From the NCBI RefSeq assembly GCF_029323795.1, contig NZ_CP119758.1:372001-436000 (forward strand): a stretch of 64,000 nt of DNA, in the 5' to 3' direction. The notes beneath the pieces were generated by a model. The model had not been told where the DNA came from. It searched no databases and saw only the letters and a list, made by a program, of their open reading frames with translations. Below, piece after piece: positions 1-64,000 of this stretch (position 1 is its first letter; every line of letters begins with the position of its first letter). The translations under genes and the position numbers were made by a program. This DNA is from Zobellia alginiliquefaciens. Its GTDB lineage: Bacteria; Bacteroidota; Bacteroidia; Flavobacteriales; Flavobacteriaceae.

Positions 1-1060
1 TTCATAACTACAGTATTTTAAGGTTATACCTACTCTATTTACAAGGTTTTCGGTTTCCCCTTTCGTTGCAACATTTTTAAGTATGAAAGACATTTAAATT
101 AAGGCACGCATGCCTATTCCAGGTATCATCAGAGATTTTCAAAAAAGCATTTTGTTAATCGAAAAAAATCAAACGAGTTCCATGGAAATTCTTTGAATGT
201 CCATATTTGATTAATATCTCATTCTGCCTTTATCGTCGTAAAAGCAATTTAGACTCTCAAAATAAAATTGAAGTATGGGTAGAGTTTTGAAATCCAAATT
301 CCCTTTATATCTTATTTAAAGTACAAATACGGAGTTGTTAATCTCTCATTTACAAAATGCATCCATTTAGAGTCAATACTCTAAATGAAACTTGTGGAGT
401 CAGAAAACCCAACAATGAAAATAAATTGTAAACGAAACTCTTATATTAGAAAAGGAGGGGGCCGGGAAAAGAGCTGATTTGCGGCAATAGTGCTTGAGAT
501 AATAAAATTGTAGTTTTCAACTATCTATCTCTCTCTCTGAACAATTGGTTCTGTGTTTTCAATTGTGAAATCCTGCGAGTCTGGAGTAATGGCTGGAGTT
601 AAATTATTTGTATTGATATGGATACACATAGCGTAATCTACTGTATGATTTTCTTCATTCGTATGAGAAAACACATGTAACCCTGCTGCCATTTTCGCAG
701 TTAAGAAAAGGGCAAGGACGAGAAGGGTGATGCTATTTTTTAGACGACCATTTTTTCATCAAACACAGACCTACTAAAATATTCCAAATGTTGTTTTATT
801 ATAGTCTAAATAAAAGTTAATGGTTATGGCTACTTATAGCACGTTCTAATTTCCAGGTTAAATAACGGGGCAATTGCTACTGAAAGCACCTGTAATTGTA
901 TGGATAGTTATATCGTACAGAGTAAAACACTATATTAGGGAGCCTCATAAAATTGAACAGTTTATAAAATTTTTTTCACTAGGCAAAATTGACCCGGCCG
1001 TTTGAAACTAATGCCATGTATTACTAACACAATTAGATGGCTTCCTGCCTTTGGGCCCAT
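1..1060. other. Gene-poor end of a probable integrative element
   Basis: Apart from the broken small gene at 525-759, I see no convincing coding region, RNA gene or insertion sequence in this kilobase. It is AT-rich, with stops in all frames at short intervals. It lies on the distal side of an integrase that abuts a tRNA gene, so it is probably the inner flank of an integrated element whose body lies left of the window, or the decayed remnant of one. I looked for a second copy of the tRNA-Pro 3' end here, as expected for the other attachment site, and did not find one. Confidence 0.45.
525..759 (-). pseudogene. Frameshifted small exported protein remnant
   Basis: An ATG at 759 starts MKKW and runs into TAG after eight codons. 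Shifting frame at the adjacent A-run gives a continuous reading to a stop at 525 that begins LKNSITLLVLALFLTAKMAA, a typical signal-peptide hydrophobic core. A hydrophilic tail of about 55 residues follows, with His-rich (HVFSH) and one Cys-containing (AMCIH) segments. The two frames together look like one small exported protein of about 75 residues broken by a one-base indel in a homopolymer. His/Cys content hints at a metal-associated exported protein, but this is not established. The alternative is a chance hydrophobic reading frame; the signal-peptide shape joined to a lysine-rich start argues against that. Confidence 0.4.
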
Positions 1061-2344
1061 TTAAACAATTTTCAAATGATCGTATGCCGTACCCTTGCCT
1101 TCTAATTCTTTTCTGGAATTGCCTTTCAACTTGCTCCTTAACTTCATCATATCCTTGCTGATTTTCTTTTCGATGACCCGGGCATATTTTTGGGTCGTGG
1201 ACAGTTTGGTATGGCCCAACATTTTGGAGACGGTCTCAATAGGAACATCGTTGAGAAGTGCAATGGTGGTTGCAAATGTATGACGCGCCACGTGAAAGGT
1301 CAGGTTCTTTTCGATATGGCAGAGCTTGGCTATCCTCTTTAGATATTGGTTGGTCTTTTGGTCGCTGAACATCCTTAAAAGAGTATAGTCATTCTCGATG
1401 GACGGATGATCGGCGTACTTGTCAAGGACGGCTTTTGCTTCTTCCAACAGTGGCAACCTGACAGGAGTATTCGATTTCTGGCGCCTGACTTTGATCCATT
1501 CCTGCCCATCTACCCCTTGTACGATATCCTTCTTGTTCAGGTTCCTTACTTCGATGTAACAAAGTCCCGTATAACAAGAAAAGACGAATACGTCCCTAAC
1601 CAGGCTCATACTTTTGTTGGGCAAGTGTATCGCTGCCATTGCGTCTAGCTCGAACTGCTCTAGATATGGACAGTCGAACTCTTCGAACCTAAGTTCGTAC
1701 AGCGCAAATGGATGTGCCTTGATCCAACCATGTTTAAAGGCCACGGTCATAAATTTCTGTAACCGTTCCATATGCTTCATTATTCCATTGTTGTTCAAGG
1801 GCCGGGACTTCTGCAAAGGACGGCAAGTGCGGAGATAGTGTTCAAATTTGACAATAAACGAATAATCGATTTGGGCCAGGTACACATCATCGGACTTAAA
1901 TTGCTTTTTGATAAAGCGCAAGAGGTACTTTTCTGTAGCACTATAGTTTTTGACGGTACCCGCTGCCAATTTTTTGAACTCGTTCTCCTTATGATATACT
2001 ATCAGGTCTCTGCACGTCAAGACCGCCTTGTCCTTTCCCAGGTAACGTTCCTTGACCGCTAATGCCGTAATTACCCTCCCTTCGTCCCTAAGCTCCCTAT
2101 AGGACCTTTTGATTCCGGAATTTATATTATCCAGTATATCGCTGATGTACCTTGCGTTCTTTGTCCTGATCCTGGCACGACAGGTTTTGGAGCACCAATG
2201 TTTCTCCAAAATGGTTTCCTTCGTACTTATATCGATAGCTTTACTGTCTATCCAGATACGGGCATATATGGGAAAGGTCCCATCCTTCCTCATCGAGGTC
2301 CTTTTCAACCAAAAATGTACGTTCAATGTGTGTGAAGTTGTCAT
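1061..2344 (-). CDS. Tyrosine recombinase (IntDOT-like integrase)
   Basis: Site-specific integrase of 427 residues, the normal length for Bacteroidetes phage/conjugative-element integrases. The N-terminal ~100 residues match the arm-site DNA-binding domain (LNVHFWLKRT start), followed by a SAM-like core-binding domain and a C-terminal catalytic domain. Catalytic features are visible: HVARH (His-x-x-Arg), LGHTK, and the nucleophilic Tyr in TTQKYAR near residue 387. The position that holds the first catalytic Arg in lambda-type integrases reads TGLCYIEV, so Cys replaces Arg; in the IntDOT group this Arg is known not to be conserved. I start at ATG 2344 rather than the GTG one codon upstream. 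The gene starts 227 bases from the 3' end of tRNA-Pro and reads away from it, the usual layout of a tRNA-targeting element. Confidence 0.9.
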   Translation of the reverse strand: MTTSHTLNVHFWLKRTSMRKDGTFPIYARIWIDSKAIDISTKETILEKHWCSKTCRARIRTKNARYISDILDNINSGIKRSYRELRDEGRVITALAVKERYLGKDKAVLTCRDLIVYHKENEFKKLAAGTVKNYSATEKYLLRFIKKQFKSDDVYLAQIDYSFIVKFEHYLRTCRPLQKSRPLNNNGIMKHMERLQKFMTVAFKHGWIKAHPFALYELRFEEFDCPYLEQFELDAMAAIHLPNKSMSLVRDVFVFSCYTGLCYIEVRNLNKKDIVQGVDGQEWIKVRRQKSNTPVRLPLLEEAKAVLDKYADHPSIENDYTLLRMFSDQKTNQYLKRIAKLCHIEKNLTFHVARHTFATTIALLNDVPIETVSKMLGHTKLSTTQKYARVIEKKISKDMMKLRSKLKGNSRKELEGKGTAYDHLKIV

Positions 2345-2423
2345 CACTTTCGTTTTTAATTAAAAAATCAGTTAAACGAAAGCCAAATCGCCTCGAAAGT
2401 CAAATAAGGGCATGTGCATAAAT

Positions 2424-2442
2424 TTAGGAAATTATTTCCTAA
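2424..2442. repeat. 19-bp palindrome upstream of the integrase
   Basis: TTAGGAAAT-T-ATTTCCTAA is a perfect inverted repeat with 9-base arms and a single-base centre. It lies 80 bases upstream of the integrase start and 130 bases from the tRNA-Pro 3' end. In integrative elements this is where recombinase arm-type sites, excisionase sites or an integrase operator occur. It could also be a plain operator; the sequence alone cannot decide. Confidence 0.6.
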
Positions 2443-2446
2443 AAAA

Positions 2447-2470
2447 ATAGGACACTAAATAGGACACTAA
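2447..2470. repeat. Tandem 12-bp direct repeat (two copies)
   Basis: ATAGGACACTAA occurs twice head to tail with no spacer (2447-2458 and 2459-2470). It lies between the integrase promoter side and the tRNA gene. Tandem short direct repeats in this position are typical of arm-type integrase-binding sites, which fits the N-terminal arm-binding domain of the neighbouring recombinase. That function is inferred; the repeat itself is exact. Confidence 0.6.
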
Positions 2471-2497
2471 TGAATATGCCCACAAACGGGCATAAAA

Positions 2498-2528
2498 AAA
2501 ACCAGTAAAAATGTATTTTACTGGTTTT
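2498..2528. terminator. Bidirectional terminator after tRNA-Pro
   Basis: AAAACCAGTAAAA and TTTTACTGGTTTT form a 13-bp stem around a short loop. T-runs follow on either strand. It lies downstream of the minus-strand tRNA-Pro and is its likely Rho-independent terminator. A second small hairpin (ATGCCC/GGGCAT, 2476-2493) sits just beyond it. Confidence 0.75.
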
Positions 2529-2571
2529 CATTCATTTACATATTAAAAAATTATTTTTAATACCCTATACG

Positions 2572-2645
2572 TCGGGATGACAGGATTTGAACCTGCGACC
2601 ACACGCCCCCCAGGCGTGTACGCTACCGGACTGCGCTACATCCCG
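2572..2645 (-). tRNA. tRNA-Pro (anticodon GGG)
   Basis: Read on the minus strand this 74-base stretch folds into a full cloverleaf. It has a seven-pair acceptor stem (CGGGATG/CATCCCG), a D arm GCGC...GCGT, an anticodon stem CACGC/GCGTG with loop CTGGGGG, a T arm GCAGG-TTCAAAT-CCTGT and discriminator A. The central loop triplet GGG assigns it to proline. CCA is not encoded. The gene is intact despite the integrase next to its 3' end, as expected when an element inserts into the 3' half and restores it. Confidence 0.95.
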
Positions 2646-2711
2646 AAATCGGATTGCAAAAATATAAAAGTTAAGCAGATATTCTGCTATCTTTTAGAAA
2701 AAATACAGTAA

Positions 2712-3626
2712 CTACTCCAAATGCTCCATCCAACCGAATAAAAGCTCTGGCCACGTTCTTAAATGCTTATCTGCCAAGCCCAATGCAAAACCATGTCCGC
2801 CAGTAGGAAATATGTGCAAAGCGGCCGGCACGTTGTTTTTAACCAATGCTTTATAAAACACTAGGCTGTTCTCCACTGGCACCGCTTTATCATCCGTAGC
2901 ATGCAATAAAAAGGTAGGTGGTGTATTTGATGTTACTTGTTTTTCATTACTAAAGTAATCAACCGTTTCCGGTTTCGGGTTTTGGCCTAACAAATTATTT
3001 TGAGAGCCTTTATGCGTAGACGATTGATTAAAAGCAATCACCGGATAGCACAGGGTTAAAAAATCAGGTCGAGCACTCAATTTATCAGCTTCATCAATTG
3101 GGACGTATACCTTTTCATCAAAATGGGTCCCTAATGTAGAAGCCAAATGTCCACCAGCCGAAAAACCCATGGCACCAATTTTATTTGGGTCGATATTGAA
3201 CTTCTCCGCTTTGTTCCGCAGCAGACGTACGGCACGCTGAGCATCTATTAAAGGAACATTTTCTTTATGCGTCTGAGATACAGATGATGGCAAGCGATAC
3301 TTGACTACGATACCTGCAATTCCTTTGCTGTTCAAAAATTTGGCGACATCCGTTCCTTCCCAATCATAGGCTAGAATACTATACCCTCCACCAGGGAAAA
3401 TCAGCACCGCTTGGCCCGTAGCGTTCTTTTTTGATGGCAAATACACTTCTATCGTTGGTTCTTGCACCCTACTAATTCGTAAAATATCTTTTACCTCATG
3501 AACTTCCTTTTCATCGGATACTACATGGTTCGGAATTTTGTTTTTTGGCCACAATGGAATTATGGTGTCCTGTGAAAATGCGTTTACACTCATTGCAAAT
3601 ACGGTAAGGATTAGGAGTTTGTTCAT
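2712..3626 (-). CDS. Secreted alpha/beta hydrolase (BD-FAE-like esterase)
   Basis: Exported carboxylesterase-like enzyme of 304 residues with a signal peptide ending near NAFSQ. It shows the features of the BD-FAE / acetyl-xylan-esterase-like group: an oxyanion-hole GGGY motif, nucleophile elbow GFSAGGH, acid in ATDDKAVP and catalytic His in GGHGF. Enzymes of this group remove acetyl or feruloyl groups from plant and algal polysaccharides, usually in the periplasm. It is the first of three minus-strand genes with the VanX-like and DUF5060 lipoproteins, 16 bases downstream of the dipeptidase. The exact ester substrate cannot be read from sequence; a peptidase role is less likely given its small size. 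Confidence 0.8.
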   Translation of the reverse strand: MNKLLILTVFAMSVNAFSQDTIIPLWPKNKIPNHVVSDEKEVHEVKDILRISRVQEPTIEVYLPSKKNATGQAVLIFPGGGYSILAYDWEGTDVAKFLNSKGIAGIVVKYRLPSSVSQTHKENVPLIDAQRAVRLLRNKAEKFNIDPNKIGAMGFSAGGHLASTLGTHFDEKVYVPIDEADKLSARPDFLTLCYPVIAFNQSSTHKGSQNNLLGQNPKPETVDYFSNEKQVTSNTPPTFLLHATDDKAVPVENSLVFYKALVKNNVPAALHIFPTGGHGFALGLADKHLRTWPELLFGWMEHLE

Positions 3627-3642
3627 CTCAAAAATTTTATCA

Positions 3643-4365
3643 TTAATTACAATCCCATTTAAAATTCGCGATCGGATATTTATGGGCTCCTTCTAAATTG
3701 TAGTGCCACCATTCTGTTCTGGTAGACCAAAAACCATGCTTTTCCATCGTTTCCTTTAAGAGCTTTCTATTATCCAAAATCTCCTGTGGCAAATCAAAAT
3801 TATCATGGTACGCCCGTTTTCCGAAGAAATCAAAATCGGTTCCCATATCCAATTCTTCTCCATCCAATGACTCCAAAGTAATATCCACAGCACCACCTTT
3901 GTTATGAATAGAACCTTTTTTAGGATTGGCTACATATTGTGGATTTGGTACAATTTTCCACATTTTATACTGAACGGAATTTGGTCTATAGCAATCAAAG
4001 AATTTAATCCGCACACCGCTCTTTTTAAAATCTTCATTGGCCTTTAACAATGCCTTAGCGGTTATTACGCGGGTATAGCACTCTGCACAGTCATAAACTT
4101 TTTCTTTTAGAAAATTGTTCTTGGTGGCATACCGCATTTCATATGCAAAACCGTCACTAAAATCAGCTAAACGAACGAATGTTGTGTCCGTCAATTTATC
4201 AAAAGTCCTGAATGTTTTTTTGGATATTTTCTCCTCTTTTATAGTGGTATCTACCTGCTGAACGGCTACCTTCCGCTTGTGCTCTGCGCCTTTTTTATCT
4301 TTTGGGCTTTCCCTACATGAAACAAAAAAAACCAAGAGAACAATTGCACTATAAAAATTCCTCAT
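3643..4365 (-). CDS. D-alanyl-D-alanine dipeptidase lipoprotein (VanX/DdpX family)
   Basis: Zinc metallopeptidase of the M15D family that cleaves D-Ala-D-Ala, a peptidoglycan precursor or turnover product. The start at 4365 gives MRNFYSAIVLLVFFVSC, a clean lipoprotein signal with the lipid-bearing Cys at residue 17; the reading frame extends 12 codons further upstream but that part is not a signal sequence. Zinc and catalytic motifs are present: SIHNKGGAVD (His and Asp ligands) and EWWHYN (catalytic Glu and third His ligand). An outer-envelope lipoprotein location suggests cell-wall salvage rather than vancomycin resistance. No vanH, ligase or two-component genes are nearby. Confidence 0.85.
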   Translation of the reverse strand: MRNFYSAIVLLVFFVSCRESPKDKKGAEHKRKVAVQQVDTTIKEEKISKKTFRTFDKLTDTTFVRLADFSDGFAYEMRYATKNNFLKEKVYDCAECYTRVITAKALLKANEDFKKSGVRIKFFDCYRPNSVQYKMWKIVPNPQYVANPKKGSIHNKGGAVDITLESLDGEELDMGTDFDFFGKRAYHDNFDLPQEILDNRKLLKETMEKHGFWSTRTEWWHYNLEGAHKYPIANFKWDCN

Positions 4366-4453
4366 AAAAATAGTTTCTAGATAGATTATCGCATTCAACA
4401 TCTATCTCCAATAAAGATTAAATCAACCTGATTTTCAAGTTTCATGCAAGTTA

Positions 4454-6310
4454 TTACTTTCTAGCTATTACAATTACCCAATCTTTCTCTTTTTGACCAT
4501 TATAAGCAGACAGTTCAACACTGTTCGGTTTGGTGATTTTCCAACCTTCATTTTGCTTATCATAAAGCATTCCCCCTAGTTTTGGATCATAGAACGCAAT
4601 GGTAAAAGCACCATCCCCTATGGCAAGATCTGTGGTCTGATTTTTAGGCAAATACACTACGTAAATTTCATCTTTTTTCGCAAAACAGTAGGCTTTATCA
4701 TTGCTGACCAACTCGTCATGGTTTTGCATTGTTTCATATGGCAAATGGTCTTCAAAGAACTTTATGGCATTATTACTAATATCCCACCATGCATCACGAG
4801 CTCTAAAATTCTCTGCCGAAATATCATTATTAGGAACATCTTTCCCTCCAAAATACCATGAAGTTCCTGCTGCACCGGACATTAGGCTGCCCCAAAGACT
4901 ACTATGCATTACCATATCATGATTATTATTTGCGGCCGTATCTGTTGTAACACCTATATCCCAATGGCCAATTTCATCTAGATACACCACCCAGGGTCTT
5001 TTTTTCTTAACAGAAAGTTTTAGCCATTTTTTCACTTCTTTATGCACTTCAGTAGTGTCATACATCTGTAAAGATGGAACTTCAAACTTTTTATACCCCA
5101 GCATTGGAGTAAACGTTTCTTTAATGGGATCCAAAGGTCTACCTTCTCTACGCTCCCCGGTGACCCTAACGTGGTTATGTACGGCAATGGGGTGATTATA
5201 TGGATCTATATTACGAATATAATCCGCATAACTTTTTAACTGCTCAGGACTACGGTTTGTTTCTTCCCCTAAATTCCAGACTACACCCAAGTGATGGCCG
5301 AAGCGAGCAACCAATTCCTTATAAAATAGCTTCCTTTCAAGCCCCAGCTCTCCTTTGTTTAAAATAGTATCGTTTTCTGTTTCTTGGGTAAATACGTTCA
5401 TAGCCATGCCCAACTGATCCATATGGGTGAAAACCATTTCCCATTGGTCCAGTTTACTTACATCGTAGCGGGTTTGTTCATCATGTGCTACCCATGGCCA
5501 CACATCATTACCATCTCCATTTTCGTTCATCACAAGAAAATAAAGGCTGTTCATTCCCTTTCCGGATAAATAATTGAGTGCTCCTATTATGCCTTTTCCA
5601 TTATAAAATCCCCAAACCGGGTCTGAATCCTTCCAATCATTCACATGGGCCGAATATTCATGCAGACCTTCATCCAAAGTTGGAGTTGCAGGCCCTCCAT
5701 TATCGTAAGTACCGTCAAATTCAGCATATGCCAAAAAGTTCTCGGGACTTCCTACTCCATTTTTTAAAAAAGGTTTTCCTGTTTCACTTTGCTTAAGATA
5801 ATGTGTTCCATTATAAACAAGTCTTCCCTTCCTATAAAATCCATTGGCAGTTGAGTCTACGGGCTGCACTTCAAAGTTTCCGGTTATGTTCCAAATACTT
5901 TTGTTCTTTTTGGGTAGGGTGAATTGTTTTACGGCTATATTTTCGCCTTCCATCAAAAATGCTTTAAACTCCCATTTTCCTATCTTATCCGGAGAAAATT
6001 TCACGCGCCATTTATTTCCTGATTCCGCACTTGAGTTTGCCGCATCTCCATCAGCAGCAAAATAACCATGAACGTTAAAGGTAGTGTCCTTGTTCGAAAA
6101 ATTAACAAGCAAGGAGTAATCTAAAAAGGGGTTTACAGAGTCCATTTCGGAAACCTCCGGGCCATTAAAAGTCAACGTAATAGGTTGCCATTTTTTTAAG
6201 TTGCCTTCAAGCAGGTAATTCTTGGTATTTTCCTTTTTGGCACATGAACTTAACACTAAAAAAAGTGTACAGATAAACGCAAAAAACTTCAATAATCTGT
6301 GGGAATACAT
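4454..6310 (-). CDS. DUF5060-containing glycoside-hydrolase-like lipoprotein
   Basis: Large surface or periplasmic lipoprotein of 618 residues from the ATG at 6310, which gives MYSHRLLKFF and lipobox LVLSSC. The first ~120 mature residues match DUF5060, a beta-sandwich seen in front of TIM-barrel glycosidases. The remainder has features of the DUF4038-type (beta/alpha)8 barrel: GLHEY, LGVVWNLGEETNRS with candidate catalytic Glu residues, and VVYLDEIGHWD with a second acid. Members occur in marine polysaccharide loci; no specificity is assigned here. The gene is divergent from an S1 sulfatase across a 200-base intergenic region, which suggests both act on the same sulfated polysaccharide. The catalytic residue assignment is my inference. 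Confidence 0.75.
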   Translation of the reverse strand: MYSHRLLKFFAFICTLFLVLSSCAKKENTKNYLLEGNLKKWQPITLTFNGPEVSEMDSVNPFLDYSLLVNFSNKDTTFNVHGYFAADGDAANSSAESGNKWRVKFSPDKIGKWEFKAFLMEGENIAVKQFTLPKKNKSIWNITGNFEVQPVDSTANGFYRKGRLVYNGTHYLKQSETGKPFLKNGVGSPENFLAYAEFDGTYDNGGPATPTLDEGLHEYSAHVNDWKDSDPVWGFYNGKGIIGALNYLSGKGMNSLYFLVMNENGDGNDVWPWVAHDEQTRYDVSKLDQWEMVFTHMDQLGMAMNVFTQETENDTILNKGELGLERKLFYKELVARFGHHLGVVWNLGEETNRSPEQLKSYADYIRNIDPYNHPIAVHNHVRVTGERREGRPLDPIKETFTPMLGYKKFEVPSLQMYDTTEVHKEVKKWLKLSVKKKRPWVVYLDEIGHWDIGVTTDTAANNNHDMVMHSSLWGSLMSGAAGTSWYFGGKDVPNNDISAENFRARDAWWDISNNAIKFFEDHLPYETMQNHDELVSNDKAYCFAKKDEIYVVYLPKNQTTDLAIGDGAFTIAFYDPKLGGMLYDKQNEGWKITKPNSVELSAYNGQKEKDWVIVIARK

Positions 6311-6510
6311 AAGTAGTTGTTTGGTTTTAAGTGCCGATAAGATAAGTATTTTTTTTGGTGTGAAAATCCAATTTGAAGCCAATTTTATGTTTCATATCTT
6401 CACTACGTATTTTCTACATGTAGTCATATTAAATTACAAGGATTTATAACCAAGTTAGGGTCATTAAAGTTGAATTAAAAAAAATCGCATTATCCATTAA
6501 AGCAGATCAA

Positions 6511-8319
6511 ATGAAATTTTTACCAACCATACCTTTACTAGGTTATCTTGTTCTTTCTATCTTTTTCTCTGCTTGCAAAAATAACGCTGAAAAACCTACG
6601 GACTCTAACGATGAAAGCCGTAATGATAAGCCGCCAAACGTTATCCTGATTGTAGCTGACGACCAAGGATGGGGAGACTTAAGCAGTAATGGAAACACCA
6701 ATCTAAACACACCCAATATTGATGCCCTGGCCACCTATGGAGTTTCTTTTGAAAACTTTTATGTGCAACCTGTCTGCTCCCCTACCCGTGCTGAATTAAT
6801 GACCGGCAGACATTTTCCCAGAACCGGTGTATATTCAACTTCTTCTGGAGGCGAGCGCATGAACTTTGATGAAATAACCATAGCTGAAATATTAAAGAGT
6901 TCAGGCTACAAGACCGCGGCTTATGGCAAATGGCATAATGGAATGCAACCTCCATACCACCCCAATTCACAGGGGTTTGACGATTTCTATGGATTTGCCT
7001 CCGGTCATTGGGGCAATTATTTCAGCCCTATGCTAGAGGAGAATGGTAAAATTGTTAAAGGTGACGGCTTCCTTGTTGATGACCTTACGGATCATGGTCT
7101 GGATTTCATCGAGAAAAACCGAGATAGGCCATTTTTTCTATACCTCCCATACAATACACCCCACAGTCCCATGCAAGTTCCAGATGAATATTGGAACCGG
7201 TTTGCCGACAAGAAATTAAATCTATTTTCTGATGATAAAGAGAATGAAAATATAGATTTTACAAAGGCTGCTTTGGCTATGGTAGAGAACATAGATTATA
7301 ACGTAGGCCGTATAAGTGCCAAATTAAGGAAGCTTTACCTAGAGGATAATACCATCATAATTTACTTGTCCGATAATGGACCGAATAGTTCCCGGTGGAA
7401 TGGTCACATGAAGGGTAAAAAAGGATCCACGGATGAAGGCGGGGTCCGAAGTCCTCTTTATATACAATGGACCAATGTTCTAAAACCCGGAAAAAAGATA
7501 CCCGAAATTGCAAGTGCTATAGATATCCTTCCCACCGTAACTAGTTTAACAAACGCTACGTTAAAAACTACAAAACCATCTGACGGAAAAGACCTTTCAC
7601 CTTTATTATTTGAGAACGAAATTGCGTGGAAAGACCGCTTTATCTATAATTTCTGGAATGGTAAAGTAAGCGTACGATCCCAAAAATATAGATTGGATAG
7701 TGAAAACCGTTTGTATGATATTTCAAAAGACAGAGGGCAAATTACAGATATTTCTTCTAGATTACCTGCAATAACAGACTCAATGAAACTAGCCAAAGAG
7801 AATTGGTTAGCGAAAATAAATCCAATTACTTCGGAAACTGACAGTCGGCCTTTTACACTTGGTGATCCGCATTACCAATTTACTCAGCTTCCCGTTCGCG
7901 ATGCAGTAGCACATGGAAACGTTAAGCGAAGTAATCAACACCCGAACGATACTTTCTTTACGGATTGGAAGAGTTCCAAAGATTCAATTACTTGGGACGT
8001 TGAAGTACTTGCTGGCGGTCAGTTTGAAGTACAGATGTACTACACTTGCGCCAAAGAAAACGTGGGTTCTATAGTGGAACTTAGTATGGGTAATAGCAAA
8101 ATAGCCACAAAAATTGTTGAGGCGCATGACCCACCTCTTAAGGGAGGTGAAAATGACCGTACACCTCGTATGGAATCATACGTCAAAGATTTCAGCCCCA
8201 TTAAACTGGGGAATATTATTCTAAAAAAGGGTAAGGGAACCTTATTGTTAAAAGCCACCGAAATCCCTGGAAAAGAAGTGGCAGACGTACGCCTACTCAT
8301 GTTTAAACGGGTGAATTGA
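6511..8319 (+). CDS. S1-family sulfatase lipoprotein with C-terminal beta domain
   Basis: Formylglycine-dependent sulfatase of 602 residues that removes sulfate esters from a polysaccharide in the periplasm or on the cell surface. Lipobox FFSAC puts the lipid anchor at Cys22. The catalytic signature CSPTR has its modifiable Cys at residue 89, preceded by the metal-binding ADDQGWGD and followed by GKWH (K and H of the active site) and LSDNGPNSS. After about residue 450 comes an extra domain of about 150 residues (from FTLGDPHYQ) ending RLLMFKRVN. A related domain is found beyond the premature stop of the sulfatase at 39693. It requires an anaerobic sulfatase-maturating enzyme not seen in this window. 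Confidence 0.9.
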   Translation: MKFLPTIPLLGYLVLSIFFSACKNNAEKPTDSNDESRNDKPPNVILIVADDQGWGDLSSNGNTNLNTPNIDALATYGVSFENFYVQPVCSPTRAELMTGRHFPRTGVYSTSSGGERMNFDEITIAEILKSSGYKTAAYGKWHNGMQPPYHPNSQGFDDFYGFASGHWGNYFSPMLEENGKIVKGDGFLVDDLTDHGLDFIEKNRDRPFFLYLPYNTPHSPMQVPDEYWNRFADKKLNLFSDDKENENIDFTKAALAMVENIDYNVGRISAKLRKLYLEDNTIIIYLSDNGPNSSRWNGHMKGKKGSTDEGGVRSPLYIQWTNVLKPGKKIPEIASAIDILPTVTSLTNATLKTTKPSDGKDLSPLLFENEIAWKDRFIYNFWNGKVSVRSQKYRLDSENRLYDISKDRGQITDISSRLPAITDSMKLAKENWLAKINPITSETDSRPFTLGDPHYQFTQLPVRDAVAHGNVKRSNQHPNDTFFTDWKSSKDSITWDVEVLAGGQFEVQMYYTCAKENVGSIVELSMGNSKIATKIVEAHDPPLKGGENDRTPRMESYVKDFSPIKLGNIILKKGKGTLLLKATEIPGKEVADVRLLMFKRVN

Positions 8320-8366
8320 TATATGGACAGCAGCAAGTTTTTAGGGCAACTATAACCATAAAACAA

Positions 8367-8396
8367 AAGCCTTCAACTCGTTTGAGTTAAAGGCTT
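8367..8396. terminator. Convergent terminator
   Basis: AAGCCTT-c-AACTC and GAGTT-a-AAGGCTT form a 12-bp stem with a GTTT loop. It lies between the end of the plus-strand sulfatase and the end of the minus-strand isomerase, so it can serve both. Confidence 0.65.
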
Positions 8397-8420
8397 ATGA
8401 TCATCTTATTTGGAGAAATA

Positions 8421-9239
8421 CTATTCTAGACTTTTTAAATACTCCAAACTTTTAGGCACTTGCTCAACAACACTAGAGGATTCATCCTCAATGAACATAT
8501 ACTCAATACCCAATTCTTTGGCTTCGGCAACAATACCGGCAATATCTACTTGACCTTTACCTAAAACAACATTGGTTTCATGATCTTCCTGTCCGGTATT
8601 ATTTCCCTTTACGCCTTTCTCCATATCTTTTAGATGAAGTAAAGTAAATTTAGATTTGTATTTCTTCATTAGCGCCAATGGGTCTGCCCCACCGTGTTGT
8701 GCCCAAAACACATCTAGTTCAAAAGTATAATCTGTGGCATTTTTCACCATATAGTCGAACAAAGTTCCATCCTCATAAGGACGAAATTCATAACCATGTG
8801 GGTGATACGCCAAAGTAATACCGTTTTCCTTTAGTTGTTTGCCAGCTTTATTAAATACCTCTGAAGCATGTTGGGTTTCTTCAAGATCCCATTTATTATC
8901 ATCGTGAGGCACCCATGCGCACATAACATACTTAGCGCCATAAGCTTTTGCATTTTCTATAACTTGTGGAACGTTATTTTCAAGGTCACCAAATTTGGCG
9001 CCAACACTCACCACATCTAGATTATTGGTTTTCAGCAACTTCTTAAATTCCTTTAGAGATAAGCCGTAAGTTTCTCCTCCCTCAATTTTAGTAATCCCCC
9101 AACCTTTAATGGTTTTCAGGGTTTCAGGCACATCTTCCTTAAACTGGTTTCGTAAACTATATAGTTGTAAACCTACTTCTTGTGCCGATAGCGATACCGT
9201 AAAAAGTGCCGCTGCGATAAAAACATTGATTTTTTTCAT
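8421..9239 (-). CDS. Secreted sugar isomerase/epimerase-like TIM barrel
   Basis: Xylose-isomerase-like (AP endonuclease 2 superfamily) protein of 272 residues carrying a signal peptide (MKKINVFIAAALFTVSLSAQ), so it is exported. Family features are visible: VGLQLYSLR at the first strand, YHPHGYEF, LDVFWAQHGGADP, HLKDMEKG and a C-terminal FIEDES metal ligand. Cytoplasmic relatives isomerise sugars. Exported Bacteroidetes members are found with oxidoreductases, and some act on 3-keto-glycosides rather than sugar phosphates. The minus-strand neighbours upstream are a GMC oxidoreductase and its small subunit, which supports work on an oxidised sugar. The precise substrate is unknown. Confidence 0.8.
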   Translation of the reverse strand: MKKINVFIAAALFTVSLSAQEVGLQLYSLRNQFKEDVPETLKTIKGWGITKIEGGETYGLSLKEFKKLLKTNNLDVVSVGAKFGDLENNVPQVIENAKAYGAKYVMCAWVPHDDNKWDLEETQHASEVFNKAGKQLKENGITLAYHPHGYEFRPYEDGTLFDYMVKNATDYTFELDVFWAQHGGADPLALMKKYKSKFTLLHLKDMEKGVKGNNTGQEDHETNVVLGKGQVDIAGIVAEAKELGIEYMFIEDESSSVVEQVPKSLEYLKSLE

Positions 9240-9301
9240 TCTCCTATGTATTAATTAAAACCGATAAGCCCTTAAATATTAAAGACCACCAAGCCAACAT
9301 A

Positions 9302-10027
9302 TTATGTCAACAAATTCCCCTCATCGTCCCATTCGGCGATAACGTCACGTTTACTTTGATCAACGCATTTTGCAATCCATTCTGGGTCGTATTCCACACC
9401 ATGCTTCTTAAGCACGTCATCAGGAACACCATCCCAGATATTGGGTGAATTACCTTTATAGCCCAAATCGGCAATGCCTACTTTTGAAGTATAGTAACCG
9501 GTAACCACCAGATTCCGCATCAAGGCGAAAAACTGTATCTCCAATGGCTGGTCATCCAAAGGCACTTCCATATCCTGATTACAGATTTGGTCCAATATTT
9601 CTTTCTGCTGGTCCAAAGTAGCTCCTTTGAACTCAACACCGTAATCCGTATTCGATTTATGATCCAACCACATCAGTCCGCCCAAAAGAGTGTTCTGCAT
9701 CTGTGGCATATCCTTACCTATAAATTCTATGAACTCGGGAACATCGGCCTCCAAAGGACCTCCATGCGGTTCTTTCGGCGGAAGGATGACCGTACTCAAA
9801 ACGGCAATGGTATCCATCTCATGTTCGTTGAACAATTGCTCCGCGTTCAGTTTCTCTACACGCTCCAATTCCTTTGGCGTCCTTCCAAAATAATTGGTAT
9901 TCTCGGCAACGGCTGTTTCCGTAGTTACGGGCTCCCCTCCTTCGGTCTTACATCCGTGAAAGGCGATGGCACTTGCTCCAGCACCCAATATCATAGTCTG
10001 TATACTCTTTCTTCTGTCCATCCCCAT
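9302..10027 (-). CDS. Gluconate 2-dehydrogenase subunit 3-like protein (Tat-exported)
   Basis: Small accessory subunit of a membrane-associated GMC dehydrogenase, 241 residues. The N-terminus MDRRKSIQTMILGAGASA is a twin-arginine signal, and GC follows at the end of the hydrophobic stretch, so it may also be lipid-anchored, although the residue before GC is not the usual lipobox type. The body (DTIAVLSTVILPPKEPHGGP, TDYGVEF, GYYTSKVGIADLGYKG) matches the subunit-3 family. Its ATG overlaps the stop of the upstream GMC gene by one base (TAATG), indicating translational coupling. A second ATG two codons in is equally possible. It probably carries the signal-less catalytic subunit across the inner membrane. 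Confidence 0.88.
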   Translation of the reverse strand: MGMDRRKSIQTMILGAGASAIAFHGCKTEGGEPVTTETAVAENTNYFGRTPKELERVEKLNAEQLFNEHEMDTIAVLSTVILPPKEPHGGPLEADVPEFIEFIGKDMPQMQNTLLGGLMWLDHKSNTDYGVEFKGATLDQQKEILDQICNQDMEVPLDDQPLEIQFFALMRNLVVTGYYTSKVGIADLGYKGNSPNIWDGVPDDVLKKHGVEYDPEWIAKCVDQSKRDVIAEWDDEGNLLT

Positions 10028-11745
10028 TAGATATTTTGTTGTTTCAACTGTTCAATAATATAATCCGATGCCCTCCATGACAAGGCCAAAATGGTCCAAG
10101 TACAGTTCTTGTCCGCTTGAGAAACGAAAGGTCCAGCATCTACGATAAATACATTATCAACATCGTGCAACTGGTTGAACTTGTTCGTTACCGAGGTCTT
10201 TGGGTCGTTGCCCATTCGCGTGGTACCCACTTCATGAATAATCTCGCCGGGAGCATGAAGACCATAGTCCTTATCCTTACCTGGTTTGTTTAGATAGATT
10301 CCGCCCATATTATGTGAGATTTCTTCAAAAGTATCCTGCATGTGCTTTGCTTGCTTCACTTCGATATCGGACCATTTATAGTTAAACTTCAGTACGGGAA
10401 TACCGTAATCATCTACCGTGGTCGGGTCTATCTCGCAGTAGTTTTCCTTTACTGCCAGACCTTCTCCCCTACCACCGAAACCTACGATAGCCCCGTAATA
10501 TCTCTTTACATCGTCACGTAACTTATCTCCATAACCACCAGTAGGCTGACCTACTAATTTGTTGAAGCTATCTTGGTCAAATCCAAATCCGTAATTAGGC
10601 TGTCCCATACCTCCCCAAACTTCTATGTGGTACCCTCTTGGGAAACCTAGACTTTTATTATCTCCCCACCATGGGCTGTAAACGTGCATACCGCCAACGC
10701 CGTCTTCGTTGTACGATACATCACGGTCCATAAGATCTGGCACAAAAGCCATACCACTACTTCCAGTAGAATCATGGAGATATTTACCAACAAGATCGCT
10801 GCTGTTTCCAAGTCCGTTAGGGTGTTGTTTACTTTTACTGTTTAAAAGAATTCGTGCGGAACTACAGGCCGAAGCAGCAAGTACTACTACCTTTGCTTTT
10901 AATTTATATTCTTTTCTGTCTTCTTTATTGATATAGGATACGCCCGTGGCCTTACCCTCTTCATTAGTGGTGACCTCACGAACCATTGCATTTACGAACA
11001 ACTTAACCTGTCCGCCACTTTTCTGTGCAGGGAAGATCAAACAACTTCCCGAAGAGAAATCGGCATAGACCTGACAAGAACGGTTACACTGCCCACAGTA
11101 AAAACATACTCCACGATCGTTGTTGATACGTTTGGTAAGCATGGAAAGCCGACCTGGAATCACGGGAACACCTGATTTCTTGGCCCCTTTTATATAAAAA
11201 AGCTCGTGCAATCTTGGTTTTGGCGGAGGGAGGAAAAATCCATCAGGGTCGTTTTCACGGCCTTCATTGGTACCGAAAACACCGATCAGTTTATCGACCT
11301 TGTCGTAATATGGTTTTACATCTTCATAGCCGATAGGCCAATCTTCTCCATAGCCATCGCGGGTCTTTCCCTTAAAATCCAAAGGTCCGAAACGCAACGA
11401 AATTCTTCCCCAGTGGTTGGTACGGCCACCGAGCATTCGCGAACGCCACCATTTAAAGGTGGTGCCCTCAGCATGTGTATAGGGTTCTCCATCTACGCTC
11501 CAATCGCCATAGGACATGTCCCACTCACCAAAAGCACGCGTGGTTCCCGCTCCTCGGCGAGGAGAATCATAGGGGTTTTTTAATTGGGTCATTGTTTTGG
11601 GATCGGCCGGGTCAAAAAATGGACCTGCCTCTACAACGGCTACATTTAGACCGGCATCCGCCAACTGCTTTGTGGCCATACCGCCTCCTGCCCCCGAGCC
11701 GACAATAATCACGTCGAACTCTTCGGCACTCTCCTTAATCTGCAT
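10027..11745 (-). CDS. GMC-family FAD oxidoreductase (gluconate 2-dehydrogenase-like large subunit)
   Basis: FAD-dependent sugar or alcohol dehydrogenase of 572 residues. The dinucleotide-binding motif VGSGAGGGMA lies at about residues 15-24 from the ATG at 11745; the reading frame extends 11 codons upstream only to a TTG, so ATG is preferred. Further marks are EAGPFFDP, a Cys-rich stretch CFYCGQCNRSCQ and the C-terminal HEVGTTRMG with NCTWTI. There is no signal peptide, so export by hitchhiking on the Tat substrate encoded next to it is likely. The family oxidises a sugar hydroxyl to a ketone and feeds electrons to the respiratory chain. Together with the exported isomerase at 8421 this resembles systems that handle sugars as 3-keto derivatives. 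Confidence 0.9.
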   Translation of the reverse strand: MQIKESAEEFDVIIVGSGAGGGMATKQLADAGLNVAVVEAGPFFDPADPKTMTQLKNPYDSPRRGAGTTRAFGEWDMSYGDWSVDGEPYTHAEGTTFKWWRSRMLGGRTNHWGRISLRFGPLDFKGKTRDGYGEDWPIGYEDVKPYYDKVDKLIGVFGTNEGRENDPDGFFLPPPKPRLHELFYIKGAKKSGVPVIPGRLSMLTKRINNDRGVCFYCGQCNRSCQVYADFSSGSCLIFPAQKSGGQVKLFVNAMVREVTTNEEGKATGVSYINKEDRKEYKLKAKVVVLAASACSSARILLNSKSKQHPNGLGNSSDLVGKYLHDSTGSSGMAFVPDLMDRDVSYNEDGVGGMHVYSPWWGDNKSLGFPRGYHIEVWGGMGQPNYGFGFDQDSFNKLVGQPTGGYGDKLRDDVKRYYGAIVGFGGRGEGLAVKENYCEIDPTTVDDYGIPVLKFNYKWSDIEVKQAKHMQDTFEEISHNMGGIYLNKPGKDKDYGLHAPGEIIHEVGTTRMGNDPKTSVTNKFNQLHDVDNVFIVDAGPFVSQADKNCTWTILALSWRASDYIIEQLKQQNI

Positions 11746-11839
11746 AAATTGTGTGGTTTTGTTAGTTTGTGTGCCCAATTTAAAAATAAAAAGTGTTATT
11801 CCACCACTTTTTTCTACGGCCGCTTTACATTTAACATTC

Positions 11840-13951
11840 TCAAAAGTTGTTCATTTGCCTTAAAGCCTCAGACACAGTTTTTACAGGTAATTTACAGGTT
11901 GTATTCTGACACACATAAATGAAAGTACCATTAGTCTCATACCGATCCTTAAAAAGAGGGGCGTCATTTTCTACAGTACTCCCCACCACCAATGCATTGG
12001 TTAAATGCATTTTATTTAAAGCGTTTACCAATATATTAGCATCATTACCTACTACGGCAATCTCAAAATATGGGTAAACATTATTCAACAAAAGAGCGTT
12101 CCATTTGGAATAACTAGATGCACTTTCCGTAATAGCCGGCACCATTGAGGATAACATCCGCTTTGACTTCTTTATGTAGTCCGTATTATATTCTAGGTGT
12201 CCCAATTGAAACAAGTTATGCGCCATAACCGCATTTGGGGAAGGCAGCACACCATCATCGGTTTTTATAATTTTTGCAATAAGATCGTTACCTTCATTAT
12301 AGTGATACATTCCCGAAGCTTCATCTGCAAATTCAGAACCAACTACACTATTTAATTCCTTTGCAAAATCTAAATATTCTGTGTTTAAAGTAACTCCGTA
12401 CAACCGCAAAGAAGCATCTATCATAAAGGCATAATCTTCAATAAAACCCTCCTTACGCTGACTTCCCTTTTTAAACGTATGAACCAGTTTTCCGTTTTGA
12501 TACGAATTGGATTTTATAAAAGAAAAAACACTTTCTGCCTTTTCTAAAAATTGCTCTTGACCAAAAGCCTTATATGCCTCTACAAAACCGTTAATGAGTA
12601 ATGCATTCCAAGATGTTATAATTTTATCATCACTTCTAGGGCGTACTCTTTTATTTCGTGCCTCTAACAGTTTTTTATTCCATTCCCCCTTTATAAAATT
12701 CAACTTACTCTGCTCAAGATTATGCTCTTTTATGAACTGGGCATCATCAATCTTTCTATGTAAAACATAATTACCATGCTCCCAAATAGCATCTTTTTTA
12801 ATAGTGTAATATGCCGAAAAAAGCTCAAAGCCATCGCCTAAAACCGACTTTAATTCCTCTTCTTTCCACACATAAAATTTTCCTTCTTCTCCCTCACTGT
12901 CCGCATCTAACGCTGCATGGTATCCTCCATTTTCATCCAACATTTCCCTGTCAAGAAAATCTATAGTTTCTAATACTACATTTTTTAAGACATCATCTTT
13001 AAAAATGGTATAGGCTTTTGAGTACAGACTTAAAACTTGCGCATTGTCATAAAGCATTTTTTCAAAATGCGGTACTTTCCAAACGTCATCAGTGCTATAG
13101 CGATAAAAACCACCTCCAATCTGATCATATATGCCTCCTAAAGCCATTTTATCCAGTGTTTTCCTAACTTGCCTTTTGGCATCATCGTCTTTTGTTAAAT
13201 CGGCATAATCCAATAAAAAACTAAGATTAGAAGGAATTATAAATTTTTGAACTCCCTTTTCGCCACCTTCATTCAAATCCCAATTCGCCTTCCAATTATC
13301 AACACTGGTTTTTACCGCATCTTTGGTCAAGGATTTAAAATCTTTTGCAGGTTCTATAAGATTGGCCTCTGCAATACCGGCAGCAACCATATCCGAGTAT
13401 TCTTCTGCTTTTTTGGGGTCCTTCTTATAGAGTTCACTTATTTTGGTCAAAACCTGGGTCCATTGATCTTTAGTATGATAAGTACCGCCATAAAGCGGCT
13501 TTCCGTTTGGCAAGGTGATAACGTTTAAAGGCCAACCTCCATTACCTGAAATCAGTTGCAGTGCCGTCATGTAAATCTGATCTACATCCGGTCTTTCTTC
13601 GCGGTCTACCTTAATATTTATAAAGTTTTCGTTCATAACCTTTGCCACTTCTTCGTTCTCAAAAGTTTCTTCTTCCATGACATGGCACCAGTGACACGAT
13701 GAATAGCCGATACTTACCAAAACCAATTTGTTTTCCTTTTTGGCATCTTCCAGCGCTTCTTGGCTCCACGCTCTCCAATTCACAGGATTATGGGCGTGTT
13801 GCAACAAATACGGACTCGTTTCGTCCACTAGGGCATTTGTGTATTTATGCTCTGTTGCTTCTGGCTTCTTTTTTTCCCCATTACAGGAAAGCATACACAG
13901 AATAACAAGGAATGAAAAGCCATGCAGAAACTTTGAAAAACTTAAAATCAT
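11840..13951 (-). CDS. Thioredoxin-domain lipoprotein (DUF255 / SSP411 family)
   Basis: Protein of 703 residues with an N-terminal thioredoxin-like DUF255 domain followed by an (alpha/alpha)6-barrel like that of sugar epimerases, the architecture of YyaL/SSP411. The start at 13951 gives [18 protein letters not shown] and the lipobox CMLSC; 14 additional upstream codons look non-coding. The hallmark [14 protein letters not shown] contains the CxxC pair, and GGWPLNV and [21 protein letters not shown] are family signatures. The biochemical role of the family is not established; a redox or sugar-epimerase-like function has been suggested. It follows no obvious operon partner but lies 95 bases upstream of the GMC gene on the same strand. 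Confidence 0.88.
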
Positions 13952-14017
13952 AGTACTATTATTATCCCACGAAATTACAATAATACCGTGCATTAAAATT
14001 TGGAAAAAGCAGAGCGT

Positions 14018-15406
14018 TTATTCACTTATAAAAGCCGAAGCCGGTAAACCCGCCGCATTATAAAGATTTGGCTCAGCAACGTTATCCCATGCAAACCTTA
14101 CTTTTAAGGGCGCTTTCACCTCTTTGGAAGTCAAAATAACCTTATTCTCTTTAATTTTCGCTTTCGCGGGGTGAAACACCCCATTTGCCCCCGCAATTTC
14201 AAAATAAGTTTCTTTTTTATCCGTAAACATGAGTCCATCTGCGTGGTCAAAAATCACTTCAATCTTTTTCCATTGCAGGTTTACTTCCTTAAAAAGGGGG
14301 CCATATACCTCTCCTTCATAACTTTCATAGGTTTCTTTGAGCGCTAAATTTGCCAGACGAAGACCAACATCTTGTTTGTTAGTAGGGTGAATATCATCAA
14401 TCGTAGCTATGTCACTGACAACTACCATTCCTGAATTGGGTATGGTTTGCATCACTCGTCTCTGTACATCTCTGATTAAAACCCCTTGTTCCGGCTCCTT
14501 ATAGTTGAAAGGTGCGATCTGTACATAATAAAAGGGGAATTGGGAGTCCCACGCATTTCGCCAAGAATGTATCATTTCCGAAAAAAGTTTGCCGTACATA
14601 TTGGCTCTTCCCCTATTAGATTCTCCCTGGTACCAGATGGTTCCCGCTATTTTAAAAGGAGTTATGGCATGTACCATTCCATTGTAAACTTGCGAAGGAG
14701 AAACGGGGCTCCACGGAGTTTCTTCAAGGCCCTCCGCGGAAAGCCTTAAATCCTCATGGGTATCAAAAACCGATTTTGGTGTCCATACCTCAGCAGGAGA
14801 ACCGCCCCATGCGTTATCTATTAGACCAATGGGGACATCTAGTTCGCCTTGTAACCTCCTTGCAAAAAAGTAGGCGACGGCACTAAAATCCTTCATCGTT
14901 TCCGGAGTACACACCACCCAAGACCCAGGAATATTTTCCTGTGGAAAATCTGAAGTACGTCTGGGCACCGTAAAAAACCGAATATTGGGATAGTTCGCAT
15001 TTTCTATTTCTTCTTCGGCATTATCAATACCCTTGTTGGTTGTTGCACTCCATTCCATATTTGACTGTCCCGATGCCAACCAGACTTCACCTAACATCAC
15101 ATTTTTAAGTGCAATCTCATTCTCATTTCCCTTAAAACTAATTTTATATGGTCCGCCAGCACCTGGCGTGTCAATCTCAAGTTTCCATTTGGCATCAATC
15201 GTTGTTTTTACCGTATACTCTTTGTTATCCCAACTTGTAAGAATCTTTACTTCCTCACCGGTATTTCCCCATCCCCAAAACAAAACTTTTTCGTTGCGCT
15301 GTATAACCATATTATCGGAAAATATATTGGGAAGCACAATCTTTGCCCATATCGATTGGCATGACAACATCAGTAAAAAAGCGATAATAAAAAACCTAAA
15401 TTTCAT
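14018..15406 (-). CDS. Sialate O-acetylesterase-like SGNH hydrolase
   Basis: Exported carbohydrate esterase of 462 residues from the ATG at 15406, giving a signal peptide that ends near SIWA. The nucleophile block LASGQSNMEW, the central WYQGESN and the catalytic dyad DDIHPTNKQDVG are all present, as in the family with Pfam name SASA. Homologues deacetylate sialic acids, but in polysaccharide-degrading Bacteroidetes they commonly act on acetylated glycans such as xylans, so the sialate name should not be taken literally. No sialic-acid catabolic genes are in the window. The gene is divergent from the Tat-exported oxidoreductase at 15528, with 121 bases between. Confidence 0.85.
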   Translation of the reverse strand: MKFRFFIIAFLLMLSCQSIWAKIVLPNIFSDNMVIQRNEKVLFWGWGNTGEEVKILTSWDNKEYTVKTTIDAKWKLEIDTPGAGGPYKISFKGNENEIALKNVMLGEVWLASGQSNMEWSATTNKGIDNAEEEIENANYPNIRFFTVPRRTSDFPQENIPGSWVVCTPETMKDFSAVAYFFARRLQGELDVPIGLIDNAWGGSPAEVWTPKSVFDTHEDLRLSAEGLEETPWSPVSPSQVYNGMVHAITPFKIAGTIWYQGESNRGRANMYGKLFSEMIHSWRNAWDSQFPFYYVQIAPFNYKEPEQGVLIRDVQRRVMQTIPNSGMVVVSDIATIDDIHPTNKQDVGLRLANLALKETYESYEGEVYGPLFKEVNLQWKKIEVIFDHADGLMFTDKKETYFEIAGANGVFHPAKAKIKENKVILTSKEVKAPLKVRFAWDNVAEPNLYNAAGLPASAFISE

Positions 15407-15527
15407 AAAATTGGATATTAGTTTGATCAAGTTTTAAATATACTATTTTCTTAAAGTACCCCAAGGCAATAGTGTAAATTGTAATGATTTAAATATCTTT
15501 AGAAAGCAAACTTAACATACACGGCAA

Positions 15528-16901
15528 ATGCATACAAAACAGAGTTCATTAAGCAGGCGAAATTTTATAAAAGGTACTTCTAGCCTAATGGCACTATCTA
15601 CCTTTGGTGTTTATGGATTGGATTTTGAAAATAGGGAAAAACCTATCAGAGTGGGCCTTATAGGAACGGGATGGTATGGCAAAAGCGACCTTTTTCGGCT
15701 GATGCAAGTCACAAATGTTGAAGTAATTTCCCTCTGCGATGTTGACCGACATATGCTGGAAGAAGCGGGCAAATTGGTTGCACTTCGTCAAAAATCAAAA
15801 AAATCTCCCCGTCTGTACTCCGACTATAGAAAGATGCTTGCCGAAAAGGATTTGGATATTGTTCTTGTAGGAAGCCCGGACCATTGGCATGCATTGCAAG
15901 GTATAGAGGTATTGAAATCCGGAGCTCACCTCTATCTTCAAAAACCCATAAGTGTAGATGTCATGGAGGGTGAAGCCTTAGTTGCTGCAGCAAACAAATA
16001 TGGAAAGGTCGTTCAAGTAGGCACTCAAAGAAAGAGCACACCCCACTTGGTTGAGGCCAAAAAGAATATTGTAGACGCCGGTCTGTTGGGTAAAATTTCT
16101 CATATAGAAATTTGTTGTTATTACCATATGCGCGCCAATGGTAATCCGCCCGTAGTACCGGTACCAGATTTTTTTGATTATGATATGTGGACGGGGCCAG
16201 CTCCATTAAGACCTTTTGATGGATTGCCACATAGACGATGGTGGCGTACTTTTATGGAATATGGCAATGGTATAACGGGTGATATGTGTGTACATATGCT
16301 AGATACCGTACGGTGGATGTTGGGTTTAGGCTGGCCAAAGAAAATAAGTGCTACCGGTGGCATCTATGTACAAAAAGAAGGGAAGTCCAATATAGCCGAT
16401 ACACAGACCGCTGTTTTTGAATTTGATGAGCTTGATTGTATTTGGAACCATAGGTCTTGGGGAACACCTGCGGACCCGGAATATCCTTGGTCCTTTAAAC
16501 TCTATGGAGAAAACGGAACACTCTCCGGAGATGTTAAAAAGTATGATTTTGTACCGCACGGAGATGGAAAAAAAATACATGGCGATGTACTCTACGAAAG
16601 AGAAAAATACCCTGAGGACCTAACCGAAAAGGATATTGAATTACACGCAGCTCCGGCTACGAGGGCCCATATGCTAGATTTCTTATCTGCAATTGAAAAC
16701 AAAACCAAACCTATAGCGAACATACAGGAAGCACATATTTCCACTGCTAGCTGTATCCTGGCCAATATGGCTATGGAACTTAACAGACCTTTGGTCTATG
16801 ACCAAAAACAGCTAATTGTAGTGAATGATCCGGAAGCTACCAAGCTTTTACAGCGTGGTTATAGAGAAGGTTGGGAGCATCCGCACCCCGCGATGTTTTG
16901 A
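15528..16901 (+). CDS. Tat-exported Gfo/Idh/MocA oxidoreductase
   Basis: NAD(P)-fold sugar oxidoreductase of 457 residues. The N-terminus contains SRRNFIKGTSSLMAL, matching the twin-arginine consensus (SRRxFLK) well, so it should be folded with its cofactor before export. The Rossmann motif GLIGTGWYG follows at about residue 43, then SPDHWHA and the conserved LQKPIS (Lys-Pro of the active site). Periplasmic members with a tightly bound nicotinamide are known to oxidise or transfer sugar hydroxyls in keto-glycoside pathways and glycosidases such as GH109. The gene appears monocistronic, with 204 bases before gmd. Confidence 0.85.
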   Translation: MHTKQSSLSRRNFIKGTSSLMALSTFGVYGLDFENREKPIRVGLIGTGWYGKSDLFRLMQVTNVEVISLCDVDRHMLEEAGKLVALRQKSKKSPRLYSDYRKMLAEKDLDIVLVGSPDHWHALQGIEVLKSGAHLYLQKPISVDVMEGEALVAAANKYGKVVQVGTQRKSTPHLVEAKKNIVDAGLLGKISHIEICCYYHMRANGNPPVVPVPDFFDYDMWTGPAPLRPFDGLPHRRWWRTFMEYGNGITGDMCVHMLDTVRWMLGLGWPKKISATGGIYVQKEGKSNIADTQTAVFEFDELDCIWNHRSWGTPADPEYPWSFKLYGENGTLSGDVKKYDFVPHGDGKKIHGDVLYEREKYPEDLTEKDIELHAAPATRAHMLDFLSAIENKTKPIANIQEAHISTASCILANMAMELNRPLVYDQKQLIVVNDPEATKLLQRGYREGWEHPHPAMF

Positions 16902-17044
16902 AGAATTAGTTCTTAAAAGACCTGAAAACAACATTTATTTCATTTTTTTTCATAAAATGATGCTCATAATAAGACATTCTTAATCTACAACGCATACAAT
17001 CATAATATCCTCATTTCTAAATAATTTTGACGTTCATTTTACTC

Positions 17045-17071
17045 TTGTAAGAATATAATTCGACATCTTTG
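17045..17071 (+). promoter_or_regulatory. Possible promoter of gmd-fcl
   Basis: TTG (17045-17047) and CATCTTTG (17064-17071, seven of eight bases of TAnnTTTG) are separated by 16 bases, slightly short for a Bacteroidetes housekeeping promoter. The start codon of gmd is 35 bases downstream. The call is weak. Confidence 0.3.
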
Positions 17072-17105
17072 TCGCTGTAAATAAAAACCATTAGAACTCA
17101 ACATT

Positions 17106-18218
17106 ATGAAAAAATGTTTGATTACAGGAATTACCGGACAAGATGGAGCATACTTGGCGGAATTTTTATTAAAGAAAGGATATCAAGTTCACGGACTAAA
17201 AAGAAGATCTTCTCTTTTTAATACCGATAGAATTGACCACCTATACCAAGATCCACATGTTGAAGGCAGAAATCTGCATCTTCACTACGGTGATATGACG
17301 GATAGTACCAACCTTATCCGTTTGATACAAGAAATTCAACCGGACGAAATTTATAACTTGGCGGCAATGAGCCACGTTGCGGTTTCTTTTGAAACTCCAG
17401 AATACACTGCCAATGCAGATGGAATAGGTACTTTGCGTATCCTAGATGCCGTACGTCTTTTGGGATTAGAGAAAAAAACAAGAATATATCAAGCTTCAAC
17501 TTCTGAGCTATACGGTAAGGTACAGGAAGTACCACAATCGGAAACCACTCCGTTCTACCCTCGTAGCCCTTATGCTGTTGCTAAAATGTATGCCTATTGG
17601 ATTACAGTCAATTACCGTGAAGCTTATGGAATGTACGCTTGTAATGGTATACTTTTTAACCATGAATCTCCTATTCGCGGGGAAACTTTTGTAACCCGTA
17701 AGATTACGAGAGCCGCTTCCAGAATTGCATTAGGCCTTCAAGACAAGGTATACTTAGGTAACCTTGATGCCAAAAGGGATTGGGGCCATGCTAAAGATTA
17801 TGTAAGAATGATGTGGATGATTCTTCAGGCCGATGAAGCTGAAGATTGGGTAATTGCTACTGGTAAAACTACTACTGTTCGTGACTTCGTAAAAATGAGT
17901 TTTGCTCAAGCAGGAATAGAAGTTGAGTTCAAAGGTGAGGGTGTTGATGAAATAGGAACCGTGGTTTCTTGCAGCAACCCTGACTATCAGGTAGAAATAG
18001 GAAAAGAAATCGTTGCCGTAGACCCAAGATACTTTAGACCTACGGAAGTTGATTTGCTTATTGGAGACCCAAGCAAAGCAAACAACAAATTAGGATGGAC
18101 GCCTAAGTACGATTTAAATGACTTAGTTGAAGATATGATGAAGAGCGATTTAAAATTGATGAAGAAAGACACCTATCTTAAAGATGGTGGCTATCGTATC
18201 ATGAACTATTTTGAATAG
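17106..18218 (+). CDS. gmd: GDP-mannose 4,6-dehydratase
   Basis: Short-chain dehydrogenase/reductase-type enzyme of 370 residues that converts GDP-D-mannose to GDP-4-keto-6-deoxy-D-mannose, the first step to GDP-L-fucose and related surface sugars. The NADP-binding motif [12 protein letters not shown] is at the N-terminus, [11 protein letters not shown] is the NADP phosphate-binding loop, and the catalytic residues are in STSELYGK and [10 protein letters not shown] (Tyr-x-x-x-Lys). Full length for the family. The next gene, fcl, starts one base after the stop, so the two form an operon for GDP-L-fucose synthesis in the cytoplasm, probably for capsule or exopolysaccharide. Confidence 0.97.
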
Positions 18219-18219
18219 C

Positions 18220-19305
18220 ATGAACAAAGACGCAAAAATTTATATTGCAGGTCACAGAGGTCTTGTTGGTAGCGCCATTCTAAAAAAGTTAAAAGCAGAC
18301 GGTTTTTCTAATTTTGTTTTGAAAACCCATGCGGAGCTTGATTTGACGGACGCCAATGCAGTGGCTTCATTTTTTGCCGACGAAAAACCAGAATATGTTT
18401 TTCTTGCAGCGGCAAAAGTGGGCGGTATTGTCGCCAACAATACATATAGGGCAGATTTTATTTATGCCAACCTTATGATTCAGAACAACGTTGTTCACCA
18501 CAGTTATTTGAACAAAGTAAAAAAGCTTTTGTTTTTAGGCAGCACATGTATTTATCCTAAGGAGTGTCCTCAACCCATGAAAGAAGATTATCTTCTTACG
18601 GATACTTTGGAATATACGAACGAACCTTATGCCATTGCTAAGATTGCAGGTATTAAATTATGCGAAAGCTATAATTTACAATACGGAACAAATTTTATTT
18701 CCGTAATGCCCACTAATCTTTATGGTCCAAATGATAATTTCGATTTAGAGAAGTCGCACGTACTGCCTGCTTTAATTAGAAAAATGCATTTAGGAAAAGC
18801 GCTAGAAGCCCAAGATTGGGACCACGTTCGAAAAGATTTGAATGAGCGCCCGATTGAAGGTGTTGACGGCAACGCCAGCGAATCGGTTATCTATGCAATT
18901 CTTGAGAAATACGGTGTTAAAAAGGCCGATAACGGGATCAGTGTAGAGATATGGGGTAGCGGAAAGCCCATGCGTGAATTTCTTTGGTCAGAAGACATGG
19001 CCGATGCATGTATTTTCATCATGAAAAGTAGAAATTTTGAAGACACCTATGCTTCGGGAGAGAAAGAAATCAGAAATACCCATATCAATATTGGTACAGG
19101 TAAAGATCTTTCAATTCGTGAACTAGCTGAGTCGATTAAAGACATGGTCGGTTTTGAAGGTTCTTTAAATTTCAATGCTGATAAACCAGATGGAACGATG
19201 AAGAAATTGACGGATGTCTCTAAACTTCACGGGCTAGGTTGGAAACACAGTATAGACCTTCAAGAAGGTATTGAGAAAATGTATAGCTGGTATCGTTCTG
19301 AATAG
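18220..19305 (+). CDS. fcl: GDP-L-fucose synthase
   Basis: Bifunctional 3,5-epimerase/4-reductase (also called WcaG) of 361 residues producing GDP-L-fucose from the Gmd product. Visible motifs are [10 protein letters not shown] (NADP-binding), [13 protein letters not shown] (catalytic Ser and Cys region), and YAIAKIAG (Tyr-x-x-x-Lys). I take ATG 18220, one base after the gmd stop; the frame is open from TTG 18211, inside gmd, but ATG is preferred. There is a segment of about 35 residues ([20 protein letters not shown]) not found in short forms of the enzyme; insertions here are common in Bacteroidetes. The operon ends at the strong terminator just downstream. Confidence 0.96.
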
Positions 19306-19330
19306 ATACTGAAAAGCATACTTATATTAA

Positions 19331-19361
19331 AATCCCGCTAAACAAGTAGTTTAGCGGGATT
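19331..19361. terminator. Strong bidirectional terminator
   Basis: AATCCCGCTAAA and TTTAGCGGGATT make a perfect 12-bp stem with a 7-base loop, followed by CTTTATT. It separates gmd-fcl from the convergent seven-gene operon ending at 19393. Confidence 0.85.
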
Positions 19362-19392
19362 CTTTATTGTAAAAAGGACAGGTTGTAAATTT

Positions 19393-20544
19393 TTAAACCA
19401 AACCTGTATCTTTCCAGCTTTTGGAATTAGCCGAATTAATGACCGCTTCGCACACTTTTTGTGTCATTAAAGCATTTTCAAAGGATGGCTCACAAGGTTC
19501 TCCTGTCTCTAGACTTTTTAGGAAATCTGCTACTTGATGAACAAACGAATGCTCATACCCAATAGATGTTCCTGGTATCCACCATTTATCCATATACGGT
19601 TGGTCACTATCCGTAATCAAAATTCTTTTCCAACCTCTTACTATAGCATCGTCTGCATGATCATACATTTCAAGATAGTTCATATCATGTAAATCCCATC
19701 GTAAAGAAGCGTGTTCCCCATTTATCTCTAGTGTATTTAACGCTTTATGACCCCGTGCGTATCGTGTTGCTTCAAAAAGTCCAAGAGCACCGTTTTCAAA
19801 ATGACAATGAAAAATACAGGCATCATCAATCGTTACTTTTTTGACTTCGCCCGTTCCTTGGTGCACACGTTCTTTAATAAAAGTTTCCGTTACGGCAGAT
19901 ACATCTTTAATTGCTCCGTTCAACCACATAGCACTGTCTATACAATGCGCCAAGAGATCGCCCGTCACCCCTGAACCTGCCGCTTCTGCGTCTAAACGCC
20001 ATAAAGCTTCACCTCCTTGCGGCAGTTCTGGATTAATGGTCCAGTCTTGCAAGAAGTTGGCCCTGTAATGGAATATCTTTCCCAACTTGCCCGAATCTAC
20101 AATTTGCTTGGCTAAAGTTACAGCAGGTACACGTCGGTAATTATAAAAAACCGTATTCGCTACACCGGCTTTTTTAATAGCATCTACCATTGGTTGTGCT
20201 TCAGCAACTGTACGGGCCAAAGGTTTTTCACAAAGAACCATTTTACCAGCCTCGGCTGCAGCAATAGCAATATCCGCATGCATATGGTTGGGTGTGCATA
20301 TATCAACAGCATCTATATCATCTCTGGCAATTACCGCTTTCCAATCGGTTTCATAAGATTCAAAACCCCATTGCTCGGCAAAAGCCTTTACCTTTTCCTC
20401 AGTTCGGGCACACACCGTTTTTAAGACCGGCCGATATTCCAGTTCAGGAAAAAAATCACCACTACGCTTATACCCGTTGGTGTGCGTTCTCGCCATTAAA
20501 CCTGTACCTATCAATCCTATTCGGAGTTCTTTTGTGTGTGCCAT
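19393..20544 (-). CDS. Gfo/Idh/MocA sugar dehydrogenase (cytoplasmic)
   Basis: NAD(P)-dependent oxidoreductase of 383 residues without a signal peptide. The Rossmann motif [12 protein letters not shown] and the CEKPLARTV segment (active-site Lys) are clear, followed by the family's beta-sheet C-terminal domain with [12 protein letters not shown] 20544 is chosen over an upstream in-frame TTG. It is the last gene of the minus-strand operon that starts at 28423. Relatives oxidise or reduce inositols, glucose and keto sugars; in this context it probably interconverts a hydroxy and a keto sugar, working with the two isomerase-like TIM barrels upstream. The substrate is unknown. Confidence 0.87.
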
Positions 20545-20581
20545 CTCAATCAATTTTAATATTTAAAAATGTTCTAACTAT

Positions 20582-21394
20582 TTATATTAAGGGTCTCAAT
20601 ACTTCTTCTATATAGATTCCATCTTGAAAAGTAATTCCGTCCGGATCAGTAATTGCAGCATCACATTCATCTTCCACAATTATCCAACCTTCAAAATCGG
20701 TTTCCTTTAAATACGATGTTATACCTTTAAAATCAATAACTCCATCGCCCATTGCAGCCCATTTACCATTATCGTACATGTCTTTATAATGCACGCAGTT
20801 CACCAATTCCCGGTACTGTTTTATAATAGGTAATGGATCCATACCGCCTTTGGCCATATGCCCAACATCCGGCGTGTATTTTATTACATTACTATCCAGG
20901 CCGTTCAACAAAATTTTATAGTCCTCCTCGGTTCTGTATATAGAACCCATGGGAGAGTTAGGGTGATATGAGCATATCACTCCTTCACCAGCGGCCCTTG
21001 CGGCAATTTCATTTACGCAGGTCAATAGATTCTGTTGCCTTTCCTTTAAATGCTCACGATCTTGTCCTGGCATTTGCACCAGCAATAATATTGCTTCAGG
21101 AAAATGCTTCATAAATTCGATCCATTGATCGGCATTTCTTTTCTCCGCATCAGTTTCCTTTGGATTTCTCCAATCTTCGACATGACACAGGACGGACAAT
21201 TCAATATTATTTTTATCCAAAGTCTCCTTGAAAACTTTGGGATCTGTAAACCCGTTCATAAAACCAGTATCAGGCTCAATACCTTTAAATCCTGCTTTAG
21301 AGGTTACTTCTATTATATGATCTAATTTGTTTTTATATTTTTCACCGGACATTGCCCAGGTATAGGTCTCGCAACCAATTTTTATTTTTGACAT
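20582..21394 (-). CDS. Sugar isomerase/epimerase-like TIM barrel (cytoplasmic)
   Basis: Xylose-isomerase-like protein of 270 residues. The start MSKIKIGCETYTW at 21394 is preferred over codons further upstream that show no conserved sequence. Metal-binding positions are visible in SYHPNSPMG, TPDVGHMAKGGMDP, CVHYKDM and IIVEDECD. There is no signal peptide, in contrast to the relative at 8421. It is separated by 37 bases from the downstream dehydrogenase and by 87 from the hydrolase upstream. Enzymes of this fold isomerise, epimerise or, in keto-sugar pathways, dehydrate or cleave oxidised sugars. The specific reaction cannot be assigned. Confidence 0.83.
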   Translation of the reverse strand: MSKIKIGCETYTWAMSGEKYKNKLDHIIEVTSKAGFKGIEPDTGFMNGFTDPKVFKETLDKNNIELSVLCHVEDWRNPKETDAEKRNADQWIEFMKHFPEAILLLVQMPGQDREHLKERQQNLLTCVNEIAARAAGEGVICSYHPNSPMGSIYRTEEDYKILLNGLDSNVIKYTPDVGHMAKGGMDPLPIIKQYRELVNCVHYKDMYDNGKWAAMGDGVIDFKGITSYLKETDFEGWIIVEDECDAAITDPDGITFQDGIYIEEVLRPLI

Positions 21395-21481
21395 TGTAAT
21401 ATTATTTTTTATTAGGATTGGATGAGTCATATACTCCAAAACGATACGAATTATTTACATACGTTCTGAACATAACCTGAC

Positions 21482-22294
21482 TTAATAGTTGGCTTTTAAC
21501 CAATTCAATACCCTTGGGTTAAAATCATTTAATTTCTCCCAATGGAAAGCGTGACCTGCATTATCGTACAGGTGAAGCTCATTGTTTGGAATGCCATTGG
21601 CTACCTCACGCACCATCCATTCCGGCACGAACATATCCTGCTTACCTCCTATAACCAGTGTTGGTGATTTTATTCCCGACAACCGATCAACCACATTATG
21701 ATTGATACAGGCTTCAGCTTGAGCTTCCAGTCCGTGTAATGGTTGCTGAATAGCTTCTAAAGCCGCACCTTTCTGTCCTTCCAATAACCCTGCATATTCT
21801 GCATCATCATCAAACGTAGATTTGTCAAAAATGAGCAATTGCATAAAATGTGCAAACTGCTCCGGTCTTAGATGTGCCTTAATATGTGTAATATGCCTAA
21901 AAATAGCTTCTCCTTTTTTATCGCAACTTGCCCATGGACACATAGCCACCATAGCGGAAACCTTTTCTGGGTACCTAATGGCCATTTGCAAAGCAATTGA
22001 ACCTCCCATAGAAACACCGACTACCGCTGCATTTGATATATGTAATGCATCTAACAATGCTGCACTATCATCGGCCATCTGAGCGGTTGTATAAGGACCT
22101 TCTGGTTTGTCCGATAAACCAACTCCTCGGTTATCAAAAAGTATGCAGTAATATTCTTTTTCCCAATACGAAACGTGTTTTTCCCATACTGCACTAGCAG
22201 CGGTAATTCCCATTATTAACAAGAGAGGTTTTCCATCAACTGGACCTCTAGTTTCGTAGTATACTTGTATTCCGTTAACTGTAACAAATGACAT
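21482..22294 (-). CDS. Alpha/beta hydrolase
   Basis: Cytoplasmic alpha/beta-hydrolase fold enzyme of 270 residues. The nucleophile elbow is GVSMGGS, an acidic residue occurs in GGKQDMFVP and the catalytic His lies in DNAGHAFHWEKL, so the triad is complete. The oxyanion-side motif LLIMGITAASAVWEKHV and the FDNRGVGLSDKP loop resemble lactonase and 3-oxoadipate enol-lactonase-like members. In an operon with a sugar dehydrogenase, a lactone-opening role is plausible because oxidation of a cyclic sugar at C1 gives a lactone, but that is inference. Spacing to neighbours is 23 and 87 bases. Confidence 0.8.
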   Translation of the reverse strand: MSFVTVNGIQVYYETRGPVDGKPLLLIMGITAASAVWEKHVSYWEKEYYCILFDNRGVGLSDKPEGPYTTAQMADDSAALLDALHISNAAVVGVSMGGSIALQMAIRYPEKVSAMVAMCPWASCDKKGEAIFRHITHIKAHLRPEQFAHFMQLLIFDKSTFDDDAEYAGLLEGQKGAALEAIQQPLHGLEAQAEACINHNVVDRLSGIKSPTLVIGGKQDMFVPEWMVREVANGIPNNELHLYDNAGHAFHWEKLNDFNPRVLNWLKANY

Positions 22295-22317
22295 AGTCTT
22301 CTCTTTTTATTTGTTAG

Positions 22318-23346
22318 TTAACTCCATCCATGTAATGTACGCACCTCAATAAGGGTTGCTAAAATATCGTTCCAAGTCTGTTGTTTCAACATCACATCAT
22401 TGTCAAACATGCACCCATCCCAACAAATATGTTTAAAGGCTTTGGTCAACTCTCCATTTCCATCACGCAACCAATAGCCTGCGTCCTTCGCAACATCTAA
22501 TTTACCGTTTGGATCCGTAGCCAAGCAATGGCGTCCGGTCTTATCATGAGATCCCGTTCCGTGTACCGTTCCATCATTTTGAGCAACGTGGAAATCTATA
22601 GTCCATGGTCGTAAAGCGTCGGTAACTGTTTTGAGACCGGCTTCCAAAGTTTTACGATCTGACCAATCAAAATTTTCAGGTAAAATTCTATGTTCAGGCG
22701 CGTTATACCCCAATAAATACAATAAGGTGTGGGACATATCTGCCTGAAAACCAATATTAGGTCTGTCTACAGCTTCCAAAGTTTCTACCATGACTTTCCA
22801 ACTATGCATTCCTGCCCAGCAAATCTCACCTTCCGCAGCTAATTTTTCGTCATAGTCAGCAGCTACATCACAGGCTTCCTGAAATGTTTTGGTAATTATT
22901 TTGGTACTATTTACCGGGTCTTTGTACCAAGCATCCGGTCCTGAAGCAGAATCAATTCTAATAACCCCGTATTGCCGTACGCCATGTTCCCTAAATATTT
23001 TACCAAAATGACATGCACGTTGTACCATTGCCACAAAAGTCTTTCGGTCTTCATCCGAACCTAAGGTTGGGCCTCCCCATATGGGAGCTACCATGGTTCC
23101 AATATTTAGATCATAACCGGCAACCTTATCGGCCAATCTTTTTATGTCATCATCAGAACTATGAATATCAACATGTGGATCAAATAACCCAATATCTATT
23201 CCGTCAAACTTAACGCCATCTACCTCTGCGTCAGCAGTCATTTTAAGCATCTGATCAAATGAAATAGGTGGCTCTGAATCTGGTCCTTTACCAACAATAC
23301 CAGGCCAAGAGGCATTGTGGAGTTTTGGAAAAGTGTTGTCTTTCAT
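22318..23346 (-). CDS. Second sugar isomerase/epimerase-like TIM barrel
   Basis: Protein of 342 residues of the xylose-isomerase-like superfamily, longer than the usual 270-290. Recognisable strands are [55 protein letters not shown] and [10 protein letters not shown], which hold the expected Glu/His/Asp metal ligands. No signal peptide. It shares little obvious similarity with the other TIM barrel of this operon, so the two probably catalyse different steps rather than being a recent duplicate. The C-terminus, rich in Trp and Asp ([12 protein letters not shown]), is unusual. No precise function is assigned. Confidence 0.75.
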
Positions 23347-23439
23347 ACTTCTGTACTTTTAAATTAAACGTATCTGTTTTCTAAATTTAGCGCATCTTTA
23401 TAAACGTAAAAAATACACTTGCTCTAAAATACGGTTTAT

Positions 23440-24651
23440 TTATAATTTAAGGTCAGGATTTTTAGGTCCAAAGTGTTTTAGCATTACAATAGGGTCCGTT
23501 TTACTATGATTTACGATAGTAACACCTTCTTTTGCAGCTTTTTCGGATACGAAATATTCGTCATGAGTTAATTGTCCATATCTTATAAGTGATGGAGTTT
23601 CAATATCCCAAACGCCCATTTTACCATGCCCCTGCATCATAATCATTCCGTAGCATGCACTATCTTTTATAGTTACTGTCTGGCCTGGCAACACGGTTAA
23701 TTCTTTGGCACTGAACGCATCCGAACGATAACAGATCCATTTATCAACATACCCTTCAGCTTCCATTTCTTCTAGCGGTTTTACGGGAATAGGTCTCATA
23801 AAACGGGTTTCTAGCATATTTGGATCCGTATTCAATTCCCAGTCTATTACCTCCATCAATTGGTCAAAATCTCCCATTCGGTCTTCTGGTGTTCCGTTCC
23901 ACAACAGTTCCTCAGGAATAATAGCTTCGTTTACCAAAGACTGGTACATTGCAAATACATCAGATGCCTTTTGTGGCTCGTAGGTACACATACTGCCTGG
24001 CGCATGAAGCATTCCTGGTGGCACATCCCAACCCGTTCCCGGTTCCAATCTAAAAGCCGAGGAAAAGTTGGTTATCTTATTATCGCCTTTTGTAAAATTC
24101 TTTAGGCATTCTTTAATCTCTTCTTTAGTTGTACCCGGAGTTATCCCGAAAAACGTATAAGGGAAATCACCACCATGGTTATTTACTTGAGGTGGAAAAT
24201 AATAGGCTTCCGGCTTTCCTTTTTGACCAATTTTAGCAGCATGCTCATCATTATGGTGAATGTGATGTGGCAACGGCCCCATGTTATCAAAAAACTTGGA
24301 ATACATAGGCCAGCTTTGGTATTCATCCCATAGACGGTCACCAATAACCTCACCCTTTAATTCGTCAATAACATCTTTTAAAAGAATCTGGACTTCTTTA
24401 CCATCTTCTTCAAAAACAACTGGACTTAAACCTTCGTTTTCTCCGGTTAACGGCCCGTTTTCTGCAGGTGTCGTTGAAGAAAACCAACGTTCATCTATTC
24501 CTCCACGCTCTCCCCCTAGCACATAATAATCATCTGGGTGTAATTTTATTCTTCTACCCGGAACACAAAAAGAACGCGGTACCCATGTTGGTGCCAAACG
24601 TAAAATTCCTTGTCCTTGTTCCAAAGCCTTTTTAGCCGATGAATTTGCCAT
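23440..24651 (-). CDS. Cupin-fold sugar isomerase-like protein
   Basis: Protein of 403 residues with a bicupin layout. The first cupin has the metal motif PHHIHHNDEHAAKIG and FRLEPGTGWDVPPGMLHAPGS; the second, near the C-terminus, has LPGQTVTIKDSACYGMIMMQGHGKMGVWD. This resembles class I mannose-6-phosphate isomerase-type proteins. The N-terminus (LRLAPTWVPRSF) is shared by a Bacteroidetes/Planctomycetes group of uncharacterised cupins. No signal peptide. Its start lies inside the end of the upstream DUF4432 gene (20-base overlap), so translation of the pair is coupled. A sugar or keto-sugar isomerase role is likely from context. Confidence 0.7.
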   Translation of the reverse strand: MANSSAKKALEQGQGILRLAPTWVPRSFCVPGRRIKLHPDDYYVLGGERGGIDERWFSSTTPAENGPLTGENEGLSPVVFEEDGKEVQILLKDVIDELKGEVIGDRLWDEYQSWPMYSKFFDNMGPLPHHIHHNDEHAAKIGQKGKPEAYYFPPQVNNHGGDFPYTFFGITPGTTKEEIKECLKNFTKGDNKITNFSSAFRLEPGTGWDVPPGMLHAPGSMCTYEPQKASDVFAMYQSLVNEAIIPEELLWNGTPEDRMGDFDQLMEVIDWELNTDPNMLETRFMRPIPVKPLEEMEAEGYVDKWICYRSDAFSAKELTVLPGQTVTIKDSACYGMIMMQGHGKMGVWDIETPSLIRYGQLTHDEYFVSEKAAKEGVTIVNHSKTDPIVMLKHFGPKNPDLKL

Positions 24652-25738
24652 AGTATTCTATATTTATTTTATAAAAAGATGTTATAAATGATTTTATTTT
24701 TTCTGGTGATAGCACTTCTAATTCTAGGATATAGCTCCTACTTTCGTTGGGAGACAAAAAAATAAGACTATTTTCTTCCCTTGCCTTTTTCTGGCCTATA
24801 GGCGGATTGGTCGCTGGCTCCAAGGCCGCTACGTATTCATTTTTGCCCCAATGTTGCCAATTGACCAACCAAGGCAATTGCTTTTTAGGAAACTGGAGCT
24901 TTACCGCCAAGTTCAGCTTTTCATTGTAAACTCCACATTCACAATTTCCGGAAGCATCAGCTTCTACATCAATAAAAGCGACATCCTCTCCTGTGCCCGA
25001 ATGTGCATCCATGGGTGCCGGGCACTTACGAAAATTACTGCCCTCTTTGAATATTTTTTGTTCTGAATCCGGTGTTGGAGATTTCCAATCTCCTTTCCAA
25101 AGTAAATCGGTTCCCTCATCTATCAAAGGCCAACCAAAATTTACATGATACAAAAGCATGTGCGGCGCCACTTGATTACCTCGGTTCACAACCTCATCCC
25201 GTATCGTTATTTTTGCTTCTCCCAATGTGCCGGAAATAGTTCTTTTTAATTCCAAATTTGGTCCAAAAACCTGAGTCTCTCGAATGATTCCCGTGATACT
25301 CATATCCATTTTTCCCACAACTGGATCTGGTTGAACAATGGATACTATTTCTGCAGGGGTATTGCTGATAAGGCCATGAAGCCCTCTTTTTCCATTTTCA
25401 TCGTCTTCCGGTCCTCCCACGTGAGACAACCCACAGGTGGTTAAAAGTCCCCCTCCAAAATTGCGTATCCACCCCATTCCTTTATCAGAAAACCGATCGG
25501 CAGGAACAACACCCGTCTGACTTAACCACGCCAAACTATGCGCATGGTAAAAAGCATCAGCAATATCCATTGCTCGATCTATGACCACCTTATACCTAAG
25601 ACCTGTTCCCGTATTTATCCATGCAATGCGTGTACCACGACCTAACCCATTATCCAGGACAGAGATTTCAATACCGCCAACCTGAGCGGCATTGCCAATC
25701 TTATCTTTTCCCCTATGTATTTCATTTTCAATAGACAT
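24632..25738 (-). CDS. DUF4432 aldose-1-epimerase-like protein
   Basis: Galactose-mutarotase-fold protein of 368 residues. Characteristic blocks are DRAMDIADAFYHAHSLAWLS, GGGLLTTCGLSHVGGP, KRGLHGLISNTPAEI and HMLLYHVNFGWPL, with the two His residues expected for mutarotase-type catalysis. The family DUF4432 is found with sugar isomerases and ABC/MFS uptake genes. It probably interconverts anomers of the pathway sugar so that a stereospecific dehydrogenase or isomerase can use it. It overlaps the cupin gene by 20 bases and starts 9 bases after the cytochrome gene, inside the same operon. Confidence 0.8.
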   Translation of the reverse strand: MSIENEIHRGKDKIGNAAQVGGIEISVLDNGLGRGTRIAWINTGTGLRYKVVIDRAMDIADAFYHAHSLAWLSQTGVVPADRFSDKGMGWIRNFGGGLLTTCGLSHVGGPEDDENGKRGLHGLISNTPAEIVSIVQPDPVVGKMDMSITGIIRETQVFGPNLELKRTISGTLGEAKITIRDEVVNRGNQVAPHMLLYHVNFGWPLIDEGTDLLWKGDWKSPTPDSEQKIFKEGSNFRKCPAPMDAHSGTGEDVAFIDVEADASGNCECGVYNEKLNLAVKLQFPKKQLPWLVNWQHWGKNEYVAALEPATNPPIGQKKAREENSLIFLSPNESRSYILELEVLSPEKIKSFITSFYKINIEYYGKFIG

Positions 25739-25747
25739 GGATGGATT

Positions 25748-28423
25748 CTATTCTTTTGCAAAAAGTTCGTTTTCAGAATTACCACCAGAAATAAGATATG
25801 CCAATAAATCTTTTACTTCCTCATCACTCAAACGATTAATCGTCCCTGGTGGCATCAATGAAACCGAAGACATCTTTATATTAGTAACTTCACTCTTAGG
25901 AATTGTCCGAATAATATCCGGAGCATATGGGTTTTGAGAAGCTTTGTATTCTTCTCCCTCTTCACTTATCAACCTGCCAACAATAGAATTTCCATCATTT
26001 AATGAAAATACAGTCGTATTGTATTGGTCCGATATTACATCACTAGGGTCTATGATAGCCCTAAGAATATCTTCCGGTGAGAACCGTGTACCAATCTGAG
26101 ACAGCTCTGGACCAATATTCTGACCTTCACCACCCATACTATGACAAGTGATGCAATTGGTAGCTAAAAACATGTTTCGGCCTATTTCATAATTTCTTCC
26201 ACTTAAACCATCAGCCAATAAAGGTTCAATATCTTTTTCTTCCCATCTTTTACCGGGGCCTTTTGGCTGAATAGCATTTGAGACCAATGAATTCCCAGAT
26301 TTACTAAGTAAAGAATCTCCGGACATTTGATTGTAAAATTCTTTTTTATTTTCAGCCACATGAGTCAAAGCCTTTTTTCTAGCTTTATCTATAAACCCTA
26401 TATAACTGCGACCTGCCTTATAGGAGAAGGCTTTGTAAAACCATTGGAAATATCGCTCCCTCAATTCCGGTGTCCAGCCTGTAGTTGCATCCTGTAAAAC
26501 CAATCCGTAATATGTATGCTGTGCTAAAGGCATATTTTTTAGCGTTTCGGCAATGTCCATCCCATACTGAGGGTTTCTCAATATTAGATCGGCCGCTTCT
26601 GTGGCCGTGTTAGCCATAACGGAGGCATTTTCACCTTCTTCCGACTCTAATAGCGCCAATGTTTTGGACACTACGGAAGGGTCCTCTACATACACCAAGG
26701 TCTTACTCAACAATTGGTTCAACACATCTGTATCCGCAGGATAATGATTAGAAAGGTAAGTACTTATTTCCCTCTTTATATTGGCATTAGGCTTACCGAA
26801 ACGGGATAAAGTCAATTCAATAGCTCGAACCAAATCCACCTGATCCTGCTCCGAAAGACTTACATAATCTATGTTTACCAAAGAGTTTATGATTTGGTCT
26901 TGCTGACTTTTATCCCCTTGTCTTGCCAAAGCAACAGCCGCATGAATTTTACGTACAGCATTGGTTTCTGAAAACACTTTTTCCTGCCAAGTGCTTACGG
27001 GTTGATGTTCTACGGCAATACGAGCTGCATATTGAATAAAACGATCTTTACTATTTAAATAAGGCCAAGCGAAAGCTACAGCTTCATCTTGTGGTTCGCC
27101 ATGAAAGGTTTCAAGTTTTTTACGAATTTTGTTCTCTTCCGTCAGTTCTAATTCTGCCACAGAAGCTTTTAAGTTTTCTTGGTCACTGTAGTATACACGA
27201 TACAAGTCCGATTCTAACCTGCGCCCTCCCGTCATAAAATACATAGCACCATCCGGGCCAATAACCCCATCTGTTAGCGGAAGTGGAATTCCCGATAAAA
27301 ACTCCTCTTTGTCACCCACATAAGACGAACCATTTGCTTTCATTTCAATGGCATAAATAATTCCAAAACTCCAGTCAAAAGCGAATATGCTATGTTGATA
27401 TTTTTCAGGGAACTTAGCTCCTTTTCCGCTCAAAACATTTGTTGGCGAACCCTGACCAATATTTAGTACCGGAGGTAAATTATCAGGATAGGCAGCGGAC
27501 CATTTTCCATTACCCGTACGCCATCCAAATTCGGCACCACTTGTCACATGACATATGCGAGTTGGGCGATACCAAGGCATTCCTAAATCCCACTCCATAT
27601 CCGAATCATAGACGAACATATCACCCAGTTCATTAAAATCTAAATCAAAGGGGTTTCTAAATCCTGAAGCTACAAGCTCCCAGTTTTTTCCTTCAGGATC
27701 AAGATTAGCTACCCAGCCTCCCGGCGCTCCACGGTCATTAGCATGACCACGTGGATCCTTAATCTGCGGAAAAAGATTATCATCCTTCCAGTTATTAGAT
27801 AGCCGGTATCCATCCATCTCCGGTAAATCCGTATGGTTTCCCGCAATCACGTAAAGCGACTTCTCGTCAGGAGAAAGAACTATACTATGAGGCCCATGTT
27901 CCCCTGCCCCGTTCAGCTTTTTCAGAAGTGTTATTTTATCATACTCATCATCATTATCTGTATCCTGTAAGCGATAAAGACCGCTAGTTTTCTCAAAATC
28001 ATCACTTCCCCTATGGTTTACCATTACATAAAGGCTATTGAAAGCATACAGCAAACCTTGGGCGTAACCCATCTGTATAACAGAATCCGCTACTTGCGTT
28101 CCTGTTTGAATTTTAAGCTTTTCAATTTTTGGCGTAAGGTTGTCCGCTCCTATAGCTGCAACTTCCATTCTATACAAAGCACCATATTGGTCAGATGTAA
28201 TCAACCTTCCCTTATTATCGAAAGTCATGGCTACCCAAGACCCCATTTCATTATCTCCCGGACTGTACAAATGTTCCGCACTAAAACCGGACTGGAGTTT
28301 CAGCTTTGCTATTTTAGGATTATCGGATTCAACCGATTCATTTGTACTTTTTTTATCCGAAGTACACGATGCTGATAGCATCACAAGAAAGAACATCAAG
28401 AGAAAGGAGGTGTAAATTTTCAT
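25748..28423 (-). CDS. Beta-propeller/HEAT/cytochrome c lipoprotein (PVC-type heme-binding)
   Basis: Lipoprotein of 891 residues from ATG 28423 (MKIYTSFLLMFFLVMLSASC, lipid-bearing Cys at 20); the frame extends 17 codons further without signal character. Residues ~30-420 look like a sorbosone-dehydrogenase/PQQ-type beta-propeller (NHRGSDDFEKTSGLYRL, GEHGPHSIVLSPDEKSLYV, GFRNPFDLDFNELGDMFVYD). A helical, HEAT-like middle follows, and a C-terminal cytochrome c domain has CITCH heme attachment and SLMPPG as the likely axial Met. This architecture is known from the Planctomycetes/Verrucomicrobia membrane-bound dehydrogenase group. It probably oxidises a sugar in the periplasm and passes electrons through its own heme. 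It is the first gene of the operon, so periplasmic oxidation is likely the entry step. Confidence 0.85.
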   Translation of the reverse strand: MKIYTSFLLMFFLVMLSASCTSDKKSTNESVESDNPKIAKLKLQSGFSAEHLYSPGDNEMGSWVAMTFDNKGRLITSDQYGALYRMEVAAIGADNLTPKIEKLKIQTGTQVADSVIQMGYAQGLLYAFNSLYVMVNHRGSDDFEKTSGLYRLQDTDNDDEYDKITLLKKLNGAGEHGPHSIVLSPDEKSLYVIAGNHTDLPEMDGYRLSNNWKDDNLFPQIKDPRGHANDRGAPGGWVANLDPEGKNWELVASGFRNPFDLDFNELGDMFVYDSDMEWDLGMPWYRPTRICHVTSGAEFGWRTGNGKWSAAYPDNLPPVLNIGQGSPTNVLSGKGAKFPEKYQHSIFAFDWSFGIIYAIEMKANGSSYVGDKEEFLSGIPLPLTDGVIGPDGAMYFMTGGRRLESDLYRVYYSDQENLKASVAELELTEENKIRKKLETFHGEPQDEAVAFAWPYLNSKDRFIQYAARIAVEHQPVSTWQEKVFSETNAVRKIHAAVALARQGDKSQQDQIINSLVNIDYVSLSEQDQVDLVRAIELTLSRFGKPNANIKREISTYLSNHYPADTDVLNQLLSKTLVYVEDPSVVSKTLALLESEEGENASVMANTATEAADLILRNPQYGMDIAETLKNMPLAQHTYYGLVLQDATTGWTPELRERYFQWFYKAFSYKAGRSYIGFIDKARKKALTHVAENKKEFYNQMSGDSLLSKSGNSLVSNAIQPKGPGKRWEEKDIEPLLADGLSGRNYEIGRNMFLATNCITCHSMGGEGQNIGPELSQIGTRFSPEDILRAIIDPSDVISDQYNTTVFSLNDGNSIVGRLISEEGEEYKASQNPYAPDIIRTIPKSEVTNIKMSSVSLMPPGTINRLSDEEVKDLLAYLISGGNSENELFAKE

Positions 28424-28718
28424 AATTCTAAAGGTCATATCTTTCTCTTGTTTAAATGGTTTTCCTATCAGCAAAACATAATATACCTTTGATCAAGTTG
28501 ATTTGTTTGTAAAGTACTGCCAGTTTTACACTTGACAATGTCCGCTTCTAGGAGCCTAAAACTAGTGAAGCATTTTTTCTTTACTATCCTGTAGTGTACT
28601 GCCCAATTTAGATTATAAACGAAAAATTGCTCTTATAAAACTGAGTGTCATGGAAATAGCTGAAAAATCATAAAATCAGAGGATATATAAAGTTGTAAGC
28701 ATACAAATAAATACCATT
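28424..28718. other. Intergenic region between sugar operon and deacetylase gene
   Basis: About 295 bases that hold the upstream region of the seven-gene operon on its left side and the end of the YdjC gene on its right. I see no reading frame of interest, no strong hairpin followed by T-run and no full TTG/TAnnTTTG promoter. TATGTTTT on the minus strand, about 55 bases before the start codon at 28423, is the nearest -7 candidate but lacks a spaced TTG. Confidence 0.4.
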
Positions 28719-29546
28719 TTATTTATTCAAATCTTTCCAACTTATAAGTGTAATATTCCTATCATCCAAAATTGATTTACATTCTTGACTTGTAAAATAG
28801 TCAAAATCGATTTGCCTCCATTCAGAACCAAAATTTGGATGATTAATAGTAATAGCTTTCATTTCTGCATCATCAAAGGCTGGGTGAATTAATATGAGAT
28901 TAACACCATCAACCAGATTATCAAAAACACTGGTGTAATACTCCTTTAATTTTCCTTCCTTAAAATAATCAAAGTTTCCATAATGTGTTTTGTCTATTAC
29001 CAAGTCTTCTTCACTAAGATTCTGGTTGCAATCCAACCCAACCATTTCCATAAGTTCCCTATTCAATAAAACAGGTATGTTATATGCCTTCCCTAAGTCT
29101 TTGTACACTTCAAATAAGTCTTCTCTTGCCCCAAGACTATACATATGTGAATCAATATGACTCGGATTAATCCCAAACCTCAACCCTCTCTCTATTTGAG
29201 CTACAAGTTCCTTTTTTACTTCCGACACCACAGCATGTTCCCTTACTAAATCTCGATTTCTATAAAAATATCCGTTTTCATCCACCAAACTCGGAACTTC
29301 CGAGACTGGCAATACCGGCCCAAATTTGTATTTTTCCCATTCACAAGTTAATGTAAGGTGAATTCCATAATCGTAAAATGGATTTTCTCTAGCAAATTCT
29401 GCCATCTCATAAAACCAAGGACAATTGACCATAATACTGCATGAGTTAACAATACCTTTTTTTAGGGCCTCCATTGTTGCTCTATTTTCAGAATGACACA
29501 GGCCGGCATCATCGGCATGAATAATTAGATGTTTGCTCTTTTTCAT
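28719..29546 (-). CDS. ChbG/HpnK (YdjC) family carbohydrate deacetylase
   Basis: Cytoplasmic metal-dependent deacetylase-like protein of 275 residues. The metal-binding motifs are [14 protein letters not shown] (Asp-Asp), [10 protein letters not shown] (two His) and LIHPAFDD; the full set for a working enzyme is present. Family members deacetylate chitobiose or other N-acetylated oligosaccharides. The gene is divergent from the AraC regulator with 282 bases between, which suggests shared control with the carrageenan locus. Why a deacetylase belongs with a sugar that is not N-acetylated is unclear; it may act on an O-acetyl or other modified oligosaccharide. No signal peptide. Confidence 0.87.
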
Positions 29547-29703
29547 AATGAATAATTATAAAGGAATAGGGATGTAAATAGAATGAAGATTTTAGAGTAA
29601 CTAAGCAGAAATTTAAGAAAAGAATATCAGCTAACATTTATCATATCAAATTGATAAAACTAGCGCAACACACCTACACTATTCTATCTCCAAAAATTAA
29701 TAA

Positions 29704-29735
29704 TTGATATTATTTCAGGTAATTTTATATCTTTA
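29704..29735 (+). promoter_or_regulatory. Candidate promoter of the AraC regulator gene
   Basis: TTG (29704-29706), a 21-base spacer and TATCTTTA (29728-29735) match the Bacteroidetes sigma pattern TTG-N19-21-TAnnTTTG except the last base. It lies 94 bases upstream of the start codon. A short palindrome ATCAAATTGAT (29643-29653) lies upstream and could be an operator for either divergent gene. Confidence 0.4.
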
Positions 29736-29828
29736 TGGGAATCTTATATTGACAAAACAACGAATATCTAAATTTTTAAAGTCGAAACGTGCACTTGAAA
29801 AATCTGGATAATAAAATTGAAAGAGACT

Positions 29829-30713
29829 ATGAAGCTGACGTACAAACAAACTGAAAAACGCCCTGAAAATTCATTTTTAGCGAGACAAGATAGATTACCA
29901 TGTATTGAACAGAATTGGCATTTCCATAAAGAGCTTGAACTTATTTACTTCATTAAAAGTACGGGAACGCGCTACGTTGGTAATTCTATAGGAAGCTTTG
30001 AACCCGGAGAACTTTATCTTATTGGAAGTAATATTCCCCATCTATTCAGAAACCATAAAGAGTATTACAACGACCAGCAGGAAACTGAAGCTGTGAACCT
30101 CATTGTCATAAAGTTTGAACCTCACTTTTTAGGGAGCGACTTTCTAGACCTTGCAGAATCAAAACGATTAAAAAGTCTTATGCAACGGGCAGATAGAGGA
30201 ATAAAATTTTCAGAATCTGTAACATATATGGTACACAACCTTATTCTGGGACTGGTTGGTGACCAAGGACTATCAAGCATTGTAGGACTTTTGAAAATTC
30301 TGGATACCTTATCCATTAGTGAAAATTATGAGTTGCTTTGTTCTGAAGTAATTGCGAATACCTACAATAATAACGAGAAGGACAGAATGCGCAAAATCAT
30401 AAATTTCCTGACCGAAAATTTTGAAAAAAAAATAGAACTAGAGCAGATTGCCTCTATTGCACATATGACCCCGAACGCCTTTTGCAGGTACTTTAAAAAG
30501 AAAACAAGAAAATCGTTTACACAATACTTAAATGAAATTCGTTTACGAAATGCATGCAAGCTTTTAATTGAGGGCGAAATGCAGATTTCAACCGTTTGCT
30601 ATCAATCGGGCTTTAATACACTTACAAATTTCAACAGACAATTTAAAGCACTTATGGATATTACCCCAACCGAATACATGCAGAAATATAACGAGAAAAA
30701 AGAGTTGGTGTAA
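29829..30713 (+). CDS. AraC-family transcriptional regulator
   Basis: Sugar-responsive activator of 294 residues. The N-terminal domain is a cupin (HFHKELELIYFIKSTGTRYVG, then GELYLIGSNIPHLFRN); the C-terminal ~100 residues are a double helix-turn-helix (IELEQIASIAHMTPNAFCRY and ISTVCYQSGFNTLTNFNRQF with the usual ITPTEY end). I use ATG 29829; the frame is open four codons upstream from a TTG. It stands between the YdjC gene and the plus-strand D-AHG/carrageenan genes, and is the only regulator in that 24-kb block. By synteny with the carrageenan regulon of Zobellia it is likely the activator, with a carrageenan-derived sugar as effector. Confidence 0.93.
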   Translation: MKLTYKQTEKRPENSFLARQDRLPCIEQNWHFHKELELIYFIKSTGTRYVGNSIGSFEPGELYLIGSNIPHLFRNHKEYYNDQQETEAVNLIVIKFEPHFLGSDFLDLAESKRLKSLMQRADRGIKFSESVTYMVHNLILGLVGDQGLSSIVGLLKILDTLSISENYELLCSEVIANTYNNNEKDRMRKIINFLTENFEKKIELEQIASIAHMTPNAFCRYFKKKTRKSFTQYLNEIRLRNACKLLIEGEMQISTVCYQSGFNTLTNFNRQFKALMDITPTEYMQKYNEKKELV

Positions 30714-30798
30714 CCTGAATGCAAAACCTTAGACACACTAACTTACCTGTAACATTACTTCCAAGGTTACAATAGTGCCTGTATTGGTTAATGTACGC

Positions 30799-30830
30799 TT
30801 GTCTGCAAGCCTAGGTTTCTTTTAATTTTG
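30799..30830 (+). promoter_or_regulatory. Promoter of the D-AHG catabolic block
   Basis: TTG (30799-30801), a 21-base spacer and TAATTTTG (30823-30830) fit TTG-N21-TAnnTTTG perfectly. The GTG start of the GntP permease is 45 bases downstream. The -33 box is embedded in an inverted repeat GCTTG-TCTG-CAAGC (30797-30810), and GTAAC/GTTAC half-sites lie about 40 bases upstream, so operator sites for the AraC protein encoded next door are plausible. Confidence 0.55.
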
Positions 30831-30874
30831 TTTGGATACCATTACCTCCGCAGATCTAACTTAATTTTAACCAC

Positions 30875-32173
30875 GTGACCAGCCTTCTATTTTTACTTCT
30901 TTGTATTGTATTACTTATCGTGGCGGTTACGGTTTTTAAAGTACATCCTATTCCCGCACTTTTAATTTCGGGACTTATTTTAGGACTAACCACAGGCAGT
31001 TCCGTAGAACTGGTCACCGAAAGTTTGTTAAGTGGTTTTGGCAACACTTTAAAGTGGATAGGCCTAATAATTCTTTTTGGCACTTTGTTAGGTGAAATTC
31101 TTGCTCAAACCGGTGGCGCCGATGTTATAGCGAATACCATAATTAACTTATTCGGCACAAAGTACCTACCATTGAGTATGGCTGTTATTGGGTTTTTAAT
31201 CGGTATACCTGTTTTTATGGATGTAGCGTATCTGACCCTCTTGCCCACCATATTCGTTCTGTCTAAAAAATCCGGGCATTCCGTTTTGACCCTCGGACTC
31301 TCTTTGGCCATTAGTCTTACCGTTGCCCATGCTCTTATACCTCCTACTCCTGGTCCTCTTGCAGTAGCAGCTATTCTTGAGATAAACATAGGCGATATGA
31401 TACCCGTTAACATTGTGGTAGCCTTAGCTGCCATAGCTGGAGGTTTATTGTGGATTAAGTTCAATAAGAAAAACCTCAGCATCCATTTACCTGAGCAAAC
31501 CATTGAAACAGCACAAACAAAAGAGCTGAAAGGTTTCAAAAAAGTATTGCCCTTTGCAGCCTTGTTGGTGCCGTTATTCCTTATGTCCATAGGCACTATT
31601 TTCCCATTAAAAAATGGATATATTGAATTTATAAAAAATCCTGTCTGGGCACTGCTCATAGGTGTACTTTTTGCACTTCCCTTATTACCCAGAAAAGACT
31701 TTTCTACCCGCTTAAATACATTTTTTAAGACTTCTGGGGAGAAATCGGCTATTGTTATTTTAATTACCGGTACAGGAGGTGCATTTGGACAGGTAATAAA
31801 AGACACAGAAATAGTGGGGTCTATGTTTTCGGATGTGGGAGATATTGCCGCTATGGGTATCGTTATACCTTTTATTTTGAGTTTTCTCTTCACTACGGTA
31901 ACTGGTTCCATCACGGTATCGCTTATAACTACCGCATCTATTGTTGCCCCATTAGTTTCCAATGGTACTTTACACCCAACCTTTACAGCGGCAGCAATTG
32001 GAGCGGGTTCTTTAGGTATTATACATGTAAACAGTAGCTTCTTTTGGTTATTTAAAGAAGTACACGATGTTTCCGTATCTCGCTTATTAAAATCTTTTAG
32101 TCTACTATCCGGTGTGGTTGCCTTAAGTGGCGGACTTCTTGTGTTGGCTTTATATTACATAACACAACTCTAA
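30875..32173 (+). CDS. GntP-family sugar-acid:H+ symporter
   Basis: Inner-membrane permease of 432 residues with about 12 hydrophobic segments and the GntP signatures GNTLKWIGLIILFGTLLGE, IGIPVFMDVAYLTLLPT, HALIPPTPGP and GTGGAFGQVI. Family members import gluconate and related aldonic acids with protons. Here it may import a galactonate or 3,6-anhydrogalactonate-type acid, consistent with the downstream oxidative pathway; the substrate is inferred. The start is GTG at 30875, right before the first hydrophobic helix; no ATG is suitably placed. It is the first gene behind the predicted AraC-controlled promoter and is followed by a 146-base gap. Confidence 0.9.
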   Translation: MTSLLFLLLCIVLLIVAVTVFKVHPIPALLISGLILGLTTGSSVELVTESLLSGFGNTLKWIGLIILFGTLLGEILAQTGGADVIANTIINLFGTKYLPLSMAVIGFLIGIPVFMDVAYLTLLPTIFVLSKKSGHSVLTLGLSLAISLTVAHALIPPTPGPLAVAAILEINIGDMIPVNIVVALAAIAGGLLWIKFNKKNLSIHLPEQTIETAQTKELKGFKKVLPFAALLVPLFLMSIGTIFPLKNGYIEFIKNPVWALLIGVLFALPLLPRKDFSTRLNTFFKTSGEKSAIVILITGTGGAFGQVIKDTEIVGSMFSDVGDIAAMGIVIPFILSFLFTTVTGSITVSLITTASIVAPLVSNGTLHPTFTAAAIGAGSLGIIHVNSSFFWLFKEVHDVSVSRLLKSFSLLSGVVALSGGLLVLALYYITQL

Positions 32174-32319
32174 CCCTAAATCAACACGGATAAAATAATG
32201 TTATACTAGGGTAAAATTCGAGAATCCATCTGCATCATATTCAATTTTCTTTGTAGCACAAGAGGATTTGAATACATCTACCCTCATTTTCTGAACATCA
32301 ACAAAACAGAACAAAATAC

Positions 32320-33327
32320 ATGGATACTTATCTATTGGCTATTGTTTTAATACTATTCGCCAGCTTCTTTCAAGGAACTTTTGGATTAGGAATGAAACAT
32401 ATAGCACCTTTAAAATGGGAAGCTTGGTGGATTGTCCACACGTTTACGGCAATGATATTGTTTCCCATGATTTGGGCTCTAATTGTTATCCCTAACCTAT
32501 TTGAAATCATTTCCCAAACAGCTAGGAACACTTTGTTCCTAGCTGCGTTTTATGGTTTTTTATGGGGTATTGGAGGTATTCTGTTTGGGGTTAGTGTTGA
32601 AAAAACCGGTATATCCATTACCTATGGTATTGTTATGGGACTTGCAGCATCGGTAGGTTCTATCATTCCGTTATTCCAAATAGACGGAGCATTTGACCAA
32701 CCCTCTTTTCCTATCATCCTGTTGGGTGTGGCGTTGCTATTAGTGGGGGTAGCCATTACGGCAGTTGCCGGAGTTCAAAGAGACAAACTGCACAGCAATT
32801 CGTCAACAACAAGTAAATCTATAAAAGTTGGTGTATTAATAGCTGTAGCTTCAGGGGTTTTGTCCGCCTTTCTTAATATTGGCTTTTCAAACGCCGCCCC
32901 TGTCGCAGCCGTTGCCGTAAACGAATACGCAATAGATACCCAAGATGCCAGCTTGGCCTCATGGGTAGTGGTCTTATTGGGCGCTTTTGCCATGAACGGA
33001 GGATACGCTCTTTACCTTTTCATAAAAAACAAATCATGGAATGCCTTTGCAATTCCTAATAAAGGAAAAGCTTTGAGGTGGGCCGTTGTGGCTGGTATTT
33101 TCTGGTTTGCGGCACTTGGCGTTTACGGTCAAGGAGCTGCTCTTATGGGCAATTTAGGTCCGGTTGTAGGCTGGCCCATACTTTTAGGGCTCGCTTTGAT
33201 CATTAGTAATATTTGGGGCTATCGGGAAGGTGAATGGAAAAATGCCCAAAAGCCTTTTAAAATTTTACTGGGGGGCTTGGCCGTACTGATTTTTGCTATT
33301 TGTATTTTAGGATACGCCAATTATTAA
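32320..33327 (+). CDS. RhaT-like sugar:proton symporter
   Basis: Inner-membrane transporter of 335 residues with ten predicted membrane helices, similar to the L-rhamnose-H+ symporter RhaT (drug/metabolite superfamily). Family signs are FFQGTFGLGMKHIAPLKWEAWW near the N-terminus, KTGISITYGIVMGLAASVGS and FLNIGFSNAAPVA. No rhamnose isomerase, kinase or aldolase is nearby, and the next gene, 35 bases downstream, begins the D-AHG pathway, so its substrate is more likely 3,6-anhydro-D-galactose or a related monosaccharide than rhamnose. That substrate is inference from context. Confidence 0.85.
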   Translation: MDTYLLAIVLILFASFFQGTFGLGMKHIAPLKWEAWWIVHTFTAMILFPMIWALIVIPNLFEIISQTARNTLFLAAFYGFLWGIGGILFGVSVEKTGISITYGIVMGLAASVGSIIPLFQIDGAFDQPSFPIILLGVALLLVGVAITAVAGVQRDKLHSNSSTTSKSIKVGVLIAVASGVLSAFLNIGFSNAAPVAAVAVNEYAIDTQDASLASWVVVLLGAFAMNGGYALYLFIKNKSWNAFAIPNKGKALRWAVVAGIFWFAALGVYGQGAALMGNLGPVVGWPILLGLALIISNIWGYREGEWKNAQKPFKILLGGLAVLIFAICILGYANY

Positions 33328-33362
33328 ACCACCATTTCTTTAAACTACAAGCACGTTAAATT

Positions 33363-34529
33363 ATGAAAATCAAGAAAATAGAGCCTTTTGTTATCACACA
33401 TACTCTTGATACACCCTTCTATTTTTCCCAATGGCAATATGATACTAGGAAGATTTGTATCGTAAAAATAACCTTGGAAGATGGCACTTACGGATGGGGA
33501 GAAGGTTACGGTCCTGCAGCGGTAATTAAAGCCGGTATTGACTTTTTCACACCTTTTATATTGGAGAAAAATGCATTGGAAAATGAGACTCTTTGGCAGG
33601 AAATGTACAGAAGGTCCATGGACTATGCTCGTAGTGGAGCACTCCAAGCAGCGATTAGTGCGATAGATGTAGCGCTCTGGGATATTAAAGGAAAGCTTTT
33701 AAATCAACCGGTTTCTGTATTATTGGGAGGTATCAAAAACCCGATTATCGAACCATATGCCACAGGACTGTATTTTACCCGAAGTGAGAATCTTGAGGAA
33801 CTTTTGGTGGAAGAGGCTTTGTTGTATAAATCGCAAGGGTTCAAAGCAACAAAAATGAAAGTTGGCCTAGGCATTCAGCAAGACTTAAAATATATAGCCG
33901 CCATACGAAAGGCCATTGGTCCCGATATGCGGTTAATGATAGATTCCAACCATGCCTATTGTTATAAAGAGGCTATTGAACTGGCCAGGAAATCTGAACA
34001 ATATGACATCTCCTGGTTTGAGGAACCTGTTTCTCCAGAAGATTATGACGGTTACCGGAGACTTAGAGAAAACACTACCGTCCCAATTGCTGGCGGTGAA
34101 TGCGAGTATCTGAAATTCGGTTTTAAACGTCTTTTTGATAATGATGCCGTAGATATAGCGCAACCTGATATTTGCGCTACCGGAGGATTAACGGAGACCA
34201 AAAGAATTACAACATTGGCACAGGCTTATAACAAAGATGTGGTACCCCATACTTGGGGCACTTGGATTGCCATAAGTGCTGCCGTGCACCTAGTAGCCAA
34301 TTTGGACAAGAACCCTGGTAGAATGTACAACGACCTTCCAACAATGGAACTTGACAGGACTGAAAATGCTTTGCGCGACGAGGTAACCCTGCAAAATATC
34401 AAAATTGAAAATGGACATTTAGAAGTACCCCGCACACCAGGTTTAGGGGTAGATGTTGACATGGACAAATTAGAATGTTATTTAGATAATGAAATACATA
34501 AAGATGGAGCAACTAAAATTCGGTCATAA
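33363..34529 (+). CDS. Enolase-superfamily enzyme, likely 3,6-anhydro-D-galactonate cycloisomerase
   Basis: Mandelate racemase/muconate lactonising-type enzyme of 388 residues. The catalytic Lys motif is TKMKVG, the three metal ligands lie in MIDSNHAY (Asp), WFEEPV (Glu) and GGECEY (Glu), and a catalytic His is in VVPHTWGT. In the carrageenan pathway an enzyme of this family opens 3,6-anhydro-D-galactonate to 2-keto-3-deoxy-D-galactonate. Its place immediately before an aldehyde dehydrogenase, a KDGal kinase and an aldolase fits exactly. The 3' end overlaps the dehydrogenase gene by 26-41 bases, depending on which ATG that gene uses. Confidence 0.9.
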   Translation: MKIKKIEPFVITHTLDTPFYFSQWQYDTRKICIVKITLEDGTYGWGEGYGPAAVIKAGIDFFTPFILEKNALENETLWQEMYRRSMDYARSGALQAAISAIDVALWDIKGKLLNQPVSVLLGGIKNPIIEPYATGLYFTRSENLEELLVEEALLYKSQGFKATKMKVGLGIQQDLKYIAAIRKAIGPDMRLMIDSNHAYCYKEAIELARKSEQYDISWFEEPVSPEDYDGYRRLRENTTVPIAGGECEYLKFGFKRLFDNDAVDIAQPDICATGGLTETKRITTLAQAYNKDVVPHTWGTWIAISAAVHLVANLDKNPGRMYNDLPTMELDRTENALRDEVTLQNIKIENGHLEVPRTPGLGVDVDMDKLECYLDNEIHKDGATKIRS

Positions 34530-35955
34530 AAAGCTTTATATAAATGGAGAGCTTGTTGAAGCCTCTGATAAAAAAACCTTTGAAGTTATCTGTCCAGCAG
34601 ATGAAAAACCCACTGCGACTATTGCTTGGGCAAGTGCAGCCGATACGGAAAGAGCTTTAAAAAGTGCTCAGGAAGGCTTCAAAAGTTGGTCAGTACTTCC
34701 TCTTGAGGAGCGCTTAAGCTGGATTAGTAAGCTTCGAAATAAAATCATTGAAAATAGCGATTTATTGCGTGAAAGTATCATGCATGAAATGGGTAAAACT
34801 TGGGAAGGCTCCGAAGAAGACCTGACCAGTATTACCAACTCATTACAATACTATTCAGAAGAGATTATAAAACGTTCAGATATTCCTTTAGAGGATAAAG
34901 AAGGGACTCACGAACACCATTTTGTATCACAACCTTTGGGCGTTGCCGTTGCCTTTTTGGCATATAACTTCCCTCTTTTAAACCTTGGTTTTAAACTAGG
35001 TCCTGCTTTGGCTGCCGGCTCTAGCATCATTTTAAAGCCTTCTGAATTTTCTCCTTTATCAGCTTATATTATTGGTGAGTTGTGTGCCGAAATTAATTTC
35101 CCAAAGGGAGTCATAACCGTGCTTTGCGGAGATGTAAAAGAGGTTGGGGTTCCGCTTTGCGAGAGTACAATTCCAAGGTTGATTACCATGATCGGTTCTA
35201 CGGAAACTGCACAGAAACTTATCGCACAAAGTGCAAAAACATCCATAAAAAGATACAGTATGGAGTGCGGCGGAAATGCTCCTTTCATCGTTTGTGAAGA
35301 TGCAGACCTAGAATTGGCCGTAAACATAGGAACAGCACTAAAAATTGGAAACAGCGGACAAATTTGCGTAGCTCCAAACCGCTTTTTTGTTCACGAATCA
35401 CTCATTGAAGATTTTACCACTGGAATGGTAGAAAAATTCAAAGCCACCAAATTAGGTTTCGGTCGTGAGAATAAGCCGGATATGGGTCCATTGACCAATA
35501 AACAATCGGTTGTAAAAGTTAAAGATATAGTGCAACAAGCCGTTCAACAAGGCGGGCAACTACGTTACGGAGGCAAGGCTGTAGATGGTCCCGGCTTTTA
35601 TTTTGAACTAACGGTAATCACCTTTAAAGAAAATGATTCTGAAATCCTTCAACATGAGATTTTTGGTCCTGTTGCACTTATTGTTCCATTTAAAACAAAA
35701 GAAGAAGTAATTGATCTGGCCAATAATACGGATGCCGGGCTAGCTTCTTACGTTTTTTCTAAAAATAATGACACTTTGGAATTCTTTGCGAACCGCCTAG
35801 AATTCGGTGAAGTTCAGCTTAATGGAGTGAAATATGACATATACCTGCCGCACGGTGGAGTGAAAAATAGTGGTATTGGCGTAGATTGCTCTACATATGC
35901 GCTAGATGATTATCTTGCGAAAAAAAGAGTAACCAAAGCCTTACAACTTCAATGA
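34489..35955 (+). CDS. NAD(P)-dependent aldehyde dehydrogenase, likely 3,6-anhydro-D-galactose dehydrogenase
   Basis: Aldehyde dehydrogenase of 488 residues, normal length. Motifs are the FPLLNLGFKLGPALAAGSS cofactor region with KPSEFSP, the general base Glu in SMECGGNAP and the nucleophilic Cys in NSGQICVAPNR. In the D-AHG route this oxidises the aldehyde of 3,6-anhydro-D-galactose to the acid, the committed step before the cycloisomerase. There are two possible starts, ATG 34489 and ATG 34504; the later one begins MEQLKFGHKKLYING and may be the true one. The stop overlaps the kinase start as ATGA. The substrate is assigned from gene order. Confidence 0.9.
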   Translation: MKYIKMEQLKFGHKKLYINGELVEASDKKTFEVICPADEKPTATIAWASAADTERALKSAQEGFKSWSVLPLEERLSWISKLRNKIIENSDLLRESIMHEMGKTWEGSEEDLTSITNSLQYYSEEIIKRSDIPLEDKEGTHEHHFVSQPLGVAVAFLAYNFPLLNLGFKLGPALAAGSSIILKPSEFSPLSAYIIGELCAEINFPKGVITVLCGDVKEVGVPLCESTIPRLITMIGSTETAQKLIAQSAKTSIKRYSMECGGNAPFIVCEDADLELAVNIGTALKIGNSGQICVAPNRFFVHESLIEDFTTGMVEKFKATKLGFGRENKPDMGPLTNKQSVVKVKDIVQQAVQQGGQLRYGGKAVDGPGFYFELTVITFKENDSEILQHEIFGPVALIVPFKTKEEVIDLANNTDAGLASYVFSKNNDTLEFFANRLEFGEVQLNGVKYDIYLPHGGVKNSGIGVDCSTYALDDYLAKKRVTKALQLQ

Positions 35956-36905
35956 AATTACCAGAAAAATTTATTAGTTGCGACTGGGGCACAACCAATT
36001 TTAGACTGCGCTTAATAGACACTGAATCCCTCAAAATCCTATCGGAACACTCGACGGATATGGGCATTAAAAAATGTTTTCAGGAGTTTAACGCGCAATC
36101 AAAATTAACCCAGGATCAGTTTTTTACCGAATATTTAAAAAACCAGATTAAAATATTGGACAGTGCCATAAGTAATGACTCTTGCATTGTTGCATCCGGA
36201 ATGCTTTCGTCCTCTATTGGCATGCATGAATTGGATTACGCAAACATGCCTTTAGCCTTTAATGGAAAGGGGGTAATTAGCAAATATATTTCTTTTGATG
36301 ATATGCCTGATCTATTGTTAGTTTCCGGAGCCAAAACCAATGCAGATGTTATGCGAGGCGAAGAAATTCAGGCTATCGGGTTGTCTGTGGAACTTTCAAA
36401 ATATGATAAGGGTGTTTTGTTACTGCCTGGCACACATTGTAAACACATAACCTTTGAAGCAGGTGTTTTTAAAGATTTCACCACATACATGACCGGTGAA
36501 CTTTTTGACACTATTAGCAAGCACACGATTCTATCCGCTTCTTTACACCCAACTGCATGGGATGTATCTTTTCAGGATATGTTCCTAAAAGGAGTTAAAA
36601 AAGGACTATCGGAACAACAGATGCAATCTTTGTTTTCAATTAGAGCGAACACCTTGATCAACCAAGTTTCTGGTGAACAAAACTTTTATTTTTTATCCGG
36701 CCTAATGATTGGCGGGGAACTAGCCAGTTTAAAAGATAAAAATGAAACTATTTTCCTAGCAGCAAGCGGTATCCATGGTGTACTCTACAAGTTAGCCCTT
36801 GAATCATTTTTACCAGCAGAACAAATTGTTTGCTTTGAGGAGCAAATATTAGAAAAAGCATTACTAACAGGACAACAACAAATATTACGGACTTATGCAG
36901 AATAA
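35952..36905 (+). CDS. dgoK: 2-dehydro-3-deoxygalactonokinase
   Basis: Sugar-acid kinase of 317 residues that phosphorylates 2-keto-3-deoxy-D-galactonate with ATP. The ATP-binding N-terminus SCDWGTTNFRLRL, the block GMLSSSIGMHE, MRGEEIQ and LPGTHCKH are all DgoK family marks. It starts in the ATGA overlap with the dehydrogenase and ends 11 bases inside the aldolase gene, so three enzymes are translationally coupled. In this pathway it feeds the KDPGal aldolase. Cytoplasmic, no signal peptide. Confidence 0.93.
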   Translation: MKLPEKFISCDWGTTNFRLRLIDTESLKILSEHSTDMGIKKCFQEFNAQSKLTQDQFFTEYLKNQIKILDSAISNDSCIVASGMLSSSIGMHELDYANMPLAFNGKGVISKYISFDDMPDLLLVSGAKTNADVMRGEEIQAIGLSVELSKYDKGVLLLPGTHCKHITFEAGVFKDFTTYMTGELFDTISKHTILSASLHPTAWDVSFQDMFLKGVKKGLSEQQMQSLFSIRANTLINQVSGEQNFYFLSGLMIGGELASLKDKNETIFLAASGIHGVLYKLALESFLPAEQIVCFEEQILEKALLTGQQQILRTYAE

Positions 36906-37542
36906 TTCATTTTCATGGGATAAATACAATCAGAACCCAATAGTAGGAATCTTAAGAGGGCTCACAACGGAAGAGGTTCTTAAAATCATTCCGTCATATA
37001 TAAAGACCGGCTTCTATACTATTGAAATTACCATGAACTCCCCACAGGTTGCTAAAACCATTACAACTTTAGCCAAAGAGTACCCGGAGCTTAATGTAGG
37101 AGCAGGAACGGTTTGTACTATGGAAGATTTAAAAGTGGCTTTAGATGCCGGCTCTCAATTTATTGTAACCCCTATTATTGACGAAGAAGTCATTAAACAT
37201 TGCGTGGCAAATGAAGTTCCTATTTTTCCAGGAGCATATACACCTACTGAAATCCACAAAGCATGGTCTTGGGGCGCTTCTGCCGTAAAAGTATTTCCTG
37301 CAACGCAGTTGGGCGTTCAATACATAAAAGACGTTTTGGCACCACTTAATGAAATAAAACTTTTACCTACCGGCGGTGTTTCCGTAGACAATATAAAATC
37401 ATTTTTTGAAGCAGGGGCTGTTGGTGCCGGTTTGGCAAGTGCACTTTTCGATAAAAAGATGATTCGTGAAGAAAACTATGCCGATTTGGAAAAGCATTTT
37501 GCCAAAATGAAAAATGAGATCAAAGATTTTATTAAAGAATAA
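36895..37542 (+). CDS. 2-dehydro-3-deoxy-6-phosphogalactonate (KDPG/KDPGal) aldolase
   Basis: Class I aldolase of 215 residues, typical for the Eda/DgoA family. It shows PIVGILRG, IEITMNSP (catalytic Glu), VGAGTVCT, the Schiff-base Lys in ASAVKVFPA and the phosphate-binding LPTGGVS. It splits KDPGal into pyruvate and D-glyceraldehyde-3-phosphate. The start ATG overlaps the kinase by 11 bases. The last of the four D-AHG enzymes; the next gene, 26 bases downstream, encodes a glycosidase that would supply the sugar. KDPG itself could be an alternative substrate, but the kinase next door favours the galacto form. Confidence 0.93.
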   Translation: MQNNSFSWDKYNQNPIVGILRGLTTEEVLKIIPSYIKTGFYTIEITMNSPQVAKTITTLAKEYPELNVGAGTVCTMEDLKVALDAGSQFIVTPIIDEEVIKHCVANEVPIFPGAYTPTEIHKAWSWGASAVKVFPATQLGVQYIKDVLAPLNEIKLLPTGGVSVDNIKSFFEAGAVGAGLASALFDKKMIREENYADLEKHFAKMKNEIKDFIKE

Positions 37543-37568
37543 AGTTTACACAATCAATAATTTAAAAA

Positions 37569-39653
37569 ATGAAAAACAATAGACACACGGTAAAACAAAC
37601 CTTCTTGTTTCTGGTAATTACTGGGCTAACCTTTTTTAACGCTCTTGCATGGGACACAGGTGGTTCTGATCTTATCAAATCTATTGTTTTAGAAAATGAA
37701 AAATTGAATGTCAGTGTTGATGAGGCAACGGGATGCTTCTCGGTAACCGAAAAGACTTCCGGCCATGTTTGGAAATCAGACCCGTGGGAAAATGCCGCGG
37801 GTCTATTGACCTTGACCGATTCTAAAGGAAAGAAACAGACCGTTAACATTTCCAAGAGCAAGAAAATTGAAGTTTCAAAAACTGCCAATAATACTGTATC
37901 CATTAAATTTATTGACCCGGTTCTTGAAGATGGTTCCACCGCCACTGGTGTATCCATTTTTACAGAATTAAGACTGGACCCAAAAACAGCGCAATTAGAT
38001 ACTGAAGTTATAGAAACGAAAGCGGGCAACTTTAAACTATCGGATTTACGTTACCCCGCGCGAGCTTTCAGTTTAAAAATGGATGAAGACAAAGGAGCGG
38101 CAGTTATTCCTCAGAAACAGGGCATAATCTGTCCTTCCTATATTTTCCCAATGAACGGAGGCAGGTTTTGCAAGTGGGACGATGCTACCTACAACAGAAA
38201 ATCCATAGGTTCTTTAGAATTATTCAATAACGGTACCGGGTTGACTATGCCGTGGTGGGGAACGTATAATCAAAAATCTGCGGTCATGGGTATTGTTGAC
38301 GTTTCCGCCCGTCCGCGTATGCAATACAATATTAACAATAACGGACAGCATCTTTTTAAGGGTAAAATGTCTACCTACCAACGCATTGCCTTTCTTGACC
38401 CCGTTTGGAATTTACAAGAAGAAAAAGGTAAGATGCGTATGAGCTACCATTTTATTCCCGGCGGAGATTATGTAGATATGACCAAAGTATATCAAAAAGA
38501 GGCTAAAAACCGAGGGCATTTTGTTTCCCTAAAAGAAAAACTAAAAAGAAACCCGAACGTAGACAAACTGCCCGGAGCTATTTACTTTGGAGTTTATGGG
38601 GGGTATCCACACTATGTAAATATGCCCGGAATGGCCTTTACGTTTGATGAGTTGAAAAATATTATCCAAACCATTCATGACGATTTAAAAGTGGATAAAG
38701 CTTTTGTTCACGCCTGGGGAACTTTCTCCAATTTTGTGCCACACAACCACCCTATCAGCGATGCGTTAGGTGGACCGGAAAAGTTGAAAGCTGCAGTAAG
38801 TTTAGCGAAATCATATGGCTATTTATACTCTTCCTACCACGCTTATTCCCCCATGTTGGAGAACGACCCAAATTTCACGACCGACCTTATGCAGCGTGAT
38901 GCCGAAGGAAACTTGATGAATACCGGTAGCCGCTGGGGACGTGTAGACCCTAAATTCCAAAAAGGTTTGGCCCAAGAAAATATTGAAAACGAGATATCTT
39001 ATTTAGGCCTAGAGGCCGATATTACGGATATTACTTTTGCCGCTTATCGGGAAAAAGGTAAGGAGGGCCGTATTGAGCTGGCCAAATACATAGACAGTTT
39101 TAATTTGGTAAACGGTACGGAGCACGGTCAAGAACAATGGATTCCTTATTTTGACATGTTTGAAGGGATGACGTATTTGGAAGATCGCCCACTTTCGGTT
39201 ATCTCCCACCCTGCCCCTCTTTTCAACCTGGTGTACCATGAAGCTATAGCCAACTTCGGAAAAATCCAAGACCCGGACAATGAGGTTACCGCTAATGGCG
39301 ATTTTAGAATCAAAGCTCTACGAAGCATGTTATTTGGTAGGGGAACTACTATTTTCTTTTCTCCTTATGAATTTGAGGGCATGTACCCAATGGTTGAAAT
39401 GGCACGAGACTTAGTCAGTCCGGTGCATAAGGAAACCTTCTATTCTGAATTAAAGAACCATGAATACCTGAGCGCAGACTACAAAGTACAAAGAAGTCGC
39501 TTTTCCAGCGGCACCGAAGTGGTTGCCAATTTAGGTCCGGTAACTCAAAAAATAGAAGGAGGTATTTCTATTCCCGGTTACGGATATAGAATTAAGATGA
39601 AAGATGGTAGTATTAAGACCGGTCATTTTCAAGTGAGCCTGCATATGGATTAA
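37569..39653 (+). CDS. GH129-like exported glycosidase (putative alpha-1,3-(3,6-anhydro)-D-galactosidase)
   Basis: Exported protein of 694 residues with a signal peptide ending near FFNALA. A beta-sandwich N-terminal domain (VSVDEATGCFSVTEKTSGHVW) precedes a TIM-barrel region with PGAIYFGVYGGYPHYVN, KAFVHAWGTFSNFVPHN, ADITDITFAAYREKGK and VNGTEHGQEQW, and a C-terminal beta domain. The layout agrees with the GH129 group, of which a marine branch releases 3,6-anhydro-D-galactose from the non-reducing end of neocarrageenan oligosaccharides. Its place between the D-AHG pathway and a sulfatase supports that. I did not assign catalytic residues from sequence. Confidence 0.8.
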   Translation: MKNNRHTVKQTFLFLVITGLTFFNALAWDTGGSDLIKSIVLENEKLNVSVDEATGCFSVTEKTSGHVWKSDPWENAAGLLTLTDSKGKKQTVNISKSKKIEVSKTANNTVSIKFIDPVLEDGSTATGVSIFTELRLDPKTAQLDTEVIETKAGNFKLSDLRYPARAFSLKMDEDKGAAVIPQKQGIICPSYIFPMNGGRFCKWDDATYNRKSIGSLELFNNGTGLTMPWWGTYNQKSAVMGIVDVSARPRMQYNINNNGQHLFKGKMSTYQRIAFLDPVWNLQEEKGKMRMSYHFIPGGDYVDMTKVYQKEAKNRGHFVSLKEKLKRNPNVDKLPGAIYFGVYGGYPHYVNMPGMAFTFDELKNIIQTIHDDLKVDKAFVHAWGTFSNFVPHNHPISDALGGPEKLKAAVSLAKSYGYLYSSYHAYSPMLENDPNFTTDLMQRDAEGNLMNTGSRWGRVDPKFQKGLAQENIENEISYLGLEADITDITFAAYREKGKEGRIELAKYIDSFNLVNGTEHGQEQWIPYFDMFEGMTYLEDRPLSVISHPAPLFNLVYHEAIANFGKIQDPDNEVTANGDFRIKALRSMLFGRGTTIFFSPYEFEGMYPMVEMARDLVSPVHKETFYSELKNHEYLSADYKVQRSRFSSGTEVVANLGPVTQKIEGGISIPGYGYRIKMKDGSIKTGHFQVSLHMD

Positions 39654-39692
39654 GGTGAGCTTCTTGCAACGGAAATAAAGTGGCAGATTATT

Positions 39693-41171
39693 ATGAAGAA
39701 TGTTACAGTAAAATTTAAGCAGACCAAAGATACCACCATTTTCTTTACGTTTTTTCTACTTACACTTCTTTGCAGCACCACTTTTCTTTCGGCACAAAAC
39801 CGTCCTAACGTTTTGATCATGCTTACGGATGATCAAGGTTATGGCGACTTAGGTTCTCATGGTAATCCCTATTTAAAAACTCCTCATATTGAAGAGATAG
39901 GGAAACAAGGGCTCGAAATGACCCATTTTTTTTCGTACCCCAACTGTTCCGCCACTAGAGCTGCAATTTTAACGGGCCGTTACCCGTACCGCACAGGAGT
40001 TACGGGTGTTACCCAAGTAGACCACTTTATGAATACTTCGGAAGAAACCCTAGCGGAAATTTTAGCTAAGAACGGCTATCGCACGGGAATATTCGGTAAA
40101 TGGCATTTGGGTGATAATGCTCCTATGCGACCAACAGACCAAGGGTTTCAAGAAGCTTTGGTACATAAAGGAGGTGGCATTGGTCAAGCTGCAGGCCCCG
40201 CCGGAAACACGTATTTTGACCCCATCCTTGAACACAATAATGAATCTAAAAAATACAAAGGTTATTGTGATGATATCTTTACCGATGCTGCTCTGGATTT
40301 TATCAGCAAAAAAAGTGACCAACCGTTTTTCACGTACCTAGCTACCAACCTACCGCATTTTCCACTGGAAGTTCCAAATGAAAAAGTAGACCCGTATAGA
40401 AAAATAGGCCTGCATGAAGATAATGCGCGTACCTACGGCATGATCGATAATATTGATGCCAATGTAGGGCGTGTTTTAAAGCGATTAAAAAAATTAGGCA
40501 TCGCAGATAACACACTTGTTATTTTTCTTTCGGACAATGGTCCACGACACCGTCGTACTAAAAATGATGTTTATCCGGGTAGATGGGTATCTAATTTAAG
40601 AGGTACAAAGACCAGTGTGTACGAATGTGGAATACGCGTACCTTTCTTTGTTCAATGGCCAAAAAAGATTGAAAAATCACAACAGAAAAGTACTATGGGT
40701 GCAGTCATAGACGTGTTACCGACCATACTGGACGTCTGTAAAATTGAGGCACCTCAACATATTAAATTAGATGGCAAATCTCTTCTTCCTCTATGGAAAA
40801 ATGAAAAAACAGACTTTGGAGATAGGGAAATGCATTACGGCCCAACTGTCTTTAAATACATGCATTTTGCCGTTCGTACCCAGAAGTATAAATTGGTAAG
40901 CCCGCATGATGACCCGCACCATATTCTCTATCAACCTAAAGACGAAGAACTAAAAGAAGTACTGGCCAACCTTGAATTATATGATGTTGAGAACGACCCA
41001 AGCGAACGTATAAATATAGCCAAGAATCACCCTGAAATTGTAGAGAACCTTCTAGCCCGTTATGAAAACTGGTTTGACGAAGTTACCGAAGAAAGAGACT
41101 CCAAAGGAATACAACGCATCTATCTTGGTAACGCCATACAACGTTCCACAAATTTATCTCAGTTTGATTGA
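39693..41171 (+). CDS. S1-family sulfatase, truncated by in-frame TGA
   Basis: Exported formylglycine sulfatase with an open frame of 492 residues. The signal peptide ends near TTFLSAQ. The signature is CSATR (modifiable Cys at residue 85), a Cys-x-Ala-x-Arg variant, with LTDDQGYGDLG before and GKWHLG and FLSDNGPRHRR after it, so the catalytic domain is complete. The frame stops at TGA 41169-41171 after SQFD, yet the same frame stays open for 94 more codons that read as a beta domain. A Trp codon (TGG) is expected at this point, so a single-base nonsense change or a sequencing error is likely. The enzyme may still be active without the C-terminal domain. It should desulfate a carrageenan oligosaccharide. 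Confidence 0.85.
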   Translation: MKNVTVKFKQTKDTTIFFTFFLLTLLCSTTFLSAQNRPNVLIMLTDDQGYGDLGSHGNPYLKTPHIEEIGKQGLEMTHFFSYPNCSATRAAILTGRYPYRTGVTGVTQVDHFMNTSEETLAEILAKNGYRTGIFGKWHLGDNAPMRPTDQGFQEALVHKGGGIGQAAGPAGNTYFDPILEHNNESKKYKGYCDDIFTDAALDFISKKSDQPFFTYLATNLPHFPLEVPNEKVDPYRKIGLHEDNARTYGMIDNIDANVGRVLKRLKKLGIADNTLVIFLSDNGPRHRRTKNDVYPGRWVSNLRGTKTSVYECGIRVPFFVQWPKKIEKSQQKSTMGAVIDVLPTILDVCKIEAPQHIKLDGKSLLPLWKNEKTDFGDREMHYGPTVFKYMHFAVRTQKYKLVSPHDDPHHILYQPKDEELKEVLANLELYDVENDPSERINIAKNHPEIVENLLARYENWFDEVTEERDSKGIQRIYLGNAIQRSTNLSQFD

Positions 41172-41456
41172 GGAGGTCCTAGGGTAATTTCCAAAAACGA
41201 TCTAGGTCACTGGCGCGTTACAACTGAAGCCGGAATTTACAACTTTAGCTTTGACCTTCCTACTCTAGAAAAAGATGGTATAGCCCATCTAAAATATAAA
41301 GATGTGCATTTAGAACTTCCCGTAACTAAAAACCAGAAGAAAGTAGTTTTTAAAGAGGTTACCCTTCCCGAAGGAAAAGGAAATTTACACGCTTTCCTAA
41401 AAACGGAAAGACTAGCAAAAGGTCCTTTATTTGTTGATGTAGAACGTATTGACTAA
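41172..41456 (+). pseudogene. Detached C-terminal domain of the sulfatase at 39693
   Basis: Ninety-four codons in the same frame as the sulfatase, directly after its TGA, ending at TAA 41454-41456. The reading begins GGPRVISKNDLGHWRVTTEA and ends PLFVDVERID. It resembles the tail of the sulfatase at 6511 (DSITWDVEVLAGGQFEV ... GKGTLLLKATEI ... DVRLLMF) in pattern and length. No start codon with a suitable position exists at its beginning, so it is not translated as a separate gene unless the stop is read through. Codon use is like that of the upstream gene. Confidence 0.8.
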
Positions 41457-41588
41457 TATTTACAAGCTTGACTACATAGCTGTATTTATATTTTCAAACC
41501 TCATCAAGCCGCACTTAAGTACCACGTTTTAGCTTATCTATTAACAAATAAGGCTAAAATAATGCTACAACTAGATAAAATCTAAGAA

Positions 41589-41617
41589 TTGTTTTTTCTT
41601 GTATTGCCCTTAATTTG
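41589..41617 (+). promoter_or_regulatory. Candidate internal promoter before the GH127 block
   Basis: TTG (41589-41591), an 18-base spacer and TTAATTTG (41610-41617; seven of eight bases of TAnnTTTG) lie in the 253-base gap between the sulfatase tail and the first GH127 gene, 93 bases before its start. This would allow separate control of the glycosidase/permease block. Confidence 0.4.
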
Positions 41618-41709
41618 TATGCTGCGCTGCTTTATAACTTTCACATTTTAATTATGTGAATTCTCAACAAACCAACAAAAGAGCATCGTGCGATATAAAT
41701 TTTCGGATT

Positions 41710-43791
41710 ATGAAAAAACTCAGCTTCATCCTTTGCATTTTTCTCACCTTGCTTTCCTGCAAGCAAAATACAACTGATCAACATCAATCTTCAGAGGGAA
41801 CGAATACCAAGGACTACGCCGCCAATTTGGATTCAGGAAAAGGCATTATTAACAATACAAATAGTCCGCATGTAAAACTAAAAAGTATTGACATTGGCGA
41901 TTGTAAATGGACAGAAGGTTTCTGGGCCGAAAAATGGAAAGTTGCCGAAGAAACCATGATTCCGCATATGGGCGAAATCCTAAAAGGAGACATAGGCCAC
42001 GGTTACAATAACTTTAAAATCGCTGCTGGATTAAAAGAAGGGGAACACAAAGGATTTTGGTGGCATGATGGCGATTTCTACAAGTGGATGGAAGCCAAAA
42101 TGTATATCTACGGTGTAAATAAAGATGAAAAAATTGTAGAGGAAATAGATGAAATAATAGACGTCATAGCTCAAGCTCAGCAAAATGACGGGTACCTTTC
42201 TACTCCAGCAATTATTCGCGAGGATATTGAACCTTTTACCAATAGACGATATCACGAGCTGTACAATAGTGGCCACCTACTTACTAGTGCCTGTATTCAT
42301 TATCGTCTCACTGGCAAAACAAATTTTCTAGATATTGCAGTAAAACACGCTGATTACCTCTACAAACTTTTTTCACCAAAGCCGGACCACTTGAAACGAT
42401 TTGGCTTTAACCAAACTCAGATTATGGGCTTGGTTGAATTGTACCGCACCACAAAAGACAAGCGATATCTAGAACTAGCGGAACAATTCATAAACATGAG
42501 AGGTACGTACAAAATTGAAGATGATGAGACTACCAAGGGCTACCCTATTGGTGATATGGTCCAGGAGCGTGTTCCTCTTCGTGAAGAAACCGAAGCCGTG
42601 GGCCATGCAGTATTGGCACTATACTATTATGCCGGTGCTGCCGATGTGTATGCCGAAACCGGAGAAAAAGAACTAATTGATGCGTTGGAAAGATTATGGG
42701 ACAACGTGACCAACAAGAAAATGTACATCACAGGAGCAATTGGTCAAACTCATTACGGACGTTCTTCTCGCCTGGATAAGATTGAAGAAGGTTTTATTGA
42801 TGAATATATGATGCCCAATATGACGGCCTACAATGAAACTTGTGCCAACATCTGTAATTCCATGTTCAATTACCGTATGCTTACCTTAACCGGAGATGCC
42901 AAACACGGTGATATTATGGAGCTTGTGTTGCATAATAGTGGACTCTCGGGCATCAGTCTTGAAGGAAAAGACTATTATTATTCCAACCCACTACGTAAAA
43001 TTGAGGGAGCGCTTGATTATGAAAAAATGAACGTTGAGTTTCCTGAAAGACAACCCTATCTTAAATGCTTTTGTTGCCCACCGAACTTAGTACGTACCAT
43101 TGCAAAATCTCCTGGATGGGCCTATAGTAAATCCGAAAACGGAATTGCCGTTAACCTATACGGTGGAAATGAATTGAATACTACATTATTGGATGGTTCA
43201 ACTATAAAATTGACCCAAAAGACAGATTACCCATGGAACGGTGCGGTAAAAATAACGGTCAATGAATGTAAAGCTGACGCCTTTGAAGTTCTTCTTCGCA
43301 TTCCTAGTTGGGCTAAAGGAACTAAAATTAAAGTCAATGGGACTTTGGTGGACAATGTGCAATCAGGGACTTTCGTCAAAATCGAAAGAAAATGGACGGC
43401 CGGTGACGAAATTACTGTTGATATGCCCATGGAGACCAAGTTCATAGAAGGACACCCTCGCATTGAAGAAGTCCGTAACCAAGTAGCCCTAAAAAGAGGC
43501 CCGGTTGTGTACTGTATAGAATCAGCAGATTTACCCGAAAATACAGATATCACCAATGTTTATCTTTCTTCCAATAAAAAACTAAAACCTACCTCTAGAC
43601 CTGATTTTCTGGGTGGTGTTACTACTCTAGAAGGAGAGATACTTTTACGTCAGGACAAGTTGGGAGAAATGTATCAAGAAGTAAGCGAACCAGAATTCCA
43701 ATCCTTTAAAACCAATTTTATACCTTACTACGCTTGGAGCAATAGAGGCCAAGGAGAAATGACGGTTTTCTTACCTGTAATCTGGAATTAG
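41710..43791 (+). CDS. GH127 glycosidase lipoprotein (putative 3,6-anhydro-D-galactosidase)
   Basis: GH127 (DUF1680) enzyme of 693 residues. The ATG at 41710 gives MKKLSFILCIFLTLLSC, a lipoprotein signal; 18 upstream codons in frame are non-homologous. The zinc-cysteine active site known from beta-L-arabinofuranosidase HypBA1 is present: YNETCANI supplies Glu and Cys, and CFCCPPN supplies the paired Cys including the nucleophile. In the carrageenan locus GH127 enzymes remove terminal 3,6-anhydro-D-galactose. It is very similar to the GH127 at 45412 (long identical runs such as AVGHAVLALYYYAGAADVYA), which lacks a signal, so the same activity probably exists on both sides of the inner membrane. 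The two flank a permease gene. Confidence 0.88.
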   Translation: MKKLSFILCIFLTLLSCKQNTTDQHQSSEGTNTKDYAANLDSGKGIINNTNSPHVKLKSIDIGDCKWTEGFWAEKWKVAEETMIPHMGEILKGDIGHGYNNFKIAAGLKEGEHKGFWWHDGDFYKWMEAKMYIYGVNKDEKIVEEIDEIIDVIAQAQQNDGYLSTPAIIREDIEPFTNRRYHELYNSGHLLTSACIHYRLTGKTNFLDIAVKHADYLYKLFSPKPDHLKRFGFNQTQIMGLVELYRTTKDKRYLELAEQFINMRGTYKIEDDETTKGYPIGDMVQERVPLREETEAVGHAVLALYYYAGAADVYAETGEKELIDALERLWDNVTNKKMYITGAIGQTHYGRSSRLDKIEEGFIDEYMMPNMTAYNETCANICNSMFNYRMLTLTGDAKHGDIMELVLHNSGLSGISLEGKDYYYSNPLRKIEGALDYEKMNVEFPERQPYLKCFCCPPNLVRTIAKSPGWAYSKSENGIAVNLYGGNELNTTLLDGSTIKLTQKTDYPWNGAVKITVNECKADAFEVLLRIPSWAKGTKIKVNGTLVDNVQSGTFVKIERKWTAGDEITVDMPMETKFIEGHPRIEEVRNQVALKRGPVVYCIESADLPENTDITNVYLSSNKKLKPTSRPDFLGGVTTLEGEILLRQDKLGEMYQEVSEPEFQSFKTNFIPYYAWSNRGQGEMTVFLPVIWN

Positions 43792-43830
43792 GATTTATGG
43801 TAACTGACCATAACTTAATTTAGACGATTT

Positions 43831-45405
43831 ATGGATTCTTATAAAAAGAATGCTTTTACGTACTCCACCATTGTGGCAATGGGCGGTTTTATATTTGGAT
43901 TGGACGCTGCACTTATCTCAGGTACGATTAAGTTCATCACAATTGAATTTTCATTGAACGAACTTGAGCTAGGCTCTGTTGTAGGTGCTCCCGCCATGGG
44001 GGTTCTTTTGGCACTTTTGTTCATGGGGTACGCTTGCAACACATTAGGACGAAAAACCACCTTAATGATTGCCGCTGCCTTTTATCTCATTTCCGCAATC
44101 TGTTCGTCTTTGGCACCTTCATATTGGACGCTTATTAGCGCCCGTTTCTTGGGTGGACTCGCTTTTAGCTCAATCTCTTTGGCATCCATGTACATTGGGG
44201 AAATAGCACCTCCAAAATGGCGCGGAAAATTGGTATCCATGACCCAGATAAATATTGTGTTCGGCCTCTCTGCTGCGTACTTCATTAATTACTTTATTCT
44301 TGGTCTTGCAAACTCTAATGCCAATTGGGTAGCAACCCTAGGTATCAACGAATATACTTGGAGATGGATGCTTGCTACTGAAATTATTTTTGCACTATTA
44401 TGGTTCGTTCTTTTATTTTTCATTCCCAGAAGTCCTGCTTGGTTACTATATAAGGGAAGAACGCAAGAAGCGGAACAAATACTACTAAAAGTTACGGTCC
44501 AAGAAAAAATATCGGAAAAAATAGGTCAAATGAAGGCGAGTCTTGAAAAAGGCAATCAAGACCACACCATAATTACTCAATTAAAAGAAATTTTTTCTAA
44601 GCCAATGCGAATCACCATGATTATTGCCATGACTATCGCAATTGCACAACAAGCCACCGGAATTAACGCCATCGTTTTCTATGCACCTACTGTTTTTGAA
44701 CAATTGGGCATTGGTACCGATGCGGCATTTGCCCAAGCTATATACATTGGCCTTACCAGTATTGTTTTTACCGTTCTGGGACTGCTTCTGGTTGATAGAA
44801 TTGGTAGAAGACCCATGATTTTATGGGGTATGGCTTGGATAGTACTAAGTCTTGGGGTTTGCTTTTATGGTTTCAAAATGGCGGATTACACCATTACCGA
44901 ACAAGCCATAACCGAAATGAAGGATATTCCCAACTCTGAAAATTTGTCCGCCTTGGTCGGGATTCCTTACGAGAGTGATATTGCCTTTAAAAATGCTTTA
45001 ATAGAAAGTATTGGAGAAACCGAAGCCAGAAACCACTCCGGACTTTTATTACAAAAGGCCGCAAATATTAACGCAATTCTCATACTCCTGGGAATCCTAA
45101 GCTTTATTGCAGCATTTCATTTTTCGGTAGGACCGATTATGTGGGTTCTTTTTTCAGAAATTTTCCCTATTTCCCTACGAGGAATTGCCATACCATTTTT
45201 CACCTTGATCACCAGTTTTGTGAGCTATCTGGTACAGAAATTTTTTCCATGGCAATTAGCTACTATGGGCATTAGCTCAACCCTTTTATTCTATGCCATT
45301 GTGGTAAGTATTGGCTTGGTTATTCTTTATATCTATTTAAAGGAGACCAAAAATATGACTATAGAAGAAGTACAATTGGCGCTGGCCACTAGACGAAAAA
45401 AATAA
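43831..45405 (+). CDS. MFS sugar porter (sugar:H+ symporter)
   Basis: Twelve-helix inner-membrane transporter of 524 residues in the sugar-porter family. Signatures are ACNTLGRKTTLM (loop 2-3), RFLGGLAFSS, MYIGEIAPPKWRGK, IPRSPAWLLYKGR, QQATGINAIVFYAPT and DRIGRRPMI. It lies between two near-identical GH127 genes, 39 bases after one and 6 before the other, so all three are one transcription unit. The likely cargo is a carrageenan-derived di- or oligosaccharide or D-galactose, taken into the cytoplasm where the signal-less GH127 can act. Substrate by inference. The loop of about 70 residues between late helices (MADYTITEQAITEMKDIPNS) is longer than usual, as in Bacteroidetes xylose/galactose porters. 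Confidence 0.92.
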   Translation: MDSYKKNAFTYSTIVAMGGFIFGLDAALISGTIKFITIEFSLNELELGSVVGAPAMGVLLALLFMGYACNTLGRKTTLMIAAAFYLISAICSSLAPSYWTLISARFLGGLAFSSISLASMYIGEIAPPKWRGKLVSMTQINIVFGLSAAYFINYFILGLANSNANWVATLGINEYTWRWMLATEIIFALLWFVLLFFIPRSPAWLLYKGRTQEAEQILLKVTVQEKISEKIGQMKASLEKGNQDHTIITQLKEIFSKPMRITMIIAMTIAIAQQATGINAIVFYAPTVFEQLGIGTDAAFAQAIYIGLTSIVFTVLGLLLVDRIGRRPMILWGMAWIVLSLGVCFYGFKMADYTITEQAITEMKDIPNSENLSALVGIPYESDIAFKNALIESIGETEARNHSGLLLQKAANINAILILLGILSFIAAFHFSVGPIMWVLFSEIFPISLRGIAIPFFTLITSFVSYLVQKFFPWQLATMGISSTLLFYAIVVSIGLVILYIYLKETKNMTIEEVQLALATRRKK

Positions 45406-45411
45406 ATAGAA

Positions 45412-47382
45412 ATGAAACAAGCCACTCCTTCAAATATAAACAGCCCGTATACCCAACTAAAAAGTCTGAATATTGGTAATTGCCAGTGGACTACAGGTTT
45501 TTGGGCCGATAAATTTGAACTCTGTGTCAATGCCATGGTGCCGTATATGGGAGACGTATTATGTGGAGACGTGGGTCATGCACTTAACAACTTTAAAATA
45601 GCGGCCGGAGAAAAAGAAGGCGAGCATCAAGGCATGTTTTGGCATGATGGCGATTTCTACAAATTCATGGAGGCCAAAACCTATGTGTACGCCCAAACCA
45701 AAAACAAAGAATTACTTCATGAGTTGGACGAGTACATCACCATAATTGGAAAAGCACAGGAAAGTGATGGGTACCTTCAGACTCAGATACAATTGAGAGA
45801 AGGCGTTGATCGCTATGAAAATCGCAAATACCATGAAATGTACAACACTGGACATTTGCTCATTAGCGCTTGTATTCATCACAGCATTACCGAACAACGT
45901 AATTTTCTGGATATCGCAATAAAACATGCAGATTTACTGTACACTATCTTTATGCCAGACACCAAACATTACGGTCGTTTTGGCTTTAACCAGACCCAGA
46001 TAATGGGCCTCGTAGAATTGTACCGTGTTACAGGAGACAAAAAGTATTTGACCCTCGCAGAAAAATTTATAGACAACCGTGGAAAATATGACGTAAAACA
46101 CCACCCGACCACTGAGGGCTATCCTATTGGCGATATGGTACAGGAACGTACACCTTTACGGGAATCCAAGGAAGCCGTGGGTCATGCCGTGCTTGCCCTA
46201 TATTACTACGCCGGAGCTGCAGATGTTTATGCCGAGACAGGAGAAAAAGACCTTATTGATGCCTTAGACCGTCTTTGGGAAAACGTGACGACCAAGAAAA
46301 TGTATGTAACCGGTGCCGTGGGTCAAGCCCACTATGGAGCTTCGGTAAATCGTGATATGATAGAAGAAGGCTTCATAGATGCATATATGATGCCCAACAT
46401 GACCGCCTATAATGAGACCTGCGCCAATTTATGCAACGCTATGTTCAGCTACCGCATGTTAAATCTTAAAGGGGAGGCCAAATATGCAGATATTGTTGAG
46501 TTGGTACTATACAACAGTGCATTATCTGGTATTAGCGTAACGGGCAAAGAATACTTTTATGCGAACCCATTGCGGATGCTAAATAACACCAGAGATTATA
46601 ACGCACACGAAAATGTGACCGAAACACCCAACAGAGAACCTTATCTGAGTTGTTTCTGCTGCCCTCCTAACCTAGTTCGTACTATTGCTACGGTTTCGGA
46701 ATGGGCTTATAGTCTTTCTGAAAATGGAGTAACCGTAAATCTATACGGTGCAAATAATCTAGTGTCCCATCTACAAGATGGTTCCCCTATTAAAATTTCG
46801 CAAGAAACGGAATATCCTTGGCAAGGAAAGGTAAAGATGAATATTGAGGAGTGTAAAACAGATACTTTCACCATTAGTTTACGCATTCCAAAATGGTCAA
46901 AAACTGCACAGATTACAATCAACAATGAAAAATTAAATAACTCCATAACTCCCGGAAGCTTCGTGAAGATTGAGCGTAACTGGAAGAAAGGCGATGTGCT
47001 TATTCTTGACATGCCAATGGAAGTTGAATTTATAGAAGGCCATCCAAGAATTGAAGAAGTACGGAATCAAATTGCTATAAAACGCGGACCAATAGTTTAC
47101 TGTATTGAATCTCCAGATTTACCAGAGAATACAGACATTCTGGATATTTACTTCAACGGCAACAAAAAACTGGAACCTACTTATCAAACTGAGTTTTTAG
47201 GAGGTGTTACTACCCTAGAAGGAGAAGTCCTAATCCGAAAAGATAAAGGCGAAGGTATCTACAGAACCGTTCAAAAACCTGAATGGACACCTTACAAAAC
47301 GCAACTTGTACCCTATTTTGCGTGGAGTAATCGCGGGCAGGCCGAAATGACAGTATTCATGCCTGTGGTTTGGGAGGATTAA
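45412..47382 (+). CDS. Cytoplasmic GH127 glycosidase
   Basis: GH127 enzyme of 656 residues with no signal peptide (MKQATPSNINSPYTQLKSLN), hence cytoplasmic. Active-site motifs YNETCANL and CFCCPPN are intact. The catalytic core is closely similar to the lipoprotein at 41710 (YPIGDMVQER, AVGHAVLALYYYAGAADVYA, GFIDAYMMPNMTAYNETC), which points to a duplication with change of location. Its start is 6 bases after the permease stop, a strong sign that it acts on whatever the permease imports. It would release 3,6-anhydro-D-galactose inside the cell directly for the AHG dehydrogenase. Confidence 0.88.
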   Translation: MKQATPSNINSPYTQLKSLNIGNCQWTTGFWADKFELCVNAMVPYMGDVLCGDVGHALNNFKIAAGEKEGEHQGMFWHDGDFYKFMEAKTYVYAQTKNKELLHELDEYITIIGKAQESDGYLQTQIQLREGVDRYENRKYHEMYNTGHLLISACIHHSITEQRNFLDIAIKHADLLYTIFMPDTKHYGRFGFNQTQIMGLVELYRVTGDKKYLTLAEKFIDNRGKYDVKHHPTTEGYPIGDMVQERTPLRESKEAVGHAVLALYYYAGAADVYAETGEKDLIDALDRLWENVTTKKMYVTGAVGQAHYGASVNRDMIEEGFIDAYMMPNMTAYNETCANLCNAMFSYRMLNLKGEAKYADIVELVLYNSALSGISVTGKEYFYANPLRMLNNTRDYNAHENVTETPNREPYLSCFCCPPNLVRTIATVSEWAYSLSENGVTVNLYGANNLVSHLQDGSPIKISQETEYPWQGKVKMNIEECKTDTFTISLRIPKWSKTAQITINNEKLNNSITPGSFVKIERNWKKGDVLILDMPMEVEFIEGHPRIEEVRNQIAIKRGPIVYCIESPDLPENTDILDIYFNGNKKLEPTYQTEFLGGVTTLEGEVLIRKDKGEGIYRTVQKPEWTPYKTQLVPYFAWSNRGQAEMTVFMPVVWED

Positions 47383-47499
47383 AACCCATTTCCCATATTC
47401 TGCCAAAAACAGACCAGACCGTACTAAATAGATAAAATAGTGCCATTAGCGGTTAACCCACGTAAAAGGAAACATTTGTTTTAGTGTTTTATTTGTGAG

Positions 47500-47520
47500 A
47501 CTCAGGTTATAATCCTGAGT
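47500..47520. repeat. Inverted repeat upstream of the third GH127
   Basis: ACTCAGG-TTATAAT-CCTGAGT is a perfect 7-bp inverted repeat with a 7-base centre, 48 bases before the start codon at 47568, in the 185-base gap. No T-run follows, so it is more likely an operator or a hairpin in the 5' leader than a terminator. Confidence 0.5.
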
Positions 47521-47567
47521 AACCATCTCAACCTAACTAAAACATTTATCCTTTTTAAGACTCAACT

Positions 47568-49613
47568 ATGAAAAGAACATTAGCACTTGCTGGCGGCTTA
47601 TTACTATCTATTTGCAGCTTTGCACAAGAACATGGGGTCATGAACAATTCAAAGACCCCGCACATGAACCTTAAGACCATTGATATAGATGATTGTCGGT
47701 GGACGGATGGTTTTTGGGCCGATAAACTCAAAGCGGCCCATGAGGTAATGATTCCTAATTTAGGCAGGTTAATGGACGACCCTGAAATTATTCATGCCTA
47801 TGCCAATTTTAAAGTGGCTGCAGGCCTTGAGGAAGGGGAATTTAGAGGATGGTCCTTTACAGATGGAGATTTCTACAAATATGTAGAGGCACTGGCGTAT
47901 GAATATGCAATGACCAAAGATGAAAAGATAAACCAACAGATGGATGAAATCATCGCGGTGATTGCAAAAGCACAACGTCCCAATGGTTACATCCACACTA
48001 AAATTCAAATCGGTCACGGTATTGCAGGTTTTCTTCATGAATCCGAACATCCATTTAAAAGTGATGAAAAACCCTATACCAACGGACCTTCTCACGAATT
48101 TTACAATTTCGGACACCTCATGACCGCTGCTTGTGTCCATTATAAAATCACTGGTAAAAAGAACTTTCTTGATATAGCTATTAAAGCGAGTGATAATATC
48201 TACGACCATTTTAAAGAACCTTCTCCAGAACTAGCTCGTATAGACTGGAACCCGCCGCATTATATGGGTCTGATAGAAATGTACCGCACCACTGGAGACA
48301 AAAAATACCTAGAGCTTACTGAGAGCTTTGTAAACATGCTAGGTACAGCACCCAAAAAACATGGAGACCATCGTGGTATGGACCATAGCCAAAGGGGTAC
48401 GTCCGTTAGGGAAGAATCCAAAGCAGTGGGTCATGCCGGCCATGCCAACTATTTGTATGCCGGTGTGGCCGATTTGTACGCGGAAACCGGTGACCAAACC
48501 TTAAAAGACTACCTAGAGCGTATTTGGACGAACGTAACTACTCAAAAAATGTACTTGACCGGAGCAACCGGCCCTCACCATTTCGGAATATCCGATCATG
48601 CAATTGTTGCTGAAGCTTACGGTAAAGATTATGAGCTTCCCAATATAAAAGCCTATAACGAAACCTGTGCCAACATTGGTAATGCCATGTGGAACTGGCG
48701 TATGTTTTTAATGAACGGTGAAGGCCGTTTTGCCGATATTATGGAACTGATTTTTTACAATAGTGCCATTTCGGGTATTTCATTAGATGGCGAACATTTC
48801 TTTTACACCAACCCATTACGTTTTATTGAAGGCCACCCGCAGAATACAAAAGATGAAGGCAAACGCGGTGAATTCATGTCGGTTTTTTGTTGCCCCCCAA
48901 ACATCATCCGTACCATTGCCAAAATGCATACCTACGCTTATAGCACTTCAGAAAAAGGAATTTGGGTAAACCTGTACGGAAGCAATGTACTTGATACCGA
49001 TTTAGCAGATGGCACCAACATCAAACTAACTCAACAAAGCAATTATCCTTGGGACGGGAATATCAAAATCACTATTGATTCCAAAAAGAAAAAAGAATAT
49101 AGTTTAATGCTGCGCATTCCTGCTTGGGCGGAGAGCGCTGCCATTACAGTGAACGGAGAAAAAGTTGACCAATCTCCAAAAGCAGGGTCATATGCAGAAG
49201 TTACCCGCAAATGGAAAAAAGGAGATGTGGTAGAGCTAGAACTACCTATGGCTCCCCTATTGATTACTGCGGACCCAAATGTTGAAGAGACTAGAAACCA
49301 AGTAGCCGTAAAACGTGGTCCTTTAGTTTACTGCTTGGAGAGCGAAGATTTAGTAGCAGGCACTAACATCAAAGACATTATAGTTCCTAGCAATATCTCG
49401 TTTCAACCTAAATATGAAGCCAACCTTTTATCAGGGATTACGGTTTTGGAAGGCGAAGCCAACCTTTTACCAAAAGAAGATTGGTCTAAACAACTATACA
49501 AGCCACTGGCAAAACCTGAACTACAAAAAACACCTATAAAGATGATACCTTATTTTGCATGGGCGAACCGTGGTGTTCATGATATGTCCGTTTGGTTGCC
49601 ATTGCAATATTGA
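47568..49613 (+). CDS. Exported GH127 glycosidase (third, divergent copy)
   Basis: GH127 enzyme of 681 residues with a classical signal peptide (MKRTLALAGGLLLSICSFAQ). The zinc-cysteine motifs are kept as YNETCANI and VFCCPPN. Compared with the other two it has an insertion of about 15 residues near residue 150 (FLHESEHPFKSDEKP) and differs through much of the active-site region (GHAGHANYLYAGVADLYAET), so it probably handles another linkage or sulfation pattern. It begins a set with two sulfatases at 36-base spacing, as if it works after or between desulfation steps in the periplasm. Confidence 0.88.
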   Translation: MKRTLALAGGLLLSICSFAQEHGVMNNSKTPHMNLKTIDIDDCRWTDGFWADKLKAAHEVMIPNLGRLMDDPEIIHAYANFKVAAGLEEGEFRGWSFTDGDFYKYVEALAYEYAMTKDEKINQQMDEIIAVIAKAQRPNGYIHTKIQIGHGIAGFLHESEHPFKSDEKPYTNGPSHEFYNFGHLMTAACVHYKITGKKNFLDIAIKASDNIYDHFKEPSPELARIDWNPPHYMGLIEMYRTTGDKKYLELTESFVNMLGTAPKKHGDHRGMDHSQRGTSVREESKAVGHAGHANYLYAGVADLYAETGDQTLKDYLERIWTNVTTQKMYLTGATGPHHFGISDHAIVAEAYGKDYELPNIKAYNETCANIGNAMWNWRMFLMNGEGRFADIMELIFYNSAISGISLDGEHFFYTNPLRFIEGHPQNTKDEGKRGEFMSVFCCPPNIIRTIAKMHTYAYSTSEKGIWVNLYGSNVLDTDLADGTNIKLTQQSNYPWDGNIKITIDSKKKKEYSLMLRIPAWAESAAITVNGEKVDQSPKAGSYAEVTRKWKKGDVVELELPMAPLLITADPNVEETRNQVAVKRGPLVYCLESEDLVAGTNIKDIIVPSNISFQPKYEANLLSGITVLEGEANLLPKEDWSKQLYKPLAKPELQKTPIKMIPYFAWANRGVHDMSVWLPLQY

Positions 49614-49649
49614 TTTAAGACCAAAGGAAAATTAAGTAATTTAAAAGAA

Positions 49650-51290
49650 ATGAATCTAACAAAATGTATCGTTTGTTTTTTCCTGCTCGGTCATGCTTTA
49701 GGTTGTAATTCTCAAAAAAGTGAATCTGGAAAAGCGCTTGCCAAAAAACCCAATATTTTATTCATTGCTATAGACGACCTCAGACCAGAACTGGGGTCCT
49801 ATGGTTCTGAAATAGTCCAAAGCCCTAACTTAGACAAACTAGCCAGTGATGGTCTTCAGTTTAACCGAGCCTATTGTCAACAGGCTATTTGTGGCCCATC
49901 ACGTGCTAGCGTTTTAACCGGACTTCGACCAGAGACCAGCGGTATTTTTCACAACTATTTAAAAATACGTGAGCTATATCCGGATATCGTTACTTTACCT
50001 CAGCTCTTTAAAAACAATGGCTACGAAGCTACTTATTTCGGAAAGATATTTCATCACGGTGATTTAGATGATTCTCTATCGTGGAGTCGTGTGCCCAATC
50101 CCTATCCTAAATCGGTTGTGGGTTTTGCACTTCCCAAGAACCAAAGCATTCGTGAAGCCACCCGTAAGGATATGTTTTCCAAATATGGCGATGTAGCAAA
50201 ATACGGTCTGGCTATGGGTCCAGCCTACGAATCGGCAGATGTTCCCGATAATACCTATGCTGATGGTTACAATACGGATTTAGCTATTGCACATATCAAA
50301 GAAATGGCAAAGACCAATGAAAAGCCTTTCTTCTTAGGTCTCGGTTTTAACAAACCTCATTTAAATTGGGTGGCGCCAAAAAAATATTGGGATTTGTACG
50401 AGGAAGAAGATATCCCAATGGCCAGTGACAGTATCTCTCCTAGGAACAGTGCCGCAATGGGTATTCACCCGTCCTTTGAGTTACGAGTCAGATCAGGAAT
50501 TCCTAAAAAAGGAAAGTTAGGCCGGGGTCTTTCAAAAACCTTAAAACAGGCATATTTGGCCTGTGTAAGCTATGTGGATGCACAAATTGGCCGCGCCATA
50601 CAAGCTTTGGATGAAGCTGGAATACGGGATAACACTATTATTATTGTTTGGAGTGACCATGGGTACCATCTGGGTGATATGGGTATTTGGGGCAAGGCCA
50701 CCAACTATGAAATTGCGACGAGAGTTCCACTTATGATTTGGACTCCAGATATGCCCGAAGCAAATAGAGGAGCCCAAACGGAAGCTCTGGTAGAGTTAAT
50801 AGACATGTATCCTACCCTTTGCGAACTGGCCGGAATTGAAAAGCCTAGTCATGTAGAAGGAAAAAGTTTTGTACCTCTTTTAGACAATCCAACACAAGAT
50901 TGGAAAACAGCCGTATTTAGTCAGTTTCCTTCTCCAGCCTTGCGGGAATGGGGTTCCTACCCCTTACGCCCTGCTATGCGCGAAACTTATTTTGGGCCGC
51001 TTATTGAAAGTATTGAAGCAAAAATTAAAGTCCAACAAAAAGAAAAATGGAATAGAGACCTCTTCGAAAACAAATTAATGGGGTATGCTATGCGAACCGA
51101 CCAATATAGATTTATTGTCTGGAAAGACCGTACACTACCGCAAGCATTACCTCTTTACTTTGAGCTTTATGACCACAAGAACGACCCTGAGGAAATGGTA
51201 AATATTGCTCCAGAAAACCCTGAACTGGTGGCTCAATTATTCACTCAATTCAAAAACGAGAAAAATATACCTGAACAAACTAATGAGTAG
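49650..51290 (+). CDS. S1 sulfatase lipoprotein (iduronate-2-sulfatase-like, S1_7 type)
   Basis: Lipid-anchored formylglycine sulfatase of 546 residues; the signal ends HALGC with Cys19 as anchor. The signature CGPSR has the modifiable Cys at residue 81, IDDLRPELGSYG binds the metal, and GKIFHHG and WSDHGYHLGD complete the active site, the pattern of the iduronate-2-sulfatase-like S1_7 subfamily. In the homologous Zobellia locus an S1_7 sulfatase occupies the same place. It would remove a sulfate from a carrageenan oligosaccharide. The exact position of the sulfate cannot be derived from sequence. Requires a maturase from elsewhere. Confidence 0.88.
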   Translation: MNLTKCIVCFFLLGHALGCNSQKSESGKALAKKPNILFIAIDDLRPELGSYGSEIVQSPNLDKLASDGLQFNRAYCQQAICGPSRASVLTGLRPETSGIFHNYLKIRELYPDIVTLPQLFKNNGYEATYFGKIFHHGDLDDSLSWSRVPNPYPKSVVGFALPKNQSIREATRKDMFSKYGDVAKYGLAMGPAYESADVPDNTYADGYNTDLAIAHIKEMAKTNEKPFFLGLGFNKPHLNWVAPKKYWDLYEEEDIPMASDSISPRNSAAMGIHPSFELRVRSGIPKKGKLGRGLSKTLKQAYLACVSYVDAQIGRAIQALDEAGIRDNTIIIVWSDHGYHLGDMGIWGKATNYEIATRVPLMIWTPDMPEANRGAQTEALVELIDMYPTLCELAGIEKPSHVEGKSFVPLLDNPTQDWKTAVFSQFPSPALREWGSYPLRPAMRETYFGPLIESIEAKIKVQQKEKWNRDLFENKLMGYAMRTDQYRFIVWKDRTLPQALPLYFELYDHKNDPEEMVNIAPENPELVAQLFTQFKNEKNIPEQTNE

Positions 51291-51326
51291 AAAATATACT
51301 TTTTAAACTAAATTAAATTTACATCT

Positions 51327-52808
51327 ATGTCAATTCATCTTAATCGTTTTAAACTAATCCTATATTCCACTGTTCTGTCCGTAACAACCTTCGGGCTTGC
51401 CCAAGAAACTCGTCCTAATATTCTGGTTGTTTTATGCGATGACCTCGGTTATGCCGATGTTGGTTTTAATGGCGCTACGGATATTGTCACTCCAGAAATG
51501 GATAAACTAGCTAAGAATGGAACTATTTTCTCGTCAGCGTATGTGGCGCACCCCTTCTGCGGACCAAGTCGTTCCGCATTGTTAACAGGGCGCTATCCGC
51601 ACTTAACGGGAACACCTTATAATCTGTTTCATAATAGCAGCGATAGAGACGAGGATAATCTGGGCGTTCCCGTGGAAGAAACCTATATGTCCAAAGTGCT
51701 TCAAAATGCGGGATACTACACCAGTGCAATTGGAAAATGGCATTTGGGTTCCGCTCCAAAATTTCATCCTAACAAAAGGGGATTTGATAATTTCTATGGT
51801 TTTCTAGGTGGTGGCCATGACTATTTCCCTGCCAAATACAACATTACCTACAAATCACAGGTTAAATCTGGGGTAGAAAATATAAGGGATTATTTATGGC
51901 CCATGGAACATAACGGGAAGCCTGCCAATGAAACCGAATACATTACGGATGAGTTTTCTAGAGAGGCAAGTAATTCCATACGCTTGGCTACAAAAAAGAA
52001 GCAACCTTTCTTTATCTACCTAGCCTATAATGCACCGCACGTTCCGCTGCAAGCCAAGGCAGAGGATATAGCTAAGTTTTCACACATAGAAGACAAAGAT
52101 CGTAGAACCTATGCGGCCATGGTATATGCCGTTGACCGTGGAATTGGTAACATTGTAAAGACCCTAAAAGAGACAGGCCAACTAGACAATACCTTAATCG
52201 TTTTTTTAAGTGATAATGGTGGGAACTTTGATCATGGTGCCAATAACTATCCGCTGAAAGGCACAAAAGGGGATACTTATGAAGGTGGTTATAGGGTACC
52301 AATGTTCTTTCATTGGCCCAAGAGAATAAAAAAAGAGCAACGTTTTGACTTTCCTGTTTCTGCAATGGACCTCTACCCTACTTTTGTAGAACTCGCTAAT
52401 GCCAAACTTCCGGAAGGAAAAGAATTAAGCGGAAAAAATATTATTGAGGATGTAATTCAACAAACCGAACCTTATAAAGACGAAATGATTTTTTCTTTAC
52501 GCTATCGCGAAGGCTATAATGATGTTGGAGCTAGGCTTGGCGATTGGAAAATTACAAGAATGGGCAATGAACCATGGCGACTTCACAACCTTAAAGAGGA
52601 TATAGGAGAAAAGAAAAATTTGGCAGGCCGGCACCCTGAGCGACTGAAAGAAATGGTAGCAAGAACACAAGAATGGACAAACAGTTTTGTGGCTCCGTTG
52701 TGGGTCTATTCACGCAAAGACCAAGAGCTATGGAATAGCGGTGTAATGCCAAATTACGAAGGCACCTTTGAAGTGGATAAACTTGTTGAACCTCCGGTTC
52801 ACAATTAA
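51327..52808 (+). CDS. S1 sulfatase (S1_19-like), exported
   Basis: Formylglycine sulfatase of 493 residues with a signal peptide ending FGLAQ. The signature CGPSR has the modifiable Cys at residue 78; VLCDDLGYADVGFNG, GKWHLGS and FLSDNGGNFDHG complete the active site. It is the last gene of the block, 36 bases after the S1_7 gene, and is followed by a strong terminator. The gene order S1_19, S1_7, GH127, GH127, MFS, GH127, sulfatase, GH129 read from this end is the order I know for the Zobellia carrageenan locus. A role in kappa- or iota-carrageenan desulfation is therefore likely; subfamily number from resemblance only. Confidence 0.87.
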   Translation: MSIHLNRFKLILYSTVLSVTTFGLAQETRPNILVVLCDDLGYADVGFNGATDIVTPEMDKLAKNGTIFSSAYVAHPFCGPSRSALLTGRYPHLTGTPYNLFHNSSDRDEDNLGVPVEETYMSKVLQNAGYYTSAIGKWHLGSAPKFHPNKRGFDNFYGFLGGGHDYFPAKYNITYKSQVKSGVENIRDYLWPMEHNGKPANETEYITDEFSREASNSIRLATKKKQPFFIYLAYNAPHVPLQAKAEDIAKFSHIEDKDRRTYAAMVYAVDRGIGNIVKTLKETGQLDNTLIVFLSDNGGNFDHGANNYPLKGTKGDTYEGGYRVPMFFHWPKRIKKEQRFDFPVSAMDLYPTFVELANAKLPEGKELSGKNIIEDVIQQTEPYKDEMIFSLRYREGYNDVGARLGDWKITRMGNEPWRLHNLKEDIGEKKNLAGRHPERLKEMVARTQEWTNSFVAPLWVYSRKDQELWNSGVMPNYEGTFEVDKLVEPPVHN

Positions 52809-52826
52809 TATTCACTTAATTAAACA

Positions 52827-52854
52827 AAAAAGAGCCGCTATATGCGGCTCTTTT
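52827..52854. terminator. Strong bidirectional terminator ending the carrageenan block
   Basis: AGAGCCGC-TATAT-GCGGCTCT, flanked by an A-run on one side and TTTT on the other, forms an 8-bp GC-rich stem that extends to 12 bp with A-T pairs. It serves the sulfatase operon on the plus strand and rny on the minus strand. Confidence 0.88.
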
Positions 52855-52875
52855 ATTTGATATCTATAGTGAAGT

Positions 52876-54444
52876 CTACTTCGCTACGTTCACTGACCTT
52901 GTTTCTCTGATAACAGTGACTTTTACTTGCCCAGGGTAGGTCATGTCTGTTTGTATTTTCTGTGAAATTTCAAAAGACAACTGTGCTGCTTTCTCATCAT
53001 TCACTTTTTCGCTTTCAACGATTACCCGTAGTTCACGACCTGCTTGAATAGCATAAGCCTTCTGAACACCTCCAAAACTAAAAGCTACTTCTTCTAAGTC
53101 TTTTAAACGCTGAATGTACGAGTCCAATACTTGTCTACGTGCTCCCGGTCTTGCACCGCTAATGGCATCGCAAACCTGTACGATCGGTGAGATAAGCGTC
53201 TTCATTTCAATTTCATCATGGTGAGCACCAATAGCATTACATACATCTGGTTTCTCTCCGTATTTCTCTGCCCACTGCATACCGAGTATAGCGTGCGGAG
53301 TTTCTACTTCTGCTTCCGTGTTCGGTACTTTACCTATATCGTGCAAAAGTCCGGCACGTTTTGCCAATTTAGGGTTCAAACCAAGTTCAGCGGCCATTAC
53401 ACCACATAGTTTAGCCACTTCTCTGGAGTGTTGTAGCAAGTTTTGTCCGTAAGAAGAACGGTATTTCATTCTACCTACCGCACGAACCAATTCTGGGTGC
53501 AAACCGTGAATACCCAAATCAATAACGGCACGTTTACCTACTTCTACAATTTCTTGTTCAATTTGTTTTTCTGTTTTCTTAACTATCTCTTCAATACGCG
53601 CTGGGTGAATTCTACCGTCTGTTACCAACTTGTGCAACGAAAGTCTTGCCACCTCACGACGTACCGAATCAAAACAAGATAGAATAATCGCTTCCGGAGT
53701 ATCATCAACAATAATTTCTACTCCTGTTGCAGATTCCAAAGCACGAATATTTCTACCTTCCCTACCAATAATCCTACCTTTAACATCATCTGATTCCAAG
53801 TTAAAAACAGATACACAGTTCTCTACCGCTTCCTCCGTTCCTATACGTTGAATGGTGTTAATAACAATTTTCTTGGCTTCCTGCTGCGCAGTTAACTTAG
53901 CCTCTTCTACGGTAGTTTGAATATAGGCCATAGCATCTGTCTTTGCCGTTTCCTTTAACGACTCCATCAGCTGCCCTTTTGCATCATCTGCGGAAAGTCC
54001 CGAGATTACCTCTAACTGCTGTACTTGGTTCTTATGAAGCTTTTCTAGTTCATTTTGCTTCTTTTCAAGGAATGCCTCCTTATGGGAAACTTCCTTTAAC
54101 TTACCGTCTAGCTGAGAGTTGAGTTTTTTACTTTTGGCCAATTCATTACTAACCTGAGACTCTTTATCCCGAGTCCGCTTTTCGGCCTCGCCAATCTTCT
54201 TGTCTTTATTAATAATTACTTTCTCATGCTCTGCTTTCAACTCTAAAAACTTCTCTTTAGCTTGAAAAATCTTATCCTTCTTAATGTTTTCGCCTTCGGT
54301 CTTGGCGGCACTGATTATTGAATTTGCCTCGGTTTTGGCATTGGAAAGCATTTTTGAAGCTTTCCCCTTTTCCATAAATTTTGCGATGGCAAATCCAATC
54401 GCAAGGCCGACGATACCGGCTATTATAAGTGTTGCACTATCCAT
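52876..54444 (-). CDS. rny: Ribonuclease Y
   Basis: Membrane-anchored endoribonuclease of 522 residues that starts mRNA decay. One N-terminal transmembrane helix ([20 protein letters not shown]) is followed by a long charged coiled coil (about residues 30-150), a KH RNA-binding domain ([16 protein letters not shown]) and an HD domain with [13 protein letters not shown] and LLHDIGKV. Length and domain order are standard. The 5' region carries a structured RNA (see 54534-54638) and zapA further upstream. The stop is only 22 bases from the terminator stem shared with the carrageenan locus. Confidence 0.97.
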
Positions 54445-54533
54445 ATATCTAACAATTTAGGTTTGAACAAGCCTGAGCACTTAGCAGTTACATTGTGATA
54501 CATGTACCGACCACCGTTGCTCAAACAAATCCA

Positions 54534-54638
54534 TAAAAAAAGCCCACATCAGCGAAGTTTTGAACAAACTCCAATAAACAGGTTTAGGGCTACAAGACTG
54601 ATCAAGAATCCCTATACGAGTAGGGCCCGCTTTTACAA
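54534..54638 (-). ncRNA. Probable small structured RNA, 6S-like (6S-Flavo type)
   Basis: The 288-base space between zapA and rny has no reading frame but contains a structured segment on the minus strand. Its ends pair (AAAAGC with GCTTTT, and AGCCC with GGGCT), there are internal hairpins CCCTA/TAGGG and AGTTT/AAACT, and the 3' end is a run of seven T residues, as in a Rho-independent end. Position next to zapA is where 6S RNA is found in many bacteria, and an Rfam family named 6S-Flavo is known from Flavobacteria. It could instead be an attenuator in the rny leader; further alternative pairings (GTTTGA/TCAAAC, TGAGCA/TGCTCA) lie between its end and rny. Confidence 0.45.
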
Positions 54639-54732
54639 TCTAAACTCACCCTTTTTAAACAAAATAAATGTTGAGTTTGTCAAAAGGTAATACCAATGTG
54701 GGCAGTAACTTATGTATTTTAAAGAACGTATT

Positions 54733-55029
54733 TTATTTTAAACCTAGCTTTGATGTCACCAACTGATCCAACGCTTTTAAACGTTCGGTTGCATTTTCGG
54801 TTCCTTCGGATTGATCAATACCACGCTGCTCGATTTTAGAGGCAAATTGTAAGGCACACATGGCCAAAACATCTTGCTTATCTCGCACAGCATAACTTTG
54901 TTCAAACTTTTTCGCCAATTGTTCAATGTTCTTCGCCGCCTTTCGCAAGCCTTCTTCCTGGCTTGGATCAATGGTCAAAGGGTACACCCTATCAGCTATA
55001 GAAAGCTTTATTTTTAGCTTTTCCGACAT
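54733..55029 (-). CDS. zapA: Cell division protein ZapA
   Basis: Protein of 98 residues matching ZapA, which binds FtsZ and promotes ring assembly. The N-terminal globular part (KLKIKLSIADRVYPLTIDPSQEE) is followed by a helix predicted to form the tetrameric coiled coil (MCALQFASKIEQ). Length is typical. It starts 15 bases downstream of a second small coiled-coil gene on the same strand, with which it forms an operon, and precedes the small RNA and rny. Cytoplasmic. Confidence 0.9.
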   Translation of the reverse strand: MSEKLKIKLSIADRVYPLTIDPSQEEGLRKAAKNIEQLAKKFEQSYAVRDKQDVLAMCALQFASKIEQRGIDQSEGTENATERLKALDQLVTSKLGLK

Positions 55030-55044
55030 TTTATTTTTTAAACA

Positions 55045-55335
55045 TTATTCTGAAAGTTGTGCTATACAATAGTCCAATTCCCTGATCAATGTATTTATTT
55101 TAAGCTTAGCTTCGGTTTTATTCGTATTACTGCCAAGCATTGAGTTTGCGAGCTTCAACGAGTTGTATTTTTCCTCCCACATAGAGACAGAATCCAACAC
55201 TTTGTCTTTGTCCTCCTTTAGATGATTAAGCTCCTCTTGCAATTTAGCATTGGATTGGTGTAGCACCTCCAACTTATGCAAAAGCTTGCTTATTTTATTC
55301 TCTAACGAGTCTACGACTTTGACTAATTCACTCAT
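55045..55335 (-). CDS. Small coiled-coil protein upstream of zapA
   Basis: Protein of 96 residues, almost entirely heptad-patterned helix (VDSLENKISKLLHKLEVLHQ, then KLQEELNHLKEDKDKVLDSV) with no recognisable domain. It precedes zapA by 15 bases. By analogy with ZapB, a coiled-coil partner of ZapA at the division ring, it may act in cell division, but this is inferred from location and shape; I do not see homology to ZapB itself. Confidence 0.8.
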   Translation of the reverse strand: MSELVKVVDSLENKISKLLHKLEVLHQSNAKLQEELNHLKEDKDKVLDSVSMWEEKYNSLKLANSMLGSNTNKTEAKLKINTLIRELDYCIAQLSE

Positions 55336-55529
55336 AAATCAAACGCAATGCATTTTACACAAAGTTAACATACCTGCCCCTACTTAGCAATACTTTTTTC
55401 AATTATTCTTCAAGTAATACTTTAAGCCTTTAAATAGCGTTGGTTACATAAGAAGTATCATTTTTGACGCTATATATTTTCTAGAATTCAAACCGTTTGG
55501 CTAATTTCGTATCTGTGCCCCTTAGAATT

Positions 55530-57221
55530 ATGAAAAAACTTTTTGCCTTTCTTTTGCTGTTTACTACTGTTGTTGGTGTTTCCCAAGAAAAATACCCCCA
55601 AGATGCATTCCGGTCTCCAGTAGATATTCCCATGGTCCTTGCCGGGACATTCGGGGAATTACGTTCCAACCATTTTCACTCTGGTATTGACATAAAAACC
55701 CAACAACGGGAAGGATTGCCCATTTATGCTATTGCAGACGGAAGTGTTACCCGTATAAAAGTTTCTCATTGGGGCTATGGAAAAGTACTATACATTGCCC
55801 ACCCAAATGGCTACACCTCTGTTTACGGACACCTTCAAAAATTTAGTCCTAAAATTCAAGAGTTTATTAAAAAATTACAGTACAAGAAAAGATCTTACGA
55901 AGTAGAAGACTTCCCTGATTATGCCGAAATAAAGGTGGAAAAAGGAGAAATAATAGCCTACGGAGGAAATACTGGCGGTTCTTCTGGTCCTCACCTTCAT
56001 TTTGAAATTAGAAGCAGTATTTCTGAAAAACCTACGAACCCATTGTTGTACGGTTTTGACGTCCGGGATGCTACAAACCCTACGCTACAAAAGCTGTACG
56101 GTTTTCCTCTTTCTGAAGATGCACAAATCAATCAAAGTAAAAACACCACGCCCCTTAATTTTAAGAGGCAAAAAGATGGAACGTTCTTAGCGGATCCCGT
56201 TAATGCCGTTGGTACAATAGGATTTGGCTTTGTTGGTTTTGACCGTCAAGACCTTGCCGCTAACCACAATGGCGTGTATTCCGTACAGCAATTGGTAAAC
56301 GGAAAAGTGTATACGGATTATGACTTAGAATCATTTTCTTTTGGAGAAACTAGATATATCAATACTCTAATTGATTATTACCATTACGGAAAATACCGTC
56401 AACGCATTCAATTGCTTTACAAATCCCCCGGAAATAAGTTAAGCATTTACAACACGGTTGAAAACGAAGGTAAGATCGATATTCGCGAAGGATTAAGCTA
56501 TAAGGTTGAATTATTGATCAAGGATTATGCAGGCAACGTAACCAAAGCTATCATCCCTGTAGAAGGAAAAAAAGAACTTATAAAGGTCGATAAGGACGAA
56601 AAGAAAACCGAAAACTATGTAATTGCCAAAAAACCTAACAATTATGATCTAGGGGCGGCAAAAGTGTATTTCCCCGCTCATACTTTTTATGACAATTTCT
56701 ATATTGATTTGAAAAAAGATGATGATACGGTCCGCATTCATAATTCTACCGTGGCGGCGCACCGCAACTTCACCATTACTTTTGATGTTTCAAAATATAG
56801 CGAGGCGGAAAGAAAACAAATGTTCATTGCAAGGCTAGACAGCAGGTTAAGACCTTCACATGCCTCAACTTACAAACGCGGGAACACATTTACAACACGC
56901 ACCAGGAACTTGGGCACCTATACTTTGGCGAAAGACACTGTAGCCCCCAGGATAAAGGCTAAAAACTTTAAAGAAAAACAGTGGCTGAACAACTACCACT
57001 ATCTAAGCATACGAATTACTGATGACCTAAGTGGTATAGACACGTATTCCGCAACCTTGAACGGCAAATGGATATTGATGGAATACGAGCCAAAAACCGC
57101 TACGCTAACTTATAATTTTGACGATGTTATTCTTGACCAGAAAGAATGCAAACTTGAAGTTACCGTGACTGACAATGTGGGCAATACCAATACTTTGACA
57201 CATACTTTTTACAGAAAATGA
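55530..57221 (+). CDS. M23-family metallopeptidase (LytM-type)
   Basis: Exported protein of 563 residues from ATG 55530 (MKKLFAFLLLFTTVVGVSQ signal); the frame is open 11 codons upstream only from a TTG. The M23 domain is at the N-terminal side of the mature protein with HFHSGIDIK (His and Asp zinc ligands), GHLQKF and GPHLHFEIR (H-x-H), so the zinc site is complete. The remaining ~350 residues are beta-rich and unassigned, ending in an Ig-like segment (ITDDLSGIDTYSATLNGKW). It should cleave peptidoglycan cross-links or control other wall enzymes. A TonB-dependent receptor gene starts 7 bases after its stop. Confidence 0.9.
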   Translation: MKKLFAFLLLFTTVVGVSQEKYPQDAFRSPVDIPMVLAGTFGELRSNHFHSGIDIKTQQREGLPIYAIADGSVTRIKVSHWGYGKVLYIAHPNGYTSVYGHLQKFSPKIQEFIKKLQYKKRSYEVEDFPDYAEIKVEKGEIIAYGGNTGGSSGPHLHFEIRSSISEKPTNPLLYGFDVRDATNPTLQKLYGFPLSEDAQINQSKNTTPLNFKRQKDGTFLADPVNAVGTIGFGFVGFDRQDLAANHNGVYSVQQLVNGKVYTDYDLESFSFGETRYINTLIDYYHYGKYRQRIQLLYKSPGNKLSIYNTVENEGKIDIREGLSYKVELLIKDYAGNVTKAIIPVEGKKELIKVDKDEKKTENYVIAKKPNNYDLGAAKVYFPAHTFYDNFYIDLKKDDDTVRIHNSTVAAHRNFTITFDVSKYSEAERKQMFIARLDSRLRPSHASTYKRGNTFTTRTRNLGTYTLAKDTVAPRIKAKNFKEKQWLNNYHYLSIRITDDLSGIDTYSATLNGKWILMEYEPKTATLTYNFDDVILDQKECKLEVTVTDNVGNTNTLTHTFYRK

Positions 57222-57228
57222 CACCTTT

Positions 57229-59697
57229 TTGAAGTGCTCTAGACTTATCCTTGTTTTTGCGCTATTCGGTTTTACACTTGCCACAAGTGCACAAACCGCT
57301 ACGCTTACGGGTATAGTTCTAAACAAAGCCAATGAACCTTTAAGAGAGGTACATATTACCACTAACTCCTCCGGCACTTTTTCCGATGAAAATGGATTTT
57401 ACTCAGTGCAAGTAATAGCAGATAAACCCATTACGATAACATTTTCTCATTTAGGACATAAAAATGCCATATTAGAAGACTTAATTTTATCCACCAACGA
57501 AGTTTTTGAATTCAACCCTATATTGAGCGTTGATGCCATACAAATTGATGGTGTAACCATTACTCCTACGGGAAAGAAAATGGTTTCCGGTATTACCTCG
57601 CTAAGCCCAGAAATTGTACGAAATATACCAGGAGCTAATGCTGGAGTGGAAAATATCCTAAAACTGTTACCCGGTGTTTCTTCAAGCAATGAACTAAGCA
57701 CCCAATATAATGTGCGCGGCGGCAACTATGATGAAAATCTGGTATATGTAAATGAGATTGAAGTCTATCGTCCTTTTTTGATTCGCTCAGCTCAGCAGGA
57801 AGGAATGAGTTTTGTGAATAGTGATATGGTTCAAAATGTTCGTTTTTCTTCTGGTGGATTCCAAGCAAAATATGGCGATAAACTTTCATCCGTTTTAGAC
57901 ATCACTTATAAGAAACCCTCAGAAACCGGCGCTCAATTAGACTTAAGTTTTCTAGGAGCGAGTGCCACTGTAGAAACGGTTTCCAAAAACAAAAAACTCA
58001 GTACAATTAGTGGCATTCGGTATAGAAATAATGGCCTACTAGTAAATAGCCAAGAGACCAACTCCAATTTCAACCCTACTTTTGCAGATGCACAAACCTT
58101 TACTACCTATCGGTTTTCCAACAAATTCCATCTAGACTTTCTGGGAACGGTCTCCATTAACGATTACAAGAACGAACCTTTAGACCGGCAGACCAATTTT
58201 GGTACTATTAACGACCCAAAATCACTCAAAATATATTATCAAGGGGAAGAAAACAATCGCTATAACACGGTTTTAGGAGCGTTAAAAGGGAATTATTTCT
58301 TAAACGAAAATACCACACTAAAGCTTATTGCTTCACTCTACCACACTACAGAAGAAGAATATTCAGATGTAATTGCACAATATGCATTAGGTGATATTAA
58401 TAATGATCTTAATAGTCCTTCTTTTGGGAGTGCTACCAATCTACGTGGCATCGGCACACAATTCAACCGCGCTAGAAACGAGCTGGATGCGCTAATTTTC
58501 AACATTACCCATAAAGGAAACCATACCATTGAAAACAAAGTGCTTGAATGGGGAATAAAATATACTCACGAAGACATTCGCGATCAATTGCGTGAATCTG
58601 AATTTATTGATTCCGTTGGTTTTTTTGTTCGCCCACCTTTGCCCGAGTTCAATACCAATGAACCAGAAGAACCTTCCAACTCACCACTTGTTGCTTATGA
58701 TGGTGTTAACGCTATAAATTTTGTCAAGACCGATCGCTTTTCAGGTTTTGTGCAATTTAGCAATAGACTCTCCTTGGCCTCTCATGATTTCCACTATAAT
58801 ATTGGAGTTCGAGCGCAACACTGGACAATTTCAGGAGAAGACATTAAAACCTTATCACAATTTGTTATTAGTCCACGCGGGCAGATGTCTTTAAAACCCA
58901 ATTGGAAAAGGGATATGGTTTTCCGGCTTTCTGGTGGACTTTATTACCAGCCTCCTTTTTATCGTGAACTGCGGGATGCGACCGGAACCATCAATCCAGA
59001 TGTAAAAGCCCAAGAATCCATTCACCTAGTATTGGGCAATGAGTATTCTTTTCACCTTTGGGACCGTCCTTTTACACTTATGAGCGAGGTATACTATAAG
59101 AAATTGAACCACGTAAATACGTATACGCTAGAAGATGTGCGCATACGATATGTTGCCAATAATGATGCTAAAGCCTACGCTTACGGAGCAGATTTAAGAT
59201 TAAACGGAGCTTTTGTTCCCGGCACTGAATCCTGGGTAAGCATAGGAGTATTAAAGACAGAAGAAAATAGCAATGGCCGCGGCTATATTGCCAGACCTTC
59301 TGACCAACGGTTAAAATTGGGTGTATTATTTCAAGATTATATTCCTGAATTCCCCAATTTCAAAATGTACCTTAACCTAGTTTATAACACGGGTGTTCCC
59401 GGTGGTTCCCCAAATTATGCAGACCCTTATCAGTATAATACAAGATTACGTGATTATAAACGTGCAGATTTAGGAATTTCCCATATTTTTGTTGGCGGAA
59501 ACAGAACCTATCAAAAAAACCATTGGTTGCACAGGTTTAAAGAACTGAGCGCAGGATTTGAGATATTTAATTTGTTCAACAATCAAAATTCAATTACCAA
59601 TACATGGGTCAGGGACGTGGATAGCAAACAACAATTTGCAGTCCCTAATTTCATGACAAGTCGCGTGTTCAACCTAAGATTAAGCATGCGCTTTTAA
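57229..59697 (+). CDS. TonB-dependent receptor with CarboxypepD_reg-like domain
   Basis: Outer-membrane receptor of 822 residues. A signal peptide (LILVFALFGFTLATSAQ) is followed by a carboxypeptidase-regulatory-like domain (TLTGIVLNKANEPLREVHI), a plug domain (NVRGGNYDENLVYVNEIEVY) and a 22-strand type barrel ending FNLRLSMRF, a typical C-terminal Phe. It lacks a SusD partner, so it is not a SusC pair. The start is TTG at 57229; the only nearby ATG (57218) is out of frame and ends at once. It starts 7 bases after the M23 gene and is followed 9 bases later by a small secreted protein gene. The ligand is unknown. Confidence 0.9.
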   Translation: MKCSRLILVFALFGFTLATSAQTATLTGIVLNKANEPLREVHITTNSSGTFSDENGFYSVQVIADKPITITFSHLGHKNAILEDLILSTNEVFEFNPILSVDAIQIDGVTITPTGKKMVSGITSLSPEIVRNIPGANAGVENILKLLPGVSSSNELSTQYNVRGGNYDENLVYVNEIEVYRPFLIRSAQQEGMSFVNSDMVQNVRFSSGGFQAKYGDKLSSVLDITYKKPSETGAQLDLSFLGASATVETVSKNKKLSTISGIRYRNNGLLVNSQETNSNFNPTFADAQTFTTYRFSNKFHLDFLGTVSINDYKNEPLDRQTNFGTINDPKSLKIYYQGEENNRYNTVLGALKGNYFLNENTTLKLIASLYHTTEEEYSDVIAQYALGDINNDLNSPSFGSATNLRGIGTQFNRARNELDALIFNITHKGNHTIENKVLEWGIKYTHEDIRDQLRESEFIDSVGFFVRPPLPEFNTNEPEEPSNSPLVAYDGVNAINFVKTDRFSGFVQFSNRLSLASHDFHYNIGVRAQHWTISGEDIKTLSQFVISPRGQMSLKPNWKRDMVFRLSGGLYYQPPFYRELRDATGTINPDVKAQESIHLVLGNEYSFHLWDRPFTLMSEVYYKKLNHVNTYTLEDVRIRYVANNDAKAYAYGADLRLNGAFVPGTESWVSIGVLKTEENSNGRGYIARPSDQRLKLGVLFQDYIPEFPNFKMYLNLVYNTGVPGGSPNYADPYQYNTRLRDYKRADLGISHIFVGGNRTYQKNHWLHRFKELSAGFEIFNLFNNQNSITNTWVRDVDSKQQFAVPNFMTSRVFNLRLSMRF

Positions 59698-59706
59698 GAC
59701 ATACTA

Positions 59707-60360
59707 ATGAAGAAGATTTTTTTTGCCGCACTACTTTTGACCAGCATTTTTGCCAATGCCCAAAAGAACATTTATGAAAGCGACAAGTTTGACGCCCTTA
59801 GTGACAGCCACCAAGTATTGGCCATTATTCCTTTTTTAGCCAATCTTGAACTAAAGGACGATATTTCTCATGAGGAGCTTAATGCACTTGAACAAAAAGA
59901 AGGTTATGCCGTTCAGAATGCGCTTGAAACCTATTTTTCTAAGCGAAAGAAGAAAAAGAAATTCAATGTAGACTTTCAAGATGTAAAAAACACAAATGCA
60001 ATTTTGAAACAAAACAACATTGATTATAATAACATTGATGTGTACACCACTAAACAGCTCAGTGAAATTTTAGGTGTAGATGGCATCATAAGTGGCAACA
60101 TGGACTTGAACGTTCTCCTTTCAAAAGGTATACCAACGGAATTTAGTTTTATGGATTATTTTTCTGGCGATGCCAATTATGGTCGTATAGGCGTTAAAAT
60201 TAGTGATGGCACAAGTGGAAAACTTCTTTGGAAGTATGAGAAGAAAATCAATAAAAAGTCAGGTAAAAATACTACTGACCTCATTGATAGAATGATGAAA
60301 TTAGCGGCTAGAAAATTTCCATACGACCGAGAAAAACGAAAAGACCGAAAACAGAAGTAA
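59707..60360 (+). CDS. Secreted protein of unknown function
   Basis: Protein of 217 residues with a clear signal peptide (MKKIFFAALLLTSIFANAQ). No family recognised with certainty. Segments such as LAIIPFLANLEL, QLSEILGVDGIISGNMD and GVKISDGTSGKLLWKYE resemble the fold of periplasmic lipoproteins and CsgG-like or DUF4136-like proteins that build a nucleotide-binding-type alpha/beta sheet. The very basic C-terminus (REKRKDRKQK) is unusual. Third gene of the M23-TonB receptor unit, 9 bases after the receptor, followed by a terminator. Confidence 0.75.
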   Translation: MKKIFFAALLLTSIFANAQKNIYESDKFDALSDSHQVLAIIPFLANLELKDDISHEELNALEQKEGYAVQNALETYFSKRKKKKKFNVDFQDVKNTNAILKQNNIDYNNIDVYTTKQLSEILGVDGIISGNMDLNVLLSKGIPTEFSFMDYFSGDANYGRIGVKISDGTSGKLLWKYEKKINKKSGKNTTDLIDRMMKLAARKFPYDREKRKDRKQK

Positions 60361-60403
60361 ATTAGGGGCTTAAGTAAAAACTCTTAATTATATAGTAAAT
60401 AAT

Positions 60404-60430
60404 AAAACTCCCTTTCATAAAGGGAGTTTT
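60404..60430. terminator. Convergent bidirectional terminator
   Basis: AAAACTCCCTTT-CAT-AAAGGGAGTTTT, a perfect 12-bp stem with a three-base loop and T-rich flanks, lies between the plus-strand secreted protein and the minus-strand cysteine desulfurase, whose stop codon it overlaps. Confidence 0.88.
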
Positions 60431-61577
60431 ATTTTTCCACAAATTCCTTGAGAGCCTGAACGGTATAGTCCAACTCTTCTTTGGTATTATATTTTGAGAA
60501 CGAAAACCGAACCGAAGGTTTTTCAAGATCTTCGTCCGATAAGATTTCAGTAAGTACGTGTGAACCCAAATCACTTCCAGACTGGCATGCACTCCCTTTA
60601 GAACAGGCTATTCCTTTAATATCTAAATGAAACAAAAGCATCAGAGCTTTCTGTGGGTTAATGGGCAAACAAACATTCACCAAGGTAAACGTACTTTTAT
60701 CCAAATCGCCAGAATGCCCATTAAATTTAGCATTCGGAATCTCTTCTTTCATCTTACCTATAAAATAAGATTTCAACTCACGAACATAAGCCGTTTCAGA
60801 TTCTAGATTATCATACGCCTCTATGAAAGCTGTTTCCAACCCAACAATATTATGGAAAGATTCGGTTCCAGCACGATTACCTCGCTCTTGTGAGCCTCCT
60901 GAAATAAAAGGTTTCAGTCCTGAATTTTTCTTTACGTACGCAAAACCAATTCCCTTAGGACCATGAAATTTATGCGCGGCAGCCGTCAAAAAGTCGGCAG
61001 GAACCTCTTTTACATCCCAAGGATAATGGCCTATTGATTGCACCGTATCCGAATGAAAAAGTGCTCCGCTTGCATGACATAGTTCACATACTGCAGAAAT
61101 ATCTATCTTATTACCAATTTCATTATTAACATGCATTAAACTCACCAACTTTTTAGAATCGTCCTTTGTTAATAGCTCTTCTAAATGCGAAAGTTTTGGA
61201 TTCCCAAAAGGATCCAAATCAACATATATAACCTGGGTTCCTTTTTCATTGGCCAAATCTTCAACTGTATGAAGAACGGCATGATGCTCTATTTTTGATG
61301 TTATAATCGTTTCTACGCCCAAGTCACGAACGGCACAACGTAAGATCATGTTATCCGCTTCGGTACCTCCCGAAGTAAAAACAATTTCTGAAGGGTGGGC
61401 GTTCATGTATTTGGCAATTGTCTTACGGGCACTCTCTACTGCTGTCTTTGCAGATCGTCCAAAACTATGCGTAGAAGATGGGTTGCCATAAAAATTAGCT
61501 AATGCATCTTGCATCTTCACAATGACATTTTCGCGTACCTGCGTAGTGGCCGCATTATCTAAATAAACCTTTTTCAT
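60429..61577 (-). CDS. Cysteine desulfurase (NifS/IscS family)
   Basis: PLP-dependent enzyme of 382 residues that removes sulfur from cysteine for Fe-S clusters or tRNA thiolation. It shows YLDNAATT at the N-terminus, the PLP-binding Lys in AAHKFHGPKG and the active-site Cys in SKGSACQSGSD within a flexible loop. ATG 61577 (MKKVYLDNAATT) is the better start; five codons upstream are in frame. No Fe-S scaffold genes are adjacent, so it may be a general or tRNA-modification donor rather than part of an isc operon. Confidence 0.93.
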   Translation of the reverse strand: MKKVYLDNAATTQVRENVIVKMQDALANFYGNPSSTHSFGRSAKTAVESARKTIAKYMNAHPSEIVFTSGGTEADNMILRCAVRDLGVETIITSKIEHHAVLHTVEDLANEKGTQVIYVDLDPFGNPKLSHLEELLTKDDSKKLVSLMHVNNEIGNKIDISAVCELCHASGALFHSDTVQSIGHYPWDVKEVPADFLTAAAHKFHGPKGIGFAYVKKNSGLKPFISGGSQERGNRAGTESFHNIVGLETAFIEAYDNLESETAYVRELKSYFIGKMKEEIPNAKFNGHSGDLDKSTFTLVNVCLPINPQKALMLLFHLDIKGIACSKGSACQSGSDLGSHVLTEILSDEDLEKPSVRFSFSKYNTKEELDYTVQALKEFVEK

Positions 61578-61679
61578 TACCAAAAAATTCAATTAAGAGC
61601 CTCCAAAATTAGCTGAATTAAAGTTAATTTCTCCCTAATTCAGAATAAACTTGTCCTTTATTTCCTTTAAATTTGGCAC

Positions 61680-62693
61680 ATGAAGAAAACGCTACTTTTA
61701 GGTATTTTAATCCTTTTATCTGCCTGTGATGACGGCGACCTACAAATTGAACGTGTAGATTTTGACACGGTAAGCCTTGCCTCCTGTGGCTTTGAGGACG
61801 ACCCGCTTGACACCACTTTTTTCTTTAAAATAGATGGGGATGAAGCTTTTTTATTAGAGTTGGAAGAAGGGTTGTTGATAGACGAAACTTCTACCGAAGG
61901 CACACTTACCAGCTCTTTGGGCGGCTCTTCTAGTTTGGTCTATAGACTTTTTTCTGATGATGTTTCTTCAGATTATTTCTGTTCCACCATACCTGTATTG
62001 GAACCAACGGTTATAAACGAGAATACGGCTGAAGCCGGAGATATTGCGGTAAACACAAAAGTAACCGCGGTTTCCAAAGATGTAAAAACCTATTCACATA
62101 CCATATTAATTAGCGGTTTGGTTTTGACCAATGAACAAAATGAAAGCATTATAGATTCATCTACCTTAACCTATGGTACCTTTAAAACATCTACACCAAC
62201 AAGTATAAATCTTGAAGTTCCATTTACGGACTACGAGGCTATTACCAATTTTTCCGAATGTACAAGTGCTATTGTTGAAGGTAGCATTAGGTTATACAAA
62301 ACAATAAACGACGAATATGTTTCCTTAGATATTCCTTTGTCGGCTTTGGCAAATGAAGTTACGGAGGTAGATACCCCACGAACGGCAACCTTAGAAAACG
62401 GTGAGTTTAATTATACTGTACTTGATACTGTTGTCACCGATGAGATGATTTGTACAACCGCTGCACTCTCCGAAGAGATTATAAGCCATAACTTTATCTC
62501 TTCCGGCGGGGCTATTAATGTAGAAACGGTAGCAAGCGAACCTGATGGTGCCGGAGCAGTTACCTACACTCATACCATTTCTATTAACACCGTAGTACTT
62601 GTTTTAAAAGGCAATGGTGATGATATTACGGATGAAACACTTGCCGCTCTGGACAATTTTGTTCTAGGTACATATACCACCGTGGGCAACTAA
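61680..62693 (+). CDS. Lipoprotein of unknown function
   Basis: Protein of 337 residues with lipobox LLSAC (lipid-bearing Cys at 16) after MKKTLLLGILI. The mature part is acidic and consists of two similar beta-rich halves, each with a pattern TSA-hydrophobic and a Cys (CSTIPVLEPTVIN ... YSHTILISGLVLTN and CTTAALSEEIIS ... YTHTISINTVVLVL), so an internal duplication is visible. Similar unannotated lipoproteins are common in Flavobacteriaceae. It converges with and overlaps by four bases the Smr gene. No function can be proposed. Confidence 0.85.
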   Translation: MKKTLLLGILILLSACDDGDLQIERVDFDTVSLASCGFEDDPLDTTFFFKIDGDEAFLLELEEGLLIDETSTEGTLTSSLGGSSSLVYRLFSDDVSSDYFCSTIPVLEPTVINENTAEAGDIAVNTKVTAVSKDVKTYSHTILISGLVLTNEQNESIIDSSTLTYGTFKTSTPTSINLEVPFTDYEAITNFSECTSAIVEGSIRLYKTINDEYVSLDIPLSALANEVTEVDTPRTATLENGEFNYTVLDTVVTDEMICTTAALSEEIISHNFISSGGAINVETVASEPDGAGAVTYTHTISINTVVLVLKGNGDDITDETLAALDNFVLGTYTTVGN

Positions 62694-63235
62694 CCGTTCT
62701 GGTAAATATAAATCTCGGTAGCCCCTAAACCATATTTTTGGTAATCCGCATCATAGTATTTGATATTGTCGTAGCGCCTAAAAAGATAATACAGTTCTTC
62801 TTTAAGCACACCTTCTCCTACTCCGTGGATAAACACTACTTTTTGGATGCGTTTACGTATAGCAAACTCCAATTGACCGCGCGCCGTATCCAATTGTAAA
62901 TTAAGCATTTCATGATTACTCATACCCTTACTGGACTTGGTGAGTTGGTGTATATGTAAGTCCACTTCCATTTTGGGCGCATTCCGTTCCTTGGGTTTTA
63001 TAATCTGGGTTCTTCTTTTCTTTGGAAGTTCTTTTTCAGCCTTGATTTGGTTTATTTCGTAATTACTAACCCTAATATCGCCCGTATCTATCCTAACCAA
63101 TTCATTCGACTCAAAATCTAGGGCAAATCCATCGTTCGTTTCAATGGTTACCACACTTCCTAAAATCTTAATTACCTTACCAGAGATAACATCATCTATG
63201 GTCTCTACCTTGTCCCCTATTTGAAAAACGGCCAT
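62690..63235 (-). CDS. Smr-domain protein (DUF2027-like N-terminus)
   Basis: Protein of 181 residues starting at ATG 63235 (MAVFQIGDKVETIDD); six more codons upstream are open but without similarity. The N-terminal half forms a small beta domain (GKVIKILGSVVTIETNDGFA) and the C-terminal half is an Smr domain with VDLHIHQL and VVFIHGVGEGVLKEEL, the signature of MutS2-type nucleases. Stand-alone Smr proteins act on branched nucleic acids or stalled-ribosome mRNA. Its 3' end overlaps the convergent lipoprotein gene by four bases. Confidence 0.88.
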   Translation of the reverse strand: MAVFQIGDKVETIDDVISGKVIKILGSVVTIETNDGFALDFESNELVRIDTGDIRVSNYEINQIKAEKELPKKRRTQIIKPKERNAPKMEVDLHIHQLTKSSKGMSNHEMLNLQLDTARGQLEFAIRKRIQKVVFIHGVGEGVLKEELYYLFRRYDNIKYYDADYQKYGLGATEIYIYQNG

Positions 63236-63297
63236 AATTTGTTTTGTATCCACAAAAATAATGGTAATTTTCGTGAAAGAATTGCTAAACCGTAAAA

Positions 63298-63609
63298 ATG
63301 CAATTAGCCGCCATTCTACTAGTACTTGAAGATTATATGCTGCCTTGCCTGAACAAAAAGCTTTTTGGTATTGATTGTCCTGGCTGTGGTCTTCAACGCT
63401 CTATCGTTCTTTTCTTCAAAGGGGATTTAAGTGCTGCTTTTGATATGTACCCGGCCATTTTTACGTTAATTCCGCTTGTTTTGTTTGCTATTACAAGTCA
63501 ATTTATTCGATTTCGATTTGATACCACTATAAAAATCACCCTTGGTATACTCAGCGGTTCTATTATAGTAGTTAACTATATTTTAAAAATGACTCACCTA
63601 ACCCACTAA
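63298..63609 (+). CDS. DUF2752 small membrane protein
   Basis: Protein of 103 residues with a family motif GIDCPGCGLQRS and two to three membrane helices (MYPAIFTLIPLVLFAITS; ITLGILSGSIIVVNYIL). This is the DUF2752 signature, with a CPxCGxxR-type segment. Function unknown; in Flavobacteriaceae it commonly sits upstream of small CCC-motif membrane proteins, as here, where the next gene begins 4 bases after its stop. Confidence 0.87.
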   Translation: MQLAAILLVLEDYMLPCLNKKLFGIDCPGCGLQRSIVLFFKGDLSAAFDMYPAIFTLIPLVLFAITSQFIRFRFDTTIKITLGILSGSIIVVNYILKMTHLTH

Positions 63610-63613
63610 AAAA

Positions 63614-63943
63614 ATGGAACAACACAAATTGCCCAATGCTACGCTCATTCTTGTATTTGGAATACTCTCAATAGTTACATGCTGTTGCTATGGTATTCTT
63701 GGTCTAATATTTGGAATCGTGGCCTTAGTCTTAGCAAAAAAAGCAACTGCTATATATTTAGAAAACCCAGAAAACTATACAGATTACGGCAATGTAAAAA
63801 CAGGTAAAATTCTAGCTATTATTGGTATTGTGTTAAGTGCCATCTATCTATTAATGACTATTGGTATGATAGCTTTCCTAGGCTTTGATGAAATGCAAGA
63901 CCCAGAGTTAATGCGAGAAAAAATGGAAGAATTGTTAGGATAA
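63614..63943 (+). CDS. CCC-motif small membrane protein
   Basis: Protein of 109 residues. It has two hydrophobic pairs of helices (ILVFGILSIVTCCCYGILGL and GKILAIIGIVLSAIYLLMTI) with the CCC triplet in the first. Similar small proteins are annotated only as CCC-motif or DUF4190-like membrane proteins. It starts 4 bases after the DUF2752 gene and precedes another copy by 4 bases. Function unknown. Confidence 0.82.
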   Translation: MEQHKLPNATLILVFGILSIVTCCCYGILGLIFGIVALVLAKKATAIYLENPENYTDYGNVKTGKILAIIGIVLSAIYLLMTIGMIAFLGFDEMQDPELMREKMEELLG

Positions 63944-63947
63944 GACT

Positions 63948-64000
63948 ATGCAACAACCCTTACCGGGCGCCAGTAACGCGCTCACTTTTGGAATTCTTTC
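63948..64000 (+). CDS. Second CCC-motif-like membrane protein, cut by the window end
   Basis: ATG at 63948 begins MQQPLPGASNALTFGILS, which aligns with the start of the preceding gene (MEQHKLPNATLILVFGILS). It is therefore the start of a tandem paralogue that runs beyond position 64000. Only 17 codons are visible. Confidence 0.6.
   Translation, partial: MQQPLPGASNALTFGIL

Follow-up and report, generated by a model that had tools for sequence, protein, structure and literature searches.

Parts of PMC9007349 describe the use of lactose by Caulobacter crescentus as the joint work of LacABC, DUF1080, a transporter, two epimerases and a reductase, and call the fate of the keto-hexose from this 3-ketoglycoside route unknown for Caulobacter as of 2022. 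A second system, the levoglucosan (Lgd) pathway of Bacillus smithii, is covered in parts of PMC7676230 and PMC10066097; in the sections of the latter that survey gene neighborhoods, LgdB1 lies near 253 of 265 LgdA homologues and LgdC near only 151 of 265 LgdA genes. Here we analyze seven genes of Zobellia alginiliquefaciens for which no description was found in the literature searched, in keeping with an earlier sequence-only reading that knew of no operon with this content. We see an even balance of belief and doubt in the proposal that these genes form a conserved catabolic operon in which a sugar or small glycoside is oxidized in the periplasm, most likely at C3, and the keto-sugar is converted in the cytoplasm.

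The window is a 64,000-nucleotide stretch of contig NZ_CP119758.1 (positions 372,001 to 436,000). Seven tightly packed ORFs, all on the minus strand, occupy 19393-28474, with intergenic gaps of 9 to 93 nt given likely ATG starts and a 20-nt overlap of the genes called CUP and DUF4432 below, confirming the compact cluster first reported. The gene families assigned in that reading also hold by profiles, with two refinements: the ‘cupin’ has a predicted type I phosphomannose-isomerase fold, and the lipoprotein belongs to the PVC-type cytochrome c proteins. It was likewise right that the seven genes include no kinase, aldolase, glycosidase or transporter, as judged by Pfam and NCBIfam profiles, neither of which matches CUP. 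A hairpin of 13 pairs at 19331-19361, between the Gfo gene and a convergent gene, is a possible terminator whose T-rich tail is listed on the plus strand only; terminator-like sites show no excess (8 found versus 6.5, sd 2.3, in shuffles), and sigma-70-like sites stand at shuffle level (32 versus 31.6). No Bacteroidetes-type -33/-7 promoter pattern lies upstream of PVCc, the first gene of the set; the window holds three such patterns, one of them inside the CUP gene at 24625. Elsewhere in the window, apart from the seven genes, is a GMC and Gluconate_2-dh3 gene set (9302-11778).

PVCc (25748-28474, minus strand, 908 residues, likely ATG near 28438) looks like an exported, cytochrome-linked dehydrogenase as judged from its sequence features: it is built as an exported lipoprotein with a predicted beta-propeller resembling soluble glucose dehydrogenase (sGDH) and AA12 enzymes, a helical middle and a C-terminal cytochrome c. 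The protein scores 98 bits with TIGR02603, over the cut-off, and 69 bits with TIGR02604, below it, and also matches Cytochrom_C; the cytochrome c site, with its CxxCH heme motif at residues 774-778, is kept in 64/64 sequences. H193, R273 and N274 are kept in 62 of the 64, the other two being gapped, and have aligned counterparts in four of the seven matches to the GSDH family in this genome; we take H193 to be the catalytic His and R273 the cofactor Arg of the soluble glucose dehydrogenase family. Likeness to sGDH and AA12 pyranose dehydrogenases lies in these aligned His and Arg-Asn residues, in Foldseek hits to such structures at ranks 1 and 6 (a weak fold match from a poor model, pLDDT 61, pTM 0.46) and in the cytochrome c domain attached to the propeller, which some AA12 enzymes also have. 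PVCc differs from them in its helical middle domain and in having no Pfam GSDH match, and the profile search returned matches only to cytochrome c and helical-repeat proteins. In addition, the best PqqE candidate in its own genome scores 59 bits against a cut-off of 381, a comparison that has no positive control because 0/14 control genomes passed either. In one relative (L139), a plastocyanin/azurin-family gene adjoins PVCc.

For CUP (23440-24651, minus strand), Pfam gave no hit at E values up to 10 in 14/14 members; its class is drawn from predicted structure. By this modeling, CUP folds like a type I phosphomannose isomerase and carries a complete metal site: the best of five models has pLDDT 77 (the other four 65 or less), and Foldseek places type I phosphomannose isomerases at ranks 1-16, with E values to 6.5e-16. 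The His/His/Glu/His metal site (H130, H132, E148 and H216) is invariant in 79/79 sequences and shares three of four ligands with the Gln/His/Glu/His site of type I phosphomannose isomerases, the Gln being replaced by His in all 79. Thus, CUP resembles these enzymes in predicted fold and metal-site positions but differs in its Gln-to-His change, in the missing Pfam match and in belonging to an operon without phosphosugar enzymes.

DUF4432 (24632-25738, minus strand; PF14486, 333 bits) is mutarotase-like, matches the ‘hypothetical aldose 1-epimerase’ PDB 3ty1 with an E value of 3e-20, is cytoplasmic as judged by eye and is the sole PF14486 match in its genome; none of the papers listed for this family was relevant as judged from title and abstract. 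By sequence, TIM1 (22318-23346, minus strand) is a separate, highly conserved subfamily of xylose-isomerase-like barrels, with a PF01261 score of 33 bits (cut-off 31), 76% mean column identity in its alignment and no PDB match at E 0.1, profile search included. TIM2 (20582-21439, minus strand, likely ATG near 21394; PF01261) is an IolE-like barrel with a weak C-terminal match to the 2-hydroxy-3-keto-glucal hydratase 8ro4, and ABH (21482-22294, minus strand; PF00561) is an alpha/beta hydrolase. Gfo (19393-20553, minus strand, likely ATG near 20544; PF01408/PF22725) is a Gfo/Idh/MocA dehydrogenase with PDB matches 4h3v and 6a3f, and among the named solved structures and curated models listed it is closest to levoglucosan dehydrogenase, a sugar 3-dehydrogenase; its E-K-P motif and D199/H203 are present in 74/74 sequences. 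To our knowledge, no activity has been reported for CUP, TIM1, DUF4432 or this PVCc.

Clustering of these genes is beyond chance, since it recurs in other Bacteroidota. Among the 80 loci closest to the query CUP, whose counts are not independent because they come from its close relatives, DUF4432, CUP, TIM1 and Gfo share one strand in 69 and are contiguous in 61. Of 395 Bacteroidota genomes drawn, ten encode CUP at 75% identity or more, and TIM1 lies within about 2.5 kb in 10/10; at two loci (L139 and L140) gene order is altered and the genes are still together. ABH and TIM2 are accessories rather than core components, occurring in only 16/80 loci and side by side in every case; lactone hydrolysis, a step of the earlier scheme, is therefore not a core step. 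Nor does the earlier description of a ‘complete’ route without a transporter hold for the wider system, as relatives add a gene of the 3-keto-disaccharide hydrolase family DUF1080 (66/80 loci), SusCD (43/80) and ribose-type ABC importer genes (27/80). None of the three is present at the window locus, and DUF1080 is missing from L050 as well. A YdjC gene (28719-29546) was rejected as an operon member; as a tblastn query it gave none above 70 bits among the matches listed for the 80 loci. In one genome (G134), TIM1 and Gfo occur but CUP and DUF4432 do not, and TIM1 at 51-54% is found without CUP in five others. Eight distant loci with CUP at 35-38% by tblastn have no TIM1, Gfo or DUF4432 match above 60 bits; therefore CUP alone is no marker of the pathway. 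An FGGY sugar kinase is encoded nearby in four of these eight, which fits CUP as an isomerase of free sugars.

From gene content, conservation, predicted folds and the conserved cofactor and metal residues, we infer the reactions, their order, the C3 position and the substrate as follows. First, the PVCc lipoprotein, through its propeller and cytochrome c, would oxidize the sugar in the periplasm and pass electrons to the respiratory chain. Second, the DUF1080 hydrolase of most relatives would split the keto-glycoside on the outer side of the inner membrane, and the ribose-type ABC importer found in about a third of loci could take the keto-sugar in; at the window locus, the hydrolase and transport steps would have to come from other loci. 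In the cytoplasm, DUF4432 could interconvert anomers, metal-dependent TIM1 (with TIM2 where present) may epimerize, dehydrate or hydrate the keto-sugar, and Gfo would use NAD(P)H to reduce the keto group. Finally, CUP could convert the free aldose from the Gfo step to a ketose for use by a kinase from another locus. The route probably passes through a 3-keto sugar, and the view that this is a coherent sugar operon pointing to keto-sugar chemistry has been strengthened by the kinship of Gfo with levoglucosan dehydrogenase, the frequency of DUF1080 in relatives and an exported protein that looks like a cytochrome-linked dehydrogenase. The conserved linkage, the fold and metal site of CUP, the conserved PVCc residues and the Caulobacter precedent also speak for the route; the poor PVCc model with its missing GSDH match and sub-threshold PqqE, the lack of DUF1080 and transport genes at the window locus, and the genomes with TIM1 but no CUP speak against it.

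Enzymes of the sGDH/AA12 type oxidize C1, and PVCc might accordingly form a lactone that ABH opens, leaving the TIM barrels and Gfo to process a sugar acid or keto-sugar acid; in one relative (L160), TIM1, TIM3, TIM2 and ABH indeed adjoin IlvD/Edd dehydratase and FAA hydrolase genes. This is the strongest of the alternatives and still an unlikely one, as ABH was not found in 64/80 loci (by ORF clusters), the CUP fold suits a free aldose or ketose and DUF1080 is common at relatives' loci.

Rather unlikely, too, is a levoglucosan-type (anhydrosugar) route, in which Gfo, TIM2 and TIM1 would serve as LgdA, LgdB1 and LgdB2 in cytoplasmic 3-oxidation, elimination, hydration and reduction to glucose. 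Besides the affinity of Gfo, the barrels of about 30 and 38 kDa compare well with LgdB1 (30 kDa) and LgdB2 (36 kDa) as sized in part of PMC7676230. However, Gfo scores 334 bits against the cut-off of 650 for the LgdA equivalog NF052479; TIM2, which has the size and family expected of LgdB1, occurs in only 16/80 loci, as against LgdB1 near 253 of 265 LgdA homologues in the survey cited above; the seven genes include only one Gfo, leaving LgdC without a counterpart; and the scheme offers no role for CUP, DUF4432 or PVCc. We rejected membership in a levoglucosan operon and keep it as an analogy.

Catabolism of inositol or another cyclitol is improbable. It is favored by the likeness of TIM2 to IolE, the IolG-like scores of Gfo together with its matches to structures of scyllo-inositol/L-glucose dehydrogenase, and the association of ribose-type ABC importers with inositol loci. 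Nevertheless, the scores fall far under the cut-offs for both IolE (TIGR04379, 93 versus 290 bits) and IolG (122 versus 355 bits), and mutarotase-like and aldose-isomerase-like proteins would make no sense for a cyclitol. A 6-deoxysugar route, in which L-rhamnose or a related sugar would be isomerized by CUP or TIM1, is quite improbable: a RhaE-type aldolase/dehydrogenase gene adjoins 2/80 loci (L051 and L127) and sits within the L139 operon, but 78/80 loci have none within the flanks covered, the L139 kinase gene is shortened (250 aa) and L127 carries its own RhaA-like gene. Membership in the neighboring Zobellia carrageenan system, whose published genes ZGAL_3145-3159 (AraC regulator, DauA/B/K/D-like genes and three GH127) fit 29817-52808, is very improbable and was rejected, since the published locus, which is already described and separate from the operon, has the AraC gene ZGAL_3159 as its last member, neither zgal3160 nor zgal316 appears as a tag in the main text of its paper (nor does zgal316/317 in PMC5613140), and in other genera, as in Z. 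uliginosa, the operon is conserved with unrelated neighbors.

Periplasmic oxidation followed by cytoplasmic conversion of a keto-sugar is thus the reading we prefer. More broadly, and leaning somewhat toward doubt, we suggest a pathway not described before and widely distributed in Bacteroidota. In it, a quinoprotein-like lipoprotein bearing cytochrome c would make a periplasmic keto-sugar and CUP, with its 3-His/1-Glu metal site acting on unphosphorylated sugars, would finish the route with TIM1 in the cytoplasm. Oxidative entry without classical glycosidases would escape CAZyme surveys of organisms that degrade algal or plant polymers. CUP and TIM1, which have no characterized close relatives, are candidates for consuming the keto-hexose, and their joint presence in cultivable Bacteroidota makes that question directly testable; for Zobellia galactanivorans, a method for gene deletion has been published (PMC5698469).

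In our best reading, the proposed route would resemble both the LacABC/DUF1080 and levoglucosan pathways in logic and be a member of neither. With the Caulobacter system, as presented in parts of its source, the route would share periplasmic oxidation, a transporter, epimerases and a reductase, with DUF1080 in relatives of the locus. In contrast, its oxidase is a PVC-type cytochrome propeller, no LacABC-type dehydrogenase is found among the seven genes, CUP and DUF4432 are added and DUF1080 is missing from the window locus. With the Bacillus smithii pathway, within the parts of PMC7676230 and PMC10066097 that describe it, the locus shares a relative of the Gfo 3-dehydrogenase and two unlike TIM barrels, whereas its Gfo falls below the equivalog cut-off, LgdC has no counterpart, and an exported dehydrogenase, CUP and DUF4432 are additional.

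The seven minus-strand genes at 19393–28474 are a real, conserved and as yet unassigned gene set and a predicted operon. All seven open reading frames of the cluster claimed by the sequence-only reading are found, collinear and tightly spaced, in a genome that is a single 5.07-Mb contig. By Pfam and NCBIfam, the DUF4432 protein scores 333 bits against the DUF4432 model, and the closest curated model to the Gfo/Idh/MocA protein (Gfo) is levoglucosan dehydrogenase (334 bits versus a cut-off of 650). The barrel TIM1 matches Pfam AP_endonuc_2 (33 bits) and nothing in NCBIfam, the barrel TIM2 is IolE-like (NCBIfam, 93 bits versus a cut-off of 290), the alpha/beta hydrolase (ABH) is PcaD-like (131 bits versus a cut-off of 256) and the cupin (CUP) has neither a Pfam nor an NCBIfam match. 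The PVC-type cytochrome c protein (PVCc) lies above the TIGR02603 cut-off and under that of TIGR02604; by eye, its sequence carries a signal peptide and lipobox, which the other six proteins lack.

We retained as loci the best 80 of at least 580 stretches encoding a CUP relative, which are the nearest relatives of the query and thus not independent samples. CUP is present in all 80 by tblastn and in 79 by ORF clusters, the ORF filter having dropped L055; the Zobellia amurskyensis protein is 99% identical to that of the window, which, together with the carrageenan-type neighbouring locus, points to a Zobellia as the most likely source. ORF clusters place TIM1 in 77 of the 80 loci, DUF4432 in 75, Gfo in 74, PVCc in 64, ABH and TIM2 in 16 each, a third TIM barrel in 17 and an FG-GAP protein in 25. 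As a group of seven families, the set recurs in 8 of the 80 (tblastn also finds all seven in L055 and in L095, where Gfo is cut); it is the four core genes, DUF4432, CUP, TIM1 and Gfo, that hold together more widely, on the same strand in 69 loci and contiguously in 61. ABH and TIM2 lie side by side in 16/16 loci possessing them.

A separate draw of 395 Bacteroidota genomes provided an independent check on conservation. CUP matches at E ≤0.001 occur in 45 genomes, with identities of at least 75% in 10, 51% in one and 37–40% in eight, the remainder being weak matches to shorter frames. TIM1 occurs in 16 genomes, at 69% identity or more in 11, which include all 10 high-identity CUP genomes; there, by the listed coordinates, the two genes are always within ~2.5 kb. 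Strict coupling is counted against by one genome (G134) with TIM1 and Gfo among different genes, without CUP or DUF4432, and by five others with a 51–54% TIM1 and no CUP. In two loci, L139 and L140, the core genes cluster in a changed order, a pattern that favours selection for their clustering over simple inheritance.

The earlier description of the route as complete and without a transporter refers to the locus of the window's lineage; neither it nor the Z. amurskyensis locus has DUF1080, SusC/SusD or ribose-type ABC genes. It does not extend to the wider system, because most relatives have DUF1080 (66/80; Pfam name, 3-keto-disaccharide hydrolase), including Z. uliginosa, and many have Sus or Rbs genes (SusC 43, SusD 46, both 43; ribose-type ABC genes in 27, with RbsA 27, RbsC 26, RbsB 23). 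Neither Sus nor Rbs genes lie within the fetched DNA of 25 loci; flanks were at most 10 kb and 23/80 loci are under 21 kb owing to contig ends, so flank counts are lower bounds. The genome itself is rich in such families, with 18 AP_endonuc_2 and 16 DUF1080 matches, the latter at other sites, one under the family cut-off and two sharing one frame.

The PVCc model is poor (pLDDT 61, pTM 0.46), so its fold matches, with sGDH 1cq1 first and AA12 6i1q sixth, are weak taken alone. Residue alignment is evidence independent of the model: H193, R273 and N274, conserved in 62/64 relatives (two are gapped at the site), coincide with the same residues in 4/7 own-genome proteins over the Pfam GSDH cut-off. 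H193 and R273 would correspond to the catalytic His and PQQ-contacting Arg of sGDH. For PqqE, nothing exceeds the cut-off in this genome, nor in any control genome; PQQ may be taken up from outside, or a different cofactor may be used. The PVC-type propeller model matches 14 stretches of the genome, several in shared frames.

The best of five CUP AlphaFold models, from 14 sequences, reached pLDDT 77 (the other four, ≤65) and pTM 0.83, and its structure matches at ranks 1–16 are type I phosphomannose isomerases. In an alignment with two phosphomannose-isomerase-like proteins from this genome, residues H132, K146, E148 and H216 fall on His, Lys, Glu and His, respectively, and H130 occupies the position of a Gln; all five are invariant in 79/79 sequences. 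CUP is thus a putative isomerase of free sugars. Distant CUPs (37–40%) in loci L130–L137 sit within a different gene set. In L130 this comprises GH2, AKR, an FGGY kinase and a small cupin; 6/8 of these loci share the AKR and the small cupin, and an FGGY sugar kinase adjoins CUP in 4/8. This is perhaps a second use of the predicted isomerase.

Presence, clustering, predicted folds and conserved metal or cofactor residues are what we observe; we infer a variant of the oxidative keto-sugar/3-ketoglycoside kind, with its reactions, their order, C3 specificity and substrate likewise putative. Hints on substrate are weak and conflicting: RhaE-type genes lie near 2/80 loci and within L139, and a sugar-acid module adjoins TIM2 and ABH in L160. 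At L139:4471–8007, DUF1080 and the PVC-type gene flank three others on the same strand, encoding a RhaE-type aldolase/dehydrogenase, an FGGY kinase (shortened) and a protein of the plastocyanin/azurin family. L160:9232–17540 encodes, consecutively, TIM1 (50%), TIM3, TIM2, ABH, a permease (by eye, resembling GntP), an IlvD/Edd dehydratase and an FAA hydrolase. The row may represent a version of the route for sugar acids.

We found no description of the gene set in open-licence PubMed Central; subscription papers treat 3-keto routes in Bacteroides and may hold one. We drew on PMC9007349, PMC5698469, PMC5613140, PMC10628242, PMC9765024, PMC7676230 and PMC10066097. The window's carrageenan-type locus (29817–52808) encodes AraC, GntP, RhaT, MR_MLE, Aldedh, DGOK, KDPG aldolase, a GH129-like protein, a sulfatase, three GH127 proteins and a sugar transporter, and matches the Zobellia locus published as ZGAL_3145-3159 (PMC5698469). 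A second keto-sugar-type set, at 8421–16901, is mostly on the minus strand (TIM barrel, Gluconate_2-dh3, GMC oxidoreductase, DUF255, SASA esterase), with a C2-type Gfo on the plus strand, and resembles the LacA/LacC-type glucoside 3-dehydrogenase set.
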